49,137 nucleotides of DNA from Pseudoprimorskyibacter sp. GTDB lineage: Bacteria > Pseudomonadota > Alphaproteobacteria > Rhodobacterales > Rhodobacteraceae. The notes beneath the pieces are model-generated. The model had not been told where the DNA came from. It saw only the letters and a program-made list of their open reading frames with translations, and ran no database searches. Position numbers and translations under genes: made by a program. Location of the stretch: the NCBI GenBank assembly GCA_029251265.1, contig JAQXDR010000046.1, positions 1-49,137 on the forward strand, read 5' to 3'. Of the stretch, positions 1 through 49,137 are shown one piece after another (the stretch's first letter is position 1; the number at the start of each line of letters is the position of its first letter).

Positions 1-2
1 CC

Positions 3-110
3 GTCGATCCCCACGCTTGGCTGACACCTACGCTTCAGGCCATCGTCAACGAACACAAACAATCCCGGATCGACGAACTGCCACCCCGGAATTCCCAAAC
101 AAACGTGTGA
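3..110 (+). pseudogene. IS66-family transposase (TnpC), C-terminal fragment
   Basis: Translation from base 3 gives about 35 residues beginning VDPHAWLT and containing SRIDELPP before a TGA at 108-110. This is the typical C-terminal tail of IS66 transposases (DPxAWL, then an RIDELLPW-like motif). The rest of the gene lies outside the window, so whether the upstream part is intact cannot be seen. The usual LLPW appears as LPPR, which suggests decay. An IS630 remnant starts 13 bases downstream, so this is a junction between two old insertions. Confidence 0.7.
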
Positions 111-122
111 GCAGGACAATGT

Positions 123-609
123 TTGATCAAAACCAAAATGACCCGCCACATGCGGACGCAGTCTATGCCGAAAATGCTAGGAAATGGAGGCTCCGTTTGG
201 AGTATGGGAAACACAGACCGTCATTGCAGGCGTGTCCCACGACAATTTGATCGCGCCGTGGATCATCACGGGCGCAATGGACGGCAACGCATTGAATGTT
301 TCTGTCACAAACGGTCCCGCTCTGGAATTGCAGCCGGGCATTGTCGTCATTTGCGACAAGCTGGCCGGCGATTACGCGCGGGCTGCCGGCGTCAGCGTTG
401 CGTGACGTTGGATGCTGGCTCTTTTTTCTACCGCCATGCGCGCGCGCCCTCAATCCTGCCGAGATGGCATGCCCAAACCCCAAAGCCCGCCTGCGCAGAA
501 TTGAGCCAAGACCAATCGACCAAGTGATCGACGCATTTACCAAAATCTGCAATCGCTTCAGCCCTGACGACTGTTGGAACGTCTTCTGCGAGGCAGGATG
601 TGGATCAAA
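123..609 (+). pseudogene. IS630-family transposase remnant with frameshifts
   Basis: Three reading frames used in succession rebuild the C-terminal half of an IS630-type DDE transposase. The first, from 123, reads IKTKMTR. The second (184-405) reads VIAGVSHDNLIAPWIITG and then LQPGIVVICDKLAG. The third (about 406-609) reads WLFFLPPCARALNPAEM and then KARLRRIEPRPIDQVIDA, ending near CWNVFCEAGC. In active family members these correspond to the strand carrying the second catalytic Asp (IVIMDN) and the SPDLNPIE motif with the catalytic Glu. Here the second Asp survives in VICDKLAG and the Glu in NPAEM. At least two frameshifts and the missing N-terminus make it non-functional. The extent is approximate and no terminal inverted repeat was identified. 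Confidence 0.8.
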
Positions 610-625
610 CGAAAAGCGGGGCGCT

Positions 626-1654
626 TTAGCGTTTGGAAAGCATCGCCAGGCGTATAAAGAGCCGCTCAACCAGTGCCATTTCGGGCGCGGTGCGTCCAGC
701 TGTTCGTAAAGACAAGTCTGTATCCAGTAGCATTTCCAACGCGGTTTCCAGCTTGTCACGACCCCAACCTTGGGCTTGCCGGATCATGCGATCGCGTCGT
801 GGGCCAAAAACTGGCGGCCGCAGACGCGCCATTCCCTGTGAGGCCCCGGCGGGATCGCTTGCTGCCCCGTGCAAGCTGCGAAAATGCCGCGTTGCCATGA
901 TCAGTAATGTCACAGCCGCAACCCCTTGTGCCTTTAGGCGCAGGATGAACGGACCGATTTCGGGGGTGCGACCCTCGGCTACCACATGCAAAAGATCATC
1001 AACAGCCGCATCCGTGGTTGCAGGGGCCGCCAGTAAAACCTCTTGCGGGGTCAGGGGTGTTGGGTCATCAAATTTATAAAGTGCAATTTTCTCAAGCGTT
1101 TGGCGAAAGTCGCCTGGTGGCAGCTCGCGGGCCAGTGCCTCCAAGGCTGCGCCGCCGTCGCCGCTCATTGCGCCGCTTAGACCTGCCGCCGATAGCTGTG
1201 CTTCGATTTCAGCGCGTGTGGGCGGGTCGTTGTAAAGCCCCGCTGCATAGACCAGTTTACTGCCTTCGAACAGCTTTCGCAAAGATGAACGCGCCATAAG
1301 AGCCCCGGCCGTTACAACCAGAAATGCATCACCCGGACGCCAGTCCTCCAACGCGGCGGCGACAGCTTTTGTGGTGCCGTCTGCGGCCTCTTCGACCAGC
1401 ACTGCGCGTGGTCCGGGGAAAAAGCCCTGTGCCTTTAGGGCATCCAAAAGCTGTGCGGGATCTTTTCTAAGTTCGGCTCCGGTCATGCGTGCCAGGCGCA
1501 TCTCACGTTCTGCATCCGGACCAACCAGTGCGGCCATAACATCGTGACGTTTTAAGGCGACCCTGGCCGTGTCTTCGCCAAAGATCAGCATTCCGGCCTT
1601 GTTCGGGTCCGGCTTGGCCAGATAGGCGGCGACGTCTCTGGCGGACAGTTTCAA
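626..1654 (-). CDS. holA: DNA polymerase III subunit delta
   Basis: The 342-residue product is the delta subunit of the replicative clamp loader, which opens the beta sliding clamp on primed DNA. The N-terminus [16 protein letters not shown] and the block PNKAGMLIFGEDTARV, followed by the AAA+-like fold without a usable nucleotide site, are typical of alphaproteobacterial HolA, and the length is normal. The start is a TTG at 1654 that overlaps the TGA stop of lptE by four bases (TTGA), consistent with translational coupling. The order leuS-lptE-holA on one strand is common in Rhodobacterales and indicates one transcript. The stop lies about 17 bases from the IS630 debris, so the insertion landed just beyond the end of the operon. 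Confidence 0.9.
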   Translation of the reverse strand: MKLSARDVAAYLAKPDPNKAGMLIFGEDTARVALKRHDVMAALVGPDAEREMRLARMTGAELRKDPAQLLDALKAQGFFPGPRAVLVEEAADGTTKAVAAALEDWRPGDAFLVVTAGALMARSSLRKLFEGSKLVYAAGLYNDPPTRAEIEAQLSAAGLSGAMSGDGGAALEALARELPPGDFRQTLEKIALYKFDDPTPLTPQEVLLAAPATTDAAVDDLLHVVAEGRTPEIGPFILRLKAQGVAAVTLLIMATRHFRSLHGAASDPAGASQGMARLRPPVFGPRRDRMIRQAQGWGRDKLETALEMLLDTDLSLRTAGRTAPEMALVERLFIRLAMLSKR

Positions 1655-2130
1655 TTTGGATGCTCCGGCCAGCGCAGAATAAGAGCATCGATCACCTGAT
1701 CTGCCAAAATGACCATAAGGCGTTTTGTGGCATCCCGTTCTGCGGCGGCTGTCGATACAGTCGAGCCACTGGCGGAATAGCTACTGAACGCGTCTGTTGT
1801 GCCAATCAGAAGTTCAGATCGGGTTGCCCCATCAATCAGCGCATAGTCCGCGGTACCCACAAGCTGATACAGTGTGGTGCTGCCGTCACTGGTTGAACCC
1901 AAACCTTCGGTGTTGGTGGTGATGGTTGTATTCAGCCAATATCCGGAACCAGCGCCCATGCGGTCTTGTAGGCGTTCATGGAACAGCTGTTGGTTGCGGT
2001 CCACAGGGGCTGGCAGAGCGATCTGGCCAACCAGATGGGACCCGGGGCCACCGGGGGCATAGACCGGGCTAAAACCACAGCCTGCGGCCACTAAAACGCA
2101 CGCGCTGCAAAAGAGCCTAGACCACCACAT
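1651..2130 (-). CDS. lptE: LPS-assembly lipoprotein LptE
   Basis: The 159-residue product is an outer-membrane lipoprotein that plugs the LptD barrel and delivers lipopolysaccharide to the cell surface. The N-terminus has a short hydrophobic stretch ([13 protein letters not shown]) ending at a lipobox-like Cys about 18 residues in, followed by [10 protein letters not shown], a sequence recurrent in alphaproteobacterial LptE. The ATG at 2130 lies inside the 3' end of leuS (14-base overlap) in another frame, and the stop overlaps the holA start. The gene is thus locked between leuS and holA, as in many relatives. Sequence similarity in this family is weak, so the N-terminus and gene position carry most of the identification. 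Confidence 0.85.
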
Positions 2131-4687
2131 TCACGATCCGACCCGGCACGACGATAATTTTCTTTGGTGTGGCACCATCTAACGCCTTTTGGACGGCATC
2201 CTGCGCAAGGGCCATCGCCTCGATCCGGGCTTTGTCCATGTCCTTTGGAACATCTATTTCCGCCCGTCGTTTGCCATTGATTTGGACGGGCAGGGTGACC
2301 GTATCCTCAATCAGCATGGCAGGATCGGCAACAGGCCATTCAGCTTTTGCCACCAGACCCTTCCCACCGAGACGTTTCCAGATTTCTTCGGACAAATGCG
2401 GGGTCATTGGCGACATTAGCTGTGCCAGCGTGCGCGCAGCCTGTTGCCTTGCGGAGCCACCTGCCTTGGATTTGGCCAACGTGTTCGTGAACCCGTACAG
2501 TTTGGCAATGGCCGCATTAAAGCCGAAACTTTCGACGCCCTTGGTGACGTCGTCGATGCATTTGTGCATCTCTCGCAGCAGGTCGTTGTCTGCGGCGCAT
2601 GCCGGGGTGGTATCCTCTGACGCTTGTACGGCGATGCGAAAGACCCGTCCTAAATGTTTGTGCGCAGCCTCTGCCCCGGCAGCGGTCCACTCCACATCCC
2701 GTTCCGGAGGGCTGTCTGACAGAACAAACCAACGCGCTGTATCCGCGCCATAGGTTTGGATGATCTGTACCGGGTCCACAACATTGTTCTTGGACTTGGA
2801 CATCTTGGCGGAAGGAATGACCTCGACCTGGGTGCCGTCGGATAGAAACGCCCCGCCGTCGCGCAATGTCACGTTTTCTGGATAATGATAGACCGGGCGG
2901 CCATTTTCACCGCGTGTCTGGTAGATCGCGTGGGTCACCATACCTTGTGTGAACAGTGCATTGAACGGTTCTGCGCAAGACGCAGGCAGATGACCCGTTT
3001 GGTGCATCGCACGGGCAAAGAACCGTGAATAAAGCAGGTGCAGGATGGCGTGTTCGATCCCACCGATATACTGGTCAACATTCATCCAGTATCCGGCATC
3101 GGCCATGTCAGTGGGGGTCTTGGCGCGCGGTGCGGTAAAGCGCGCAAAGTACCAAGAGCTGTCCACAAAGGTATCCATTGTATCGGTTTCACGCTGGGCC
3201 GCCCCGCCGCATTTCGGGCAGGTGCAGTTGCGCCAGGTTGGATGACGATCCAGCGGGTTTCCGGGTACACTAAAGTCGATTGGCGTGCCGTCTTCGTCAT
3301 AGGGGAGTGCGATTGGCAGGTTTTCCTTGGCCTCTGGCACCACGCCACAGCTTGGGCAATGCACGACCGGGATCGGACAGCCCCAATAGCGCTGGCGGCT
3401 CAGACCCCAGTCCCGCAGGCGGAACTTGGTCACGGCTTGACCCAAATTTTTATCTTGCATGTGGTCGATTGTTGCGTCGATCGCCTCTTGCCCAGTGGCC
3501 GCGTCCAATCCGGCAAAATGACCAATCCAGCGGACTTTTTCCGTTTTTGGCGGCACAAAGGCCTCTTTGATCACCGGACTGGGGTTTTCTAGTGCCTCGA
3601 AGGTTTCGATCACTGGCAAATCGTATTTGCGGCAGAAATCAAGGTCACGCTGGTCGTGGGCAGGGCAAGCGAAAATCGCCCCGGTACCATAGTCCATCAG
3701 GATGAAGTTCGCGATCCAGACGGGCAGTTCCCATGATGGGTCCAGCGGATGACGCACGCGCAAGCCAGTGTCAAAGCCCAGCTTTTCAGCCTTTTCCAAG
3801 GCTTCTTCGGTGGTGCCGCCCTTGCGGACCTCAGCGCAAAAGGCCGCAAGCTCGGGGTTGTCAGCGGCCAGGGACTTGGCCAGCGGGTGATCGGCGGAAA
3901 TACCCAGGAAGGACGCGCCCATCAGCGTATCGGGACGGGTGGTGTAGACGTCAATCTCAGCGATGTCGCCGACGGGTTCGGTCAGGGTCCAACCGAATTG
4001 CAGGCCCCGAGATTTGCCAATCCAATTCTGTTGCATCAACTTGACTTTGGCAGGCCAGTCATCCAGCCCGTCTATCGCGGTCAAAAGCTCGTCTGCCATA
4101 TCCGAGATTTTAAAGAACCACTGCGTGAGTTCGCGTCTTTCGACCTCGGCGCCAGATCGCCAGCCCTTGCCGTCTATCACCTGTTCGTTGGCCAACACCG
4201 TCATATCGACAGGGTCCCAGTTGACTACGGCATTTTTACGATAGACCTGTCCCGCATCCAGCATATCCAGAAACAAAGCCTGCTGCTGGCCGTAATATTC
4301 GGGATCACAGGTGGCGAACATCCGGCTCCAGTCCAGCCCAAAGCCAAGCGGCTTCATCTGGGCGACCATGTCGTCGATGTTGCCATACGTCCAGTCTTTT
4401 GGGTGGCCACCGCTTGCCATGGCGGCGTTTTCGGCCGGCATCCCAAACGCGTCGAATCCCATGGGATGTAATACGTTGAACCCTTTCGCCAGTTTGTACC
4501 GTGCGATTACGTCGCCCATTGTGTAATTTCGAACATGACCGATGTGGATGCGTCCCGACGGATAGGGAAACATCTCAAGCACATAATACTTGGGCAGGCT
4601 TTCATCTCTGGTCGCAACAAAGGTCTTGGCCGCATCCCATTCCGCTTGCCATTTTGGTTCGATCTCTGACGGAGTGTACCGGGTCAT
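2117..4687 (-). CDS. leuS: Leucyl-tRNA synthetase
   Basis: The 856-residue class I aminoacyl-tRNA synthetase charges tRNA-Leu with leucine in the cytosol. The product shows the class I signature as HIGH (in [13 protein letters not shown], about residue 48 onward), an inserted editing domain in the middle ([14 protein letters not shown] region), the KMSKS loop in [13 protein letters not shown], and a C-terminal anticodon-binding domain ending [10 protein letters not shown]. The ATG at 4687 ([14 protein letters not shown]) is chosen over an upstream in-frame ATG at 4702 because AAGGAC sits about seven bases before it and family members start here. It is the first gene of the leuS-lptE-holA unit. 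Confidence 0.97.
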
Positions 4688-4799
4688 TTTTGTGTCCTTC
4701 ATGCGCGCCTGACGGGCTGCCTGTGCATCGCGGTGTGATAAGCGCTCGGTCCGCGCCCGTAAAGGCCCGCGTCTGCGGATGGGTACGAATTAGTGGTGA

Positions 4800-5423
4800 T
4801 CAGTTGCGGCTTTGGTCCGGGATGAGCGCGCGAATGCCTGCAATGTGGTCTGGTTTCGCATCACAAACCGGCTCTGTCAGGGCATGCGCGCGGGCCAAAA
4901 GGTCGGGTGCGTTGCAGATCTCGTCGATCAGACCCCACGCCGCAGCCTGTTCGGCGGTTATCTTTTGACCTGCCATCAGGATCATCTTGGTCCGCGCTGG
5001 CCCAATCAATGCTGCCATCCTTGCCGGATCTGATGGCTGTGGCAAAAAGCCAAGACGCATCACCGGATAGAAGAATTTGGCCGCAGGCACCGCAAGCCGA
5101 AGATCGCACGCCAGCACCATGCCAAAGCTTCCACCGGCGACTGTGCCGTTCAGTGCCGCAACGCTCAGGCCCTGAAAGGACGCGACGGCGGCAGAGACCT
5201 CTTCCCAAAGCGGCGAGGTCGCCAGACCTGCGCGGGCGGCCTCCAAATCGGCACCGGCGCTAAACACGCTGCCTGCACCGGTCAGAATAAGAGCGTTTTG
5301 ATGGGCGGCCGATCGGACCGCATCGCGCAGGTCTTTTAGCATGTCTGCGGTCAGTGCGTTGGCTTTGTCGGGCCGGTTCAGCCTAAGGGTGGTGACCGGC
5401 CCCTTGGTTTGAACCTCGATCAT
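4800..5423 (-). CDS. Enoyl-CoA hydratase/isomerase family protein (short)
   Basis: The 207-residue crotonase-fold protein starts MIEVQTKGPVTTLRLNRPDKANAL. The two oxyanion-hole regions of the family are visible: SAGADL around residue 65 and GTVAGGSFGMVLACDLRLA around residues 100-118. It is about 50 residues shorter than ordinary crotonases, whose C-terminal trimerisation helices seem reduced. The Glu residues needed for water addition are not obvious, so the reaction (hydratase, isomerase or other acyl-CoA chemistry) is open. The ATG at 5423 overlaps the TGA of the upstream SDR as ATGA, so the two genes are co-translated and probably serve one pathway. The substrate is unknown. Confidence 0.8.
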   Translation of the reverse strand: MIEVQTKGPVTTLRLNRPDKANALTADMLKDLRDAVRSAAHQNALILTGAGSVFSAGADLEAARAGLATSPLWEEVSAAVASFQGLSVAALNGTVAGGSFGMVLACDLRLAVPAAKFFYPVMRLGFLPQPSDPARMAALIGPARTKMILMAGQKITAEQAAAWGLIDEICNAPDLLARAHALTEPVCDAKPDHIAGIRALIPDQSRN

Positions 5424-6172
5424 GCGACGCCGATTGCGCGTCGAATTGCGGGGTCTCGCAATGACACCTCGTCGCCCAGAAATTCGTCTCCGCCGGGACC
5501 ACACATCCAAAGCAAGCACTGAGCCACCCATTCCGGGGGAATATGATCAGACCAGTCCAACCTGCTGATCGGGTTCACACCGCTGGCCTTGATCTCGCGC
5601 TGCATTTGCGTGGCCACCGTGCCGGGGCTTAGGCTGATGGCACGGATCCCTTTGTCGCGGGCTTCTTTGTCGGCCATGCGCGTCAACATCAAAGCACCAG
5701 CTTTAGAGCTGCAATAGTGCGACCAGCCTTCGACTGCGCCATGGGCGGCACCTGATCCGATGGTCAGAATCGTTCCACCGTCCGGTTGATCCTGCATCAC
5801 AGGCAAAGCCGCGCGCATTCCATGAAACACGCCCTTTAGGTTAATGTCGATCACCTGCCCCCACGCGTCTGGGTCGGCCTGCGATAGATGCGAGATCGGC
5901 TCGATTACGCCGGCATTATTAATCAGCACATCAAGGCTGCCGAATCTTTCCACAGCCATCGTGACAGCCTTTGCGACATCGCCATACCGCGCGATGTCGC
6001 ATGTCACAGCCAGTGCCGCTGTGCCAAGCTCGTCGGCAAGCTCGGCAATAGCATCTGACCCGCGTGCTACAAGGACCACTTTTGATCCAGCCTCAACAAA
6101 GGTGTGTGCCGCCGCCGATCCGATACCCCGACTTGCCCCTGTAATAAGCACAGTTTTGCCGTTAAGGTCCAT
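5420..6172 (-). CDS. Short-chain dehydrogenase/reductase (SDR)
   Basis: The 250-residue classical SDR is predicted to be an NAD(P)H-dependent cytosolic oxidoreductase. It has the nucleotide-binding TGASRGIG near the N-terminus, NNAG at about residues 87-90, and a catalytic Ser-Tyr-Lys arrangement (GSGAAHG, then YCSSK). The start at 6172 (MDLNGKTVLITGASRG) follows a GGAGAG ribosome binding site; the longer in-frame extension upstream has no family support. It is co-translated with the enoyl-CoA hydratase gene through a four-base overlap, suggesting acyl-CoA or hydroxy-acid metabolism. It is divergent from the DUF2125 gene at 6301, leaving about 130 bases for both promoters. The exact substrate cannot be told. 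Confidence 0.85.
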   Translation of the reverse strand: MDLNGKTVLITGASRGIGSAAAHTFVEAGSKVVLVARGSDAIAELADELGTAALAVTCDIARYGDVAKAVTMAVERFGSLDVLINNAGVIEPISHLSQADPDAWGQVIDINLKGVFHGMRAALPVMQDQPDGGTILTIGSGAAHGAVEGWSHYCSSKAGALMLTRMADKEARDKGIRAISLSPGTVATQMQREIKASGVNPISRLDWSDHIPPEWVAQCLLWMCGPGGDEFLGDEVSLRDPAIRRAIGVA

Positions 6173-6300
6173 TTTAACTCTCCTCGCCTTGCGTTCACAG
6201 ATTGGTAACCACAAGTAAACACAACGGTCCAGCCTCTTGACCCCGGTCTGCAACTGGCAACACCATAACTACAATAGATTCTATGACGAAAGGAACTGCC

Positions 6301-7842
6301 ATGAACTGTCGTTCTACTCTTGCGGCAAGCACAGCCTTGGCGGCGCTTGTTGTCGCCGCGCCAGCCTCGGCCGATTTAACAGCCACCGAGGCGTGGAGCG
6401 TCATGAAAAACGCTTGGGAAGATGTTGGTTATACTGTTACGGGTGACGAAACCACACTTGGTGGCCGTCTCAGCATCAGCAACCTTGTTTTGTCTGTTCC
6501 ATTGGACGACACGACTGACGCTGCGGTTGCCGAAGGTACAGTTAGCCTGCGCGCAGACGCGGTTCTTTTGGAACCTCTTGAAACGGGCTCAGTTCAGGTG
6601 ATCTTTCCAGCAGAAATGCAGTTGCTGATGGAGCTGGAAACGCTTGAGAACGGAGAAATTCTGGCAGATGCGACGTTGAACCAATCGGGGTTCGAATTGC
6701 AAATTTCAGGTACGCCTGAAAACGCAACCATCGATTACAGTGCTGACATGATAATGTACACTTTGGATGAGGTTGTGATTGACGACGATCAGATTGATGC
6801 CCAAGAAATTTCGGCTGCAGTGTCGTTGAACGCCTTGGCTGGTCAAAGTCGCATCGAAATGGATGCTGAAATGCGCACAACTGAGCAAGTTGCAATCGGT
6901 GGTGTCAGCATATCAGCCAGTTTCCAGTCTGAAAATTCACAAGATCGAGTTACTTTTAATGGCAGCATTTCGGATCTGTCGTTGGAAAGCGACACAACGA
7001 TGCCTGCTGGTGTAAACCGATCCAATCTGCCTGACATGATTGCGAATGGTGTCAACAGCACTACGTCGATGCGCAGTGGACAGGGGTCCTTTGCTTTTGC
7101 TGCAGACAGCAATGGATCCCGGATGACTGTCAACGCCACAACGCAATCGGCGCTGACTGTCGTGGGCCTTGAGGAAGGTTCGGTAAAGATGGCCAATGGC
7201 GTTAACGGCTTTCAAATGGATGCCATGGCCCCTGTTCTGCCGGTACCAATCGCGTTCGAGGCCGAGACTCTGACGTCTTCTTTTTCGTTTCCGCTTGCGG
7301 TGTCAGACGCTGCACAACCCTTCGGGTTTGGACTGTCTTTGGAAGGCTTAAGCGTGTCCGAAATGCTTTGGGATATGGTAGACCCCGGTCGCGTATTACC
7401 GCGGGATCCAGCCACTGTGATCCTGCAATTGTCAGGAATGGCCAGGATCCTTATGGATTTCGGCGATAAGGACGCCATCCTTGCCATGCAGATGGGTGAG
7501 ATATTGCCTGCGATGCCGGAAACGCTGGATTTGGATACTATACGTGTATCCATAGGGGGGGCCGAGCTACAGGCGTCGGGCGCGTTTGCCTTTGATGGCA
7601 GTGATTCCCTTGGCATGGATGGACCCCGTCCATCGGGAACTGTAAATATTCAAGTTGACGGTGCTCAGGCTTTGATCACCAATCTGATTCGAATGGGAAT
7701 CCTGAACGAAGACACCGCCTTGGGCGCGCGAATGGCGCTCAGCGTTTTCGCCGTTCCCGGATCCGGGCCGGATAATCTGACCAGTGAGATTGAGGTGACC
7801 GAGGAAGGTAGCATATTGGCGAATGGCATGCGCATTCGCTGA
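6301..7842 (+). CDS. DUF2125 family exported protein
   Basis: The 513-residue protein has a Sec signal peptide (MNCRSTLAASTALAALVVAAPASA, cleavage about residue 24), after which the mature part begins DLTATEAWSVMKNAWEDVGYTVTG. That opening and the long, beta-rich, Ser/Thr/Asp-rich body resemble the DUF2125 proteins of Rhodobacteraceae, whose function is unknown. No enzymatic motif, Cys pair or membrane anchor is apparent. ATG 6301 is preferred over ATG 6283 because AAAGGA lies just before it and the signal peptide begins directly. It is monocistronic and divergent from the SDR gene. An imperfect hairpin (GTCTGG at 7874, CCAGAC at 7893) follows the stop but lacks a T-run. Confidence 0.75.
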   Translation: MNCRSTLAASTALAALVVAAPASADLTATEAWSVMKNAWEDVGYTVTGDETTLGGRLSISNLVLSVPLDDTTDAAVAEGTVSLRADAVLLEPLETGSVQVIFPAEMQLLMELETLENGEILADATLNQSGFELQISGTPENATIDYSADMIMYTLDEVVIDDDQIDAQEISAAVSLNALAGQSRIEMDAEMRTTEQVAIGGVSISASFQSENSQDRVTFNGSISDLSLESDTTMPAGVNRSNLPDMIANGVNSTTSMRSGQGSFAFAADSNGSRMTVNATTQSALTVVGLEEGSVKMANGVNGFQMDAMAPVLPVPIAFEAETLTSSFSFPLAVSDAAQPFGFGLSLEGLSVSEMLWDMVDPGRVLPRDPATVILQLSGMARILMDFGDKDAILAMQMGEILPAMPETLDLDTIRVSIGGAELQASGAFAFDGSDSLGMDGPRPSGTVNIQVDGAQALITNLIRMGILNEDTALGARMALSVFAVPGSGPDNLTSEIEVTEEGSILANGMRIR

Positions 7843-8263
7843 TGATCCCTGATCACTGTGCGTAGCCGCCAATGTCTGGTGGGATGATCCTGCCAGACGG
7901 CTGCGATTGGAATTGTTCGTCAATCAAGAATGCATCATTGTTTGGTTTGCACACACGCGACGGGTGGCGAACTGCATAAATAGCTGCTTGATAATGCGGG
8001 CCTGAAATGATCCGTCTAATTCTCCATATAATTTGGCGTCCTCCTGCATATACCGCCCGCGCGCTGCCCCGACGCCCTTGATCGGGTTTGCGTCGTTGTC
8101 GTGCGTCATATAGGTAGTGACCGGCCCACAGCGGCCGTCATCTTAGCGCATGTTTCGTCTTATGAAATTGCATCCCATCGACGCGAAATCCGCAGCTGGC
8201 GTGTGTCTATTATCATATTGATGGCCACTGGTTGGGTGTGTCAGGTCACTAATGTCAAAGAGG
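7843..8263. other. Intergenic region with one doubtful small ORF
   Basis: About 420 bases separate the DUF2125 gene from the convergent SDR gene. A 61-codon ORF (7924-8109, minus, starting MTHDNDANPIKGVGA) is the only open frame of note. It has no recognisable motif and no ribosome binding site before its ATG, so it is either a small unknown gene or noise. The rest shows no gene, tRNA or clear terminator. Confidence 0.5.
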
Positions 8264-9016
8264 TCATGACCTAAGCGCCGGCAAACCTACGCCAGTACTT
8301 TGAAATCCGCCATCGGCAGAAAGAATTTGGCCAGTAATATAGCTCGCCCTGTCGGATAACAAAAAGGCGATCGCTTCGGCAATTTCACGTTCAGACCCAT
8401 AGCGGTTCAGTGGGATTGCTTCATGATATGCGTCGATTATGTCTTGCGTATGCACAGCCATCGCCAGCTTTGTCCGCACCGGACCGGGGCAGACGCAATT
8501 TGCGCGGATACCATATTCCCCCAATTCCGCAGCTTGTTGTTGGGTCAGATGGATCACAGCAGCTTTGGATGTTCCATAGGCCACGCGCAAAGTAGATGCG
8601 CGCAGGCCCGAGATCGAGGCGATGTTGACGATCGCCCCCTTGCTCGCCTTCAGCGCGGGCGTTGCGGCCTGACTGCACAAAAAAACACCGTCCAGATTGG
8701 TGGCCATGACATCACGCCAAACGTCGAAGTCCGTCTGTTCAATTGGACCGAACAAGGCGATTCCGGCGTTATTAACCAGCCCGTCCAAACGTCCGGCCCA
8801 GTCGATAACTGTTTCTACCATGCCGGTGACGGCTTGAGGGTTAGAGATATCCGCACATAGTCCAAGGGCGTCTGGACGGTTTGCAGTTTCGGCGCTCAGT
8901 GCCGTCTGATCTTTGTCCACCATGGCAACGCGCCAGCCTCTTTCGCGGAGCAGGTCTGTCGTGGCCAATCCAATTCCCCGGGCGGCGCCGGTGACTATCG
9001 CGGTTTTGTGTTGCAT
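8264..9016 (-). CDS. SDR family oxidoreductase
   Basis: The 250-residue classical SDR has TGAARGIG at the N-terminus for NAD(P) binding, NNAG at about residues 87-90, the Ser in NIASISG and the active-site YGTSK, with the late CPGPV loop typical of the family. AAAGGAC precedes the ATG at 9016. It lies 24 bases downstream of kynU on the same strand, so the two are probably one operon. Whether it acts in tryptophan/kynurenine metabolism is only suggested by the neighbour; many SDRs of this type oxidise sugar alcohols or hydroxy acids. Confidence 0.85.
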   Translation of the reverse strand: MQHKTAIVTGAARGIGLATTDLLRERGWRVAMVDKDQTALSAETANRPDALGLCADISNPQAVTGMVETVIDWAGRLDGLVNNAGIALFGPIEQTDFDVWRDVMATNLDGVFLCSQAATPALKASKGAIVNIASISGLRASTLRVAYGTSKAAVIHLTQQQAAELGEYGIRANCVCPGPVRTKLAMAVHTQDIIDAYHEAIPLNRYGSEREIAEAIAFLLSDRASYITGQILSADGGFQSTGVGLPALRS

Positions 9017-9040
9017 GGGGACAGTCCTTTCTTTTTGGGA

Positions 9041-10237
9041 TCAGGTAACGTGCGCTCTGACTTTAAACTTTGGCTCATCCCAAAGCCTGTTTTTCATGAT
9101 TGTTCCAAGCGTTTTAGCCACATGATCCATGTCGCGCGCCGATTGAAATAGGGGTGTTATGCCAAACCGTATGATGTTTGGCGCGCGAAAATCACCGATG
9201 ATACCATGGGCAATCAGGGCCTGCATAATGGCATAGCCTTCGGGATGGGAAAAACAGACCTGACTTCCGCGCATGCTAGGTTCCTTGGGGCTGGCAAGTA
9301 TTAGCTCCGGACACGTTGCAGCGATCGCTTGTATCAAACGTTCGGACAATGACACAGACGCGGCCCGAAGGTCTGCCAGATCCACACTGTCCCAAACATC
9401 CAACGCGGCATCCAGCGCTGCCATTTGCAAAATGGCGGGTGTGCCAACCCGCATCCTGTCGATGCCCATCCCAGGTGTATAGGTCTGTTCGAATGAAAAC
9501 GGGCTGGCATGCCCCAACCATCCTGACAGGACCGGTTTGATCTGATCAGACAAATCTGGTCGCACGTAAATGAAAGCTGGCGCACCGGGGCCTGCGTTCA
9601 GAAACTTATAGGTGCATCCAATTGCCAGTTCGGCGCCACAAGCGGCTAGATCTAGATCCAGTGCACCAATAGAATGGGCCAGATCCCAGATCACGACGAT
9701 CCCTTTGGCCTGAGCAGCGGCAGTCAGCGCGGCCATATCATGCATCCGCCCCGTGCGGTAATCCACATGCGTCAACATCAACACGGCGACAGTTTCGTCA
9801 AGCGCGTCGGCAACCGCATCGGGTGCGACGCAGTCAATACAAAGCCCTTTGCCCAATGCATCCACCAGTCCCTGTGCCATATAGAGGTCTGTCGGGAAGT
9901 TGCCTGTGTCGGAAAGAATGCGGACCCGACCGGGCTGTGCCAGAGACAGGGCTGCCGCCAGCGCCTGAAAGACCTTGATTGACAGGGTGTCGCCGGCCAC
10001 GACTGATCCGTCTGCCCCCCCAATAAGGCGCGCCAGTCTGTTCCCAATTTTTTTGGGTTGTTGCATCCATCCGGCCTTGTTCCATGCCGTGATTAACATG
10101 GTGCCCCATTCGTTTTTGATGCAATCTGCCACGCGGGATTGGGCGGCGATGGGCAACGGACCGAGGGAATTGCCGTTCATGTAAACGGTATCAGCAGGAA
10201 GATGAAAAGCTGCGCGGGTTGCATCAAAATCAGTCAT
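9041..10237 (-). CDS. kynU: Kynureninase
   Basis: The 398-residue PLP enzyme hydrolyses L-kynurenine to anthranilate and L-alanine (EC 3.7.1.3) in tryptophan breakdown. The N-terminus YMNGNSLGPLP, the PLP-binding region WDLAHSIGALDLDL and the lysine in TYKFLNAGPGAP (the Schiff-base Lys motif YKFLN) identify it, and the length is normal. No kynA or kynB is in the window, so the rest of the pathway must lie elsewhere. The gene is divergent from pmbA with a 145-base gap and is followed at 24 bases by an SDR. Confidence 0.92.
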   Translation of the reverse strand: MTDFDATRAAFHLPADTVYMNGNSLGPLPIAAQSRVADCIKNEWGTMLITAWNKAGWMQQPKKIGNRLARLIGGADGSVVAGDTLSIKVFQALAAALSLAQPGRVRILSDTGNFPTDLYMAQGLVDALGKGLCIDCVAPDAVADALDETVAVLMLTHVDYRTGRMHDMAALTAAAQAKGIVVIWDLAHSIGALDLDLAACGAELAIGCTYKFLNAGPGAPAFIYVRPDLSDQIKPVLSGWLGHASPFSFEQTYTPGMGIDRMRVGTPAILQMAALDAALDVWDSVDLADLRAASVSLSERLIQAIAATCPELILASPKEPSMRGSQVCFSHPEGYAIMQALIAHGIIGDFRAPNIIRFGITPLFQSARDMDHVAKTLGTIMKNRLWDEPKFKVRAHVT

Positions 10238-10382
10238 ATGTGGACTCTTTCCATGTTTGTTGTCGGCTAAGGGGCCTTATGGCTGCGCCGCTGTCAAGCA
10301 TCCAGCCCTTGCGCGCAGGGGGGCAGGGCTCTACGTCGTCACCAACGGTGCAACATCCGCACGCCAAAAGTGAGATCTAGCC

Positions 10383-11729
10383 ATGTCCAGTGACTTACAA
10401 AACATGACCCATGCCCTGTTAGAGGCTGCACGCGCCGCCGGGGCGGATGCGGCGGATGCATTGGCTGTCGAGGACCGTTCCGTGGCGGTAGATGTTCGGG
10501 TTGGGGCGCTGGAACAAGCAGAAAGATCAGAGGCAACCGATATTGGCTTGCGGGTTTTTGTGGGTCAGCGGTCAGCGGTTGTGTCCGGCTCTGATACACG
10601 GCAGGAAACATTAAGTGCTATGGCGGAACGCGCTGTGGCTATGGCACACGAAGCCCCCGAGGACCCCTATGCCGGGATCGCAGAACCTGACCAGTTGGCA
10701 TCGGATACAGATGCGGCAGCACTCGATCTGTTTGATCCGTCCACTGCACCGGATCCGGCAACCCTGCAAGAGGCTGCCCGGCAAGCCGAAGCCGCCGCGG
10801 CTGCCGTTGATGGCGTCAGTCAAGTGCAATCGGCCTCGGCCTCACATGGCACGAGACGGTTTCACCTTGCCACGTCGGCGGGTTTTTCCGCCGGTTACAG
10901 CCGAAGTGGTAGCAGTTTGTCGGTCGTTGCGATTGCGGGATCCGGTGCAGAAATGGAACGCGATTATGATGGTGATAGCCGGATTTTTGCCGCCGATTTG
11001 CGTGACGCTGCCGAGATCGGAGCGACTGCGGGAATGCGGGCGGTTGCACGATCGGACCCACAACGGCCCAAAACCGGTGCCTATCCTGTGATTTTTGATG
11101 AACGTGTGTCCGGGTCTTTGATTGGCCACCTACTGGCCGCTATAAATGGCGCGGCAGTGGCGCGTGGCGGGTCGTGGTTGCGTGATGGCCTCGGAGAACA
11201 AGTGTTGCCCAAAGGCATGTCCTTGATCGAGGATCCGCTGCGGACACGCGTGGCCGGATCGCGTCCGTTTGACGGCGAAGGTCTGCCCGTTGCCCGCCGC
11301 GAGATTGTCGCTGATGGCATTCTGACAGGCTGGACACTGGATCTGCAGCATGCTCGTAAGTTGGGTATGGCCCCAACCGGAAATGCCTCGCGCGGGACGG
11401 GCGGCGGGCCCTCGCCCAGCAACTGGAATATAGACCTGACGCAGGGGGTACAAAGCCTGTCTGAATTGATGGCAGAGATGGGGACAGGTCTGCTGGTGAC
11501 CTCCATGATTGGTGCGACCATTAACCCGAATACGGGCGATTATTCACGGGGCGCTGCGGGTCTGTGGATTGAGGGCGGTGTGCCTGTCTATCCCGTGTCC
11601 GGCGTCACGATTGCGGGCAATTTACGCGCCATGTTAGGCGGAATGACGGCATCCAACGATGCCCGTTCATGGCTGTCGCGCCGTATCCCATCGCTACGGG
11701 TAGAGGGGCTGACGCTTGCCGGAGACTGA
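10383..11729 (+). CDS. pmbA: TldD/PmbA (TldE) family metalloprotease subunit
   Basis: The 448-residue protein belongs to the TldD/PmbA family. In E. coli the partner subunits form a cytosolic zinc protease that processes microcin B17 and degrades the CcdA antitoxin. The N-terminal region (ALAVEDRSVAVDVRVGALEQAERSE) and the C-terminal block (GLWIEGGVPVYPVSGVTIAGNL) are characteristic. The HExxxH metal motif belongs to TldD, not PmbA, and none is seen here, which fits the PmbA/TldE subunit. The stop overlaps the next gene's start by 14 bases. A tldD partner is not in the window. Confidence 0.9.
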   Translation: MSSDLQNMTHALLEAARAAGADAADALAVEDRSVAVDVRVGALEQAERSEATDIGLRVFVGQRSAVVSGSDTRQETLSAMAERAVAMAHEAPEDPYAGIAEPDQLASDTDAAALDLFDPSTAPDPATLQEAARQAEAAAAAVDGVSQVQSASASHGTRRFHLATSAGFSAGYSRSGSSLSVVAIAGSGAEMERDYDGDSRIFAADLRDAAEIGATAGMRAVARSDPQRPKTGAYPVIFDERVSGSLIGHLLAAINGAAVARGGSWLRDGLGEQVLPKGMSLIEDPLRTRVAGSRPFDGEGLPVARREIVADGILTGWTLDLQHARKLGMAPTGNASRGTGGGPSPSNWNIDLTQGVQSLSELMAEMGTGLLVTSMIGATINPNTGDYSRGAAGLWIEGGVPVYPVSGVTIAGNLRAMLGGMTASNDARSWLSRRIPSLRVEGLTLAGD

Positions 11730-12516
11730 TCTTGAACTTTTGATGCGGGCCGCATACGCCGCGGGCGAACTCGCGACCAGTTTTGTGGGCGGTGCGCTGG
11801 ATGTAACGGACAAACCTGACGGTGCAGGGCCTGTGACGGCTGCTGATCTTGCCGTCAATGCCCTGCTCGAGGACCTGCTGCGAAATGCGCGGCCGGACTA
11901 CGGTTGGCTGTCGGAAGAAAGCCAAGACAATGCAGCGCGTTTGTCGACCCAAAAGGTTTTTGTCGTTGATCCGATTGATGGAACGCGCAGCTTTATCGAA
12001 GGTGGTCGAACGTGGGCGCATTCGATCGCTGTTGTAGATTCGGGGCAGGTGGAAACAGGTGCCGTCTATTTGCCGATGCGTGACAAGCTGTACATCGCCA
12101 CACGCGGGCAGGGGGCTTTTTTGAACAATGAGCGTCTGCAGGTTGCGCCGGCGCGTGGCCTGACTGGCGCGCAGGTTTTGGCAACACGACCACAAATGGC
12201 CCCGCAACACTGGCGAGGCGACGTGCCGGATATTGATCGCAAACATCGACCCAGCCTTGCCTATCGGTTGGGCCTGGTGTCGCAGGGGCGTTATGATGCC
12301 ATGATGACGCTGCGCCCCACTTGGGAATGGGACATCGCAGCAGGTGTTCTTTTGGTTCAAGAAGCCGGTGGGTATGCATCTGACCGAAATGGACAACAGA
12401 TAACCTTTAATGCGCGCGACCCGCGGGCAAACGGAATTGTGGCGGGCAGCAATGCGCTGCATACCGCACTGATCCAAGAACTGGCCCCGGCAGAGTTTAT
12501 GGCCAAGGCGGTATGA
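11716..12516 (+). CDS. Inositol-monophosphatase-family protein (possible 3'(2'),5'-bisphosphate nucleotidase)
   Basis: The 266-residue Mg-dependent phosphatase carries the family motifs: WLSEES (metal-binding Glu), DPIDGTRSF (metal and phosphate site) and WEWDIAAGVLLVQEAGG near the C-terminus. The family covers inositol monophosphatase, CysQ-type bisphosphate nucleotidase and histidinol phosphatase, which cannot be separated by eye. CysQ-like removal of PAP during sulfate assimilation is a reasonable guess. The start is the TTG at 11716, inside the end of pmbA (14-base overlap, different frame), so the genes are translationally linked. This pmbA-phosphatase arrangement recurs in alphaproteobacteria. 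Confidence 0.85.
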   Translation: MPETDLELLMRAAYAAGELATSFVGGALDVTDKPDGAGPVTAADLAVNALLEDLLRNARPDYGWLSEESQDNAARLSTQKVFVVDPIDGTRSFIEGGRTWAHSIAVVDSGQVETGAVYLPMRDKLYIATRGQGAFLNNERLQVAPARGLTGAQVLATRPQMAPQHWRGDVPDIDRKHRPSLAYRLGLVSQGRYDAMMTLRPTWEWDIAAGVLLVQEAGGYASDRNGQQITFNARDPRANGIVAGSNALHTALIQELAPAEFMAKAV

Positions 12517-12928
12517 TCCATCGTTACCTCGTACTGCGAGTGTCGACACGCAGGGTGAGCTAGGCCATCGCAAACCCGGCGTGTGGTAACGATGCGCAGA
12601 GACCCTGTGTTCGGTTTTATAGGACATGTGTTGCTGCGCTGTTGGGTTTTTTTACCCCGGTAAATGAAAGTGTCAGGATCACCTTTCAGGGTCTTTTACG
12701 TCATCTAAAAACTCCATGTTTCTGGGTTTGTTTGATGGTGTCTTTTTGTCAGATTGTCTTGTGTGCTTTTTATTTGGTGGACAAATGCCTGCCTTTGCTG
12801 AACCCTCATACGCAGGCTTTGCGCCAGCGATGCTGTGTGCTTGGTTATAGTGGGCTGCAAGTGGCGCCTGCCCGCGCCAAAGGCCACGATCAAAGAGTGA
12901 ACTGCCAACACACCGCGCGAGGGATGAC
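12517..12928. other. Upstream region of the acyl-CoA synthetase gene
   Basis: These 412 bases hold no gene I can support; the open frames lack motifs and ribosome binding sites. There is one short perfect palindrome, TTTACC-CC-GGTAAA, at 12651-12664. It could be a regulator site for the acyl-CoA synthetase gene, but it is short enough to be chance. GAGGGATGAC provides the ribosome binding site for the ATG at 12929. Confidence 0.45.
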
Positions 12929-14449
12929 ATGCTCAATCATATCGGCCAAATTCCATCCGTAGCTGCCGAAAAGTTTGCCGACAAAGAGGCACTGGTTTTT
13001 GAAGAGAGGACCTTTTCATTTAACGAATTAAATGACCTCGTGGAACATGCGGCAGGTGGGCTGCACAGTCTGGGGATCTTGCCCGGTGATACCGTCACAC
13101 TCTATGCGGCGAATTCATGGGAATGGATTGTCAGTTACTTTGCGATTGCCCGATTGGGGGCGGTCATCAATCCAGTCAATACGATGCTGACCCCAGACGA
13201 GATTGAATATGTGGTCAAGGATTGTGGCGCCAAAGCGATCATCGCATCGCCAGAAAAGATCGCTGGAATTTCCGGCGTTAAAGAGGTCTCGGATGTGGAG
13301 GCGATCGTCGCCTTTGGAACTGAACCGGTAGAAGGTGCTGTATCATTTGATGCATTGATCACAGCCAGTATACCGGCCCCAGCGCCGATAGACGTGGACC
13401 CCATAGCGTTGTCAACGATTGGATATACCTCCGGCACCACAGGGCACCCAAAGGGAGCGATGCAATCACACAGGGCGGTGATTACCAACGGGGCGATGAC
13501 CAGCCAGATGCAGATGCGCGGTGAACACGATTGTGTGGTCAGTGCCCTGCCATGTCCGCACGTGTATGCGAACGTGATCATGATGAGCATGATGATGTTT
13601 GGCGCGAAATTGGTGCTGCACCGTACATTCGATGTGGATCGTGTGCTTGGTGATATCGCGAAACATAGGGCCACAATTTTTGACGGTGTTCCCGCAATGT
13701 ATATGTTTTTGCTAAACAGTTCTGCACTGGAAAACTCTGATCTATCAAGCTTGATGCGTTGTTATGTCGGCGGTCAAACCATGCCAGTTGCCACGATGGA
13801 GGCGGTTGAAGCTGCATTCAAAGTGCCTTTGATCGAGCTTTGGGGCATGACTGAAATTGCTGGTCTGGGATCGACACATCCGCTTTACGGTTCAAACAAG
13901 CATGGCTCAATCGGTTGTGCGTTGCCCTATTGCGAACTGCGTATTGCTGATGTGGATGACGCCACAAAAACAATGCCGCGCGGCGAAGTTGGTGAATTGA
14001 TGGTGCGTGGTCCGATTGTGATGATGGGATATTATAACGACGAGGAAAAAACGCGCGAGGCTCTGGAACCTGATGGCTGGCTGCACACCGGCGATTTGGG
14101 TACGATGGATAGGGATGGTTGTGTCAGTATTGTCGATCGCAAAAAAGATATGATCCTGACGGCAGGCTATAATGTCTACCCTGCCGAAATTGAAAGGGTT
14201 CTGGCGGCACATCCCGCTGTTGCCTTGGCTGCGGTTGGTAAATTGTCTGATCCGATCAAAGGCGAGATCGCAAAAGCTTATATTGTGCTGAAAACGGATA
14301 TGGTCAGCACCGAAGACGAGATGATCGCGTTTTGTCGAAAGACCTTGGCCGCCTACAAATGCCCGCGCAAAGTTCAATTTGTCAGCGACGTGCCAAAGAC
14401 CAGCACAGGCAAGATCATGCGACGGGAATTGTATACGCTGGATCCATGA
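12929..14449 (+). CDS. Acyl-CoA synthetase (AMP-forming, ANL superfamily)
   Basis: The 506-residue enzyme activates a carboxylic acid to acyl-AMP and then the CoA thioester. The P-loop YTSGTTGHPKGA (about residue 167 onward), the A5-like LIELWGMTE, the A8 motif DGWLHTGDLG with RKKDMI, and the C-terminal catalytic Lys in TSTGKIMRREL are all present, and the length is normal. No signal peptide is seen. Nearest relatives by motif are medium/long-chain fatty-acid CoA ligases, but the acid cannot be read from sequence. It is monocistronic and convergent with the peptide ABC operon, with a repeat structure in the 95-base gap. Confidence 0.88.
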   Translation: MLNHIGQIPSVAAEKFADKEALVFEERTFSFNELNDLVEHAAGGLHSLGILPGDTVTLYAANSWEWIVSYFAIARLGAVINPVNTMLTPDEIEYVVKDCGAKAIIASPEKIAGISGVKEVSDVEAIVAFGTEPVEGAVSFDALITASIPAPAPIDVDPIALSTIGYTSGTTGHPKGAMQSHRAVITNGAMTSQMQMRGEHDCVVSALPCPHVYANVIMMSMMMFGAKLVLHRTFDVDRVLGDIAKHRATIFDGVPAMYMFLLNSSALENSDLSSLMRCYVGGQTMPVATMEAVEAAFKVPLIELWGMTEIAGLGSTHPLYGSNKHGSIGCALPYCELRIADVDDATKTMPRGEVGELMVRGPIVMMGYYNDEEKTREALEPDGWLHTGDLGTMDRDGCVSIVDRKKDMILTAGYNVYPAEIERVLAAHPAVALAAVGKLSDPIKGEIAKAYIVLKTDMVSTEDEMIAFCRKTLAAYKCPRKVQFVSDVPKTSTGKIMRRELYTLDP

Positions 14450-14465
14450 AATGCGCTTTGCTGTA

Positions 14466-14533
14466 TAAAAGCGCCGTTAAAGCCTTTTAGCTGAGGGTGG
14501 TCCGGAGGACGAGGAAGGCTTTAAAAGCGCCGT
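14466..14533. repeat. Inverted repeat flanked by 12-base direct repeat
   Basis: A perfect 10-base inverted repeat, TTAAAGCCTT (14477-14486) and AAGGCTTTAA (14515-14524), encloses a smaller hairpin GTCC-GGA-GGAC (14500-14510). The same block is bracketed by a 12-base direct repeat TAAAAGCGCCGT at 14466-14477 and 14522-14533, which overlaps the inverted-repeat arms. It lies between two convergent genes, where a bidirectional terminator would be expected. However, the T-run after the stem is weak in both directions. The direct repeats could instead be a trace of a small insertion or of slippage. Confidence 0.7.
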
Positions 14534-14544
14534 GCCTTTTGAGT

Positions 14545-16350
14545 TCACCTAATTTGTTCAGGTGCTAGGATGGTGTCGATCGGATCATGTTCTGCTACCC
14601 AATGACCGGGGCTCACTTCTTGCAACGCGGGCTCATACTCCAATTGTTCAGCACGCGAGGGCAAAAACCGAAGCTGTGAACCTTGGGTCATCACAGAAGG
14701 CAGCTCGCCGGGTAGTTTCAGCCGCGTACGAGACCGCTCTGCCCTTGGATCAGGGACCGGCACGGCCGAGATAAGAGACTGCGTATATGGGTGCTGGGCA
14801 TGGTCAAAAATCTGGTCTCTCGGCGCAATTTCGACTGGACGACCAAGATATAACACCATGATACGATCGGCCACTTCACGCACGACGCTAAGATCGTGAC
14901 TTATAAAGATCATAGACATATCGAACTCGCGGCGCAGATCTTTTAGCAGCTCAAGTATTTGTGCCTGCACAGAGACGTCCAATGCTGAGACTGCCTCGTC
15001 GCAGACGATCATCTTGGGGCGTGTAATCATTGCCCGGGCGATCCCGACACGTTGGTTTTGGCCACCTGATAACTCATGCGGATAGCGGTTTTGCATTGCA
15101 TGATCCAGTCCAACGCGTTCGAGCATGTCGCGAACCTTGCCCCTGCGCGCATCTGGTGAAAGGTCGGGTTCGTGGGTTAACAGCGGCTCTGCGATGGAGG
15201 CTGCAATCGTCATGCGTGGATCAAGGCTGGCGACCGGGTCCTGGAACACTATTTGCAAATCTTGTCGACAGGACTTGAGCTCGGCAGCCCTGCGATTGGT
15301 CAGTGTTTTCCCCATCCAGGTCACCTGTCCGGCGGTTGTGGGAATAAGCTGCAGCAGGGCACGCGCCAGAGTAGATTTCCCGCAGCCACTTTCGCCGACC
15401 AGCCCAAGTGTTTCGCCGGCTCTGATTTCCAAATCCACGCCATCCACAGCCCGAACCACACCACGACGACCAAAAAGTCCTCCGGGCAGGCGTATCGGAA
15501 AATGCACTTTGATCCCTTTGGCCGTCATGATCGGGGGGGTGGTTTGACGGGATGGGGGGGCAACCGGCGTGTCAAGCCGCGGCATCGCGTCAAGCAGGGT
15601 GCGTGTGTAGGTATGTTGCGGATGGTAGAATATGTCATCAGCCTTACCGCTTTCGACATAGCTGCCATGGCGCATGACCTCGATCCGATCACACATTCGC
15701 GCAACAACGCCCATGTCGTGCGTGATCAAAGCGATGGCTGTATTTTCCGAACGTTGCAGATCCGCCATGAGATCAAGTATTTCGGCCTGTACGGTTACAT
15801 CAAGCGCAGTGGTTGGTTCATCTGCGATTAACAAGCGAGGCTGCATCAGCATTGCCATGGCAATCATGACCCGCTGCCGCTGACCTCCGGAAAGCTCATG
15901 TGGAAATTGCCCTAAGCGCCGGGCTGCATCTGGCATCCGCACTTTATCCAGCCACTCAAGGCTGCGGCTACGGGCAGCACGGCCATTGATTCCTGCATGT
16001 ACCGAGAGGACTTCGGCCATTTGCTCGCCTATGCGCAGGTGTGGTGTCAGGGCGGTCAGGGGATCTTGAAAAATCATGGTCATCGACTGACCGCGCAGGG
16101 CGTTTAGCTGCCCAATAGGCAAGTTCAGAATTTCCTGCCCATCGAGTTTTACAGATCCTTTTGCGGTCCCGTTACGCGCCAAAAGCCCCATCGCGGCAAG
16201 AAAGCTCTGGCTTTTGCCTGATCCGCTTTCGCCAACGACCCCCAGGCATTCCCCTGCCTCTATCGTCAGGTTGACGCCACGCACTGCGTGGATTTGGCCA
16301 TCTGGTGTATCAAAACGTACATCCAGCTGCGAGATATCCAGAACAGCCAT
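14545..16350 (-). CDS. Peptide ABC transporter, fused ATP-binding protein (DppD-DppF type)
   Basis: The 601-residue protein has two complete ABC ATPase domains in one chain: Walker A GESGSGKS with signature LSGGQRQR in the first half, and GESGCGKS with LSGGQNQR in the second. Both have Walker B Asp-Glu pairs (LLIADEPTTALD, MIVCDEAVSALD). In most systems these are two genes (DppD and DppF, or OppD and OppF). Each half ends with the oligopeptide-transporter C-terminal extension (HPYTQSL region). The ATG at 16350 follows the permease stop by one base. It energises the importer encoded by the three upstream genes. Confidence 0.93.
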   Translation of the reverse strand: MAVLDISQLDVRFDTPDGQIHAVRGVNLTIEAGECLGVVGESGSGKSQSFLAAMGLLARNGTAKGSVKLDGQEILNLPIGQLNALRGQSMTMIFQDPLTALTPHLRIGEQMAEVLSVHAGINGRAARSRSLEWLDKVRMPDAARRLGQFPHELSGGQRQRVMIAMAMLMQPRLLIADEPTTALDVTVQAEILDLMADLQRSENTAIALITHDMGVVARMCDRIEVMRHGSYVESGKADDIFYHPQHTYTRTLLDAMPRLDTPVAPPSRQTTPPIMTAKGIKVHFPIRLPGGLFGRRGVVRAVDGVDLEIRAGETLGLVGESGCGKSTLARALLQLIPTTAGQVTWMGKTLTNRRAAELKSCRQDLQIVFQDPVASLDPRMTIAASIAEPLLTHEPDLSPDARRGKVRDMLERVGLDHAMQNRYPHELSGGQNQRVGIARAMITRPKMIVCDEAVSALDVSVQAQILELLKDLRREFDMSMIFISHDLSVVREVADRIMVLYLGRPVEIAPRDQIFDHAQHPYTQSLISAVPVPDPRAERSRTRLKLPGELPSVMTQGSQLRFLPSRAEQLEYEPALQEVSPGHWVAEHDPIDTILAPEQIR

Positions 16351-16351
16351 C

Positions 16352-17251
16352 CTAGCGATCCTTTGGGTCCAGCGCGTCGCGAAGACCGTCACCGATGAAA
16401 AACATGCATAGAATTGTCAGCATGAAAAACGAAAGCGGAATCATCAGCTGCCACAAGGTCCCGTAGGCCATGGTGCCCGCACCCTCGGCAATCAGGGCCC
16501 CGAGTGATGTGTTTGGCTCTTGTACGCCCAGTCCCAAAAATGAAATGAAGCTTTCTGCAAGGATCATTTCAGGCACAAGGATTGATGCATAGACAATGAC
16601 AACCCCCAAAAGGTTGGGCAGGATATGTCTCCAGATGATCATGACATCGCTGACGCCAGAAGCGCGTGCCGCTTCGACGAATTCACGCTGCATCAAGCTC
16701 AGGGTTTGGCCCCGAACAACGCGGGACATTGTCAGCCAGCCTGTCAGGCCAAGGCCAATAAAGATCATGATCAAGGAACGTTCAAAAATGACCATCAACA
16801 GGATGATGACAAGCGTTGAGGGGATCGCCATCAGGATATCTACGATACGCATCATGATGTTGTCTGTTCGGCCACCGACATACCCTGCAATGGCGCCATA
16901 TGCGGTGCCGACCACCAAGGCGACTGATGCGCCGATCAAGCCCACCATCAGCGATGTGGTTGTGCCCTGCAATGTGCGGGCGTATAGATCGCGGCCTAGA
17001 TCATCTGCGCCAAAGAAATGGCCATTTGCTAGTGTGGGCTTACCCAGTTCGGCAGCCTGTCCCATAATCCCCCAGTCGATCTCTTCGATGCTATACTGGG
17101 CAAATACGGGGCCTATCAGGACAAAAGCGATCAAAAGTACGAGCACACATGACGCCAGAACCGCCGCGCGGTTGCGCAAATATCTGATACGTGCGTCACC
17201 CCAAAGTGATCGCCCTTTCGCAACAGAGGGTGCATTCGCTGCAAAAGCCAT
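16352..17251 (-). CDS. Peptide ABC transporter permease (OppC/DppC type)
   Basis: The 299-residue inner-membrane protein has an N-terminal transmembrane helix (AAVLASCVLVLLIAFVLIG) followed by the FGADDLGRDLYAR segment typical of OppC/DppC permeases. A set of helices and the EAA-type cytoplasmic loop (EAARASGVSDVMIIWRHILPN) follow, which contacts the ATPase. The ATG at 17251 lies two bases after the stop of the preceding permease gene; an in-frame upstream ATG at 17281 would lie inside that gene and is less likely. The final residues run straight into the ATPase gene, so the operon is tightly packed. Confidence 0.92.
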   Translation of the reverse strand: MAFAANAPSVAKGRSLWGDARIRYLRNRAAVLASCVLVLLIAFVLIGPVFAQYSIEEIDWGIMGQAAELGKPTLANGHFFGADDLGRDLYARTLQGTTTSLMVGLIGASVALVVGTAYGAIAGYVGGRTDNIMMRIVDILMAIPSTLVIILLMVIFERSLIMIFIGLGLTGWLTMSRVVRGQTLSLMQREFVEAARASGVSDVMIIWRHILPNLLGVVIVYASILVPEMILAESFISFLGLGVQEPNTSLGALIAEGAGTMAYGTLWQLMIPLSFFMLTILCMFFIGDGLRDALDPKDR

Positions 17252-17253
17252 GG

Positions 17254-18177
17254 TCAATACCGGATCTTGGGATCTAGCCAAGCATAAAGCAGATCCGTGA
17301 CAAGATTGAAAAAGATGGTCAGCCCGCCGTAGAGGATCGTTGTCCCAAGCAGCACTGAATAATCGCGGTTCAGGGCCGAATTGACATACGCCTGACCCAA
17401 CCCACCGGTTGAGAAATAGATATCGACAAAGACGGAACCGGTGATGACGTAGACAAAGACCGGAGACAGATAGCTCACTACAGGTAGCATGGCAGGTTTC
17501 AACGCATGTTGCACAACGATGCGGTGGGTTGGCAGTCCCTTAGCTTTGGCAGTGCGAATGAAATTTGAATTCAACACTTCAAGCATGGACGATCGGGTGA
17601 TCCGAGCGATGGAGGCCATATAACTGGTCGACAGCGCGATAACGGGCATAATCAGATATTGCCACTGCCCGCCATACCATCCTCCTCCGGGTAACCAACC
17701 AAGGTGTAGCGTGAAAATCAAAATCAGGATTGGTCCCATGACAAAGTTCGGCAGAACCTGTGCCACAAAGCTAAAGCCCACGGCAAGATAATCTGCCAGC
17801 GTGTTTTGACGAAGTGCGGCCAGCAACCCTAGCGAGATACCGATTGTTGTAGCGGCGATAAAGCTGAGAACGCCGTAGGTTAGTGTGATCGGGAACCCTT
17901 GGGCAATCACGTCGTTGACGTCGCGGTCCTTGTATTGAAAGGACGGGCCAAAATCGAACCGCAGGACAATGTTGGCGATATAGTCCCAAAGTTGTTTCCA
18001 GTATGGTTGGTCCAGCCCGTAGCGTGCCTCGATGTTGGCCAGAACCTGCGGGGGCAATGGCCGTTCCGATGTAAACGGCCCGCCCGGTGCCACATGCATC
18101 AGGACAAAGCAGGCAACGATCATGACCAGCATCGTTGGAACTGCGTATATCAGCCGGTTCAGGATAAATCGAAACAT
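17254..18177 (-). CDS. Peptide ABC transporter permease (OppB/DppB type)
   Basis: The 307-residue inner-membrane protein begins MFRFILNRLIYAVPTMLVMIVACFVLMHVAPGGPF, the classic OppB/DppB opening with the PGxPF motif after the first helix. The EAA-like loop appears as RTAKAKGLPTHRIVVQHALKPA. The C-terminal part (TIFFNLVTDLLYAWLDPKIRY) matches the family end. The start at 18177 is chosen because it begins the conserved N-terminus; the extension to 18213 adds residues not seen in relatives. It pairs with the OppC-type permease next door. Confidence 0.92.
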   Translation of the reverse strand: MFRFILNRLIYAVPTMLVMIVACFVLMHVAPGGPFTSERPLPPQVLANIEARYGLDQPYWKQLWDYIANIVLRFDFGPSFQYKDRDVNDVIAQGFPITLTYGVLSFIAATTIGISLGLLAALRQNTLADYLAVGFSFVAQVLPNFVMGPILILIFTLHLGWLPGGGWYGGQWQYLIMPVIALSTSYMASIARITRSSMLEVLNSNFIRTAKAKGLPTHRIVVQHALKPAMLPVVSYLSPVFVYVITGSVFVDIYFSTGGLGQAYVNSALNRDYSVLLGTTILYGGLTIFFNLVTDLLYAWLDPKIRY

Positions 18178-18237
18178 AAAGATGCCTACCAAGGGAAAGC
18201 AGGGCCCGGCCAAAACTGGGCCCCGCGTAGATGCCGT

Positions 18238-19860
18238 TTAATCAGCGCGCTTGTACAGATTGCGCGAATACCAGTTCTGTTCAACGTTCCCAATGGGCCA
18301 GTTGGCCAGATCTGTATCCATCATGTAGGCGCCGGTATAGTGGTAGATCGGAATGATTGGCACATCCTGAGCGATGATTTGTTCCACTTCGGTATAGATT
18401 GCGCTTGCGTCATCCATCAGCTTGGCATTGGCCAGCATCTCGTCAACAGCCGGGTTTGAATATGCGCTATCATTGTAATTCGATGCAGAGTTCACCAGAT
18501 CGAGGAAAGTCGAGGCTTCGTTGTAGTCACCACACCATCCTGCACGCGCGATCTGATAATCCTGATTGCCGCGGGTCTCCAAAAAGGTTTTCCATTCCTG
18601 ATTGGCAAGCGTGACGTTGACACCCAGTTTTTGCTTCCACATCTGGCCGGCTGCAATCGCGATGCGTTTGTGCCCTTCGGAGGTGTTGTAGATCAGTTCG
18701 ACATCAAAGCCATCCGCATAGCCAGCCTCTGTCATAAGCTCTTTGGCTTTTGCATCCCGCTCTGCCTGTGTCATGTTCATGGCATCGACGTTTGGCACAT
18801 TAAAGCCTGCCGTTGCCTCTGGTGTGAATGTGTAGGCTGGGAATTGGCCGGATGCTGTCACACGCTCGGTGATCAGGTCACGATCCAGTGTCAAAGACAA
18901 TGCCTGCCGAACGCGCGCGTCCTGCAAGGCAGGATTGCCTGTCTCTGTCATGTTGATGTTGTAGTAATAGCTGCACAGACGGGGAAAGACGGTGGTTTCG
19001 TCCGGATTGCTTTGGCTAAGGCGCGGATATTGGCCGGACGGTATTTCGGTTCTATCCAGTTCGCCCGCCATATAGCGTGTCAAAGCTACGTTTTCATCGT
19101 TGATAACCAATGCGACGACTTTTTCCAAAATGGTGTCGCCATCGTTCCAGTACAGGGCATTGCGTTCGCGCACAGACCGCTCATTGGGCAGATGTTCGGT
19201 CAGCACATAGGCGCCGTTTGATACAATGTTGCCCGGCTTGGTCCAGTCACGACCATGCGCCTCAATTACGCCGCGAGGCACGGGAAACGTGGTGGCATGC
19301 GTTGTCATCTGCGGAAAATAGGGCAGGGCTGTGGTCAATGTGACTTCGAATGTGTGATCATCCAAGGCGGCAACGCCAAGTGTGCTGACATCCATTTCGC
19401 CTGCAAGAATCGCGCTGGCATTTTCGATGGACATCAGTTCCATGAACCACGAATAGGGCGAGGCAAGCTCGGGGTCCACAGCGCGTTGCCAAGCATAGAC
19501 AAAGTCATGCGCCGTCACTGCCGACCCGTCCGACCATCTGGCGTTATCGCGAAGCGTGAACGTGTAGACGTCTTTGGCATCATTGGCTGCAAAACCCGTT
19601 GCGACACCCGGAACAAGATTGCCCTCTGCATCCTGATTCATGAGGCCCTCGAAAAGGTCGCGCACCAGTTCGCTGCCGGTGACGTCTTCTACGACTTGTG
19701 GGTCGACACTGCTATGTTCGTCCAAAATCCGATAGGTAAAGGTCTGGTCATCTGCCAGTGCATCGCCGGTGACCGGATGCGTACCGGCCGCGAAACCCGG
19801 GGTGGCCAGCATGGTGGTTGCCACCAACCACGCGGTCAGGCTCTTGCGTTGAATCTTCAT
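18238..19860 (-). CDS. Peptide ABC transporter substrate-binding protein (OppA-like)
   Basis: The 540-residue periplasmic solute-binding protein of family 5 (SBP_bac_5) has a signal peptide (MKIQRKSLTAWLVATTMLATPGFAA) and then the opening DDQTFTYRILDEHSSVDPQVVED. The family block DNARWSDGSAVTAHDFVYAWQRAVDP confirms OppA/MppA-like binding of oligopeptides. GGGAGA precedes the ATG at 19860; the upstream in-frame ATG at 19893 would displace the signal peptide. It is the first gene of the operon SBP-OppB-OppC-OppDF. The specific ligand (oligopeptide, murein peptide or other) is not readable. Confidence 0.92.
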   Translation of the reverse strand: MKIQRKSLTAWLVATTMLATPGFAAGTHPVTGDALADDQTFTYRILDEHSSVDPQVVEDVTGSELVRDLFEGLMNQDAEGNLVPGVATGFAANDAKDVYTFTLRDNARWSDGSAVTAHDFVYAWQRAVDPELASPYSWFMELMSIENASAILAGEMDVSTLGVAALDDHTFEVTLTTALPYFPQMTTHATTFPVPRGVIEAHGRDWTKPGNIVSNGAYVLTEHLPNERSVRERNALYWNDGDTILEKVVALVINDENVALTRYMAGELDRTEIPSGQYPRLSQSNPDETTVFPRLCSYYYNINMTETGNPALQDARVRQALSLTLDRDLITERVTASGQFPAYTFTPEATAGFNVPNVDAMNMTQAERDAKAKELMTEAGYADGFDVELIYNTSEGHKRIAIAAGQMWKQKLGVNVTLANQEWKTFLETRGNQDYQIARAGWCGDYNEASTFLDLVNSASNYNDSAYSNPAVDEMLANAKLMDDASAIYTEVEQIIAQDVPIIPIYHYTGAYMMDTDLANWPIGNVEQNWYSRNLYKRAD

Positions 19861-20087
19861 GAATGTCTCCCATTGTTGTTTTTTGTCAGACAAGGTGCCG
19901 AATGGGTCATTGTGTCTGCATGTGTGAACAGATTGCGGACATTCAGCACGATTTGACCAGTGAAATCTCTGGGTTCCGTAGGGTTAACACACCCAACGTG
20001 GCGATCGTAGTGATTGTATTTATGGATGGCACAAAATCTAGTGCCATTGATCGCGCGGCTGATGGTGTTGCAAGACTCTTTCAAAGT

Positions 20088-20108
20088 GGATCGGCGCTTC
20101 GCCGATCC
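20088..20108. repeat. Perfect 9-bp hairpin in the oppA/VIT intergenic region
   Basis: GGATCGGCG (20088-20096) and CGCCGATCC (20100-20108) form a perfect GC-rich stem around a three-base loop. It stands in the 380-base divergent gap between oppA (minus) and the VIT gene (plus), about 130 bases before the VIT start. It lacks a T-run in either direction, so a terminator is unlikely. A structured 5' leader element or a protein site is possible. Apart from this hairpin and the palindrome at 20211-20226, I see nothing in the gap. Confidence 0.6.
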
Positions 20109-20210
20109 TGCCGCTTGACGCAGAAAAGGTGAGAAATCGAGCTGTGCAGGACCGAAAAGCTATGACTTATATAGCAGACAAGGTTGCATTTTTATGTTGT
20201 TTTGTCGACA

Positions 20211-20226
20211 TACTGACCCGTCAGTA
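20211..20226. promoter_or_regulatory. Operator-like palindrome before the VIT transporter gene
   Basis: TACTGAC-CC-GTCAGTA is a perfect 7-base inverted repeat ending two bases before the AAGGA ribosome binding site (20228-20232). Its form, ACTGAC/GTCAGT with a two-base centre, resembles operators of TetR-family repressors. Binding there would block initiation or ribosome access. No TetR-type gene is in the window, so the regulator would be encoded elsewhere. This is seen in sequence; the function is inferred. Confidence 0.55.
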
Positions 20227-20240
20227 CAAGGATTTTGACC

Positions 20241-20945
20241 ATGCTCAACAGCCCCCATGACAATGGTGAATTGCATTACGTTGCGCGCAGTGGTTGGCTG
20301 CGGGCGGCTGTCTTGGGCGCAAATGATGGGATAATTTCGACTGCCAGTCTCGTCATCGGTGTGGCAGCCGCAGGGGCTGATCAGGGGGCTGTTCTTTTGG
20401 CAGGTGTAGCGGGCACCGTGGCTGGTGCAATGTCGATGGCGGCGGGCGAATTCGTATCGGTGAGTTCGCAATCTGACACCGAGCTCGCAGACCTTGACCG
20501 CGAATGTCGCGAACTGCATGCGTTTCCCCAAGGAGAGCTTGAGGAACTGGCAGCCACGTTCGAGGCGCGCGGCGTCATGCCTGACACTGCAATGGACGTG
20601 GCGCGTCAACTGTCTGATCATGATGCACTGGCAGCACATGCGCGCGAAGAATTGGGCATAACTGATTTGTCTACGGCGCGGCCGCTACAAGCAGCAGGGG
20701 CGTCAGCGGCAAGTTTTCTTGTCGGCGCCTTGGTGCCGGTCACTGTTGTTATGCTGGCACCATCAGATGATATTGGCGTTTGGGTGGTGGGCTCGACAGG
20801 TCTGGCCTTGGCCGCACTTGGCGCATTGGGAGCAACAGTCGGGGGCGCGTCCCCTTTGCGTGGTGCATTCCGGGTGATGATTTGGGGCAGTTTGGCTATG
20901 GCGTCGACTGCTGCCGTTGGTGCCCTGTTCAATATCGCGCTTTAG
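20241..20945 (+). CDS. VIT1/CCC1-family Fe/Mn transporter
   Basis: The 234-residue membrane protein carries the family opening SGWLRAAVLGANDGIISTASLVIGVAAAGAD, a first helix with the GxNDG motif, then AGAMSMAAGEFVSVSSQSDTE with the metal-site Glu. A hydrophilic charged segment and three further helices follow near the C-terminus. VIT/CCC1 proteins move Fe2+ or Mn2+ across membranes, in bacteria probably for efflux or detoxification. ATG 20241 is chosen over TTG 20235 for its spacing from AAGGA. It is monocistronic and divergent from the peptide importer. The palindrome before the gene suggests repressor control. Confidence 0.9.
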   Translation: MLNSPHDNGELHYVARSGWLRAAVLGANDGIISTASLVIGVAAAGADQGAVLLAGVAGTVAGAMSMAAGEFVSVSSQSDTELADLDRECRELHAFPQGELEELAATFEARGVMPDTAMDVARQLSDHDALAAHAREELGITDLSTARPLQAAGASAASFLVGALVPVTVVMLAPSDDIGVWVVGSTGLALAALGALGATVGGASPLRGAFRVMIWGSLAMASTAAVGALFNIAL

Positions 20946-21165
20946 GCTTCGGAGGCAAAATCGTTCGGGTCAGGGTGTGCATGTCAATAAACATTGTCAG
21001 GCAGAGTGTTTGGCTGCTTTGGAGCTAGAGCCTATCTTGCACGACAGGTGGCGCAGCAAGGGCGCGATTTAGTCTGCGCAGTTCGCCACAGACATCATAC
21101 GTCCCCAACGCAATCCGACCAATACGCAGTTTCAGGACGGGTTTGGAATCCATGTTTTTTGGGTG

Positions 21166-22719
21166 TTAGGTACTGAAATATATATTATATTTTGCGCGCA
21201 CTGCCTGATCAACATCCGGATGTACAAGTGGTTTGGCATTCGCGAGGATCTTTTCTTTACGTGCGATTGCCGTTTCCAATAGATCGGGTCTGTCGGCCTC
21301 GATCCATTCTTTGGGGCTCATGCGGTTGCCCACGGTGGGATAGATGTATTCGGTCTGCATCAAATTCAGTGTCTGCTGGGTCCCCAGATAGTGGCCAGGA
21401 CCGCCCATGCAAACTGTTTTCATGGCTTCCAGACTGACGCTGTCTTCGGTGACGTCAATGCCCCGCACGCAGCGCATGACCTGGCCCAGAACATCATCCC
21501 CCATAACAAGGCTTTCGAGGCAGAACCCGAGAAGAGAGGCATGCATACCTGCGGCTTCATAGGCCATATTCAGTCCTGATAGACCGGCCAGAACATTGGT
21601 TATTCCGGTTTCCCATCCGGCCTGCATATCCGGCAACTTGCTGTCTGAAATACCCGACGCAGCACCGCCGGGCAGGCCATAAAAACGATGCATCTGGGCA
21701 CAGCCTGCTGACAAGAGCGCCTGTTCCGCTGATCCACCTGACATCGCACCGGTTCGCAGGTCGCTGACAAAGGGCCAGGTGCCAAAAACTGCCGGGTGTC
21801 CGGGTGCAATCGCGTTCACGTAAACCACCCCGGCCAAACATTCCGCGACGGCTTGCACGATGGTCAGGGCAATGGGGGCCGGGGCCGTGGCCCCTGCCTG
21901 TCCAGCGCTGAGCAACAGCACTGGCATCCCTGCCCGAATGCAGTTTTCCATAGCGATGCAGGATTCTTCTGCAAATTTCATTGGAGGCACGACAAAACAA
22001 TTGGAGTTCGAGATAAACGGCCGATTGCGATAGGCGTCTTCACCACCTGCCAGCAGATAGATCAGTTCGGCACAAGGCGCCACGAAAGAAGGGTCCGAAA
22101 AAGAGGTTCCGATGTGCTTTTGTGTGCCGCAATAACTTGCGTAGATCGTGTTTAAATCCAGATCCAGGTTGTCTGTGATCTCGCGACAGACCATGGCCCG
22201 TTGAAAGAAATGCAGATTGTCCAGATTTTGGGTCAGTCGCGCAGCGTCATAAAGGTCTGGCGTGGTGCTGTCACGGTATTCTCGCGTGATCGGATCCACC
22301 ACATGGACCGCTGCGCCTGCCGTGCCAAAATGAACCCGATTTTCTGTCAGGTGCAGATCATATTTGGGATCGCGGCCATGCAGGGTGATGTTGCGTGCCG
22401 CTTTGGCAAGCATATCTTCGACCAAACTGCGCGGAAAGCGCAGTCGACCATCATCGCCCAAGAGGGCACCCGCCTCGGTCATCGCTTTGATCCCTGAAGG
22501 CGGGGCTTGGCTTAGACCGATCTCTTCCAGCGCATCCAGCGCAGCACTGTGAATGCGTTGCACTTCGGATTGTGTCAGCGGTTCATAGCGACCGCCAACC
22601 ATACCCGGGCGCACGGGGCGGACATCATCTGCAAGGGGGGCGGCGCGTAGCGCCTGTCGCGCGGCGCGCCCGCCCGCACGGCGGGATTTGCGCACAGGGG
22701 TCTGCTCTGTCACGGTCAT
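21166..22719 (-). CDS. Trimethylamine methyltransferase (MttB) family protein, non-pyrrolysine
   Basis: The 517-residue protein has the MttB-superfamily architecture: an N-terminal Arg-rich tail (RKSRRAGGRAARQALR, seen in aerobic homologues), then RIHSAALDALEEIGL and a TIM-barrel body with GISDSKLPDMQAGWETG and AYEAAGMHASLLG. Archaeal MttB uses an in-frame amber codon for pyrrolysine; this frame is uninterrupted, so it belongs with the non-Pyl homologues. Some of those demethylate glycine betaine or other quaternary amines onto a corrinoid protein. No corrinoid protein is encoded nearby. ATG 22719 overlaps the upstream flavoprotein stop (ATGA). It is the last gene of the five-gene operon. Substrate and methyl acceptor are unknown. 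Confidence 0.85.
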   Translation of the reverse strand: MTVTEQTPVRKSRRAGGRAARQALRAAPLADDVRPVRPGMVGGRYEPLTQSEVQRIHSAALDALEEIGLSQAPPSGIKAMTEAGALLGDDGRLRFPRSLVEDMLAKAARNITLHGRDPKYDLHLTENRVHFGTAGAAVHVVDPITREYRDSTTPDLYDAARLTQNLDNLHFFQRAMVCREITDNLDLDLNTIYASYCGTQKHIGTSFSDPSFVAPCAELIYLLAGGEDAYRNRPFISNSNCFVVPPMKFAEESCIAMENCIRAGMPVLLLSAGQAGATAPAPIALTIVQAVAECLAGVVYVNAIAPGHPAVFGTWPFVSDLRTGAMSGGSAEQALLSAGCAQMHRFYGLPGGAASGISDSKLPDMQAGWETGITNVLAGLSGLNMAYEAAGMHASLLGFCLESLVMGDDVLGQVMRCVRGIDVTEDSVSLEAMKTVCMGGPGHYLGTQQTLNLMQTEYIYPTVGNRMSPKEWIEADRPDLLETAIARKEKILANAKPLVHPDVDQAVRAKYNIYFST

Positions 22720-25160
22720 GCTTTTACCCTTTCTGCTTTTGGATCATACATCGGAGCGAGGCTGGCTGTTGCAGCCACCCGACGCCCGGCAATTTCAATC
22801 TCGTAGGTCGACGCCAGCACATCAGCAGCTGTCTCGCCTTTGCAGGGAATATATCCCAAGCCGATTGCTGACCCGAGAGCATGCCCATAGTTACCGGACG
22901 TGGTGATTGATACGATCTTGCCATCGCGCACCACGGGTTCATTGTGAAACAACATCTCGGACGGGTCATGCAGTTTGAACTGGACCAGGCGACGGGTTAG
23001 CCCGCCCTGTTTTTTCCGCAACACGGCATCCCGCCCGATAAATTCACCCTTGTCCGGTTTGACAGCAAATCCCAAACCGGCCTCCAGAACGTGATCTTCG
23101 TCGGTGATGTCATGGCCGAAATGGCGAAAGGCCTTTTCAATGCGGCAGCTGTCCAAAGCATGCAGACCGGCCAACTTTAGCCCAAGGCTATCGCCTGCCT
23201 CGATCAGGGTTTCAAAGACATGTTGTGCCATATCCGTGCTGACATAAATCTCCCAACCCAGTTCTCCAACATAGGTGACACGGTGCGCCCGACCAAGCCC
23301 GAGGCCAACCTCGATTTCTTTGGCCATACCAAAGGGATGAGCGGTGTTATTGAAATCATCGGGACTGACGGATTGCATCAGCGCCCGGGCTTTGGGGCCC
23401 ATAACGGCGAAAACACTTTCGGAGGCCGTCATGTCCGTAATGACGGCAAAAGCGTCCCCAAGGTTGCGGCGCAACCAGGCCAAATCCCGTTGCAGCGTCG
23501 CTGCGGGCACAACCAGCAGAAATGCCGTTTCGGATAATCGGGTAACGGTCAGGTCACATTCGATCCCACCGCGGGTGTTTAACATCTGGGTGTAGACAAT
23601 ACGCCCGGTCGCGACATCAATCTGATTGGCACAGATCCGGTTCAAAAACCGACATGCATCGCGCCCTTCGACACGGATCTTGCCAAAAGAGGTCATGTCG
23701 AAAAGACCCACTCCGGTTCGAACGGCCATATGCTCGTCGCGATGGTTTTCGAACCAGTTCTGACCTTTCCAGTCATAGCGATATTCCGGTTTTTGTCCGG
23801 GTCGGGCAAACCAGTTCGCCCGTTCCCACCCGGCAAGCTCGCCAAATACTGCACCGCGCGCCTTCAGGTGATCATGGATCGGGCTGCGGCGCACGCCGCG
23901 GGCCGTTTCCACCTGCCGATAGGGAAAGTGGTCTGCATAGAGCAGGCCGAGAGTCTCGGTCACCCGCTGTTGTAGGTAGCGCCGATTGCGCTGAAACGGT
24001 TGCGCGCGACGAATATCGCTGTCCCAAAGATCAAAGGGGGGCTCTGCGTCCTCCATCCATTGGGCAAGGGCCATGCCGGCCCCGCCCGAGGACACAATCC
24101 CGATTGAATTGTACCCAGCAGCGACCCAATAGTTTTGGACCTCTGGAGCCTCTCCCAAATAGTAGCGATCATCTGGCGTAAAGCTTTCGGGGCCGTTGAA
24201 AAACGTATGCACACCCGCTGTTTCAAACAAGGGCATCCGGTTGCAGGCCATTTCGAGGATCGGTTCGAAATGTTCAAAGTCTTCGGGCAAGCTGTCGAAT
24301 TCGAAATCGTCTGGGATACCGGACATGCCCCATGGCTTTGCCTTTGGCTCAAAGGCGCCCAGCATCATCTTGCCAGCATCTGATTTGTAATAGGCGCATT
24401 CGTCTGGCACGCGCAGCACCGGAAGATGGTCCAGCTCGGCGATCGGTTCGGTCACAAGGTAGAAATGTTCGCAGGCGTGCAGTGGTAAGCTCACCCCGCT
24501 GTCGCGGGCAAGATCGCGCCCCCATATACCACCACAATTGACCACGTGGTCGCAGTGAATGGTGCCTATCTCGCCTGATTTTTCCCACGCGACGCCGGTA
24601 ACGCGGCCGTCCGACATTAAAACCTTTGTTGCCTTTACGCCTTCGGCAATCATTGCCCCGCGCATCCGTGCGCCCTTGGCCAAGGCCATTGCGATATTGC
24701 CCGGGTCAGATTGGCCGTCTGATGGCAAGTGTACGGCGCTGACGACATCATCGGCGTTCAGCCAAGGATACATCGCCTTGGTTTCTGCCGCGCTGATTTC
24801 GGTGACCTCAACATCAAAGGCCCGGGCAAGCGACGCTTGCCGCAAAATTTCTTCCTTGCGGTGTTCGGTCAAGGCAACGGTGATCGATCCGACCGTCCGC
24901 ATGCCCGTGGCCACGCCTGTCTCTTGTTCCAAGGTGCGGTAGAGATCGGCCGAGTATTTTGCGAGGCGGGTCTGGTTTTGGTTGCTTCGCAGCTGTCCAA
25001 TCAGGCCTGCTGCATGCCATGTTGTCCCGCAGGTCAGCTGTTTGCGTTCCAGCAGCACGATGTCCTTCCAGCCGAGTTTTGACAGGTGATAGGCGACAGA
25101 GCATCCCGAGATCCCGCCTCCGATGATCACAACGCGCGCATGTGAGGGCAAACTGGCCAT
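22716..25160 (-). CDS. Dimethylglycine/sarcosine-dehydrogenase-like flavoprotein (FAD-DAO plus GcvT)
   Basis: The 814-residue protein has an N-terminal FAD Rossmann motif VVIIGGGISGCSVAYHL. TWHAAG follows near residue 48; its His is the covalent FAD attachment site in dimethylglycine dehydrogenase. The DAO domain runs to about residue 430. A GcvT aminomethyltransferase domain starts around GLFDMTSFGKIRVEGRDA and ends with the GcvT C-terminal barrel (GLGYIPCKGE). This layout oxidatively demethylates N-methylglycines and hands the methylene group to tetrahydrofolate. It sits between the homocysteine methyltransferase (3 bases away) and mttB (overlap). The exact N-methyl substrate is unknown. 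Confidence 0.9.
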   Translation of the reverse strand: MASLPSHARVVIIGGGISGCSVAYHLSKLGWKDIVLLERKQLTCGTTWHAAGLIGQLRSNQNQTRLAKYSADLYRTLEQETGVATGMRTVGSITVALTEHRKEEILRQASLARAFDVEVTEISAAETKAMYPWLNADDVVSAVHLPSDGQSDPGNIAMALAKGARMRGAMIAEGVKATKVLMSDGRVTGVAWEKSGEIGTIHCDHVVNCGGIWGRDLARDSGVSLPLHACEHFYLVTEPIAELDHLPVLRVPDECAYYKSDAGKMMLGAFEPKAKPWGMSGIPDDFEFDSLPEDFEHFEPILEMACNRMPLFETAGVHTFFNGPESFTPDDRYYLGEAPEVQNYWVAAGYNSIGIVSSGGAGMALAQWMEDAEPPFDLWDSDIRRAQPFQRNRRYLQQRVTETLGLLYADHFPYRQVETARGVRRSPIHDHLKARGAVFGELAGWERANWFARPGQKPEYRYDWKGQNWFENHRDEHMAVRTGVGLFDMTSFGKIRVEGRDACRFLNRICANQIDVATGRIVYTQMLNTRGGIECDLTVTRLSETAFLLVVPAATLQRDLAWLRRNLGDAFAVITDMTASESVFAVMGPKARALMQSVSPDDFNNTAHPFGMAKEIEVGLGLGRAHRVTYVGELGWEIYVSTDMAQHVFETLIEAGDSLGLKLAGLHALDSCRIEKAFRHFGHDITDEDHVLEAGLGFAVKPDKGEFIGRDAVLRKKQGGLTRRLVQFKLHDPSEMLFHNEPVVRDGKIVSITTSGNYGHALGSAIGLGYIPCKGETAADVLASTYEIEIAGRRVAATASLAPMYDPKAERVKA

Positions 25161-25163
25161 GGA

Positions 25164-26048
25164 TCAGGCTCCTTTCAGGCGATGCGCCAGGGCTCGGATA
25201 TGATCCGGGCCTACTTCGCAGCAGCCTCCGATCAGGGTTGCGCCCTGTGCCTGCCAGCTGGCGGCAAAGTCAGCATAGCGCTCGGGTGGCAAATCGGTTC
25301 GGGCCGAAAGGCTGTCTACCGTCGCGCCCTTTGCTGCGAAATTCGGGGTGATCTTTGTAAATCCGTTTGCGTAGGCCCCAAAGGGCAGCCCGGCCCGTGC
25401 GATCACAGGCAAAGCGGTGTCGACTGCCTCAGGAACAGAGCAATTGATCAACACGGCCTCCGGCCTCAGGTCGGACAATAGATCCAGCGCATCTTCGAGC
25501 GGCTCGCCCGATCGCATTTTGACACCATCGACATCATCCACGGACAGCCCAAGCCAGACCGGTTTGCCAACGCTCAAAGCGCCCATCAACGCGCCACGCG
25601 CCTGATCAATGCCGGACATCGTTTCGATGATAAAGCGATCTACAAATGGGGCCTGTATCCGTGCAATCTGTTCATAGATCACGGCCGCCTCATCGGCGGG
25701 TGGGGCCATATCTGCCCGATAGGACCAGCCCATTGGCCCAAGGGCGCCAAGAACCTCGCCAGATCCATGATTGTCACGTGCGTCACAGGCGATCTGGCAG
25801 GCGGCTTCGTGCAATTCGGCCAATTTGTCCGCCAAGTCATAAGTTTCAATTCGGTCCGGCAGGATTGCATAGGTGTTGGTCGTTGCGACATCAGCACCTG
25901 CGGCAAAGAAATCGTCATGCACAGCGCGCACAAGTTCGGGATGGTCCATCATCACGCGGGTTGCCCAGAGCGGTGTAGCGGCGTCCGGGCTGCGCGTAAT
26001 CAGTTCCTGGCCCATTCCTCCGTCCAGAAGTGTCATGGTCATGGTCAT
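25164..26048 (-). CDS. Homocysteine S-methyltransferase family protein (BHMT-like)
   Basis: The 294-residue TIM-barrel enzyme of the Hcy-binding family opens LLDGGMGQEL and contains ATTNTYAILPDR. The three zinc-binding Cys are visible: one in NCSVPEAV (about residue 203) and a pair in GGCCEVGPDHI (about 274-275). Family members move a methyl group to homocysteine or related thiols from betaine, S-methylmethionine or a similar donor. The reading frame opens with three ATGACC copies, giving three in-frame ATGs. The first (26048) overlaps the stop of the upstream gene as ATGA and is taken as the start. In this operon it could take the methyl group of a betaine before the flavoproteins act; that is inference. 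Confidence 0.88.
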   Translation of the reverse strand: MTMTMTLLDGGMGQELITRSPDAATPLWATRVMMDHPELVRAVHDDFFAAGADVATTNTYAILPDRIETYDLADKLAELHEAACQIACDARDNHGSGEVLGALGPMGWSYRADMAPPADEAAVIYEQIARIQAPFVDRFIIETMSGIDQARGALMGALSVGKPVWLGLSVDDVDGVKMRSGEPLEDALDLLSDLRPEAVLINCSVPEAVDTALPVIARAGLPFGAYANGFTKITPNFAAKGATVDSLSARTDLPPERYADFAASWQAQGATLIGGCCEVGPDHIRALAHRLKGA

Positions 26049-26500
26049 GGGTAGATCTCTCTATATTTTGCTTGATAGACGCTGATCATCTCGGCCTCGG
26101 TTATACCGTTATCATAGGGCGGAGTGGTCAGATCAGCGCAGGCAGCGATGTCAATTAGGACCAAAGCCCGGATTCTTTTTGCCAAAGCGCCCCAGGTGTT
26201 GTGCCACAGAGCTATCAGATCTGAAAATTTCGCATCAGACCGGATCATAATTTGCGCATTCCCTGCCACGCGAACGGCTTTGCGTGTGAAGGGATCCGTA
26301 AAGACAATCTCGCAGGCAGAATTGGCGCGTAAATTGGACAGTGTTTGGGGAGAGCGGATATGACCAAACCCAATGGTGTTATCATCTACCACCAGAAAGG
26401 TGCCCTTTGGAGAGACCATCGGCCGCCCCTGTGATGAAACCGTGGCAATACATCCCAATGGAAACCGCGTAATGAGCTGTTTTTGGGATCTGCTCAACAT
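26045..26500 (-). CDS. Pyridoxamine 5'-phosphate oxidase-like flavin-binding protein
   Basis: The 151-residue split-barrel protein starts MLSRSQKQLITRFPLGCIATVSSQGRPMVSPKG, the usual opening of small FMN-binding PNPOx-like proteins. SNLRANSACEIVFTDPFTRKAVRVAGNAQI follows. These proteins reduce or bind diverse small molecules, and the role here is unknown. Four bases separate it from the flavoprotein gene upstream, and its stop overlaps the BHMT-like gene, so it is firmly part of the operon. It may recycle a flavin or act on a by-product of N-demethylation. Confidence 0.78.
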   Translation of the reverse strand: MLSRSQKQLITRFPLGCIATVSSQGRPMVSPKGTFLVVDDNTIGFGHIRSPQTLSNLRANSACEIVFTDPFTRKAVRVAGNAQIMIRSDAKFSDLIALWHNTWGALAKRIRALVLIDIAACADLTTPPYDNGITEAEMISVYQAKYREIYP

Positions 26501-26504
26501 TGTA

Positions 26505-28955
26505 TCAGGCCCTCAGTCGCGTGTTGTCTGGATCCCATAGGGGTGCGTCCGGCATCACAGTCGCGGAACAGCGTTCCCCATAAATTTCGACTTCGATCTT
26601 GGTGCCGGGCTGGGTCAGATCGGCGCGCAGCATGCCTAAAGCCACGGAATGGCCAACGCGATATCCCCATGCGCCCGAGGTTGTTTCGCCCACCACCTTT
26701 CCGTCATGCCATAGCGTCGACATGTAAGGCGCATCAGAACGACCTGCTTCAACCTTGAGCGTCACAAAACGTTTGCCCACTCCGCGTTGTTTTTCATTGA
26801 GCAAGGCAGTCTTGCCTGGAAAATTCACGTCTTTTTCCAATCGCGTGAAGCGGTCCAGTCCGCCCTCAAGCAGACTGTAATCAGTAGACAAATCGCCCTT
26901 CCAGGCGCGGTAGCCTTTTTCAATACGCAGCGAGTTCAACGCAAACATGCCAAAGGGTGTCACACCGGCTGCTTCTAGAGCATCCCAAATGGCTGGAGCA
27001 GTCTCGACCGCACAGTGGATTTCCCAGCCCAATTCTCCTGCAAAGCTGACCCGGACAAGCATACAGGCCCGTCCCGCAACAGTGCCGTTTTTGCTAACAC
27101 TGAGCCATGGGGCTGAAAGATCGTGTCCCTTGGTCAGAGGGGCAAGGATTTCTCGTGATTTTGGCCCAGTGACCAGCAGGCAGTCCATAGCTCTGGAGGT
27201 ATCGGTTATCGTGATTTCATCTGGTGCCTGTCGGGTCAGTATTTCAATATCATGCCATTGCGCACCTGCGGCAGTGATGAGATCGACCGTCTCTTCGGAC
27301 CATGCCATCACCGACATTTCTGTCAGGATACGGCCACGGTCGTCGGGGAAATACGCAAGACTGATGCGTCCGGGAGCGGGCATCCGTGATGCAGTCAGGC
27401 TGTTGATCCAGCTGCGCGCATTTGGCCCTGTGACCTGATAGCGCGAAAAGCCTGAGATTGGCAAAATCCCACAGTGATCACGGACGGCTTCGCATTCCTC
27501 GCGGATGCGGGGCTGCCAGGGGCCGGCACGATCCCACGTCTGCGTTGCATGTTCGGATGTGTCATCACCAGGTTTTGCAAACCAATTCGCGCGCTCCCAT
27601 CCGCCATAGGCCCCAAACTGTGCGCCTGCCTTCTCTAACCGGCCATGTAATTTGCTTTGCTTTCGGTTGCGGCCAGCAGGCCATGCATGCCAGGGAAAGT
27701 GCATGGCATATTCATGCCCATAAACCTGCATGCCTGTTTCATTGCAGTGCTTCTGGTCGGTGTAATCGGTAAAGCGTCGCGGATCCAGCGCCCAGCAATC
27801 CCATTCGGTTTGGCCTTCGGTAATCCATTCAGCAAGGATCTTGCCCGCACCGCCACCTTGGGCAATGCCAAATGTAAACACGCATGCCTCATAGGCATTT
27901 TTGACGCCGGGCATTGGACCAATCAGCGGGTTCCCATCAGGTGTATAAGGAATTGGGCCGTTGATCACCTTGCTGACCCCGCCCGTCGCCAGCAGGGGCA
28001 CACGTGCCATGGCATCTTCGATATACCATTCCAGTCTTTCCAGATCGTCAGGGTATAGCTGAAAGCTGAAATCCTGAGGCATCGGGTCATCAGGAGACAT
28101 CCAATGTCCCTTACAATTGCGTTCATAGGGACCCAAATTAAACCCTGCTTTTTCCTGCCGCAGATAATAGCTGCTATCGACATCGCGCAGAAGAGGCAGC
28201 TTGCCACCACTTTGTTTCGACCATGCCTCAAGTTCGGGGATTTCGTCCGTCAGCATGTACTGATGACTCATGGTCATCATGGGGACCGTACGGCCGCCGA
28301 AGGGCTTGAACCATTCACCGACCCGTTGGGCATAATAGCCTGCTGCATTGACGACGATTTCGCAGCGCACATCACCTTGATCCGTGTGCACGATCCAGTC
28401 CGCGCCGTCGCGGCTTATGCCAGTGGCAGGGCAGAATCTCTGGATCTTGCCGCCCATGTCGCGCGCGCCTTTGGCCAAGGCCTGTGTCAGCTGCGCCGGG
28501 TCAATGTCACCATCCATCGGATCGTACAACGCGCCCTTCAGGTCGTGTGTTTCAAGAAACGGATATTTATCCTGTGCCTCTTTGGGAGAGAGGATATCAA
28601 TGTCCATTCCCTGATATTTCCCCATGCCTTGAGCGCGGGCGAATTCCTGCATACGTTCCCGCGAATGGGCGAGGCGCAGTGATCCTGTCACGTGATAGTT
28701 CATCGGATAGTCAACCGCTTTGCCCAGACCCCGATACAGGTCTGTGGCATAGCGCTGCATGTTCATGACCGCCCATGAGGTCGAAAACGTCGGAACATTG
28801 CCTGCTGCGTGCCATGTAGAGCCGGCTGTCAGTTCATTTTTCTCGAGCAAAAGGCAGTCGGTCCAACCCGCTTTGCACAGATGGTAAAGCGCGGATGTTC
28901 CAACGGCACCTCCGCCGATGATGATTACACGGGCTTGCGTCGGCAGATTTGCCAT
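26505..28955 (-). CDS. Second dimethylglycine/sarcosine-dehydrogenase-like flavoprotein (FAD-DAO plus GcvT)
   Basis: The 816-residue protein has the same layout as the 22716-25160 product: VIIIGGGAVGTSALYHL for FAD, STWHAAGNVPTFSTSW with the FAD-linking His, then DAO, GcvT and GcvT C-terminal domains (AGELGWEIHCAVE, ALNSLRIEKGYRAW, MLRADLTQPG). The two are paralogues, not a recent duplication, because they differ clearly over most of their length. They may take successive steps (for example dimethylglycine to sarcosine, sarcosine to glycine). GGAG lies before ATG 28955. It is the first gene of the operon, 123 bases from the divergent LysR gene. Confidence 0.9.
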   Translation of the reverse strand: MANLPTQARVIIIGGGAVGTSALYHLCKAGWTDCLLLEKNELTAGSTWHAAGNVPTFSTSWAVMNMQRYATDLYRGLGKAVDYPMNYHVTGSLRLAHSRERMQEFARAQGMGKYQGMDIDILSPKEAQDKYPFLETHDLKGALYDPMDGDIDPAQLTQALAKGARDMGGKIQRFCPATGISRDGADWIVHTDQGDVRCEIVVNAAGYYAQRVGEWFKPFGGRTVPMMTMSHQYMLTDEIPELEAWSKQSGGKLPLLRDVDSSYYLRQEKAGFNLGPYERNCKGHWMSPDDPMPQDFSFQLYPDDLERLEWYIEDAMARVPLLATGGVSKVINGPIPYTPDGNPLIGPMPGVKNAYEACVFTFGIAQGGGAGKILAEWITEGQTEWDCWALDPRRFTDYTDQKHCNETGMQVYGHEYAMHFPWHAWPAGRNRKQSKLHGRLEKAGAQFGAYGGWERANWFAKPGDDTSEHATQTWDRAGPWQPRIREECEAVRDHCGILPISGFSRYQVTGPNARSWINSLTASRMPAPGRISLAYFPDDRGRILTEMSVMAWSEETVDLITAAGAQWHDIEILTRQAPDEITITDTSRAMDCLLVTGPKSREILAPLTKGHDLSAPWLSVSKNGTVAGRACMLVRVSFAGELGWEIHCAVETAPAIWDALEAAGVTPFGMFALNSLRIEKGYRAWKGDLSTDYSLLEGGLDRFTRLEKDVNFPGKTALLNEKQRGVGKRFVTLKVEAGRSDAPYMSTLWHDGKVVGETTSGAWGYRVGHSVALGMLRADLTQPGTKIEVEIYGERCSATVMPDAPLWDPDNTRLRA

Positions 28956-29038
28956 GTCTTTTTTCTCCTACACGACAGACTGGAACAAGTCTTCCTTACT
29001 TTGCAGATATTTTCAATTCACATAACTATGACATATTG

Positions 29039-29053
29039 ATCGAAAAATCCGAT
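29039..29053. promoter_or_regulatory. LysR-type box (T-N11-A) between divergent genes
   Basis: ATCG-N7-CGAT is an interrupted palindrome with the T-N11-A form (T at 29040, A at 29052) preferred by LysR-family regulators. It lies in the 123-base gap between the N-demethylation operon (starting at 28955, minus) and the LysR gene (29079, plus), 26 bases upstream of the latter. Autoregulation and control of the operon from one site is the usual arrangement. The surrounding AT-rich stretch probably holds both promoters. Confidence 0.6.
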
Positions 29054-29078
29054 TAGGTGGATGTTGAGGATGTAGGCT

Positions 29079-29951
29079 ATGCACATTGATCAGATCGTGA
29101 CATTTCTGGATTTATGCGACACGCGCAGCTTTAACCAGACTGCGGAACGTCTTGGCGTGACGCAATCGACCGTTTCAGGTCGCATTCGTGCTCTGGAACG
29201 CGCGTTGGGGTGCACCTTGTTGACCCGGTCACGTGCTGGAACAGAGTTGACCACCGAAGGGCTTCGATTTGAGCCAAGGGCGCGTGCCTTGGCATTTACA
29301 TGGAACGAGGCGCGCCACATTGCGCGTGACGCAGCTGATTCGGCCATAATGATGCGCATTGGGATCCAACAAGATCTGGTCGGAGACAGGGTCGCTGACT
29401 GGGTTCAGGCGATGCGCGCGGCAATTCCGGATATTGCCCTCTACATGGAGGCTGACTACTCCATTCAGATGTGCGCAGATGTGACTGCGGGGAACCTTGA
29501 CCTTGCCATTCTCTACAGTCCCCGTGGCCATCCCGATTTATATTTCGAAACGCTGGGCGAAGTGGGGCACCGTATGGTTAGCCTGGTGCCCGCCCGTTTG
29601 TCTGACTTGCGACCAAATAATTACATCCTGCCAAATTATTCGCCGGCTTTTTCGCGTACGCATTCAGAGTTATTGCCATTTTTGTCCGCGGGTCCGATGT
29701 CGAGCGGCCAAGCCGCGGTGCTACAGGGACTGTTGGAGGCTTTGGGCGGTGCGACATACCTGCCAGCCCGTCTTGCCGCCCATTTGGTCAACGCAGGGCG
29801 TGGCTATATTGTCCACGATGCACCCCGAATAGCGCAACCGGTCTACGCGGCTGTGCATTTGCGAAATCGGCATCGGCGTCCTTATCGCCGTATGGTTCAG
29901 AAACTGCGCGATCAATTGCCTCTTGTTGTGCGACCTTCTCCGTCAGCTTAA
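29079..29951 (+). CDS. LysR-family transcriptional regulator
   Basis: The 290-residue protein has an N-terminal winged helix-turn-helix (MHIDQIVTFLDLCDTRSFNQTAERLGVTQSTVSGRIRALERALGCTLLTRS), then a periplasmic-binding-protein-like effector domain from about residue 90. The divergent position relative to the five-gene methylated-amine operon, plus the T-N11-A box between them, makes it the likely regulator of that operon. Its 3' end overlaps the choline-sulfatase pseudogene on the other strand by nine bases. The effector is unknown; a methylated amine or betaine is a fair guess from context. Confidence 0.92.
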   Translation: MHIDQIVTFLDLCDTRSFNQTAERLGVTQSTVSGRIRALERALGCTLLTRSRAGTELTTEGLRFEPRARALAFTWNEARHIARDAADSAIMMRIGIQQDLVGDRVADWVQAMRAAIPDIALYMEADYSIQMCADVTAGNLDLAILYSPRGHPDLYFETLGEVGHRMVSLVPARLSDLRPNNYILPNYSPAFSRTHSELLPFLSAGPMSSGQAAVLQGLLEALGGATYLPARLAAHLVNAGRGYIVHDAPRIAQPVYAAVHLRNRHRRPYRRMVQKLRDQLPLVVRPSPSA

Positions 29952-31327
29952 GCGGTCAACTGCGTCCCTTACGAGGGTGCGTTCCTGCTGACTGGTAATG
30001 ACCTGATCGCGTATAGCTGCATCATCCCACCGCTCTGCGGCCTCGTTTGCAAACCCTTTTTTAATCGTGGCGTGTTCCGGATTTCCCGCGAGATTGTTCA
30101 ACTCGTCCGGATCGGAGCTAAGGTGATACAATTGAGCAGGATCGGTGGCGCAATGGATGTATTTCCGATCCCCTTGCAGGATCATGCAAACCGGATAGCC
30201 AAGGGCCGTTTCAGCGCAATATTCGCCTATAGATTTGGTCTGTCTGATGGAGCTATGAAACAAAGTCGGAACCAGCGAAACCCCATCCAAGTGCACCTGT
30301 GGCTCTACGCCTGCAAATTCCAGTAGCGTCGGGGCAAGGCCTAGCAGTGAACAGGGCGCATCCCAAACCTGCGTCTTGATCCCTGGTCCGGCCATGACCA
30401 GTGGCACCCTGGCAGAATGCACGAACCAGCTCATTTTGTACTAAAGATTCTTATCGCCCAGCATGTCGCTGTGGTCAGAGGTCACAACGACAATTGTATT
30501 GTCGAGAATTTCGGCCTCCTCCAATGCGGTCAGGATCTCGCCAACTTTTGCATCAAAGTAGCTGCAATTAGCGAAATACCCGCGTCGGGCTGCGCGGATT
30601 TCATCGTCGGTGGCGATGATGCTGTCACCTTCGCAGCCAGCTCGGATGCGAAGCGAATGGGCGTCTGTAGCGGCAGGTGTCGAGGGCAGCTCGATCACTT
30701 CGTCAGGGTACATTTCCCAAAACTCTGGCCGGGGTACATAGGGATCATGTGGATGCATAAGTCCAATCACCATCATCCAAGGACGATCATCACATGGTCA
30801 AAAATCTTTCGACGGGCGAGTAACATGGCCTCTTCATCAAACTCCAACTGAAAGGTGGTTACGGCCGGTCCCGCGTGTTTGACGCTGTCTATGTTGTCAT
30901 ACCATTTATTTATCTCGGCCAGTGGGTTGGTCCAGTCCGGGGTTCATGCAAAATCAGACGGGTTGACATTGGTTGTCGAACGATCTTGAAATCCGTGTAG
31001 CTAATCGCGACCGGCAAAGTGCATTTCCCCTGAAAATACAGTTGTGTACCCCTAAGCACGCAGCGCATGTGCAAAGGTCGGCACTTCACTGGGAAAAACG
31101 ACCACGGAGTCATACGTTTTTATCTGTGTCGGCTGCCGACCGGTCATGAATGCGGTGCGCGATGGCGCACATAGTGGGTCGTTGCAGTAGGTGGCATCAA
31201 AGCGTGCACCCCGAGCCGCCAAGGCATTGATATTCGGTGTTTGTACAACTGGATGACCATAAGTGCCGGTGAATTGCAGGGCGAGCTGGTCTGCCATAAT
31301 CAACACGAGGTTGGGATGACTTGTCAT
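29943..31327 (-). pseudogene. betC: Choline-sulfatase-like gene, broken by stops and a frameshift
   Basis: The reading begins MTSHPNLVLIMADQLALQFTG with the sulfatase signature CAPSRTAFMTGR, where the Cys would become formylglycine, after a good GGAGGAC ribosome binding site. It breaks at TAG 31052-31054, TAG 31001-31003 and TGA 30944-30946. The same frame resumes after each (GYTTVFSGEMHFAGRD, then LHGFQDRS, then TPDWTNPLAEIN). A frameshift near 30787 moves it to the frame reading RPWMMVIGLMHPHDPYVPRP. Another TAG at 30441-30443 interrupts GDKNL-YKMSWF. The remaining frame runs to RLS at 29943. Intact enzymes hydrolyse choline-O-sulfate to choline and sulfate, and the total length fits the family. 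Four stops plus a frameshift mean this copy is dead. Confidence 0.88.
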
Positions 31328-32891
31328 GACTGACGTCCTCCGGATCCAGTTTTTATCGTACCTAGACCGGGTGGGGGAGCCGTGGGTAACTGTGTTGTGT
31401 TAACGTGACACACATTAATCACTCCGACTTTACAGATTTTGTTGAGGCCACTTCACTGCGTGTCGCCTCATCGGGCATGTCGTCTTGTTCAACAATTGCT
31501 CGTGGCCTCGGGTTTTTACCCGATTACCGGGAATCCCATACCCTCTGGCAATACGACCTTATTCGACGCAAATCTTGGCATTGTGTGACATAAAATTTGC
31601 CCAACGCGACCCCAGAACTTCAAAAATACTCTCTTGCGTAGAGTTTTACGAGCGTTGACCTGCGCGACCATGTCGCCGTGCATGTCGGTGCGGTTTTGAT
31701 CGGCTGTTCGCAGTTGATGCGCGCAACGACCGTAGCGGAAGATCATTTAGTATCGATGCTGAGTGGCTTTGTTTGCGATTGACCGGTTCGGTGAGACCAT
31801 GCGCCAGTACGTCAACCTTTGGTGAAACCGGCGCAGGGATTGCCGTTTCGGTGGGTAAATGCAGGCGCGTCTTTCGAGATGGCGCACATGCAAGAAGATA
31901 CGTGTAAGCAAAGGGCGCACCACAAAACCATGGCTCTTTTGACAAAACTTTGTCGACAACCGATGACACACGCAAAGGTCCAAGTCTGCCGCAGATCGAC
32001 GCGATAAATGCGACTTGCACGATGGGCATCTCTGTCAGATCGCGCAAAATGTATTCTGGCCGTAATTCTGCGTAGTGCATGGTCGCATCCGGCATAGCAG
32101 CCTTTGGCAGGTCGGTTTCCAACCAAAGCAGCCGACGCATTTGTGCGCCCCAGATCATACCACAAACCGAATCCGCGCATGCGGTGGTCTGCATCGGTTC
32201 TACTATGCCAGAGCTTGAAACTGACGGCTCTGGTGATGCGGATTTATAAAAGACGTCGCGCCGCGCCCAAAAGTTGGCACGAACAGCAAGCCTCCTGCGC
32301 AGCGGCTGCAAAACATTTTTCGCAATAAGTTCTGCCCCGATCCGCCACGCGGAAGGGTATGGTCGGTGAAACATGCTCGACGCCTCTACGTCAAAAAAGC
32401 CCGGTTAATCCAAGCGGCGCCATTACGGCTTAGTCGAATAATGGCAGAATTGTGTGAATCCGTCAATTGCCGTTGAAAATCAGTCTTTTTCGGTATGAAC
32501 TTATTGTGCAAAACTAGGTGGATAAGGTGCGTTGTTTGGTTCTTCAGAGCGCGCGTTCTATGCGTAAAATATTGTTTCAAACTTTTCAAAAAAAGTAAAC
32601 GTGATCAAAAACTAGGCAGACATTTCAGTATTTTTGCACGCGGGAGCAAAATTAGACGTTGCGCCACGGTTTGAATCGCGACAAAGTGCCGCCAACAGGG
32701 GCTGAGGTTGAATTTGAAATAGCAGAGGTCGTCACAGAGGAAGCCGACAGTAGTCCATTCCTCTTGATTGCTTCCGTGTTCTGCAACATCCAAACCCTTG
32801 CCTGTCAAAACGACGGGAATGTTTCGGCTTAATAAAGTCGGATACCGCTTTAGGGCATAAGCCTTGGGGCAAACGTAATTGGGAGGAAACC
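31328..32891. other. Long gene-poor region
   Basis: About 1.55 kb without a gene I can support. Several open frames cross it (for example 31646-32374, minus, 242 codons). None has a recognisable motif, a plausible ribosome binding site or natural-looking composition, and overlapping frames on both strands are similar in quality, which suggests decayed DNA. No terminator, RNA gene or clear repeat was seen. The last bases hold a strong GGGAGGAAA ribosome binding site for the sugar-binding protein gene at 32892, so the promoter of that operon must be near the end. Confidence 0.5.
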
Positions 32892-33803
32892 ATGAAGAAA
32901 CTTCTTCTGGCCGGCGCAGCTCTGGCTATGATTGCAGGCGCGGCTTCTGCTGAGCGCTATGTCATGATCACGCACACTCAGGGCACCGACCCGTTCTGGC
33001 CGGTTGTGGAAAAAGGTGGCCGTGACGCCGCAGCCGCCGTTGGTGCAACGCTCGAGTATAACTTCGACGTGTCTGGCGACATGGCAGCAATGGCCGCTTT
33101 GATCGAAACCGCAGCAGCGTCTGAGCCTGATGGCATCATCGTGTCGTTGCCCGATGCGGCGGCGCTTGGCCCTGCGATCAAGTCCGCAGTTGCAGACGGC
33201 ATTCCAGTCATCACCATGAACTCGGGTCTGGAGAGCTCTGCCGAACTGGGTGCGTTGATGCACGTTGGTCAGCCCGAGCGTCTGGCTGGTGAAGCCGCGG
33301 GCGCACGTGCAGCATCCGAAGGTGTGACCAACGGTCTGTGCTTGAACCAAGAAGCGTTCAACACAGCTCTGGTCGATCGTTGCTCGGGTTACTTCGAGGG
33401 TCTTGGCGGCGATCTGAACATGATCGACGTGTCGAATGACCCTGCGCAGATTGAAACACGTACGGCAGCCGCTCTGGAAGCAGACGAGTCGATCGACGGC
33501 GTACTGGCAGTCGGCCCACATGTTTGTGAAGCCGCGACAAAAGCAATCGAAGCCGTCGGTGCCGACGTGCACCTCGCATGCTTTGACCTGTCACCCGGCG
33601 TGATGGACATGATCGAAGACGGCCGCGCGTCGTTCACAATTGACCAGCAGCAGCGTCTGCAGGGTTACATGCCGGTCATCGTTCTGCACCTGTACAACAA
33701 CCACGCAGGTCTGCTGCCAGGCAATAACATCGCCTCCGGCCCAGGCTTTGTTGACAAGTCGAACGCTGCTCAGGTGAAAGCACTGGCGGGCATCGACCGC
33801 TAA
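32892..33803 (+). CDS. Sugar ABC transporter substrate-binding protein
   Basis: The 303-residue periplasmic binding protein of the ribose/xylose type (Peripla_BP_4) has a signal peptide (MKKLLLAGAALAMIAGAASA) and then ERYVMITHTQGTDPFWPVVEKGGRDAAAAVG. The family blocks DGIIVSLPDAAALGPAIKSAVADGIPVITMNSG and DGVLAVGPHVCEAATKAIEAVG follow. Such proteins bind pentoses, hexoses, inositol or sugar derivatives; the ligand is not clear. It is the first gene of the operon, with a strong GGGAGGAAA site. A 12-bp stem-loop follows its stop, which probably protects this mRNA or limits read-through, giving more binding protein than membrane parts. Confidence 0.9.
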   Translation: MKKLLLAGAALAMIAGAASAERYVMITHTQGTDPFWPVVEKGGRDAAAAVGATLEYNFDVSGDMAAMAALIETAAASEPDGIIVSLPDAAALGPAIKSAVADGIPVITMNSGLESSAELGALMHVGQPERLAGEAAGARAASEGVTNGLCLNQEAFNTALVDRCSGYFEGLGGDLNMIDVSNDPAQIETRTAAALEADESIDGVLAVGPHVCEAATKAIEAVGADVHLACFDLSPGVMDMIEDGRASFTIDQQQRLQGYMPVIVLHLYNNHAGLLPGNNIASGPGFVDKSNAAQVKALAGIDR

Positions 33804-33823
33804 GCGTTAGCGCTGTGTGACAT

Positions 33824-33855
33824 GAAAACAGGCGGGGATTTCTCCGCCTGTTTTC
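33824..33855 (+). terminator. Stem-loop between binding-protein and permease genes
   Basis: GAAAACAGGCGG (33824-33835) and CCGCCTGTTTTC (33844-33855) form a perfect 12-bp stem with an eight-base loop, and the stem ends in TTTTC. It is 20 bases after the binding-protein stop and 35 before the permease start, the classic position of an attenuating terminator or RNA-stabilising element in ABC operons. Confidence 0.8.
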
Positions 33856-33889
33856 ACAATTGGGGACAAGAAGTGACGGCGAGGGTGGT

Positions 33890-35056
33890 ATGGCCAATAG
33901 TAGCGAAGCCAGCAGGCTAAAAGAAGAAACTTGGTTCCAAAGGATTGTCCGGCGGCCCGAAATTGGCGCCTTCGTGGTGATGGTGGTCATCATCGTTGGG
34001 CTTATGTTTGCCTCCGACGGCAAAGCGTTCAACGCGCTTGGCCTTAAGAACAACATTAAGATTATTTCGCAGTTTGGCATTATCGCGCTAGGCGCGGCGA
34101 TGTTGATGATTGCCGGTGAATTTGATCTTTCCATTGGGTCCATGATTGGCTTTGCTGGCATGTCTATGTCGCTGATGCTGAAATGGGGACTGCCATTTGG
34201 ACTGGGTGAAGCAACGCCGTTTATGGCCTTCGCTTTGACGCTGGTTATGACGTTGGGCCTAGGATGGTTCATTGGAACCGTGGTTGTCCGCTCGGGATTG
34301 TCCAGTTTCATAGTAACTTTGGCGTTTTTATTCTTTCTGCGCGGCGCGACCGAGGTCGGGTTTCGTTTGATCAACAAATCGACACAGGTTTCGGGTCTGC
34401 AGGATTTCAAAGAAGACAGCTGGTTCGCACACTTTCTTGGAGGTGAACTGTTTGGCTGGTTCTATGACGCATGGTACTGGATCGGCATGCAATTTGTGGA
34501 CTTGGGTTTCGACCGGAAGGAACAGTGGTTCACGCTTGGCGGAAACATTAACCGACGTGGAGAACAGTGGGTCGAAGGGTTCGATGCGCGGTTTTTGTGG
34601 TTTATCGTCATTTCGATGGCCGCATATTTTATTCTTAGCCGAACACAGTTGGGTAACTGGATTTTTGCGACTGGCGACAACAAAGACGCAGCGCGTGCGA
34701 ACGGTGTGCCGGTGAATCGCGTTAAGATTGGACTGTTTATGTTTACCGCGTTTTGCGCGACCATGTTCGCTGCCTGCCAAGTATTCGATACCAACACATC
34801 TGACGCAGCCAAAGGCAACCTCATGGAACTTTTTGCGATTGCGATCGCGGTTGTAGGTGGCACTTTGATGACTGGGGGCTTTGGATCAATCGTCGGCGTG
34901 GTCTTTGGCGCAATTACCGTTGGCCTGGTGTCCAATGCCGTATTCTTTATCCCACAGATTGACGGTGCGTGGTTCCGCGTCTTTGTGGGCACGATTTTGC
35001 TTGCTGCGGTGTTCGCCAACGAACGTATTCGCAAACGCATCACGGGGGGGATCTAG
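33890..35056 (+). CDS. Sugar ABC transporter permease
   Basis: The 388-residue BPD_transp_2-type permease begins MANSSEASRLKEETWFQRIVRRPE, then a run of helices (IGAFVVMVVIIVGLMFAS, IALGAAMLMIAGEFDLSIGSMIGFAG). GEFDLSIGS is the family motif of ribose/xylose permeases. It is longer than usual because of a polar insert of about 60 residues between helices (around 34410-34600, WFYDAWYW, FDRKEQWFTLGGNINRRGEQWVEG). ATG 33890 follows GAGGG and is preferred over TTG 33860. The ATPase gene starts three bases after the stop. Confidence 0.9.
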   Translation: MANSSEASRLKEETWFQRIVRRPEIGAFVVMVVIIVGLMFASDGKAFNALGLKNNIKIISQFGIIALGAAMLMIAGEFDLSIGSMIGFAGMSMSLMLKWGLPFGLGEATPFMAFALTLVMTLGLGWFIGTVVVRSGLSSFIVTLAFLFFLRGATEVGFRLINKSTQVSGLQDFKEDSWFAHFLGGELFGWFYDAWYWIGMQFVDLGFDRKEQWFTLGGNINRRGEQWVEGFDARFLWFIVISMAAYFILSRTQLGNWIFATGDNKDAARANGVPVNRVKIGLFMFTAFCATMFAACQVFDTNTSDAAKGNLMELFAIAIAVVGGTLMTGGFGSIVGVVFGAITVGLVSNAVFFIPQIDGAWFRVFVGTILLAAVFANERIRKRITGGI

Positions 35057-35059
35057 CCC

Positions 35060-35833
35060 ATGACCGAACCATATATGCGCGTTGAAAATCTGGTCAAACA
35101 ATTTGGACCGTTTACGGCACTTGGTGGTGTCGATTTAGAGGTCTACCCAGGTGAAGTTCATGCACTGCTTGGGGATAACGGAGCCGGTAAATCGACGCTG
35201 ATCAAGAACTTGGCCGGTGTTCACCAGCCCTCTTCAGGTCAGATTTATATCGAAGGCAAACCTGTTAACTTTCGCAGTCCGAGAGATGCGTCAAACGCGG
35301 GCATCGGCACCGTGTATCAGGATCTGGCGCTAAACCCACTTATGAGCGTAACGCGGAATTTCTTTATGGGGCGTGAGCTTAAGGGGATGTTCGGCACTCT
35401 GCGCATGGATGAGATGAACCAGATCGCCCATGACGAAATGCTGACGATTGGTATCGACTTTTCTGATCCAACGCAGGCTGTGGGCACAATGTCTGGGGGC
35501 CAACGTCAAACACTGGCCATTGCACGTGCTATCTATTTCGGCGCCAAGGTGCTTATCCTTGATGAACCCACATCAGCTTTGGGTCAGCGGCAGCAGATGG
35601 GCGTGCTCAAAACCATGATGCGAGTGCGGTCACGTGGTGATATTGCAATTATTTTTATCACCCACAACGAAATCCACTCAAAGCTGGTTGCGGATCGTTT
35701 CACCTTTCTCAGTCTTGGCAAAGTGATTGGGCAAGGCACGCGCGAAACATTGGAGGGCGGAGAAATTCGCCGTTTGATGGCTGGTGGGGCTGAACTCGGC
35801 GATTTGGCGAAAGAGCTTGCCGATATTGGCTAA
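35060..35833 (+). CDS. Sugar ABC transporter ATP-binding protein (single domain)
   Basis: The 257-residue ABC ATPase has Walker A GDNGAGKS, the Q-loop region, signature MSGGQRQ and Walker B VLILDEPTSALG, then the H-loop in FITHNE. Most sugar ABC ATPases of this type have two tandem domains (about 500 residues); this one has a single domain, as in the fructose FrcA type, so it should work as a homodimer. It completes the SBP-permease-ATPase operon. A strong terminator follows 106 bases after the stop. Confidence 0.92.
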   Translation: MTEPYMRVENLVKQFGPFTALGGVDLEVYPGEVHALLGDNGAGKSTLIKNLAGVHQPSSGQIYIEGKPVNFRSPRDASNAGIGTVYQDLALNPLMSVTRNFFMGRELKGMFGTLRMDEMNQIAHDEMLTIGIDFSDPTQAVGTMSGGQRQTLAIARAIYFGAKVLILDEPTSALGQRQQMGVLKTMMRVRSRGDIAIIFITHNEIHSKLVADRFTFLSLGKVIGQGTRETLEGGEIRRLMAGGAELGDLAKELADIG

Positions 35834-35939
35834 GGTCTTCGGCTGTACAAGATAAAACGGCTCGCACGTGGGCCAGCCCCTGACGGTAAGCGTTGGCAGC
35901 TTCATTGCGTGGCCGATGATGGCCACTGTCTTGCGCAAA

Positions 35940-35967
35940 AACACCTCGAAGATATCTTCGGGGTGTT
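35940..35967 (+). terminator. Rho-independent terminator after the sugar ABC operon
   Basis: AACACC-T-CGAAGAT and ATCTTCG-G-GGTGTT form a stem of 13 pairs with one mismatch, followed by CTTATTTTT. It ends the sugar ABC operon. Another small hairpin, GTGGCC-GATGAT-GGCCAC (35909-35926), stands just before it. Confidence 0.8.
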
Positions 35968-36169
35968 CTTATTTTTCTCGTATATGTCAGGATAAAACCG
36001 AAGTGTTAGACTTCTTCAGGAAATCTATACCTGTCGACGGCTACACCGCCGTGCCCGTCTGGCCAGGCCCATCTCGCCGCGTTTACATTGTAAGGTAGAT
36101 CTTTGACGGTTGACACAGCCACCTTAAAAGAAAGCTTCATAATTCTGAGACCGGCGCCAACCAGTGGGT

Positions 36170-36397
36170 TCTGGCAAATCGGCCCGGCATGAATGGGGGC
36201 ACCAAGGGAACAGGGTGCGTTCGAATTGCTGCTGGAGCGGGGTCAAAAATCGTCTGAATTATGGGTCACTAAGGTCCAATCTTCGCCGGTGATCGGCGCT
36301 ATCAAACCCCAATCTTTCCAAGGGGCCGTGTTAGAGTGGACAACATGGGCTGGCATTGAAAAGCCGGCCTCTTGTGCGATCTCAAACAAGCTGAGCC
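36170..36397 (-). pseudogene. Remnant of a PIN-like (DUF5615-type) toxin gene
   Basis: Read on the minus strand from about 36397, the frame gives LSLFEIAQEAGFSMPAHVVH, then APWKDWGLIAPITGEDW and TLVTHNSDDF, and stops at TGA (36243-36245). The sequence matches a family of small PIN-like toxins in which a conserved KDW and a VTNNxxDF motif occur. A further match to the family (API-HAG-PICQ, near 36190) lies past the stop in a shifted frame, so the gene is broken and its start is missing. Placement just downstream of the antitoxin-like remnant supports the call. No activity is expected. Confidence 0.45.
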
Positions 36398-36650
36398 TTG
36401 GCTAGGGCCAAAATTCTCTCAAATTTTTCGTCCAGTACTTTGGACAAGTCGAAGCTCAATACCCCCTCTTTCAAAACAGCAGCCCTCATACCTTCCTTGA
36501 TCAAGAGGAAGGCCTGGGGAGCACTGCATCATCAATCACACGATTGACTGACTTGCGATCAATATCCGCACTCGCAGCGACCTTACCTATTGGGAGGGGA
36601 CGCTTGACTGCCTTTGGCAAACCCGAAAATGTCATCGCATCAGTGGCCAT
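36382..36650 (-). pseudogene. Antitoxin-like gene remnant beside the toxin remnant
   Basis: From ATG 36650 the minus strand reads ATDAMTFSGLPKAVKRPLP, then IGKVAASADIDRKSVNRVIDDAVLPRPSS, with a helix-turn-helix-like rhythm, and hits a stop. After a frameshift it continues as VLKEGVLSFDLSKVLDEKFERILALAKAQLV, ending at TGA 36382-36384. The tail resembles C-terminal parts of small DNA-binding antitoxins found upstream of PIN-like toxins. The overlap with the toxin remnant mirrors the usual antitoxin-toxin coupling. I recognise the pair by arrangement more than by clear homology. Confidence 0.35.
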
Positions 36651-36870
36651 TGGTTTTCTTGCAAAAACCTTTCCGAAGTCTGGGTACGTTAAAATTTCAC
36701 CAATCTGCCAAGACTTTTCCAGTCACCCGCTTGAAGCGTTCAAAAATAAAGAAGCCCCTGAGTATCAACATTTTTCGTCAGGAGCTGGCGCACATGGGGG
36801 CCGTTTTTAGGCTTGTTGGGTGCGCGAGGCACCTGCGTAAACGGCAATGAACCAAGAAGACCTTATCAGA

Positions 36871-37977
36871 TCATACCCATTTCAGATCAAGCGGAACTGG
36901 AAGGCCAGTGCGCATGCTTTCCTGTGCCGCAAGCCCCATTGCGACAGCGGCCCATCCGTCTGCAAGCGATACCTCTGGCGTGGTCGTCCCGCGGACAACA
37001 TCTAAAAACTTTTGGTGCTGGTAAAATGTAGATCCATTGTGATCACCCGCTTCCAAAAGATCAGGGTCAACCGGAATGGACCGGCTTTGAGGACCTTTTG
37101 GATCACGCGGGCTGATGACAAGCTGTGCCACTGGTGGATCCCCAAGATCCGCAGGCCAAAATCGCCCGGGGCCCGGCACCAGTGCTTCGATCTTGCCCAG
37201 TTGCCCAAGGGCGCTGACCTCTTCTTGATAGCGCGCGCCTTCTGCGAACATACAAAGCTCTAACATAGCCCGTGCGCCGTTCGCGAAATCCACCAGAACG
37301 TATCCGTGATCTAGGATATCGGGAACCTCGCCTTGGTATGTCTCATCCAAGTGGTTTGCCGCTTGTCCGCCACTGGCCATGACACGCATTGGTTCTGCGC
37401 CAATTACAAGCCGCATTAAATCAAAGAAATGACAGCATTTTTCGACAAAAGTGCCCCCAGTGTACCGGTTAAAGCGGTTCCAGTCGCCGATTTTTTCCAA
37501 AAACGGAAACCGGTGCTCGCGGATGGTTAGCATCTGCACGCCGCCGGTAACCTCGGCCGCTTTGTCCAGTAAAGCGGCAATCGGCGGCATGTAGCGGTAT
37601 TCCATCGCGACCCAGATTGGCGCGGGATAGGTTGCATGCAAGGCCTGAAGCCGGTCAGCTTGATCAGGATCCGTAAACAGCGGCTTTTCCACCAATATCG
37701 GCAGAGGATTCTGCGCGGCGATGTGTTCGAGCTGTTCCAAATGTCGGAAATTTGGACTGGCGATGAGCAGGCAATCGAGGTCAGGACGCTGTAGCAGACT
37801 GTCCAAGTCCGGGCAAATTACAATATCCGGAGCGATGCACTTGGCTGTATCAGCCATCACTGCGTCCGGCTCAAATATTGCAGCAACACGTGCGTCTGGC
37901 AGCAACGCAATGTTACGCATATGCTCGTGACCCATCATACCGCAGCCGATGATGCCATAATTTACAATGTCCGCCAT
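36871..37977 (-). CDS. Gfo/Idh/MocA-family oxidoreductase
   Basis: The 368-residue NAD(P)-dependent sugar or polyol dehydrogenase has the Rossmann motif YGIIGCGMMGHEH at the N-terminus, the ASPNFRHLEQ loop, the family EKP motif in PILVEKPLF, and the C-terminal alpha/beta substrate domain with FVEKCCHFFDLMR. Family members act on glucose, myo-inositol, scyllo-inositol and related sugars. It lies between the sugar ABC importer (on the other strand) and GntR. It is downstream of GntR on the same strand (25-base gap), so those two form an operon. It may oxidise a sugar imported by either transporter; the substrate is unknown. Confidence 0.88.
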   Translation of the reverse strand: MADIVNYGIIGCGMMGHEHMRNIALLPDARVAAIFEPDAVMADTAKCIAPDIVICPDLDSLLQRPDLDCLLIASPNFRHLEQLEHIAAQNPLPILVEKPLFTDPDQADRLQALHATYPAPIWVAMEYRYMPPIAALLDKAAEVTGGVQMLTIREHRFPFLEKIGDWNRFNRYTGGTFVEKCCHFFDLMRLVIGAEPMRVMASGGQAANHLDETYQGEVPDILDHGYVLVDFANGARAMLELCMFAEGARYQEEVSALGQLGKIEALVPGPGRFWPADLGDPPVAQLVISPRDPKGPQSRSIPVDPDLLEAGDHNGSTFYQHQKFLDVVRGTTTPEVSLADGWAAVAMGLAAQESMRTGLPVPLDLKWV

Positions 37978-38002
37978 GTGCGGGTCTCCTTTTATCGGCT
38001 GA

Positions 38003-38713
38003 TTAGATCAGCCGTTGTGTATAAAGAGCGCGGGATGGATCGAACCATGTGCGCGAAAACTCGATTGGGCGGGGCGCATTGGCCCAGCTAAACCGTTCGA
38101 CATACCCCGTTATGTCACCGGGTACCTGACAGTGATCTTGGGGGCACCAGTCTGGTAAGGTTGCGACACCGACACGATCCTGTGCACGGGTAATCCAAAA
38201 GCCCAGATGCACGCGATAATACGCATAAAGAGAATCGATCAGATCCTCGCTCTGGACTGTTCCGGCGCTTTGATCCAGCCAAATCTCTTCAAGAGCGACG
38301 AGTGTATCATCCAGATAGCGTTGCCTGCGAATACGGGTTGCCATTTGATGGGGGCCGAATTCGGGTAGATCGTCAGGTTTGTCTATGGTGTTCACTGATA
38401 GAATTTTCGCACGCGGCAGACCGCCACCTTGTGGAAGTTCCAACCGGAACATACCGTAAATAAGCGCCCGGGTGTTGGTCACCTTGATGTAATTCCCAGA
38501 CCCGTGCCGTCGTTCCAAAACGCCTAAATCAGCCATGTGTGCCAATGATTTACGTAGTGTTGTCACACTTGTGCCAAGGGTAAGGGCGAGGGCCCGTTCC
38601 GGTGGCAATCGTTCACCATCAATAAGCCTGCCAGCCGCGATATCGCGGATCAAAAGCTCTGCTATTTGCACATAAAGTGGCAGTGCTGGTGTGGCGTGAA
38701 TTGTTTGCGTCAT
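38003..38713 (-). CDS. GntR-family (HutC-type) transcriptional regulator
   Basis: The 236-residue protein has an N-terminal winged helix (LPLYVQIAELLIRDIAAGRLIDGERLPPERALALTLGTSVTTLRKSLAHMADLGVLERRHGSGNYI) and a C-terminal ligand-binding UTRA domain (RIRRQRYLDDTLVALEEIWLD), placing it in the HutC subfamily. It is divergent from the monooxygenase gene, with a TTGAT-N4-ATCAA palindrome between them. It is the likely repressor of the desulfonation-type block and of its own gene plus the Gfo/Idh dehydrogenase. The effector is unknown. Confidence 0.9.
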   Translation of the reverse strand: MTQTIHATPALPLYVQIAELLIRDIAAGRLIDGERLPPERALALTLGTSVTTLRKSLAHMADLGVLERRHGSGNYIKVTNTRALIYGMFRLELPQGGGLPRAKILSVNTIDKPDDLPEFGPHQMATRIRRQRYLDDTLVALEEIWLDQSAGTVQSEDLIDSLYAYYRVHLGFWITRAQDRVGVATLPDWCPQDHCQVPGDITGYVERFSWANAPRPIEFSRTWFDPSRALYTQRLI

Positions 38714-38740
38714 GCGTGCCAGTAAAAAAATGATATACTA

Positions 38741-38754
38741 TTGATCTACATCAA
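38741..38754. promoter_or_regulatory. Putative GntR operator in the divergent promoter region
   Basis: TTGAT-CTAC-ATCAA is a perfect five-base palindrome with a four-base centre, located between the GntR start (38713) and the monooxygenase start (38803). Just before it a TATACT (38734-38739) could be a -10 element for the plus strand, which would put the palindrome over the transcription start. Position and symmetry are seen; repressor binding is inferred. Confidence 0.55.
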
Positions 38755-38802
38755 AGACATGTGTACGCAAGACAAAATTCGATGACCCGCCCGGAGATTC
38801 CA

Positions 38803-39957
38803 ATGTCGATTGTGCCGATAACCTCACCTGATTTAGATGCCGCTGAGGTGTCTTGGTTTTCGGCATTATGCTCTGATGATTACGAATTTCTTGGCGTGCC
38901 GAATGGCGATCTTCGATCGTCTTGGGATCATTGTTCGGGTATTGTAAAAACAACCGAAGACCTTGGCTTTCGCAATATTCTCTGTCCGTCGTCCTATCAG
39001 GTTGGGCAGGACACATTAAGCTTTGTTGCGGGTTGCGCGCCAATTACGTCCAAGATCAACATGCTCGCTGCGGTGCGCTGCGGTGAAATGCAACCCATCA
39101 TGCTGGCCCGTACGATTGCAACGCTGGACCATATGTTGCAGGGCCGGTTGACCGTTAATATCATTTCAAGCGATTTCCCCGGCGAAAAAGCAGACAGCAA
39201 TTTCCGGTATCAGCGCTCTCGTGAAGTGGTGCAGATCCTCAAGCAGGCCTGGACACGGGATGAAATTAATCACGAGGGCGAGGTCTACAACTTTGCCGGT
39301 GTGAACACAGATCCGGCACGTCCCTATCAAACCGGTGGACCATTGCTCTATTTCGGGGGCTATTCACCGTCTGCGCTGCAATTGTGCGGGGAGCATTGCG
39401 ATGTGTATCTTATGTGGCCGGAACCCATGGATGCATTGGCCGAACGCATGAAAGCAGTTAATGCGGTCGCCTCGGATAAGGGGCGGACACTGGATTACGG
39501 GCTTCGTGTGCATATGATTGTCCGTGACACAGAAGCCGAAGCGCGCGAATACGCAGATCACATCGCGAGCAAACTGGACGACGAATACGGGCAGCTGATC
39601 CGTGAGCGGGCGCTAGACAGTACATCGCTCGGGGTCAGCCATCAGGCCCGGGCGCGCGAGCTTGCAGACAAATATGGCTATGTAGAGCCGAACGTCTGGA
39701 CCGGTGTTGGTCGGGCGCGGTCGGGATGTGGTGCGGCTTTGGTGGGGTCCGTTGATCAGGTGATGACCAAGATCGAGGCCTATCAGAAAATGGGTATGCG
39801 GTCTTTCATCTTTTCAGGATATCCGCATCTGGAAGAGGCGCGTCATTTTGGTACAAAGGTGTTGCCGCAGCTGAAAACATGTTCGCTGCCGCATGAATAT
39901 GGGCGGGTGCCGGCGACGATGCCGGATACCCCACTCGGATTAGGAGAGCGTCGCTGA
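38803..39957 (+). CDS. SsuD-like FMNH2-dependent monooxygenase (LLM class)
   Basis: The 384-residue luciferase-like flavin-dependent monooxygenase is close in pattern to alkanesulfonate monooxygenase SsuD: PLLYFGG, CDVYLMWPEPMDAL, WTGVGRARSGCGAALVG and FSGYPHLEEA. The residues matching SsuD active-site positions are kept: Arg and His of LRVHMIV (about 235 and 237), Arg of GRARSG (about 306) and Tyr of SGYPHL (about 340). SsuD-type enzymes cleave a C-S bond, giving an aldehyde and sulfite. ATG 38803 follows GGAG; GTG 38761 is the longer alternative. It is the first of three one-base-overlapping genes. The actual substrate is unknown. Confidence 0.88.
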   Translation: MSIVPITSPDLDAAEVSWFSALCSDDYEFLGVPNGDLRSSWDHCSGIVKTTEDLGFRNILCPSSYQVGQDTLSFVAGCAPITSKINMLAAVRCGEMQPIMLARTIATLDHMLQGRLTVNIISSDFPGEKADSNFRYQRSREVVQILKQAWTRDEINHEGEVYNFAGVNTDPARPYQTGGPLLYFGGYSPSALQLCGEHCDVYLMWPEPMDALAERMKAVNAVASDKGRTLDYGLRVHMIVRDTEAEAREYADHIASKLDDEYGQLIRERALDSTSLGVSHQARARELADKYGYVEPNVWTGVGRARSGCGAALVGSVDQVMTKIEAYQKMGMRSFIFSGYPHLEEARHFGTKVLPQLKTCSLPHEYGRVPATMPDTPLGLGERR

Positions 39958-40850
39958 TGGAGCGTTTGGAATTGGCTGAAGATCTGAGCTTTAGCCGCTT
40001 GGTATACGGTATGTGGCGCCTAGCGGACGAGGGGGCAGACACCTCAATCGCCGCGGTGACACGCAAGATCGAATTATGTCTCGATCAGGGTATCACAACA
40101 TTTGATCAGGCTGACATCTATGGCGGTTACGCCGCCGAAGCGGTGTTGGGCGCGGCGCTTAAGGCGAACCCGGGATTACGAAACCAGATGGAGATCGCAA
40201 CCAAATGCGATATCGTCGCCCCGGTAGGACGTCATGCAAACGCGCCACATAAATACTATGATACGAGCCGCGCGCATATAGACGCCTCGGTCGAGGCGTC
40301 GCTTGCCGAAATGGGGGTTGAGCATGTCGATTTGCTGCTGATCCACAGGCCGGATCCATTTATGGACCATTTCGAAACAGGCGCTGCGTTGGATGATATC
40401 GTGGCGTCTGGCAAGGCGCGTGCCGTCGGTGTTTCGAACTTTCGCCCATGGGATTGGGATTTGCTGCAATCCGCGATGAAAACACCTCTGGCGACCAACC
40501 AGATCGAGCTGTCCCTGTCCGAGATCAATCCCTTTACAAACGGTGATTTGGCATTTCATCAGCGTCAGGGCCAGCCGGTCATGGCGTGGTCACCTTTGGG
40601 CGGTGGGTCGCTTATGACGGGCAGTGGCGATGTCGCGCATATTCTTGATGAAATAGCGCGGGATCAGGGCGTGGATCGTGCTGCCGTTGCAATTGCCTTT
40701 TTGCTGGCGCATCCCGCACGTATTTTGCCGGTGCTTGGAACAAATAACATGGATCGAATAGCTTCAATTTCCGATGCAATGTCTGTCAAAATTGACCGTC
40801 CGGCTTGGTTTCGTCTGTATCAGGCCGCCTTGGGCCGTGAAGTGGCCTGA
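39957..40850 (+). CDS. Aldo/keto reductase
   Basis: The 297-residue NADPH-dependent TIM-barrel reductase resembles E. coli YdhF. The catalytic tetrad is visible: Asp and Tyr in FDQADIYGGY, Lys in IATKCD and His in LLIHRPDP. The cofactor region VGVSNFRPW and the late WSPLGGG are also present. The ATG overlaps the monooxygenase stop by one base (TGATG). In this operon it would fit as the step that reduces the aldehyde made by the monooxygenase, as SmoB does after SmoC in sulfoquinovose breakdown. That is inference from context. Confidence 0.9.
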   Translation: MERLELAEDLSFSRLVYGMWRLADEGADTSIAAVTRKIELCLDQGITTFDQADIYGGYAAEAVLGAALKANPGLRNQMEIATKCDIVAPVGRHANAPHKYYDTSRAHIDASVEASLAEMGVEHVDLLLIHRPDPFMDHFETGAALDDIVASGKARAVGVSNFRPWDWDLLQSAMKTPLATNQIELSLSEINPFTNGDLAFHQRQGQPVMAWSPLGGGSLMTGSGDVAHILDEIARDQGVDRAAVAIAFLLAHPARILPVLGTNNMDRIASISDAMSVKIDRPAWFRLYQAALGREVA

Positions 40851-41359
40851 TGTCGCAGATGCCTGATCCATTGACCTTTGTTCCCGAAGCTTCCAACAGC
40901 AGACTTTTGCGTGATGCATTCGGTCGGTTTGCGACGGGTGTCACCGTCGTAACCTGCGGGTCAGATGTCGGACCGATTGCAATTACGGCAAATAGCTTTT
41001 CAAGTGTTTCGATGGAGCCGCCACTGGTGTTGTGGTCCCCGTCACGTGCATCGCGCCGCTTCCCTTATTTCGAAGCAGCCCGGAATTACGCTATTCATGT
41101 TTTATCGGTTGAACAATCTGCTCTTTGTGACGCGGTGTCAAAAAACGCCTATGCGTTGACGGACTTTGCACATACCGTGAATTCGGATGGTGTGCCATTG
41201 CTGGATGGGGCCTTGGCGCGATTTGTGTGTCATCAGCGGGCCGTCTACGACGGCGGTGATCATGCGATTATTTTGGGTGAGGTTAAGCAAGCAAGTTTGC
41301 AAGACGGTACTGCTTTGGCGTTCTACGCCGGGAAAATGGGTCAGATTGCACAATCATAA
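40850..41359 (+). CDS. Flavin reductase (HpaC/DIM6-NTAB type)
   Basis: The 169-residue FMN reductase domain protein has LLRDAFGRFATGVTVVTCG, then ITANSFSSVSMEPPLVLWSPSRASR and YAIHVLSVEQ, typical of reductases that feed two-component monooxygenases with reduced flavin using NAD(P)H. The start overlaps the aldo/keto reductase stop by one base, so three genes are translated in series. It is the natural partner of the SsuD-like enzyme. It differs from SsuE, which belongs to the flavodoxin-like NADPH:FMN reductases. Confidence 0.9.
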   Translation: MSQMPDPLTFVPEASNSRLLRDAFGRFATGVTVVTCGSDVGPIAITANSFSSVSMEPPLVLWSPSRASRRFPYFEAARNYAIHVLSVEQSALCDAVSKNAYALTDFAHTVNSDGVPLLDGALARFVCHQRAVYDGGDHAIILGEVKQASLQDGTALAFYAGKMGQIAQS

Positions 41360-41393
41360 GTGCAACAACCCGCTGTAAAGGGGAGGATCCGCC

Positions 41394-42017
41394 ATGGGCG
41401 GAGTTGTGTCGGCTCTTAACGTCGTCGCTACGTGTTTGGGAGTAGTCAACGCTGCTATTTTGCGGCTGGGCAACGCTGTCGGAGTGTTTTGCGTTGGTGC
41501 GATGGTTGTCGCAATTCTAATTCAGGTATTTTTCCGCTATGTTTTGAACAATGCTTTGCCTTGGCCGGACGAGGCGGCGCGTTTTTGCATGCTTTGGATG
41601 ACCGGGGCGATGGCGCCTGTTGCCTTTCGACGCGGTGGCTTTGTGGCCATTGATATGATCCCTCGGATGTTGCCCAACCTTGTTGCACAGGTTTTAGCTT
41701 TGGTGCTTTTGGGAGTATCCTGTGTGGTGCTTTGGACCGGTGTAGAACTGGGCTGGAACCACATCACGGGGTTTGCCGGCAGCGGTAAATCAGCGTCTCT
41801 GTACACCTTTTTCAAAATCGAATTGCGTGGTGGGTTCGGAATTGACTGGGGCATTCAAAAAATGCCCAAGGCCCAGATGATGGGATCACTATTCGTAGGC
41901 GTGTGTTTGCTGCTTTCCGTTAATGTCGAACTAATTTTGCGCAGCCTGATCCGTTTGCTTGGAGGATCGTCCATGCTTCTTGAGATCGACGGCGAAGAAA
42001 TGGCAGGGGCGGAATAA
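41394..42017 (+). CDS. TRAP transporter small permease (DctQ type)
   Basis: The 207-residue inner-membrane protein has four predicted helices (GVFCVGAMVVAILIQVFFRYV, then APVAFRRGGFVAIDMI, VLALVLLGVSCVVLWTG and LFVGVCLLLSVNVELIL). FRYVLNNALPWPDEAARF and the following Arg-Gly pair are typical DctQ features. A polar loop of about 40 residues before the last helix makes it slightly long. GGGGAGG precedes the ATG. It begins 34 bases after the flavin reductase gene and overlaps dctM by one base, so transporter and enzymes are one transcript. Confidence 0.9.
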   Translation: MGGVVSALNVVATCLGVVNAAILRLGNAVGVFCVGAMVVAILIQVFFRYVLNNALPWPDEAARFCMLWMTGAMAPVAFRRGGFVAIDMIPRMLPNLVAQVLALVLLGVSCVVLWTGVELGWNHITGFAGSGKSASLYTFFKIELRGGFGIDWGIQKMPKAQMMGSLFVGVCLLLSVNVELILRSLIRLLGGSSMLLEIDGEEMAGAE

Positions 42018-43492
42018 TGCTGGTTTGGTTTCTACCTGTTTTTCTTGTTTTTCTGCTGATCGGATTGCCTGTATTTTTTGGTCTGCTGGCGGCGCCGGGG
42101 CTTCTTTTGTGGATGAACGGACAGGAACGCGACATCGCCTTGTTGTATCGCAACGTCTACAATGGCATGGACAGCTTTCCACTGATGGCGATCCCGTTTT
42201 TCATGCTGGCTGGAGAGCTGATGAACAGGGGCGGTATCACGATCCGCCTGGTTGAATTTAGTCAAGCGCTTATGGGCCATCTGCGTGGCGGTTTGGCGCA
42301 TGTGAACGTTTTGTCTTCTATTCTTTTTGCAGGGCTGTCCGGTTCGGCTGTCGCGGACACGTCAGCGTTGGGGTCCATGCTGATCCCGGCGATGGAAAAA
42401 CAGGGCTATACGCGCAGATTTGCGGCCGCCATCACGGCGGCGAGTTCGGTTATTGGTCCCATCATTCCCCCATCGGGGATTATGATCATCTACGCCTATG
42501 TCATGGGTGAAAGCGTTGCGGCGCTTTTCCTTGCAGGCATTGTGCCGGGTGTGCTGGTCGGCGTGTCGCTTATGATTATGATCCGGCTTATGGCCGACCG
42601 CTATGATCTACCCAAAGCAGAGCGTATTGTCCGCAAGGGCGAGCCACTCAGCCCGATGGAATATTGGTTCTCGCTGGTCCTTGCACGGTTGAACCTAGGC
42701 TATCTGATATACGTGCTGATGGGCGCTTTTGTAGAAACCGAAGGCGTGTTGGCTTGGGTCAGCTTTGCCGTCGCGTTGATCATTACACATGTGCTGCTGC
42801 TTGGATTGCGCAGTCAGGTTTCTGTTGATTTCCGTGCAGTTTGCAAACGTGCAGTGGTGCCGCTGCAAACGCCAATCCTGATTTTGGGGGGGATACTGTT
42901 GGGGGTCTTTACTCCAACAGAGGCGGCTGCCATTGCAGTTGCTTATGCCCTTTTGATCGGATTTTTTATCCTGCGCACGCTCCGTTGGGCAGATTTGCCG
43001 GATGTCTTTGCCCGGGCGGGGATTACATCGGCGGTTGTCTTATTGTTGGTTGGCGCGGCTATGGCGTTTAAGACCGTTGTCTCGCTTAGTCATGCGCCCG
43101 AAACGCTTGCGGCCTTTATCCTTGGGCTGACAGAAAATCCATTGCTGTTGCTATTCCTGATCAACATCTTGTTGTTCATTGTGGGGATGTTTTTGGATGC
43201 GGGTCCCGCGATCATCATCCTTGGGCCAATTTTGGGACCGATTTTCACAGATCTTGGTGTCGACAGTATTCACTTTGCAATCATCATGTCGGTGAATTTG
43301 ACCGTGGGCTTGGCAACGCCCCCCATGGGACTTGTGTTGTTTGTGGCGGCTTCGGTCAGCCAGGAAAAAGTTGAAACCATCGCCAAGGCGATTCTGCCAT
43401 TTTTAGCTGTCGAAGTTCTGGTGATTTTTCTGATCACTTACGTCCCCGCGATAAGCATGACAATTCCGCGTCTGACAGGCTTTGCAAATTGA
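42017..43492 (+). CDS. TRAP transporter large permease (DctM type)
   Basis: The 491-residue membrane protein with about 12-13 helices is the Na+-driven transport subunit of a TRAP importer. The family blocks are clear: AIPFFMLAGELMNRGGIT, SSILFAGLSGSAVADTSALGSMLIPAMEKQGY, GPIIPPSGIMIIYAYVMGESVAALF, TPTEAAAIAVAYAL and MFLDAGPAIIILGPILGPI. It is longer than many DctM proteins because of an extra polar and hydrophobic section near residues 190-270. The start overlaps the dctQ stop by one base (TAATG). It pairs with the DctQ and DctP proteins on either side. Confidence 0.93.
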   Translation: MLVWFLPVFLVFLLIGLPVFFGLLAAPGLLLWMNGQERDIALLYRNVYNGMDSFPLMAIPFFMLAGELMNRGGITIRLVEFSQALMGHLRGGLAHVNVLSSILFAGLSGSAVADTSALGSMLIPAMEKQGYTRRFAAAITAASSVIGPIIPPSGIMIIYAYVMGESVAALFLAGIVPGVLVGVSLMIMIRLMADRYDLPKAERIVRKGEPLSPMEYWFSLVLARLNLGYLIYVLMGAFVETEGVLAWVSFAVALIITHVLLLGLRSQVSVDFRAVCKRAVVPLQTPILILGGILLGVFTPTEAAAIAVAYALLIGFFILRTLRWADLPDVFARAGITSAVVLLLVGAAMAFKTVVSLSHAPETLAAFILGLTENPLLLLFLINILLFIVGMFLDAGPAIIILGPILGPIFTDLGVDSIHFAIIMSVNLTVGLATPPMGLVLFVAASVSQEKVETIAKAILPFLAVEVLVIFLITYVPAISMTIPRLTGFAN

Positions 43493-43546
43493 CCTGAAAG
43501 GCGCAAGAATACCCGTAAACCGAGAACCAACCTGGGAGGTACTACA

Positions 43547-44611
43547 ATGCTCGGAAAGACCCTTAAATCGCTCACGATTGCCGCATTATTAGCCGGCACC
43601 GCGGGCGCAGCTACAGCCGCAGATTATACCCTGCGTGCCACAGCAAACTCTAATGAGAACGACGAAGACTATGACGGTCTGATCGTTTTCAAAAACTATG
43701 TTGAGGCAGCATCCAACGGTGCGATCGAGGTCGAGCTGTTCATCGGCACTCAGTTGTGCTCGAACGGAACGGAATGCTTGACCGGTGTGGCCGAAGGTCA
43801 GATCGATATCGTTATTCAGACGTCCGGCGGAACGTCCGGCTTCTTCCCGTTCGTGCAGGTTCTGGATTTGCCGTATCTGATGGCTGACGACCGTGTTGCA
43901 GAAAATGCTTTGGCAAATGGATCCGACTTTGTGACCACGATGCAGAGCATGGTTCAGGAATACTCCGAAGGCGCACTTCGTCTTATGACCATTGGCAACA
44001 CCGGCGGCTGGCGGAACTTTGCCAACACCCAACGCCGTGTCCAAAACCCATCCGACATGGATGGTTTGAAAATCCGAACCGTCGTTGCGGACCTGCCGCA
44101 GGAACTGGTGCGTGCCCTCGGTGCGTCGCCCACACCGATCCCATGGCCAGAACTCTTTACATCATTCCAGACAGGTGTTGTGGAAGGATCCAAGAATGGC
44201 ATCACGGACATCATGAACATGAAGTTCCCTGATGCAGGCTTGCAGTATGTAACATTGGACGGACACGCCTACATGGGCGCGCTCTGGTTCATGAACAACG
44301 AAACTTTCATGTCCATGCCAGCAGAAATGCGTACCGTAATTGTTGATGGGTTCTATCAACTGCAGCAGGCAACTTTTGCCTCGCCAAAGCGTAAGTCGAT
44401 CCAAGCCTACGCCGATTTTGTTGCCGGTGGTGGTGATCTTTACGTGCCATCGCCTGCGGAAAAAGCGGCCTTCCGCGATGCGGCTTCGCCAGTTTATGAC
44501 TGGTTCAAGCAGAACATTGATGGTGGCGAGCGTGCATTTGATGCACTCGTGGGTGCTGTCGCCGACGCAGAAGCAGCGATTGGTGCGACCCGCGCCGCAG
44601 ACACACAGTAA
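43547..44611 (+). CDS. TRAP transporter substrate-binding protein (DctP type)
   Basis: The 354-residue periplasmic protein has a signal peptide (MLGKTLKSLTIAALLAGTAGAATA) and the DctP-family body. DGLKIRTVVADLPQELVRALGASPTPIPWPELFTSFQTGVVEGSKNG contains the conserved Arg that salt-bridges an acidic ligand in this family. TRAP-binding proteins bind carboxylates and also sulfonates (taurine, isethionate, dihydroxypropanesulfonate in known examples). GGGAGG precedes the ATG, and a hairpin terminator follows 22 bases after the stop. Two Cys near residues 66 and 72 (TQLCSNGTECLTG) could form a disulfide. Confidence 0.93.
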   Translation: MLGKTLKSLTIAALLAGTAGAATAADYTLRATANSNENDEDYDGLIVFKNYVEAASNGAIEVELFIGTQLCSNGTECLTGVAEGQIDIVIQTSGGTSGFFPFVQVLDLPYLMADDRVAENALANGSDFVTTMQSMVQEYSEGALRLMTIGNTGGWRNFANTQRRVQNPSDMDGLKIRTVVADLPQELVRALGASPTPIPWPELFTSFQTGVVEGSKNGITDIMNMKFPDAGLQYVTLDGHAYMGALWFMNNETFMSMPAEMRTVIVDGFYQLQQATFASPKRKSIQAYADFVAGGGDLYVPSPAEKAAFRDAASPVYDWFKQNIDGGERAFDALVGAVADAEAAIGATRAADTQ

Positions 44612-44633
44612 TCCGGTACATCCGGTGATAAGG

Positions 44634-44659
44634 AACGCGCGGGGGAGACCTCGCGCGTT
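44634..44659 (+). terminator. Rho-independent terminator after the TRAP operon
   Basis: AACGCGCG (44634-44641) and CGCGCGTT (44652-44659) form an eight-base GC-rich stem with a ten-base loop, followed by TTCGTTT. It ends the monooxygenase-TRAP transcript, 22 bases after the dctP stop. Confidence 0.75.
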
Positions 44660-44769
44660 TTCGTTTGGGCAGGGGGAGCCTATCTTGGTCAAACGGATTC
44701 TGCGGCTCGGGGAGCTGTGCCTGTTGGGGCTGTGCTTGTTGGGGCCGTGCCATGGCGCACCACCCAAGC

Positions 44770-45465
44770 TCAGTAGAACTGCGAATAGCTGCCAAAGCCT
44801 GCGTCCAGCGCGATCGTGGTCCAGTTTTGGTGCGCGGCTTCGGCGCGCAAGGTTGTAGCGCGGGCGAGTTTTTGGTCGGTTCGGTAGTCTGTAACGCTGT
44901 GCCCAAGGTCGGTGCGGAACCTCCGCCCCAGGCGTCCAGGCGACAGTCCGACCTCTTGCGCGATCTGTGGCACCCCGCGCGTGGGGTCATCCCGCCAAAG
45001 TCGTGCTGCCTGGTCGACAGCGGGGTGCACCGCGCGTCCCCGGCCATCCGGCACCGCGTGCCACAGGGCCCAGGCCCGGGACAACCACCAGAGCAACCCT
45101 GCATGCCGGGCGGCCAAGCCTGCGGTTGACGTTTGCGCATCGGCGATCTGTTCCAGTTCCGTGACGGCACTGTCCACAAGCTGTCGGGGCGGCAGGTCTG
45201 TGCCGCGCAAGGGGGGCAGGCCCGAGCGGTGCTCTGGCAGAGCCGCATCAGCCACCAGGACCACCCGCATGTCAAAGCCCGCCGTTTCAGACAAAAGCAC
45301 GTGCTGCTGCCCGGCCATCGCCCAGAGTAGGCTGCCCCGACGCAGGGCATAAACCAGACCGTCCACGAGGTACTGGGCAGAGCCTTCGAGACCCAAAAGA
45401 ACCACCAACTCCTGATGCGCCTCGGCCCCGGTGGGGCGATGTCGGCGCAGGGACCGGCGCCACAT
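44770..45465 (-). CDS. AraC-family transcriptional regulator, possibly damaged at its ends
   Basis: The 231-residue protein has an N-terminal sensing region (AEAHQELVVLLGLEGSAQYLVDG) and a C-terminal AraC DNA-binding region (GVPQIAQEVGLSPGRLGRRFRTDLG, then TIALDAGFGSYSQFY). It stops at FGSYSQFY, where relatives continue with Arg and some 10-20 more residues; the TGA may be a mutated CGA. At the other end, a better start (ATG 45515 with AAGGAT before it) opens a 16-residue frame, MVEDAPHPLVLLLHTV, whose TGA overlaps ATG 45465. It is either a leader peptide or the true N-terminus cut off by a one-base frameshift. It is divergent from the dioxygenase gene. Confidence 0.75.
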   Translation of the reverse strand: MWRRSLRRHRPTGAEAHQELVVLLGLEGSAQYLVDGLVYALRRGSLLWAMAGQQHVLLSETAGFDMRVVLVADAALPEHRSGLPPLRGTDLPPRQLVDSAVTELEQIADAQTSTAGLAARHAGLLWWLSRAWALWHAVPDGRGRAVHPAVDQAARLWRDDPTRGVPQIAQEVGLSPGRLGRRFRTDLGHSVTDYRTDQKLARATTLRAEAAHQNWTTIALDAGFGSYSQFY

Positions 45466-45598
45466 CAGACCGTGTGGAGCAGTAATACCAGCGGATGCGG
45501 GGCGTCTTCGACCATTTTTGCAATATCCTTATCCCAAATTGACAAGATCTAGGTGCAGAATGGCATATTATGACGCCTGTACCAACCGGGAGGATAAC

Positions 45599-46306
45599 AT
45601 GTTGGACGCCGCATCAAGCTTTCGCAGCCAGGGCTACGCCTTATTCGAAGGCGCGCTCAGCGCCGAGGACATCGCGCTCTTGCGGGGCGCCTGCGACCAC
45701 CTACTGGACGAACCGGTGCACGATGGCGGCAACGGCGACATCCACAAAATCGGTCTGGGCAAGGCGCGCCGCTTCCTGCGCCACCGTCATGAGGAATTCC
45801 CGGGGCTTGAGGACTTCTTGCTTGGAAAGCGCATTGCTGACATCTGCGGCGCCTGCGGGATGGAGGACCCCATGCTTTTTAACGAGCAGTTTGTGGTCAA
45901 AGGCGCGGGCAAGGGGGCCAGCTTTGCATGGCATCAGGACGGTGCCTATGTGGGGTTCGACCACAGGCCCTACCTGACCATCTGGATCGCGCTGGATGAC
46001 GCCACCGAAGAGAACGGCTGCGTGTATATCCTGCCCCGGGATCTGAAGGCCGAGGGGCATCTGGACGCCCACGAATGGCAAGACGACAGCAACGAGCTAA
46101 ATGGATATTTTGGCTCAGAAACAGGCATGCCAATGACTTGCAAAGCAGGCACAATCGTGGCTTTCTCTAGCCTGACGCTCCACAGTTCGGGGGCCAATAC
46201 GACCGGCACGCCACGCCGGGCCTATGTCACGCAGTATAGCCAGGGGCCGATCATTGACCCAAATACAGGTGCACCAAAACGATTTACAAAACCGCTGCGA
46301 GCCTGA
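45599..46306 (+). CDS. Phytanoyl-CoA dioxygenase (PhyH) family protein
   Basis: The 235-residue Fe(II)/2-oxoglutarate-dependent dioxygenase carries the metal facial triad His112 and Asp114 (WHQDGAY) and His195 (TLHSSGANTTGTPRRAY), with the Arg of TPRRAY fitting the 2-oxoglutarate clamp. GGGAGG precedes ATG 45599, so the longer upstream frame is rejected. Bacterial PhyH-family proteins hydroxylate many small molecules (ectoine, phosphonates and others), so the name does not imply phytanic acid. It lies divergent to the AraC gene, its probable regulator, and converges on the Sel1-repeat gene with a four-base gap. Confidence 0.9.
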   Translation: MLDAASSFRSQGYALFEGALSAEDIALLRGACDHLLDEPVHDGGNGDIHKIGLGKARRFLRHRHEEFPGLEDFLLGKRIADICGACGMEDPMLFNEQFVVKGAGKGASFAWHQDGAYVGFDHRPYLTIWIALDDATEENGCVYILPRDLKAEGHLDAHEWQDDSNELNGYFGSETGMPMTCKAGTIVAFSSLTLHSSGANTTGTPRRAYVTQYSQGPIIDPNTGAPKRFTKPLRA

Positions 46307-46310
46307 GGGC

Positions 46311-46790
46311 TTAGCGGAAGGGATACATCCACGGTCGATAATCATCGATCAGGATTTGCGCACGCGCGATTTGATCGGGTGTCATCCGGTGGACAACCTC
46401 TTCCAAACTGATGGCGGCGTCGGGATCTCCGCCAATTGCCGACAACGCGTACCAAAGGTAGGCGCGAACCAGATCGGGGGCGGGCATGCCGCGCCCGACC
46501 TCGTAGTACCAGCCGATGCCGGATTGCGCGCCGGGGTGCCCCTTGAGCGAGGACCGCAGATACCATTCAAAGGCGCGCTCGTCGTCGCGCTCGACGCCCA
46601 GGCCAAGCGCATACATGACGCCGATCAGTTCCTCGGCATCGGCATTGCCGGAGCGGGCCAGCGGCAGAAAGGCTTGCATTGCGTCTTCGAACTGCCCGTT
46701 TTCCATAAGATCGCGGGCCTGTTCCAGTCCTTGCGCTTGGGCAAAAGGCGCGGTGAGGCAAAATACAAAGGTAAGAAACGTGCAGCGCAT
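46311..46790 (-). CDS. Sel1-repeat secreted protein
   Basis: The 159-residue protein has a signal peptide (MRCTFLTFVFCLTAPFAQAQ) and two Sel1-like TPR-type repeats (NADAEELIGVMYALGLGVERDDERAFEWYLRSSLKGHPGAQSGIGWYYEVGRGM, then DLVRAYLWYALSAIGGD). Such proteins act as periplasmic scaffolds and the partner is unknown. Its ATG (46788-46790) directly abuts the GTG of the MauG-type gene on the other strand, so each promoter must lie inside the other's coding sequence. Confidence 0.85.
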   Translation of the reverse strand: MRCTFLTFVFCLTAPFAQAQGLEQARDLMENGQFEDAMQAFLPLARSGNADAEELIGVMYALGLGVERDDERAFEWYLRSSLKGHPGAQSGIGWYYEVGRGMPAPDLVRAYLWYALSAIGGDPDAAISLEEVVHRMTPDQIARAQILIDDYRPWMYPFR

Positions 46791-48092
46791 GTGGCGGGCC
46801 TTTTGCTGTGGGGGTCGGTTGCATTTGCGGATTTACCCGCACCGATGTCAGACAAGGATTTCCTACAATTCGATATGGAGCAAGCCCGTTTGGGCCAGTT
46901 GTTGTTCTATGATCCGATCTTGTCTGGAAACCGCAACATTGCCTGTGCAACATGTCACCATCCCAAGTTCGGTACGGGGGATGGTCTTAGCCTCGGAATA
47001 GGTGAAGGGGGACAGGGTTTGGGGCCGGATCGTGTGCCGGGCACCGGGTCGGCACGCATTCGCAAGCGAATTCCGCGCAATGCGCCTGCGCTTTGGAACC
47101 TTGGCGCGAAAGAGTTCACCGTTTTTTTTCATGATGGACGCGCGACGGCCCTCGATACATATGACAACAGCTTTGATACTCCGGCAGAGGAATGGTTGCC
47201 CGACGGGCTGGATAGCCTTCTTGCAGCCCAGGCTATATTTCCGCTTACCGCACAGTTTGAAATGGCAGGCAATCCGGGTGAAAATCAGGTCACCGGTGCG
47301 GTGCATGACCGTATCGACGGTGCATGGCCCATTCTCGCAAAACGTGTGCGGACGATCCCCGAATATGGTGAGCGTTTGCAAAAGGCCTTTGATCTGAATG
47401 GTCCAGAAGAGGCTGCGATTGAACATATCGCAAACGCCTTGGCGGCATTTATGAAACTGGAATTTCGAAGCACAGACAGCCCGTTTGATGCCGCACTGCG
47501 CGGCGGGACGGGTGCGTTGGACGTACATCAAGCACGTGGTATGGACCTGTTTTATGGCAAGGCTGGATGTAGCAGTTGTCATAGCGGAGCATTGCTCACG
47601 GACCATAATTTTCACGCACTCGGAATTCCCGGATTTGGCCCGGGTCGGACGCGCCGTTTTGACCCTATGCCACGAGATGTGGGTCGCATGGGGGAAAGCG
47701 ATCTTTTGGAAGACATGTACCGTTTTCGGACACCGTCCTTGCGCAACGTTGCCCTGACGGCGCCCTACGGACACAATGGGGCCTACCCCACGTTGGAGGG
47801 GATCGTTCGCCACCATCTTGATGTGCACGGAATGCGTGCGGTTTGGACACCAGAGATGGCGCAGCTGCCGGATGTGCCCTGGCTGGTGGGCGTGGACTTT
47901 GCCATTCGCGAGGACCGTTTCGAGATGGCGCGCGAGGCAGCGGCGTTGGACATCGTCCCGCGGGACCTGACCGATGACGAGATCGCAGACGTCATTGCGT
48001 TTTTGCATGCTTTGACAGGGCGCTCTGCTCGGGTTGGCGTGCTGGGCATTCCCGATGCAGTTCCCAGTGGTCTGCCCGTCGCGGGTCAGTGA
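46791..48092 (+). CDS. Di-haem cytochrome c peroxidase (MauG/CcpA type)
   Basis: The 433-residue periplasmic protein (if the GTG at 46791 is used) has a hydrophobic start (MAGLLLWGSVAFA) and two c-type haem sites: CATCH at residues 52-56 and CSSCH at 260-264. RTPSLRNVALTAPYGHNGAYPTLEGIV is the family motif near the distal haem. Bacterial cytochrome c peroxidases reduce H2O2 to water using electrons from a small cytochrome; MauG-type relatives modify proteins. The start is uncertain: the frame is open upstream, and an upstream TTG would give a longer, more basic signal region. It is monocistronic. Confidence 0.88.
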   Translation: MAGLLLWGSVAFADLPAPMSDKDFLQFDMEQARLGQLLFYDPILSGNRNIACATCHHPKFGTGDGLSLGIGEGGQGLGPDRVPGTGSARIRKRIPRNAPALWNLGAKEFTVFFHDGRATALDTYDNSFDTPAEEWLPDGLDSLLAAQAIFPLTAQFEMAGNPGENQVTGAVHDRIDGAWPILAKRVRTIPEYGERLQKAFDLNGPEEAAIEHIANALAAFMKLEFRSTDSPFDAALRGGTGALDVHQARGMDLFYGKAGCSSCHSGALLTDHNFHALGIPGFGPGRTRRFDPMPRDVGRMGESDLLEDMYRFRTPSLRNVALTAPYGHNGAYPTLEGIVRHHLDVHGMRAVWTPEMAQLPDVPWLVGVDFAIREDRFEMAREAAALDIVPRDLTDDEIADVIAFLHALTGRSARVGVLGIPDAVPSGLPVAGQ

Positions 48093-48319
48093 CAACAGTG
48101 CGTTTTTCGAAGCCATTTGTGTAATGGACCGTGTGGTTTTGTGGATCAGAGACATGGCAGGATGCTCTGCTGCACTGGTGATGCTGTGTGGAATTTCAAC
48201 CAAGCCGCGTTGCCTCGTGTCCAAAACATAGCCACGCCGTGCCTGCGCGCGCAGCTATCATTGACAGGTTTCAGGCTTTCGGACTCTATGCGCATCCGTT
48301 CCGCTGGACAGCACCGGCC

Positions 48320-48547
48320 TTAGACAACGGATCCCAACCATCCGACGCAAGAGACCGCCGCCTCGACCACAGCCAGAACCGACAACCCCAAAGGTTCAAT
48401 ATACGTGGTGGTGAACACCCACAGGCCCCAAAGTCTACAGACCAAGATCCCCGCCCATAGCGCGCCAAGTGTTGCGGGCGGGGTACTGCTCACCAAAGCG
48501 GGCATCTCACCGGTGTCATTCCGTTCGGTTCCGCCCGTGGTCCACAT
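48320..48547 (-). CDS. Small hydrophobic membrane protein of unknown function
   Basis: The 75-residue ORF has two probable transmembrane segments (ATLGALWAGILVCRLWGLWVFTT, then LGLSVLAVVEAAVSCVGWLG). No family is recognised and there is no strong ribosome binding site; an internal ATG at 48505 is an alternative start. It follows another small membrane gene on the same strand, so it may be the tail of a small operon. Confidence 0.35.
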   Translation of the reverse strand: MWTTGGTERNDTGEMPALVSSTPPATLGALWAGILVCRLWGLWVFTTTYIEPLGLSVLAVVEAAVSCVGWLGSVV

Positions 48548-48565
48548 CTTGGAACGATGTGGTGC

Positions 48566-48823
48566 CTAGGTAAAAGCTGACAAAAACACCAGCACCAGAT
48601 GCACCAGCGTTGGCACCAGTGTCGACAGCAGCGCCCAGATCAACCACGAATACCCCATGCGCCCCTCGGGCGATTTCAGATCATCAAAGATCGGACGCAA
48701 GGCTATATAATTCTGTCCGGCAAGATGGTTGATAAGGGCGACCTTGCCACACAGGGCCAGTCCCAATCCGATCAGCTGGGCCACCGCTGCGATCCTGTCT
48801 GCAATCCAGATGATTGCAGTCAT
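48566..48823 (-). CDS. Small membrane protein of unknown function
   Basis: The 85-residue protein from ATG 48823 has two hydrophobic stretches (IAAVAQLIGLGLALCGKVALI, then LIWALLSTLVPTLVHLVLVFLSAF) and a polar middle, GQNYIALRPIFDDLKSPEG. AGGAAA stands about 11 bases upstream. TTG 48847 is a longer alternative. It is flanked by two other small hydrophobic ORFs on the same strand. Function is unknown. Confidence 0.5.
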   Translation of the reverse strand: MTAIIWIADRIAAVAQLIGLGLALCGKVALINHLAGQNYIALRPIFDDLKSPEGRMGYSWLIWALLSTLVPTLVHLVLVFLSAFT

Positions 48824-48853
48824 AAAATTGCGTTTCCTGCGCTCCAACCCGGA

Positions 48854-49050
48854 TCAGTCCCAACGTGATGCCATAAGACTGACCGATGCCACAAATCGCA
48901 CAGCCACCACTGCGATAACAGCGCATATCACCGTGGCCCGTATCCAGCCGCGGTCTTCTGCGCCAATGCCGGTGTCTGCGCCTGTGATCCCCCACTGCAC
49001 AAGCAGAAATGCCAGCGTATGGACCTGTCACGGTTTCGTGCCGCCCCAAG
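48854..49050 (-). pseudogene. 3' remnant of a small membrane protein gene next to the IS3 element
   Basis: The minus-strand frame ending at TGA 48854-48856 reads LLVQWGITGADTGIGAEDRGWIRATVICAVIAVVAVRFVASVSLMASRWD, with one clear transmembrane segment. It has no start codon with a ribosome binding site before the IS3 transposase tail at 49058, so it looks truncated by that insertion. Its product resembles neighbouring small membrane ORFs in style. Function is unknown. Confidence 0.4.
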
Positions 49051-49057
49051 TGCTCGT

Positions 49058-49137
49058 TTAAGCCACTTTCCTTTCGAAAGCGACGGGGCTTTTCCAGCCC
49101 AATGCTGAGTGGCGTCGGCGCGGATTGTAGAACCCAT
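49058..49137 (-). mobile_element. IS3-family transposase (OrfB), C-terminal end at window edge
   Basis: The minus strand reads GFYNPRRRHSALGWKSP, then VAFERKVA and TAA (49058-49060). This is the standard C-terminus of the IS3-family OrfB integrase, after the last catalytic Glu. The remainder lies beyond the window, so intactness is unknown. Sequence just below 49058 should contain the terminal inverted repeat, probably around 49020-49057, but its limits cannot be fixed. Confidence 0.85.

Follow-up and report, generated by a model that had tools for sequence, protein, structure and literature searches.

A predicted sulfoquinovose sulfo-SMO gene cluster joined to a candidate TRAP importer and a MauG-like di-haem gene

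Introduction

Sulfoquinovose (SQ) is a plant and algal sugar, and the sulfo-SMO route of its degradation is oxygen-dependent. The locus studied here lies in a window of 49,137 nucleotides (the whole stretch of DNA that was analysed) from a bacterium of marine type and places a monooxygenase, an aldo/keto reductase and a flavin reductase directly before a TRAP transporter, a kind of importer whose receptors bind mostly carboxylates. Does this arrangement encode a new organosulfonate pathway, as a preliminary description had thought possible, or a known one, and what would the transporter carry? We find it very likely that the region is a sulfo-SMO-type SQ utilisation cluster, running from TRAP uptake through to glucose. 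Its enzymes are, as predicted from sequence, those of the known SQ sulfo-SMO pathway and not of a new sulfonate pathway; the less familiar part is transport. According to PMC10755693, some ten billion tons of SQ are produced annually, and members of the Roseobacter clade possess sulfo-SMO clusters for it.

Results

Open reading frames and Pfam families, the latter confirmed for six of six genes from the monooxygenase through DctP, agree with the gene placement described previously, in which the enzymes run into a complete TRAP transporter (Table 1). One-base overlaps occur at 39957, 40850 and 42017, with gaps of 34 nt between the flavin reductase and DctQ and 54 nt between DctM and DctP. All three TRAP components exceed their Pfam cut-offs. 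A MauG-like gene is an additional conserved partner downstream of 44611, extending to 48092.

Table 1. Position and assignment of the cluster features within the window
Feature	Position	Strand	Remarks
SmoC-type monooxygenase	38803-39957	+	384 aa from ATG; alternative GTG start at 38761 possible
Aldo/keto reductase, SmoB (SquF) type, predicted 6-dehydroglucose reductase	39957-40850	+	297 aa; 400 bits to 7bby
Flavin reductase (putative SmoA role)	40850-41359	+	169 aa; Pfam
TRAP small permease DctQ	41394-42017	+	207 aa; Pfam
TRAP large permease DctM, long form, central insert of ~62 residues	42017-43492	+	491 aa; Pfam
TRAP solute receptor DctP, candidate binder of SQ or an SQ glycoside	43547-44611	+	354 aa; Pfam
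Predicted GH188 NAD+-dependent sulfoquinovosidase, SqgA type	36871-37977	-	Bit scores to 8zn9, 8qc3, 8qc2
GntR/UTRA regulator, divergent from smoC	38003-38713	-	Pfam; present in 79/80 loci
Palindrome TTGATCTACATCAA, divergent promoter region	38742-38755		47/96 non-duplicate SmoC loci
PhyH-family dioxygenase, between DctP and MauG-like gene	45569-46303	+	Pfam PhyH
MauG/CCP-type di-haem protein (homologous part; start codon uncertain)	46830-48089	+	Pfam CCP_MauG, two CXXCH

In similarity searches, the monooxygenase scored 713 and 707 bits against 7olf and 7oh2, which we take to be SmoC (the printed structure names are generic), versus 183 bits against SsuD (1m41), and it fell below the NCBIfam SsuD equivalog TIGR03565 with 244 bits against a cut-off of 518. 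By these searches and family cut-offs, rather than by a tree with SsuD rows, it is a predicted SQ monooxygenase SmoC (SquD). The SsuD active-site Arg, His, Arg and Tyr that had been described as kept correspond to R235, H237, R306 and Y340 in alignments to 1m41 and 1nqk, and none of the four varies in any of the 90 aligned monooxygenase rows. The aldo/keto reductase, with 400 bits to 7bby (presumably SmoB) and 196 to the next family, is a predicted 6-dehydroglucose reductase of the SmoB/SquF type. The flavin reductase falls within its Pfam family and has FerA as its top NCBIfam match, below the FerA cut-off; it would fill a putative SmoA role, assigned by family rather than by SmoA orthology, and such a gene is missing from some known sulfo-SMO clusters (PMC9594981). 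The SmoABC-type logic of monooxygenolytic C-S cleavage proposed earlier is consistent with these SmoC- and SmoB-type scores, and the proposed novelty of the pathway gives way to a match with the known one.

A sulfoquinovosidase, previously reported as absent from the neighbourhood, is predicted from a divergent gene whose product gave 534 bits to 8zn9 and 376 and 372 bits to 8qc3 and 8qc2. Its residues K98, Y127, R156, K162, E179, H183 and H313 are invariant in 84 of 84 GH188 rows and match ArSqgA Lys107, Tyr136, Arg166, Lys172, Glu189, His193 and His321, in a mapping made by hand on the alignment that leaves the published Glu163 with no certain counterpart. These ArSqgA residues include those said to contact SQ, as well as catalytic ones, in the parts of the GH188 literature available. 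The gene is a GH188 NAD+-dependent sulfoquinovosidase of predicted activity, and its product has the SQ-contact residues of ArSqgA in common with ArSqgA and FlSqgA (8qc3, 8qc2). No GH31 match was found anywhere in the genome. In Roseobacter sulfo-SMO clusters, systems covered by PMC9594981, PMC12890257 and PMC10755693, the GH188 class is reported to be near-universal.

Among the 80 loci kept from a SmoC similarity search, all eight genes (the six plus GH188 and GntR) recur in 56, which argues that the arrangement is not due to chance, and the GH188 gene is linked to SmoC in 77. The conservation of the six-gene block, named earlier as a point to check, is borne out by this count and supports the linkage. 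Across 295 genomes of the family, SmoC is present in 122, window-type DctP in 101 and both in 74; of these 74 genomes, 70 have DctP at a distance of 2.1-6.0 kb downstream from SmoC, and the remaining four carry the two on different contigs. Fisher tests of this linkage ignore shared ancestry, and the data come mostly from one bacterial family, with the block seen outside it, in the same class, in G272, G213 and G193 (the last cut by a contig end). Window-type DctP is absent from 48 of the 122 SmoC genomes, so the SMO pathway works with other importers too. Closer examination took in a minority of these 48 genomes and, for the class draw, the genomes with DctP other than two with a distant one (G335, G366).

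The same TRAP also stands beside a different set of SQ genes. Fifteen of 24 examined SmoC-less DctP loci place it within sulfo-EMP-type SQ clusters, where its partners are an SQ-isomerase-like protein (below its NCBIfam cut-off, 246 versus 700 bits), a PfkB kinase, a LacD-type aldolase and GH188. The other nine are without the full EMP trio, and for four of the nine the sequence retrieved contains no SQ enzyme; the genomes with DctP and without SmoC are represented except for five of 27 (G432, G441, G446, G578, G625). SMO- and EMP-linked receptors interleave in the DctP tree, the EMP label changing 13 times, at least seven of them forced by well-supported branches. The TRAP is common to two unrelated SQ pathways, of SMO and EMP type. 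As for sulfo-EMP as a second pathway here, the SQ-isomerase-like protein of L113 was unmatched in the window's genome, in a search run without a positive control.

Since SQ or its glycoside is common to both contexts, the TRAP is very probably an SQ or SQ-glycoside importer, a candidacy founded on linkage. The ligand list drawn up earlier holds in naming a sulfonate importer and in including SQ, but isethionate and DHPS, which it also named, would be poor candidates because the surrounding enzymes belong to SQ families of two different pathways. DctP forms a family of its own, with 152 of 354 positions invariant among 63 sequences and an invariant Cys pair, C71/C77. In a profile search the isethionate receptor IseP (8t9t) was the second-best match, and DctP R156 and R177 align with IseP arginines. 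The best fold match of the DctP model, which is weak at residues 201-225, was 4p47 (Z 30.6, rmsd 2.9, 305 aligned), nearly equalled by TeaA, IseP and many other receptors; the solved receptors listed as fold matches share just 20-24% identity with DctP, many of them fitting about equally. The IseP system (8t9t, 8te9) resembles the window's in its three TRAP components and receptor fold (Z 29.0, rmsd 2.6, 292 aligned), but IseP is only ~20% identical to DctP and the window's TRAP is tied to sulfosugar enzymes. An upstream ribose-type ABC transporter (32892-35833) was considered as the cluster's importer and rejected as lying outside the conserved block: its binding protein and permease had no match at E 1e-20 in the compared loci, and its ATPase had matches of 27-46% in 16 loci.

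The second recurrent partner of the TRAP is the MauG-like gene, which encodes a periplasmic di-haem protein. Its product has two CXXCH motifs and a fold matching the di-haem CCP/MauG superfamily at Z 28-31, which places it in that superfamily. It reaches no NCBIfam cut-off: the top score, to TIGR03981, is 248 versus 340 bits, and the equivalog for MauG of TTQ biosynthesis (TIGR03791) gives 127 versus 444 bits. RoxA (4b2n) matches the model weakly (Z 8.2, rmsd 4.5, 272 aligned). The gene follows DctP in 49 of 57 TRAP loci versus 0 of the other 23 loci; three of the eight TRAP loci without it have less than 1.1 kb of contig left. Of the 23, L081 is truncated where its contig ends, and DctP is the only TRAP gene missing from L063. 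DctP is present in 76 of 81 genomes with the MauG-like gene, among the matches listed, where the 81 are defined by a best-match E below 1e-141, a limit set after a gap was seen in the match list. Some MauG-like relative at E 1e-80 occurs in at least 172 of the 295 genomes, among the matches listed. A strict bond to the TRAP is countered by L131, L132, L133 and L136, which combine SMO with a MauG-like copy of 51-55% identity; the 14-15 kb read at these loci contain no TRAP gene.

We also considered whether the MauG-like protein modifies DctP. No Trp, Tyr or Cys column was tied to presence of the gene in a comparison of 72 DctPs with the gene in their locus versus eight from genomes without a close homologue (set apart from two distant loci without the gene, L142 and L143); oxidation of a substrate therefore appears likelier than oxidation of a partner protein. 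The columns that did differ were N38, I176, S215, K216, D229, A241 and L246.

Discussion

In the pathway that we propose, DctP would catch SQ or sulfoquinovosyl glycerol in the periplasm and DctQM would bring it into the cell, where the GH188 enzyme would split the SQ glycoside using catalytic NAD+. The flavin reductase would supply FMNH2, SmoC would cleave the C-S bond of SQ to give sulfite and 6-dehydroglucose, and the aldo/keto reductase would convert 6-dehydroglucose to glucose. The MauG-like protein may be linked to uptake.

The same SmoC-type monooxygenase, SmoB-type reductase and flavin reductase make up the sulfo-SMO (sulfo-ASMO) systems of Agrobacterium tumefaciens and Novosphingobium aromaticivorans. 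Relative to the Agrobacterium type, GH31 is replaced by GH188 in the window, a MauG-like gene lies nearby, and a TRAP stands in contrast to the SQGro ABC transporter described in the available sections of PMC9594981. The GH188 class is shared with Roseobacter-clade sulfo-SMO clusters, as far as extracts of that literature go. The SQ importers described in the sulfoquinovose literature, in the parts available, are ABC systems, and we found no report of an SQ-TRAP or SQ-MauG link in that literature as represented mostly by titles and the beginnings of abstracts. The TRAP may well have been drawn already in Liu 2023 (Roseobacter SQ), the supplement of Kaur 2023, Sharma 2022 or Ye 2023.

The monooxygenase could instead be a sulfur-scavenging SsuD or an enzyme for C2/C3 sulfonates, in a cluster that is not for SQ. 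It shares the superfamily and the four active-site positions of SsuD, but its scores against SsuD and the SsuD equivalog, and the GH188 gene linked in nearly all of the loci, leave this reading a negligible probability. Better founded, but still distinctly unlikely, is the possibility that the enzymes degrade SQ while the TRAP carries a co-occurring compound, either a C2/C3 sulfonate such as DHPS or sulfolactate or a sugar acid, SQ entering by another way. The rank of IseP in the profile search, the SmoC genomes that manage without window-type DctP and the carboxylates usual as TRAP receptor ligands all favour such cargo; against it, DctP comes after the SQ enzymes in a single operon-like series and is found again alongside a second SQ pathway, and no DHPS, sulfolactate or isethionate enzymes were noted in the stretch of the window that was read.

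Linkage of the TRAP and the MauG-like gene to SMO might also be an inherited neighbourhood with no functional meaning. The predominance of one family and the ancestry-blind Fisher tests speak for this, yet the repeated label changes in the DctP tree and the block found beyond the family make it very improbable. Returning to SQ uptake, a bolder extension is that the TRAP and the MauG-like protein form a transferable periplasmic SQ-acquisition unit that has been added more than once to two unrelated SQ pathways, and in which the di-haem enzyme oxidises a partner protein, or a substrate derived from sulfolipid on its way in, to allow uptake; we regard this as speculative and rather unlikely. If true, di-haem oxidation would be a redox step in sulfosugar import, of which none is described in the literature surveyed, itself available in part. 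Within the di-haem CCP/MauG/MbnH superfamily, the window's member is set apart by adjoining a sulfosugar TRAP, an unexplained place for such an enzyme that is brought to light here. A TRAP receptor of two SQ pathways would, if true, serve in genomes and metagenomes as a portable marker of SQ uptake, and the SQ reading offers a testable ligand for this highly conserved DctP family.

The PhyH-family gene is a possible accessory of the cluster. It is also found near window-type TRAP in L017, L047, L119, L145 and L146, and, when weighed as an SQ dioxygenase (SqoD) candidate, its product had EvdO2 as best PDB match, at 62 bits. The palindrome TTGATCTACATCAA, presumably an FNR-family consensus, stands 59-93 nt before SmoC wherever it was counted among the non-duplicate SmoC loci, and GntR, perhaps together with an FNR-type factor at this site, would act on the divergent promoter.

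Enzymes of a known sulfoquinovose pathway

All six ORFs of the run occupy the positions that the preliminary description gave them, with the one-base overlaps at 39957, 40850 and 42017 confirmed, and a Pfam search found the expected family for each. The window comes from contig 64; its genome measures 3.98 Mb, is 99.5% complete and holds one SmoC match. In a PDB sequence search, monooxygenase residues 1-383 matched 7olf and 7oh2 at 713 and 707 bits, followed by 7jv3 (194 bits) and SsuD 1m41 (183 bits). The aldo/keto reductase (AKR) matched 7bby at 400 bits, with the next family at 196. The PDB match names are generic; we take 7olf/7oh2 to be SmoC, the sulfoquinovose (SQ) monooxygenase, and 7bby/7bbz to be SmoB. 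Pfam and further family and structure comparisons gave the flavin reductase no assignment closer than its own Pfam family. The SsuD active-site Arg, His, Arg and Tyr previously noticed in the monooxygenase do hold up, as R235, H237, R306 and Y340, and are invariant in 90/90 aligned rows, as is the stretch SSYQVGQD. An SsuD identity was rejected, the score of 244 bits falling below the equivalog cut-off of 518. What had been proposed as a possible new organosulfonate pathway has enzymes of the known SQ type (7olf 713 bits versus SsuD 183), and their assignment to SQ is nearly certain. We read the cluster as a known SQ pathway in variant form, not a new pathway.

It had also been stated that no sulfoquinovosidase is nearby, yet the divergent Gfo/Idh-type gene matches GH188 sulfoquinovosidase structures: 534 bits to 8zn9, and 376 and 372 bits to 8qc3 and 8qc2, which Kaur 2023 (PMC10755693) describes as the NAD+-dependent enzymes ArSqgA and FlSqgA. 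The SQ-contacting side chains given in that paper correspond, by hand alignment, to K98, Y127, R156, K162, E179, H183 and H313, each invariant in 84/84 rows. There, GH188 is near-universal among Roseobacter-clade clusters of the SQ monooxygenase pathway (sulfo-SMO), so SMO enzymes with GH188, present alike in the window, are a known arrangement. A GH31 family model that matches 6/14 control genomes had no match in the window's genome. About 1 kb from the sulfoquinovosidase gene lies a ribose-type ABC sugar transporter, whose binding protein and permease had no match in the collected relative loci.

Features of the cluster and its surroundings
Feature	Position	Strand	Remark
Ribose-type ABC transporter	32892-35833	+	
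SqgA, GH188	36871-37977	-	Gfo/Idh-type
GntR regulator	38003-38713	-	
Palindrome TTGATCTACATCAA	38742-38755		before smoC
Monooxygenase, SmoC	38803-39957	+	
AKR	39957-40850	+	
Flavin reductase	40850-41359	+	
DctQ	41394-42017	+	
DctM	42017-43492	+	long form, central insert
DctP	43547-44611	+	
AraC-type regulator	44770-45465	-	between DctP and MauG-like gene
PhyH-family Fe/2-oxoglutarate dioxygenase	45569-46303	+	between DctP and MauG-like gene
Sel1-repeat gene	46311-46790	-	between DctP and MauG-like gene
CCP/MauG-family protein	46224-48092 (frame); 46830-48089 (homologous part)	+	two CXXCH motifs

Conservation and linkage of the TRAP genes

A SmoC similarity search gave at least 574 relatives, from which we kept the best 80 loci (81-86% identity; names nearly all Rhodobacteraceae, Roseobacter-clade or Roseibium/Labrenzia). 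Among these, SqgA occurs in 77, GntR in 79, AKR in 79, flavin reductase in 73, DctQ in 59, DctM in 58 and DctP in 57. The six-gene block, whose conservation had been suggested as a check, is thus widely kept, all eight genes including SqgA and GntR being found in 56/80. DctP is lacking from 23 loci, including L081, which stops at a contig end, and L063, which still has DctQ and DctM. Neighbours differ among some of the others: L074 has ABC permeases, an ABC ATPase and a gene of the alpha-amylase family, and L024 has an MFS gene together with one for an ABC ATPase, with the same clusters in L031. A Gfo/Idh-type gene run follows the TRAP-less SMO cluster in L003, L027, L036, L052 and L055, and the L027 group also has UxuA and a sugar-binding protein gene. 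Over 58 loci, DctM is long in 21 (490-497 aa), short in 36 (429 aa) and cut in one.

Across 295 family genomes, one per genus, SmoC (E 1e-120) was found in 122, DctP (E 1e-80) in 101 and both in 74 (odds ratio 8.3, p 8e-16, uncorrected for shared ancestry). Where both occur, the two genes share a strand in 70 genomes, with DctP 2.1-6.0 kb downstream of SmoC, and are on separate contigs in the other four. SmoC occurs without this DctP in 48 genomes, and DctP without a SmoC match in 27. In a class draw of 385 genomes, nine had SmoC at E 1e-120, seven of them with TRAP genes beside it (the window's genome included; the G193 contig ends within DctM); in the remaining two, the contig stops within AKR (G349) or the TRAP is on a different contig (G310).

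A receptor family shared by two pathways

For DctP without SmoC, we fetched loci from 22 of the 27 family genomes and three from the class draw; L141, whose SmoC is present in two pieces, was removed, leaving 24. Fifteen encode an SQ-isomerase-like protein, a PfkB kinase and a LacD-type aldolase, a trio absent from 80/80 SMO loci. The sole NCBIfam match of the isomerase-like protein is sulfoquinovose isomerase, at 246 bits against a cut-off of 700. All 15 have a GH188 relative that shares 49-54% identity with the window's enzyme, alongside a DeoR-type regulator (13), aldose epimerase (9), aldehyde dehydrogenase (9) and MauG-like gene (13). From this gene content we read them as putative clusters of the unrelated sulfo-EMP type. 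Nine loci lack the full trio: L120, L121, L128 and L130 retain parts of an SMO cluster, and L142 has a distant EMP-like set; no SQ enzyme was found within the fetched stretch of L112, L119, L143 or L146, the L112 genome having SmoC elsewhere. The TRAP loci L121, L128 and L130 have a SmoB-type reductase with no SmoC seen; L130 also keeps SqgA, GntR and flavin reductase, with only ~290 bases from GntR to reductase (about 8746-9036).

A DctP tree was built from 92 sequences thinned to 67 rows (44 SMO, 15 EMP including L142, 8 other). Its bootstrap had not entirely converged, and L142 and L143 sit on long branches. The EMP label changes 13 times, at least seven forced by well-supported branches (shuffled-label mean 13.8), and EMP-labelled DctPs form one group in 0/200 bootstrap trees. 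The SMO label, with 13 changes versus 19.4 shuffled, is somewhat clustered. The receptor family has therefore been joined to either SQ pathway several times. Because sulfo-SMO and sulfo-EMP have SQ and its glycoside in common, we argue that these are the TRAP cargo, and the transporter is very likely an SQ/SQ-glycoside importer. Since GH188 needs NAD+, the glycoside would presumably enter the cell intact, before cleavage.

DctP has 152/354 positions invariant over 63 sequences and a Cys pair, C71/C77; arginines of the isethionate receptor align with its R156 and R177. Its model (pLDDT 77.8) shows the TRAP receptor fold with many near-equal structural matches, and the next DctP in the genome is 28% identical. 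The joint reading, SQ enzymes served by this TRAP as SQ/SQ-glycoside importer, is quite probable. The main text of PMC12890257 and PMC13372026 contains zero occurrences of 'TRAP', and no SQ-TRAP or SQ-MauG report was found in the literature searched, whose scope did not extend to the principal paper on SQ in Roseobacter (Liu 2023). The enzymes are the known part; the TRAP common to two pathways and its di-haem partner are the parts worth attention.

The divergent control region

The palindrome before smoC is the window's sole TTGAT-N4-ATCAA, which we take to be the FNR-family consensus. A site of this pattern occurs 59-93 nt upstream of SmoC in 47/96 non-duplicate loci and is nearly confined to those with TRAP (46/66 versus 1/30 without). 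The 2.3 Mb searched holds 55 such sites, and four rearranged control patterns gave 0, 0, 2 and 0. None lies within 250 nt upstream of DctQ in 15 EMP loci.

A MauG-like di-haem partner

Downstream of DctP, a MauG-like gene is present in 49/57 TRAP loci and absent from the 23 other SmoC loci among the best 80. With a score limit chosen after viewing the match list, a close homologue is present in 81/295 family genomes, of which 76 also have DctP, adjacent in 63; a further 25 genomes have DctP without one. The gene adjoins DctP in 45/74 genomes with SmoC and 18/27 without. It accompanies this transporter in sulfo-SMO and sulfo-EMP-type clusters alike. Homology to relatives begins near 46830, and because this part sits behind a hydrophobic stretch, we infer a periplasmic protein. 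In a structure comparison, its predicted model (pLDDT 87.4) matched CCP and MauG entries to much the same degree (Z 28-31). L131, L132, L133 and L136 have SMO and a 51-55% identical MauG-like gene directly 3' of flavin reductase, with no TRAP within the stretch read.

Among the 80 loci, the AraC-type gene recurs only in L047. The PhyH gene, possibly an SQ-related oxygenase, is found in only 2/80 SMO loci; it also lies near the same TRAP in L017, L047, L119, L145 and L146, in SMO, EMP-type and other settings.
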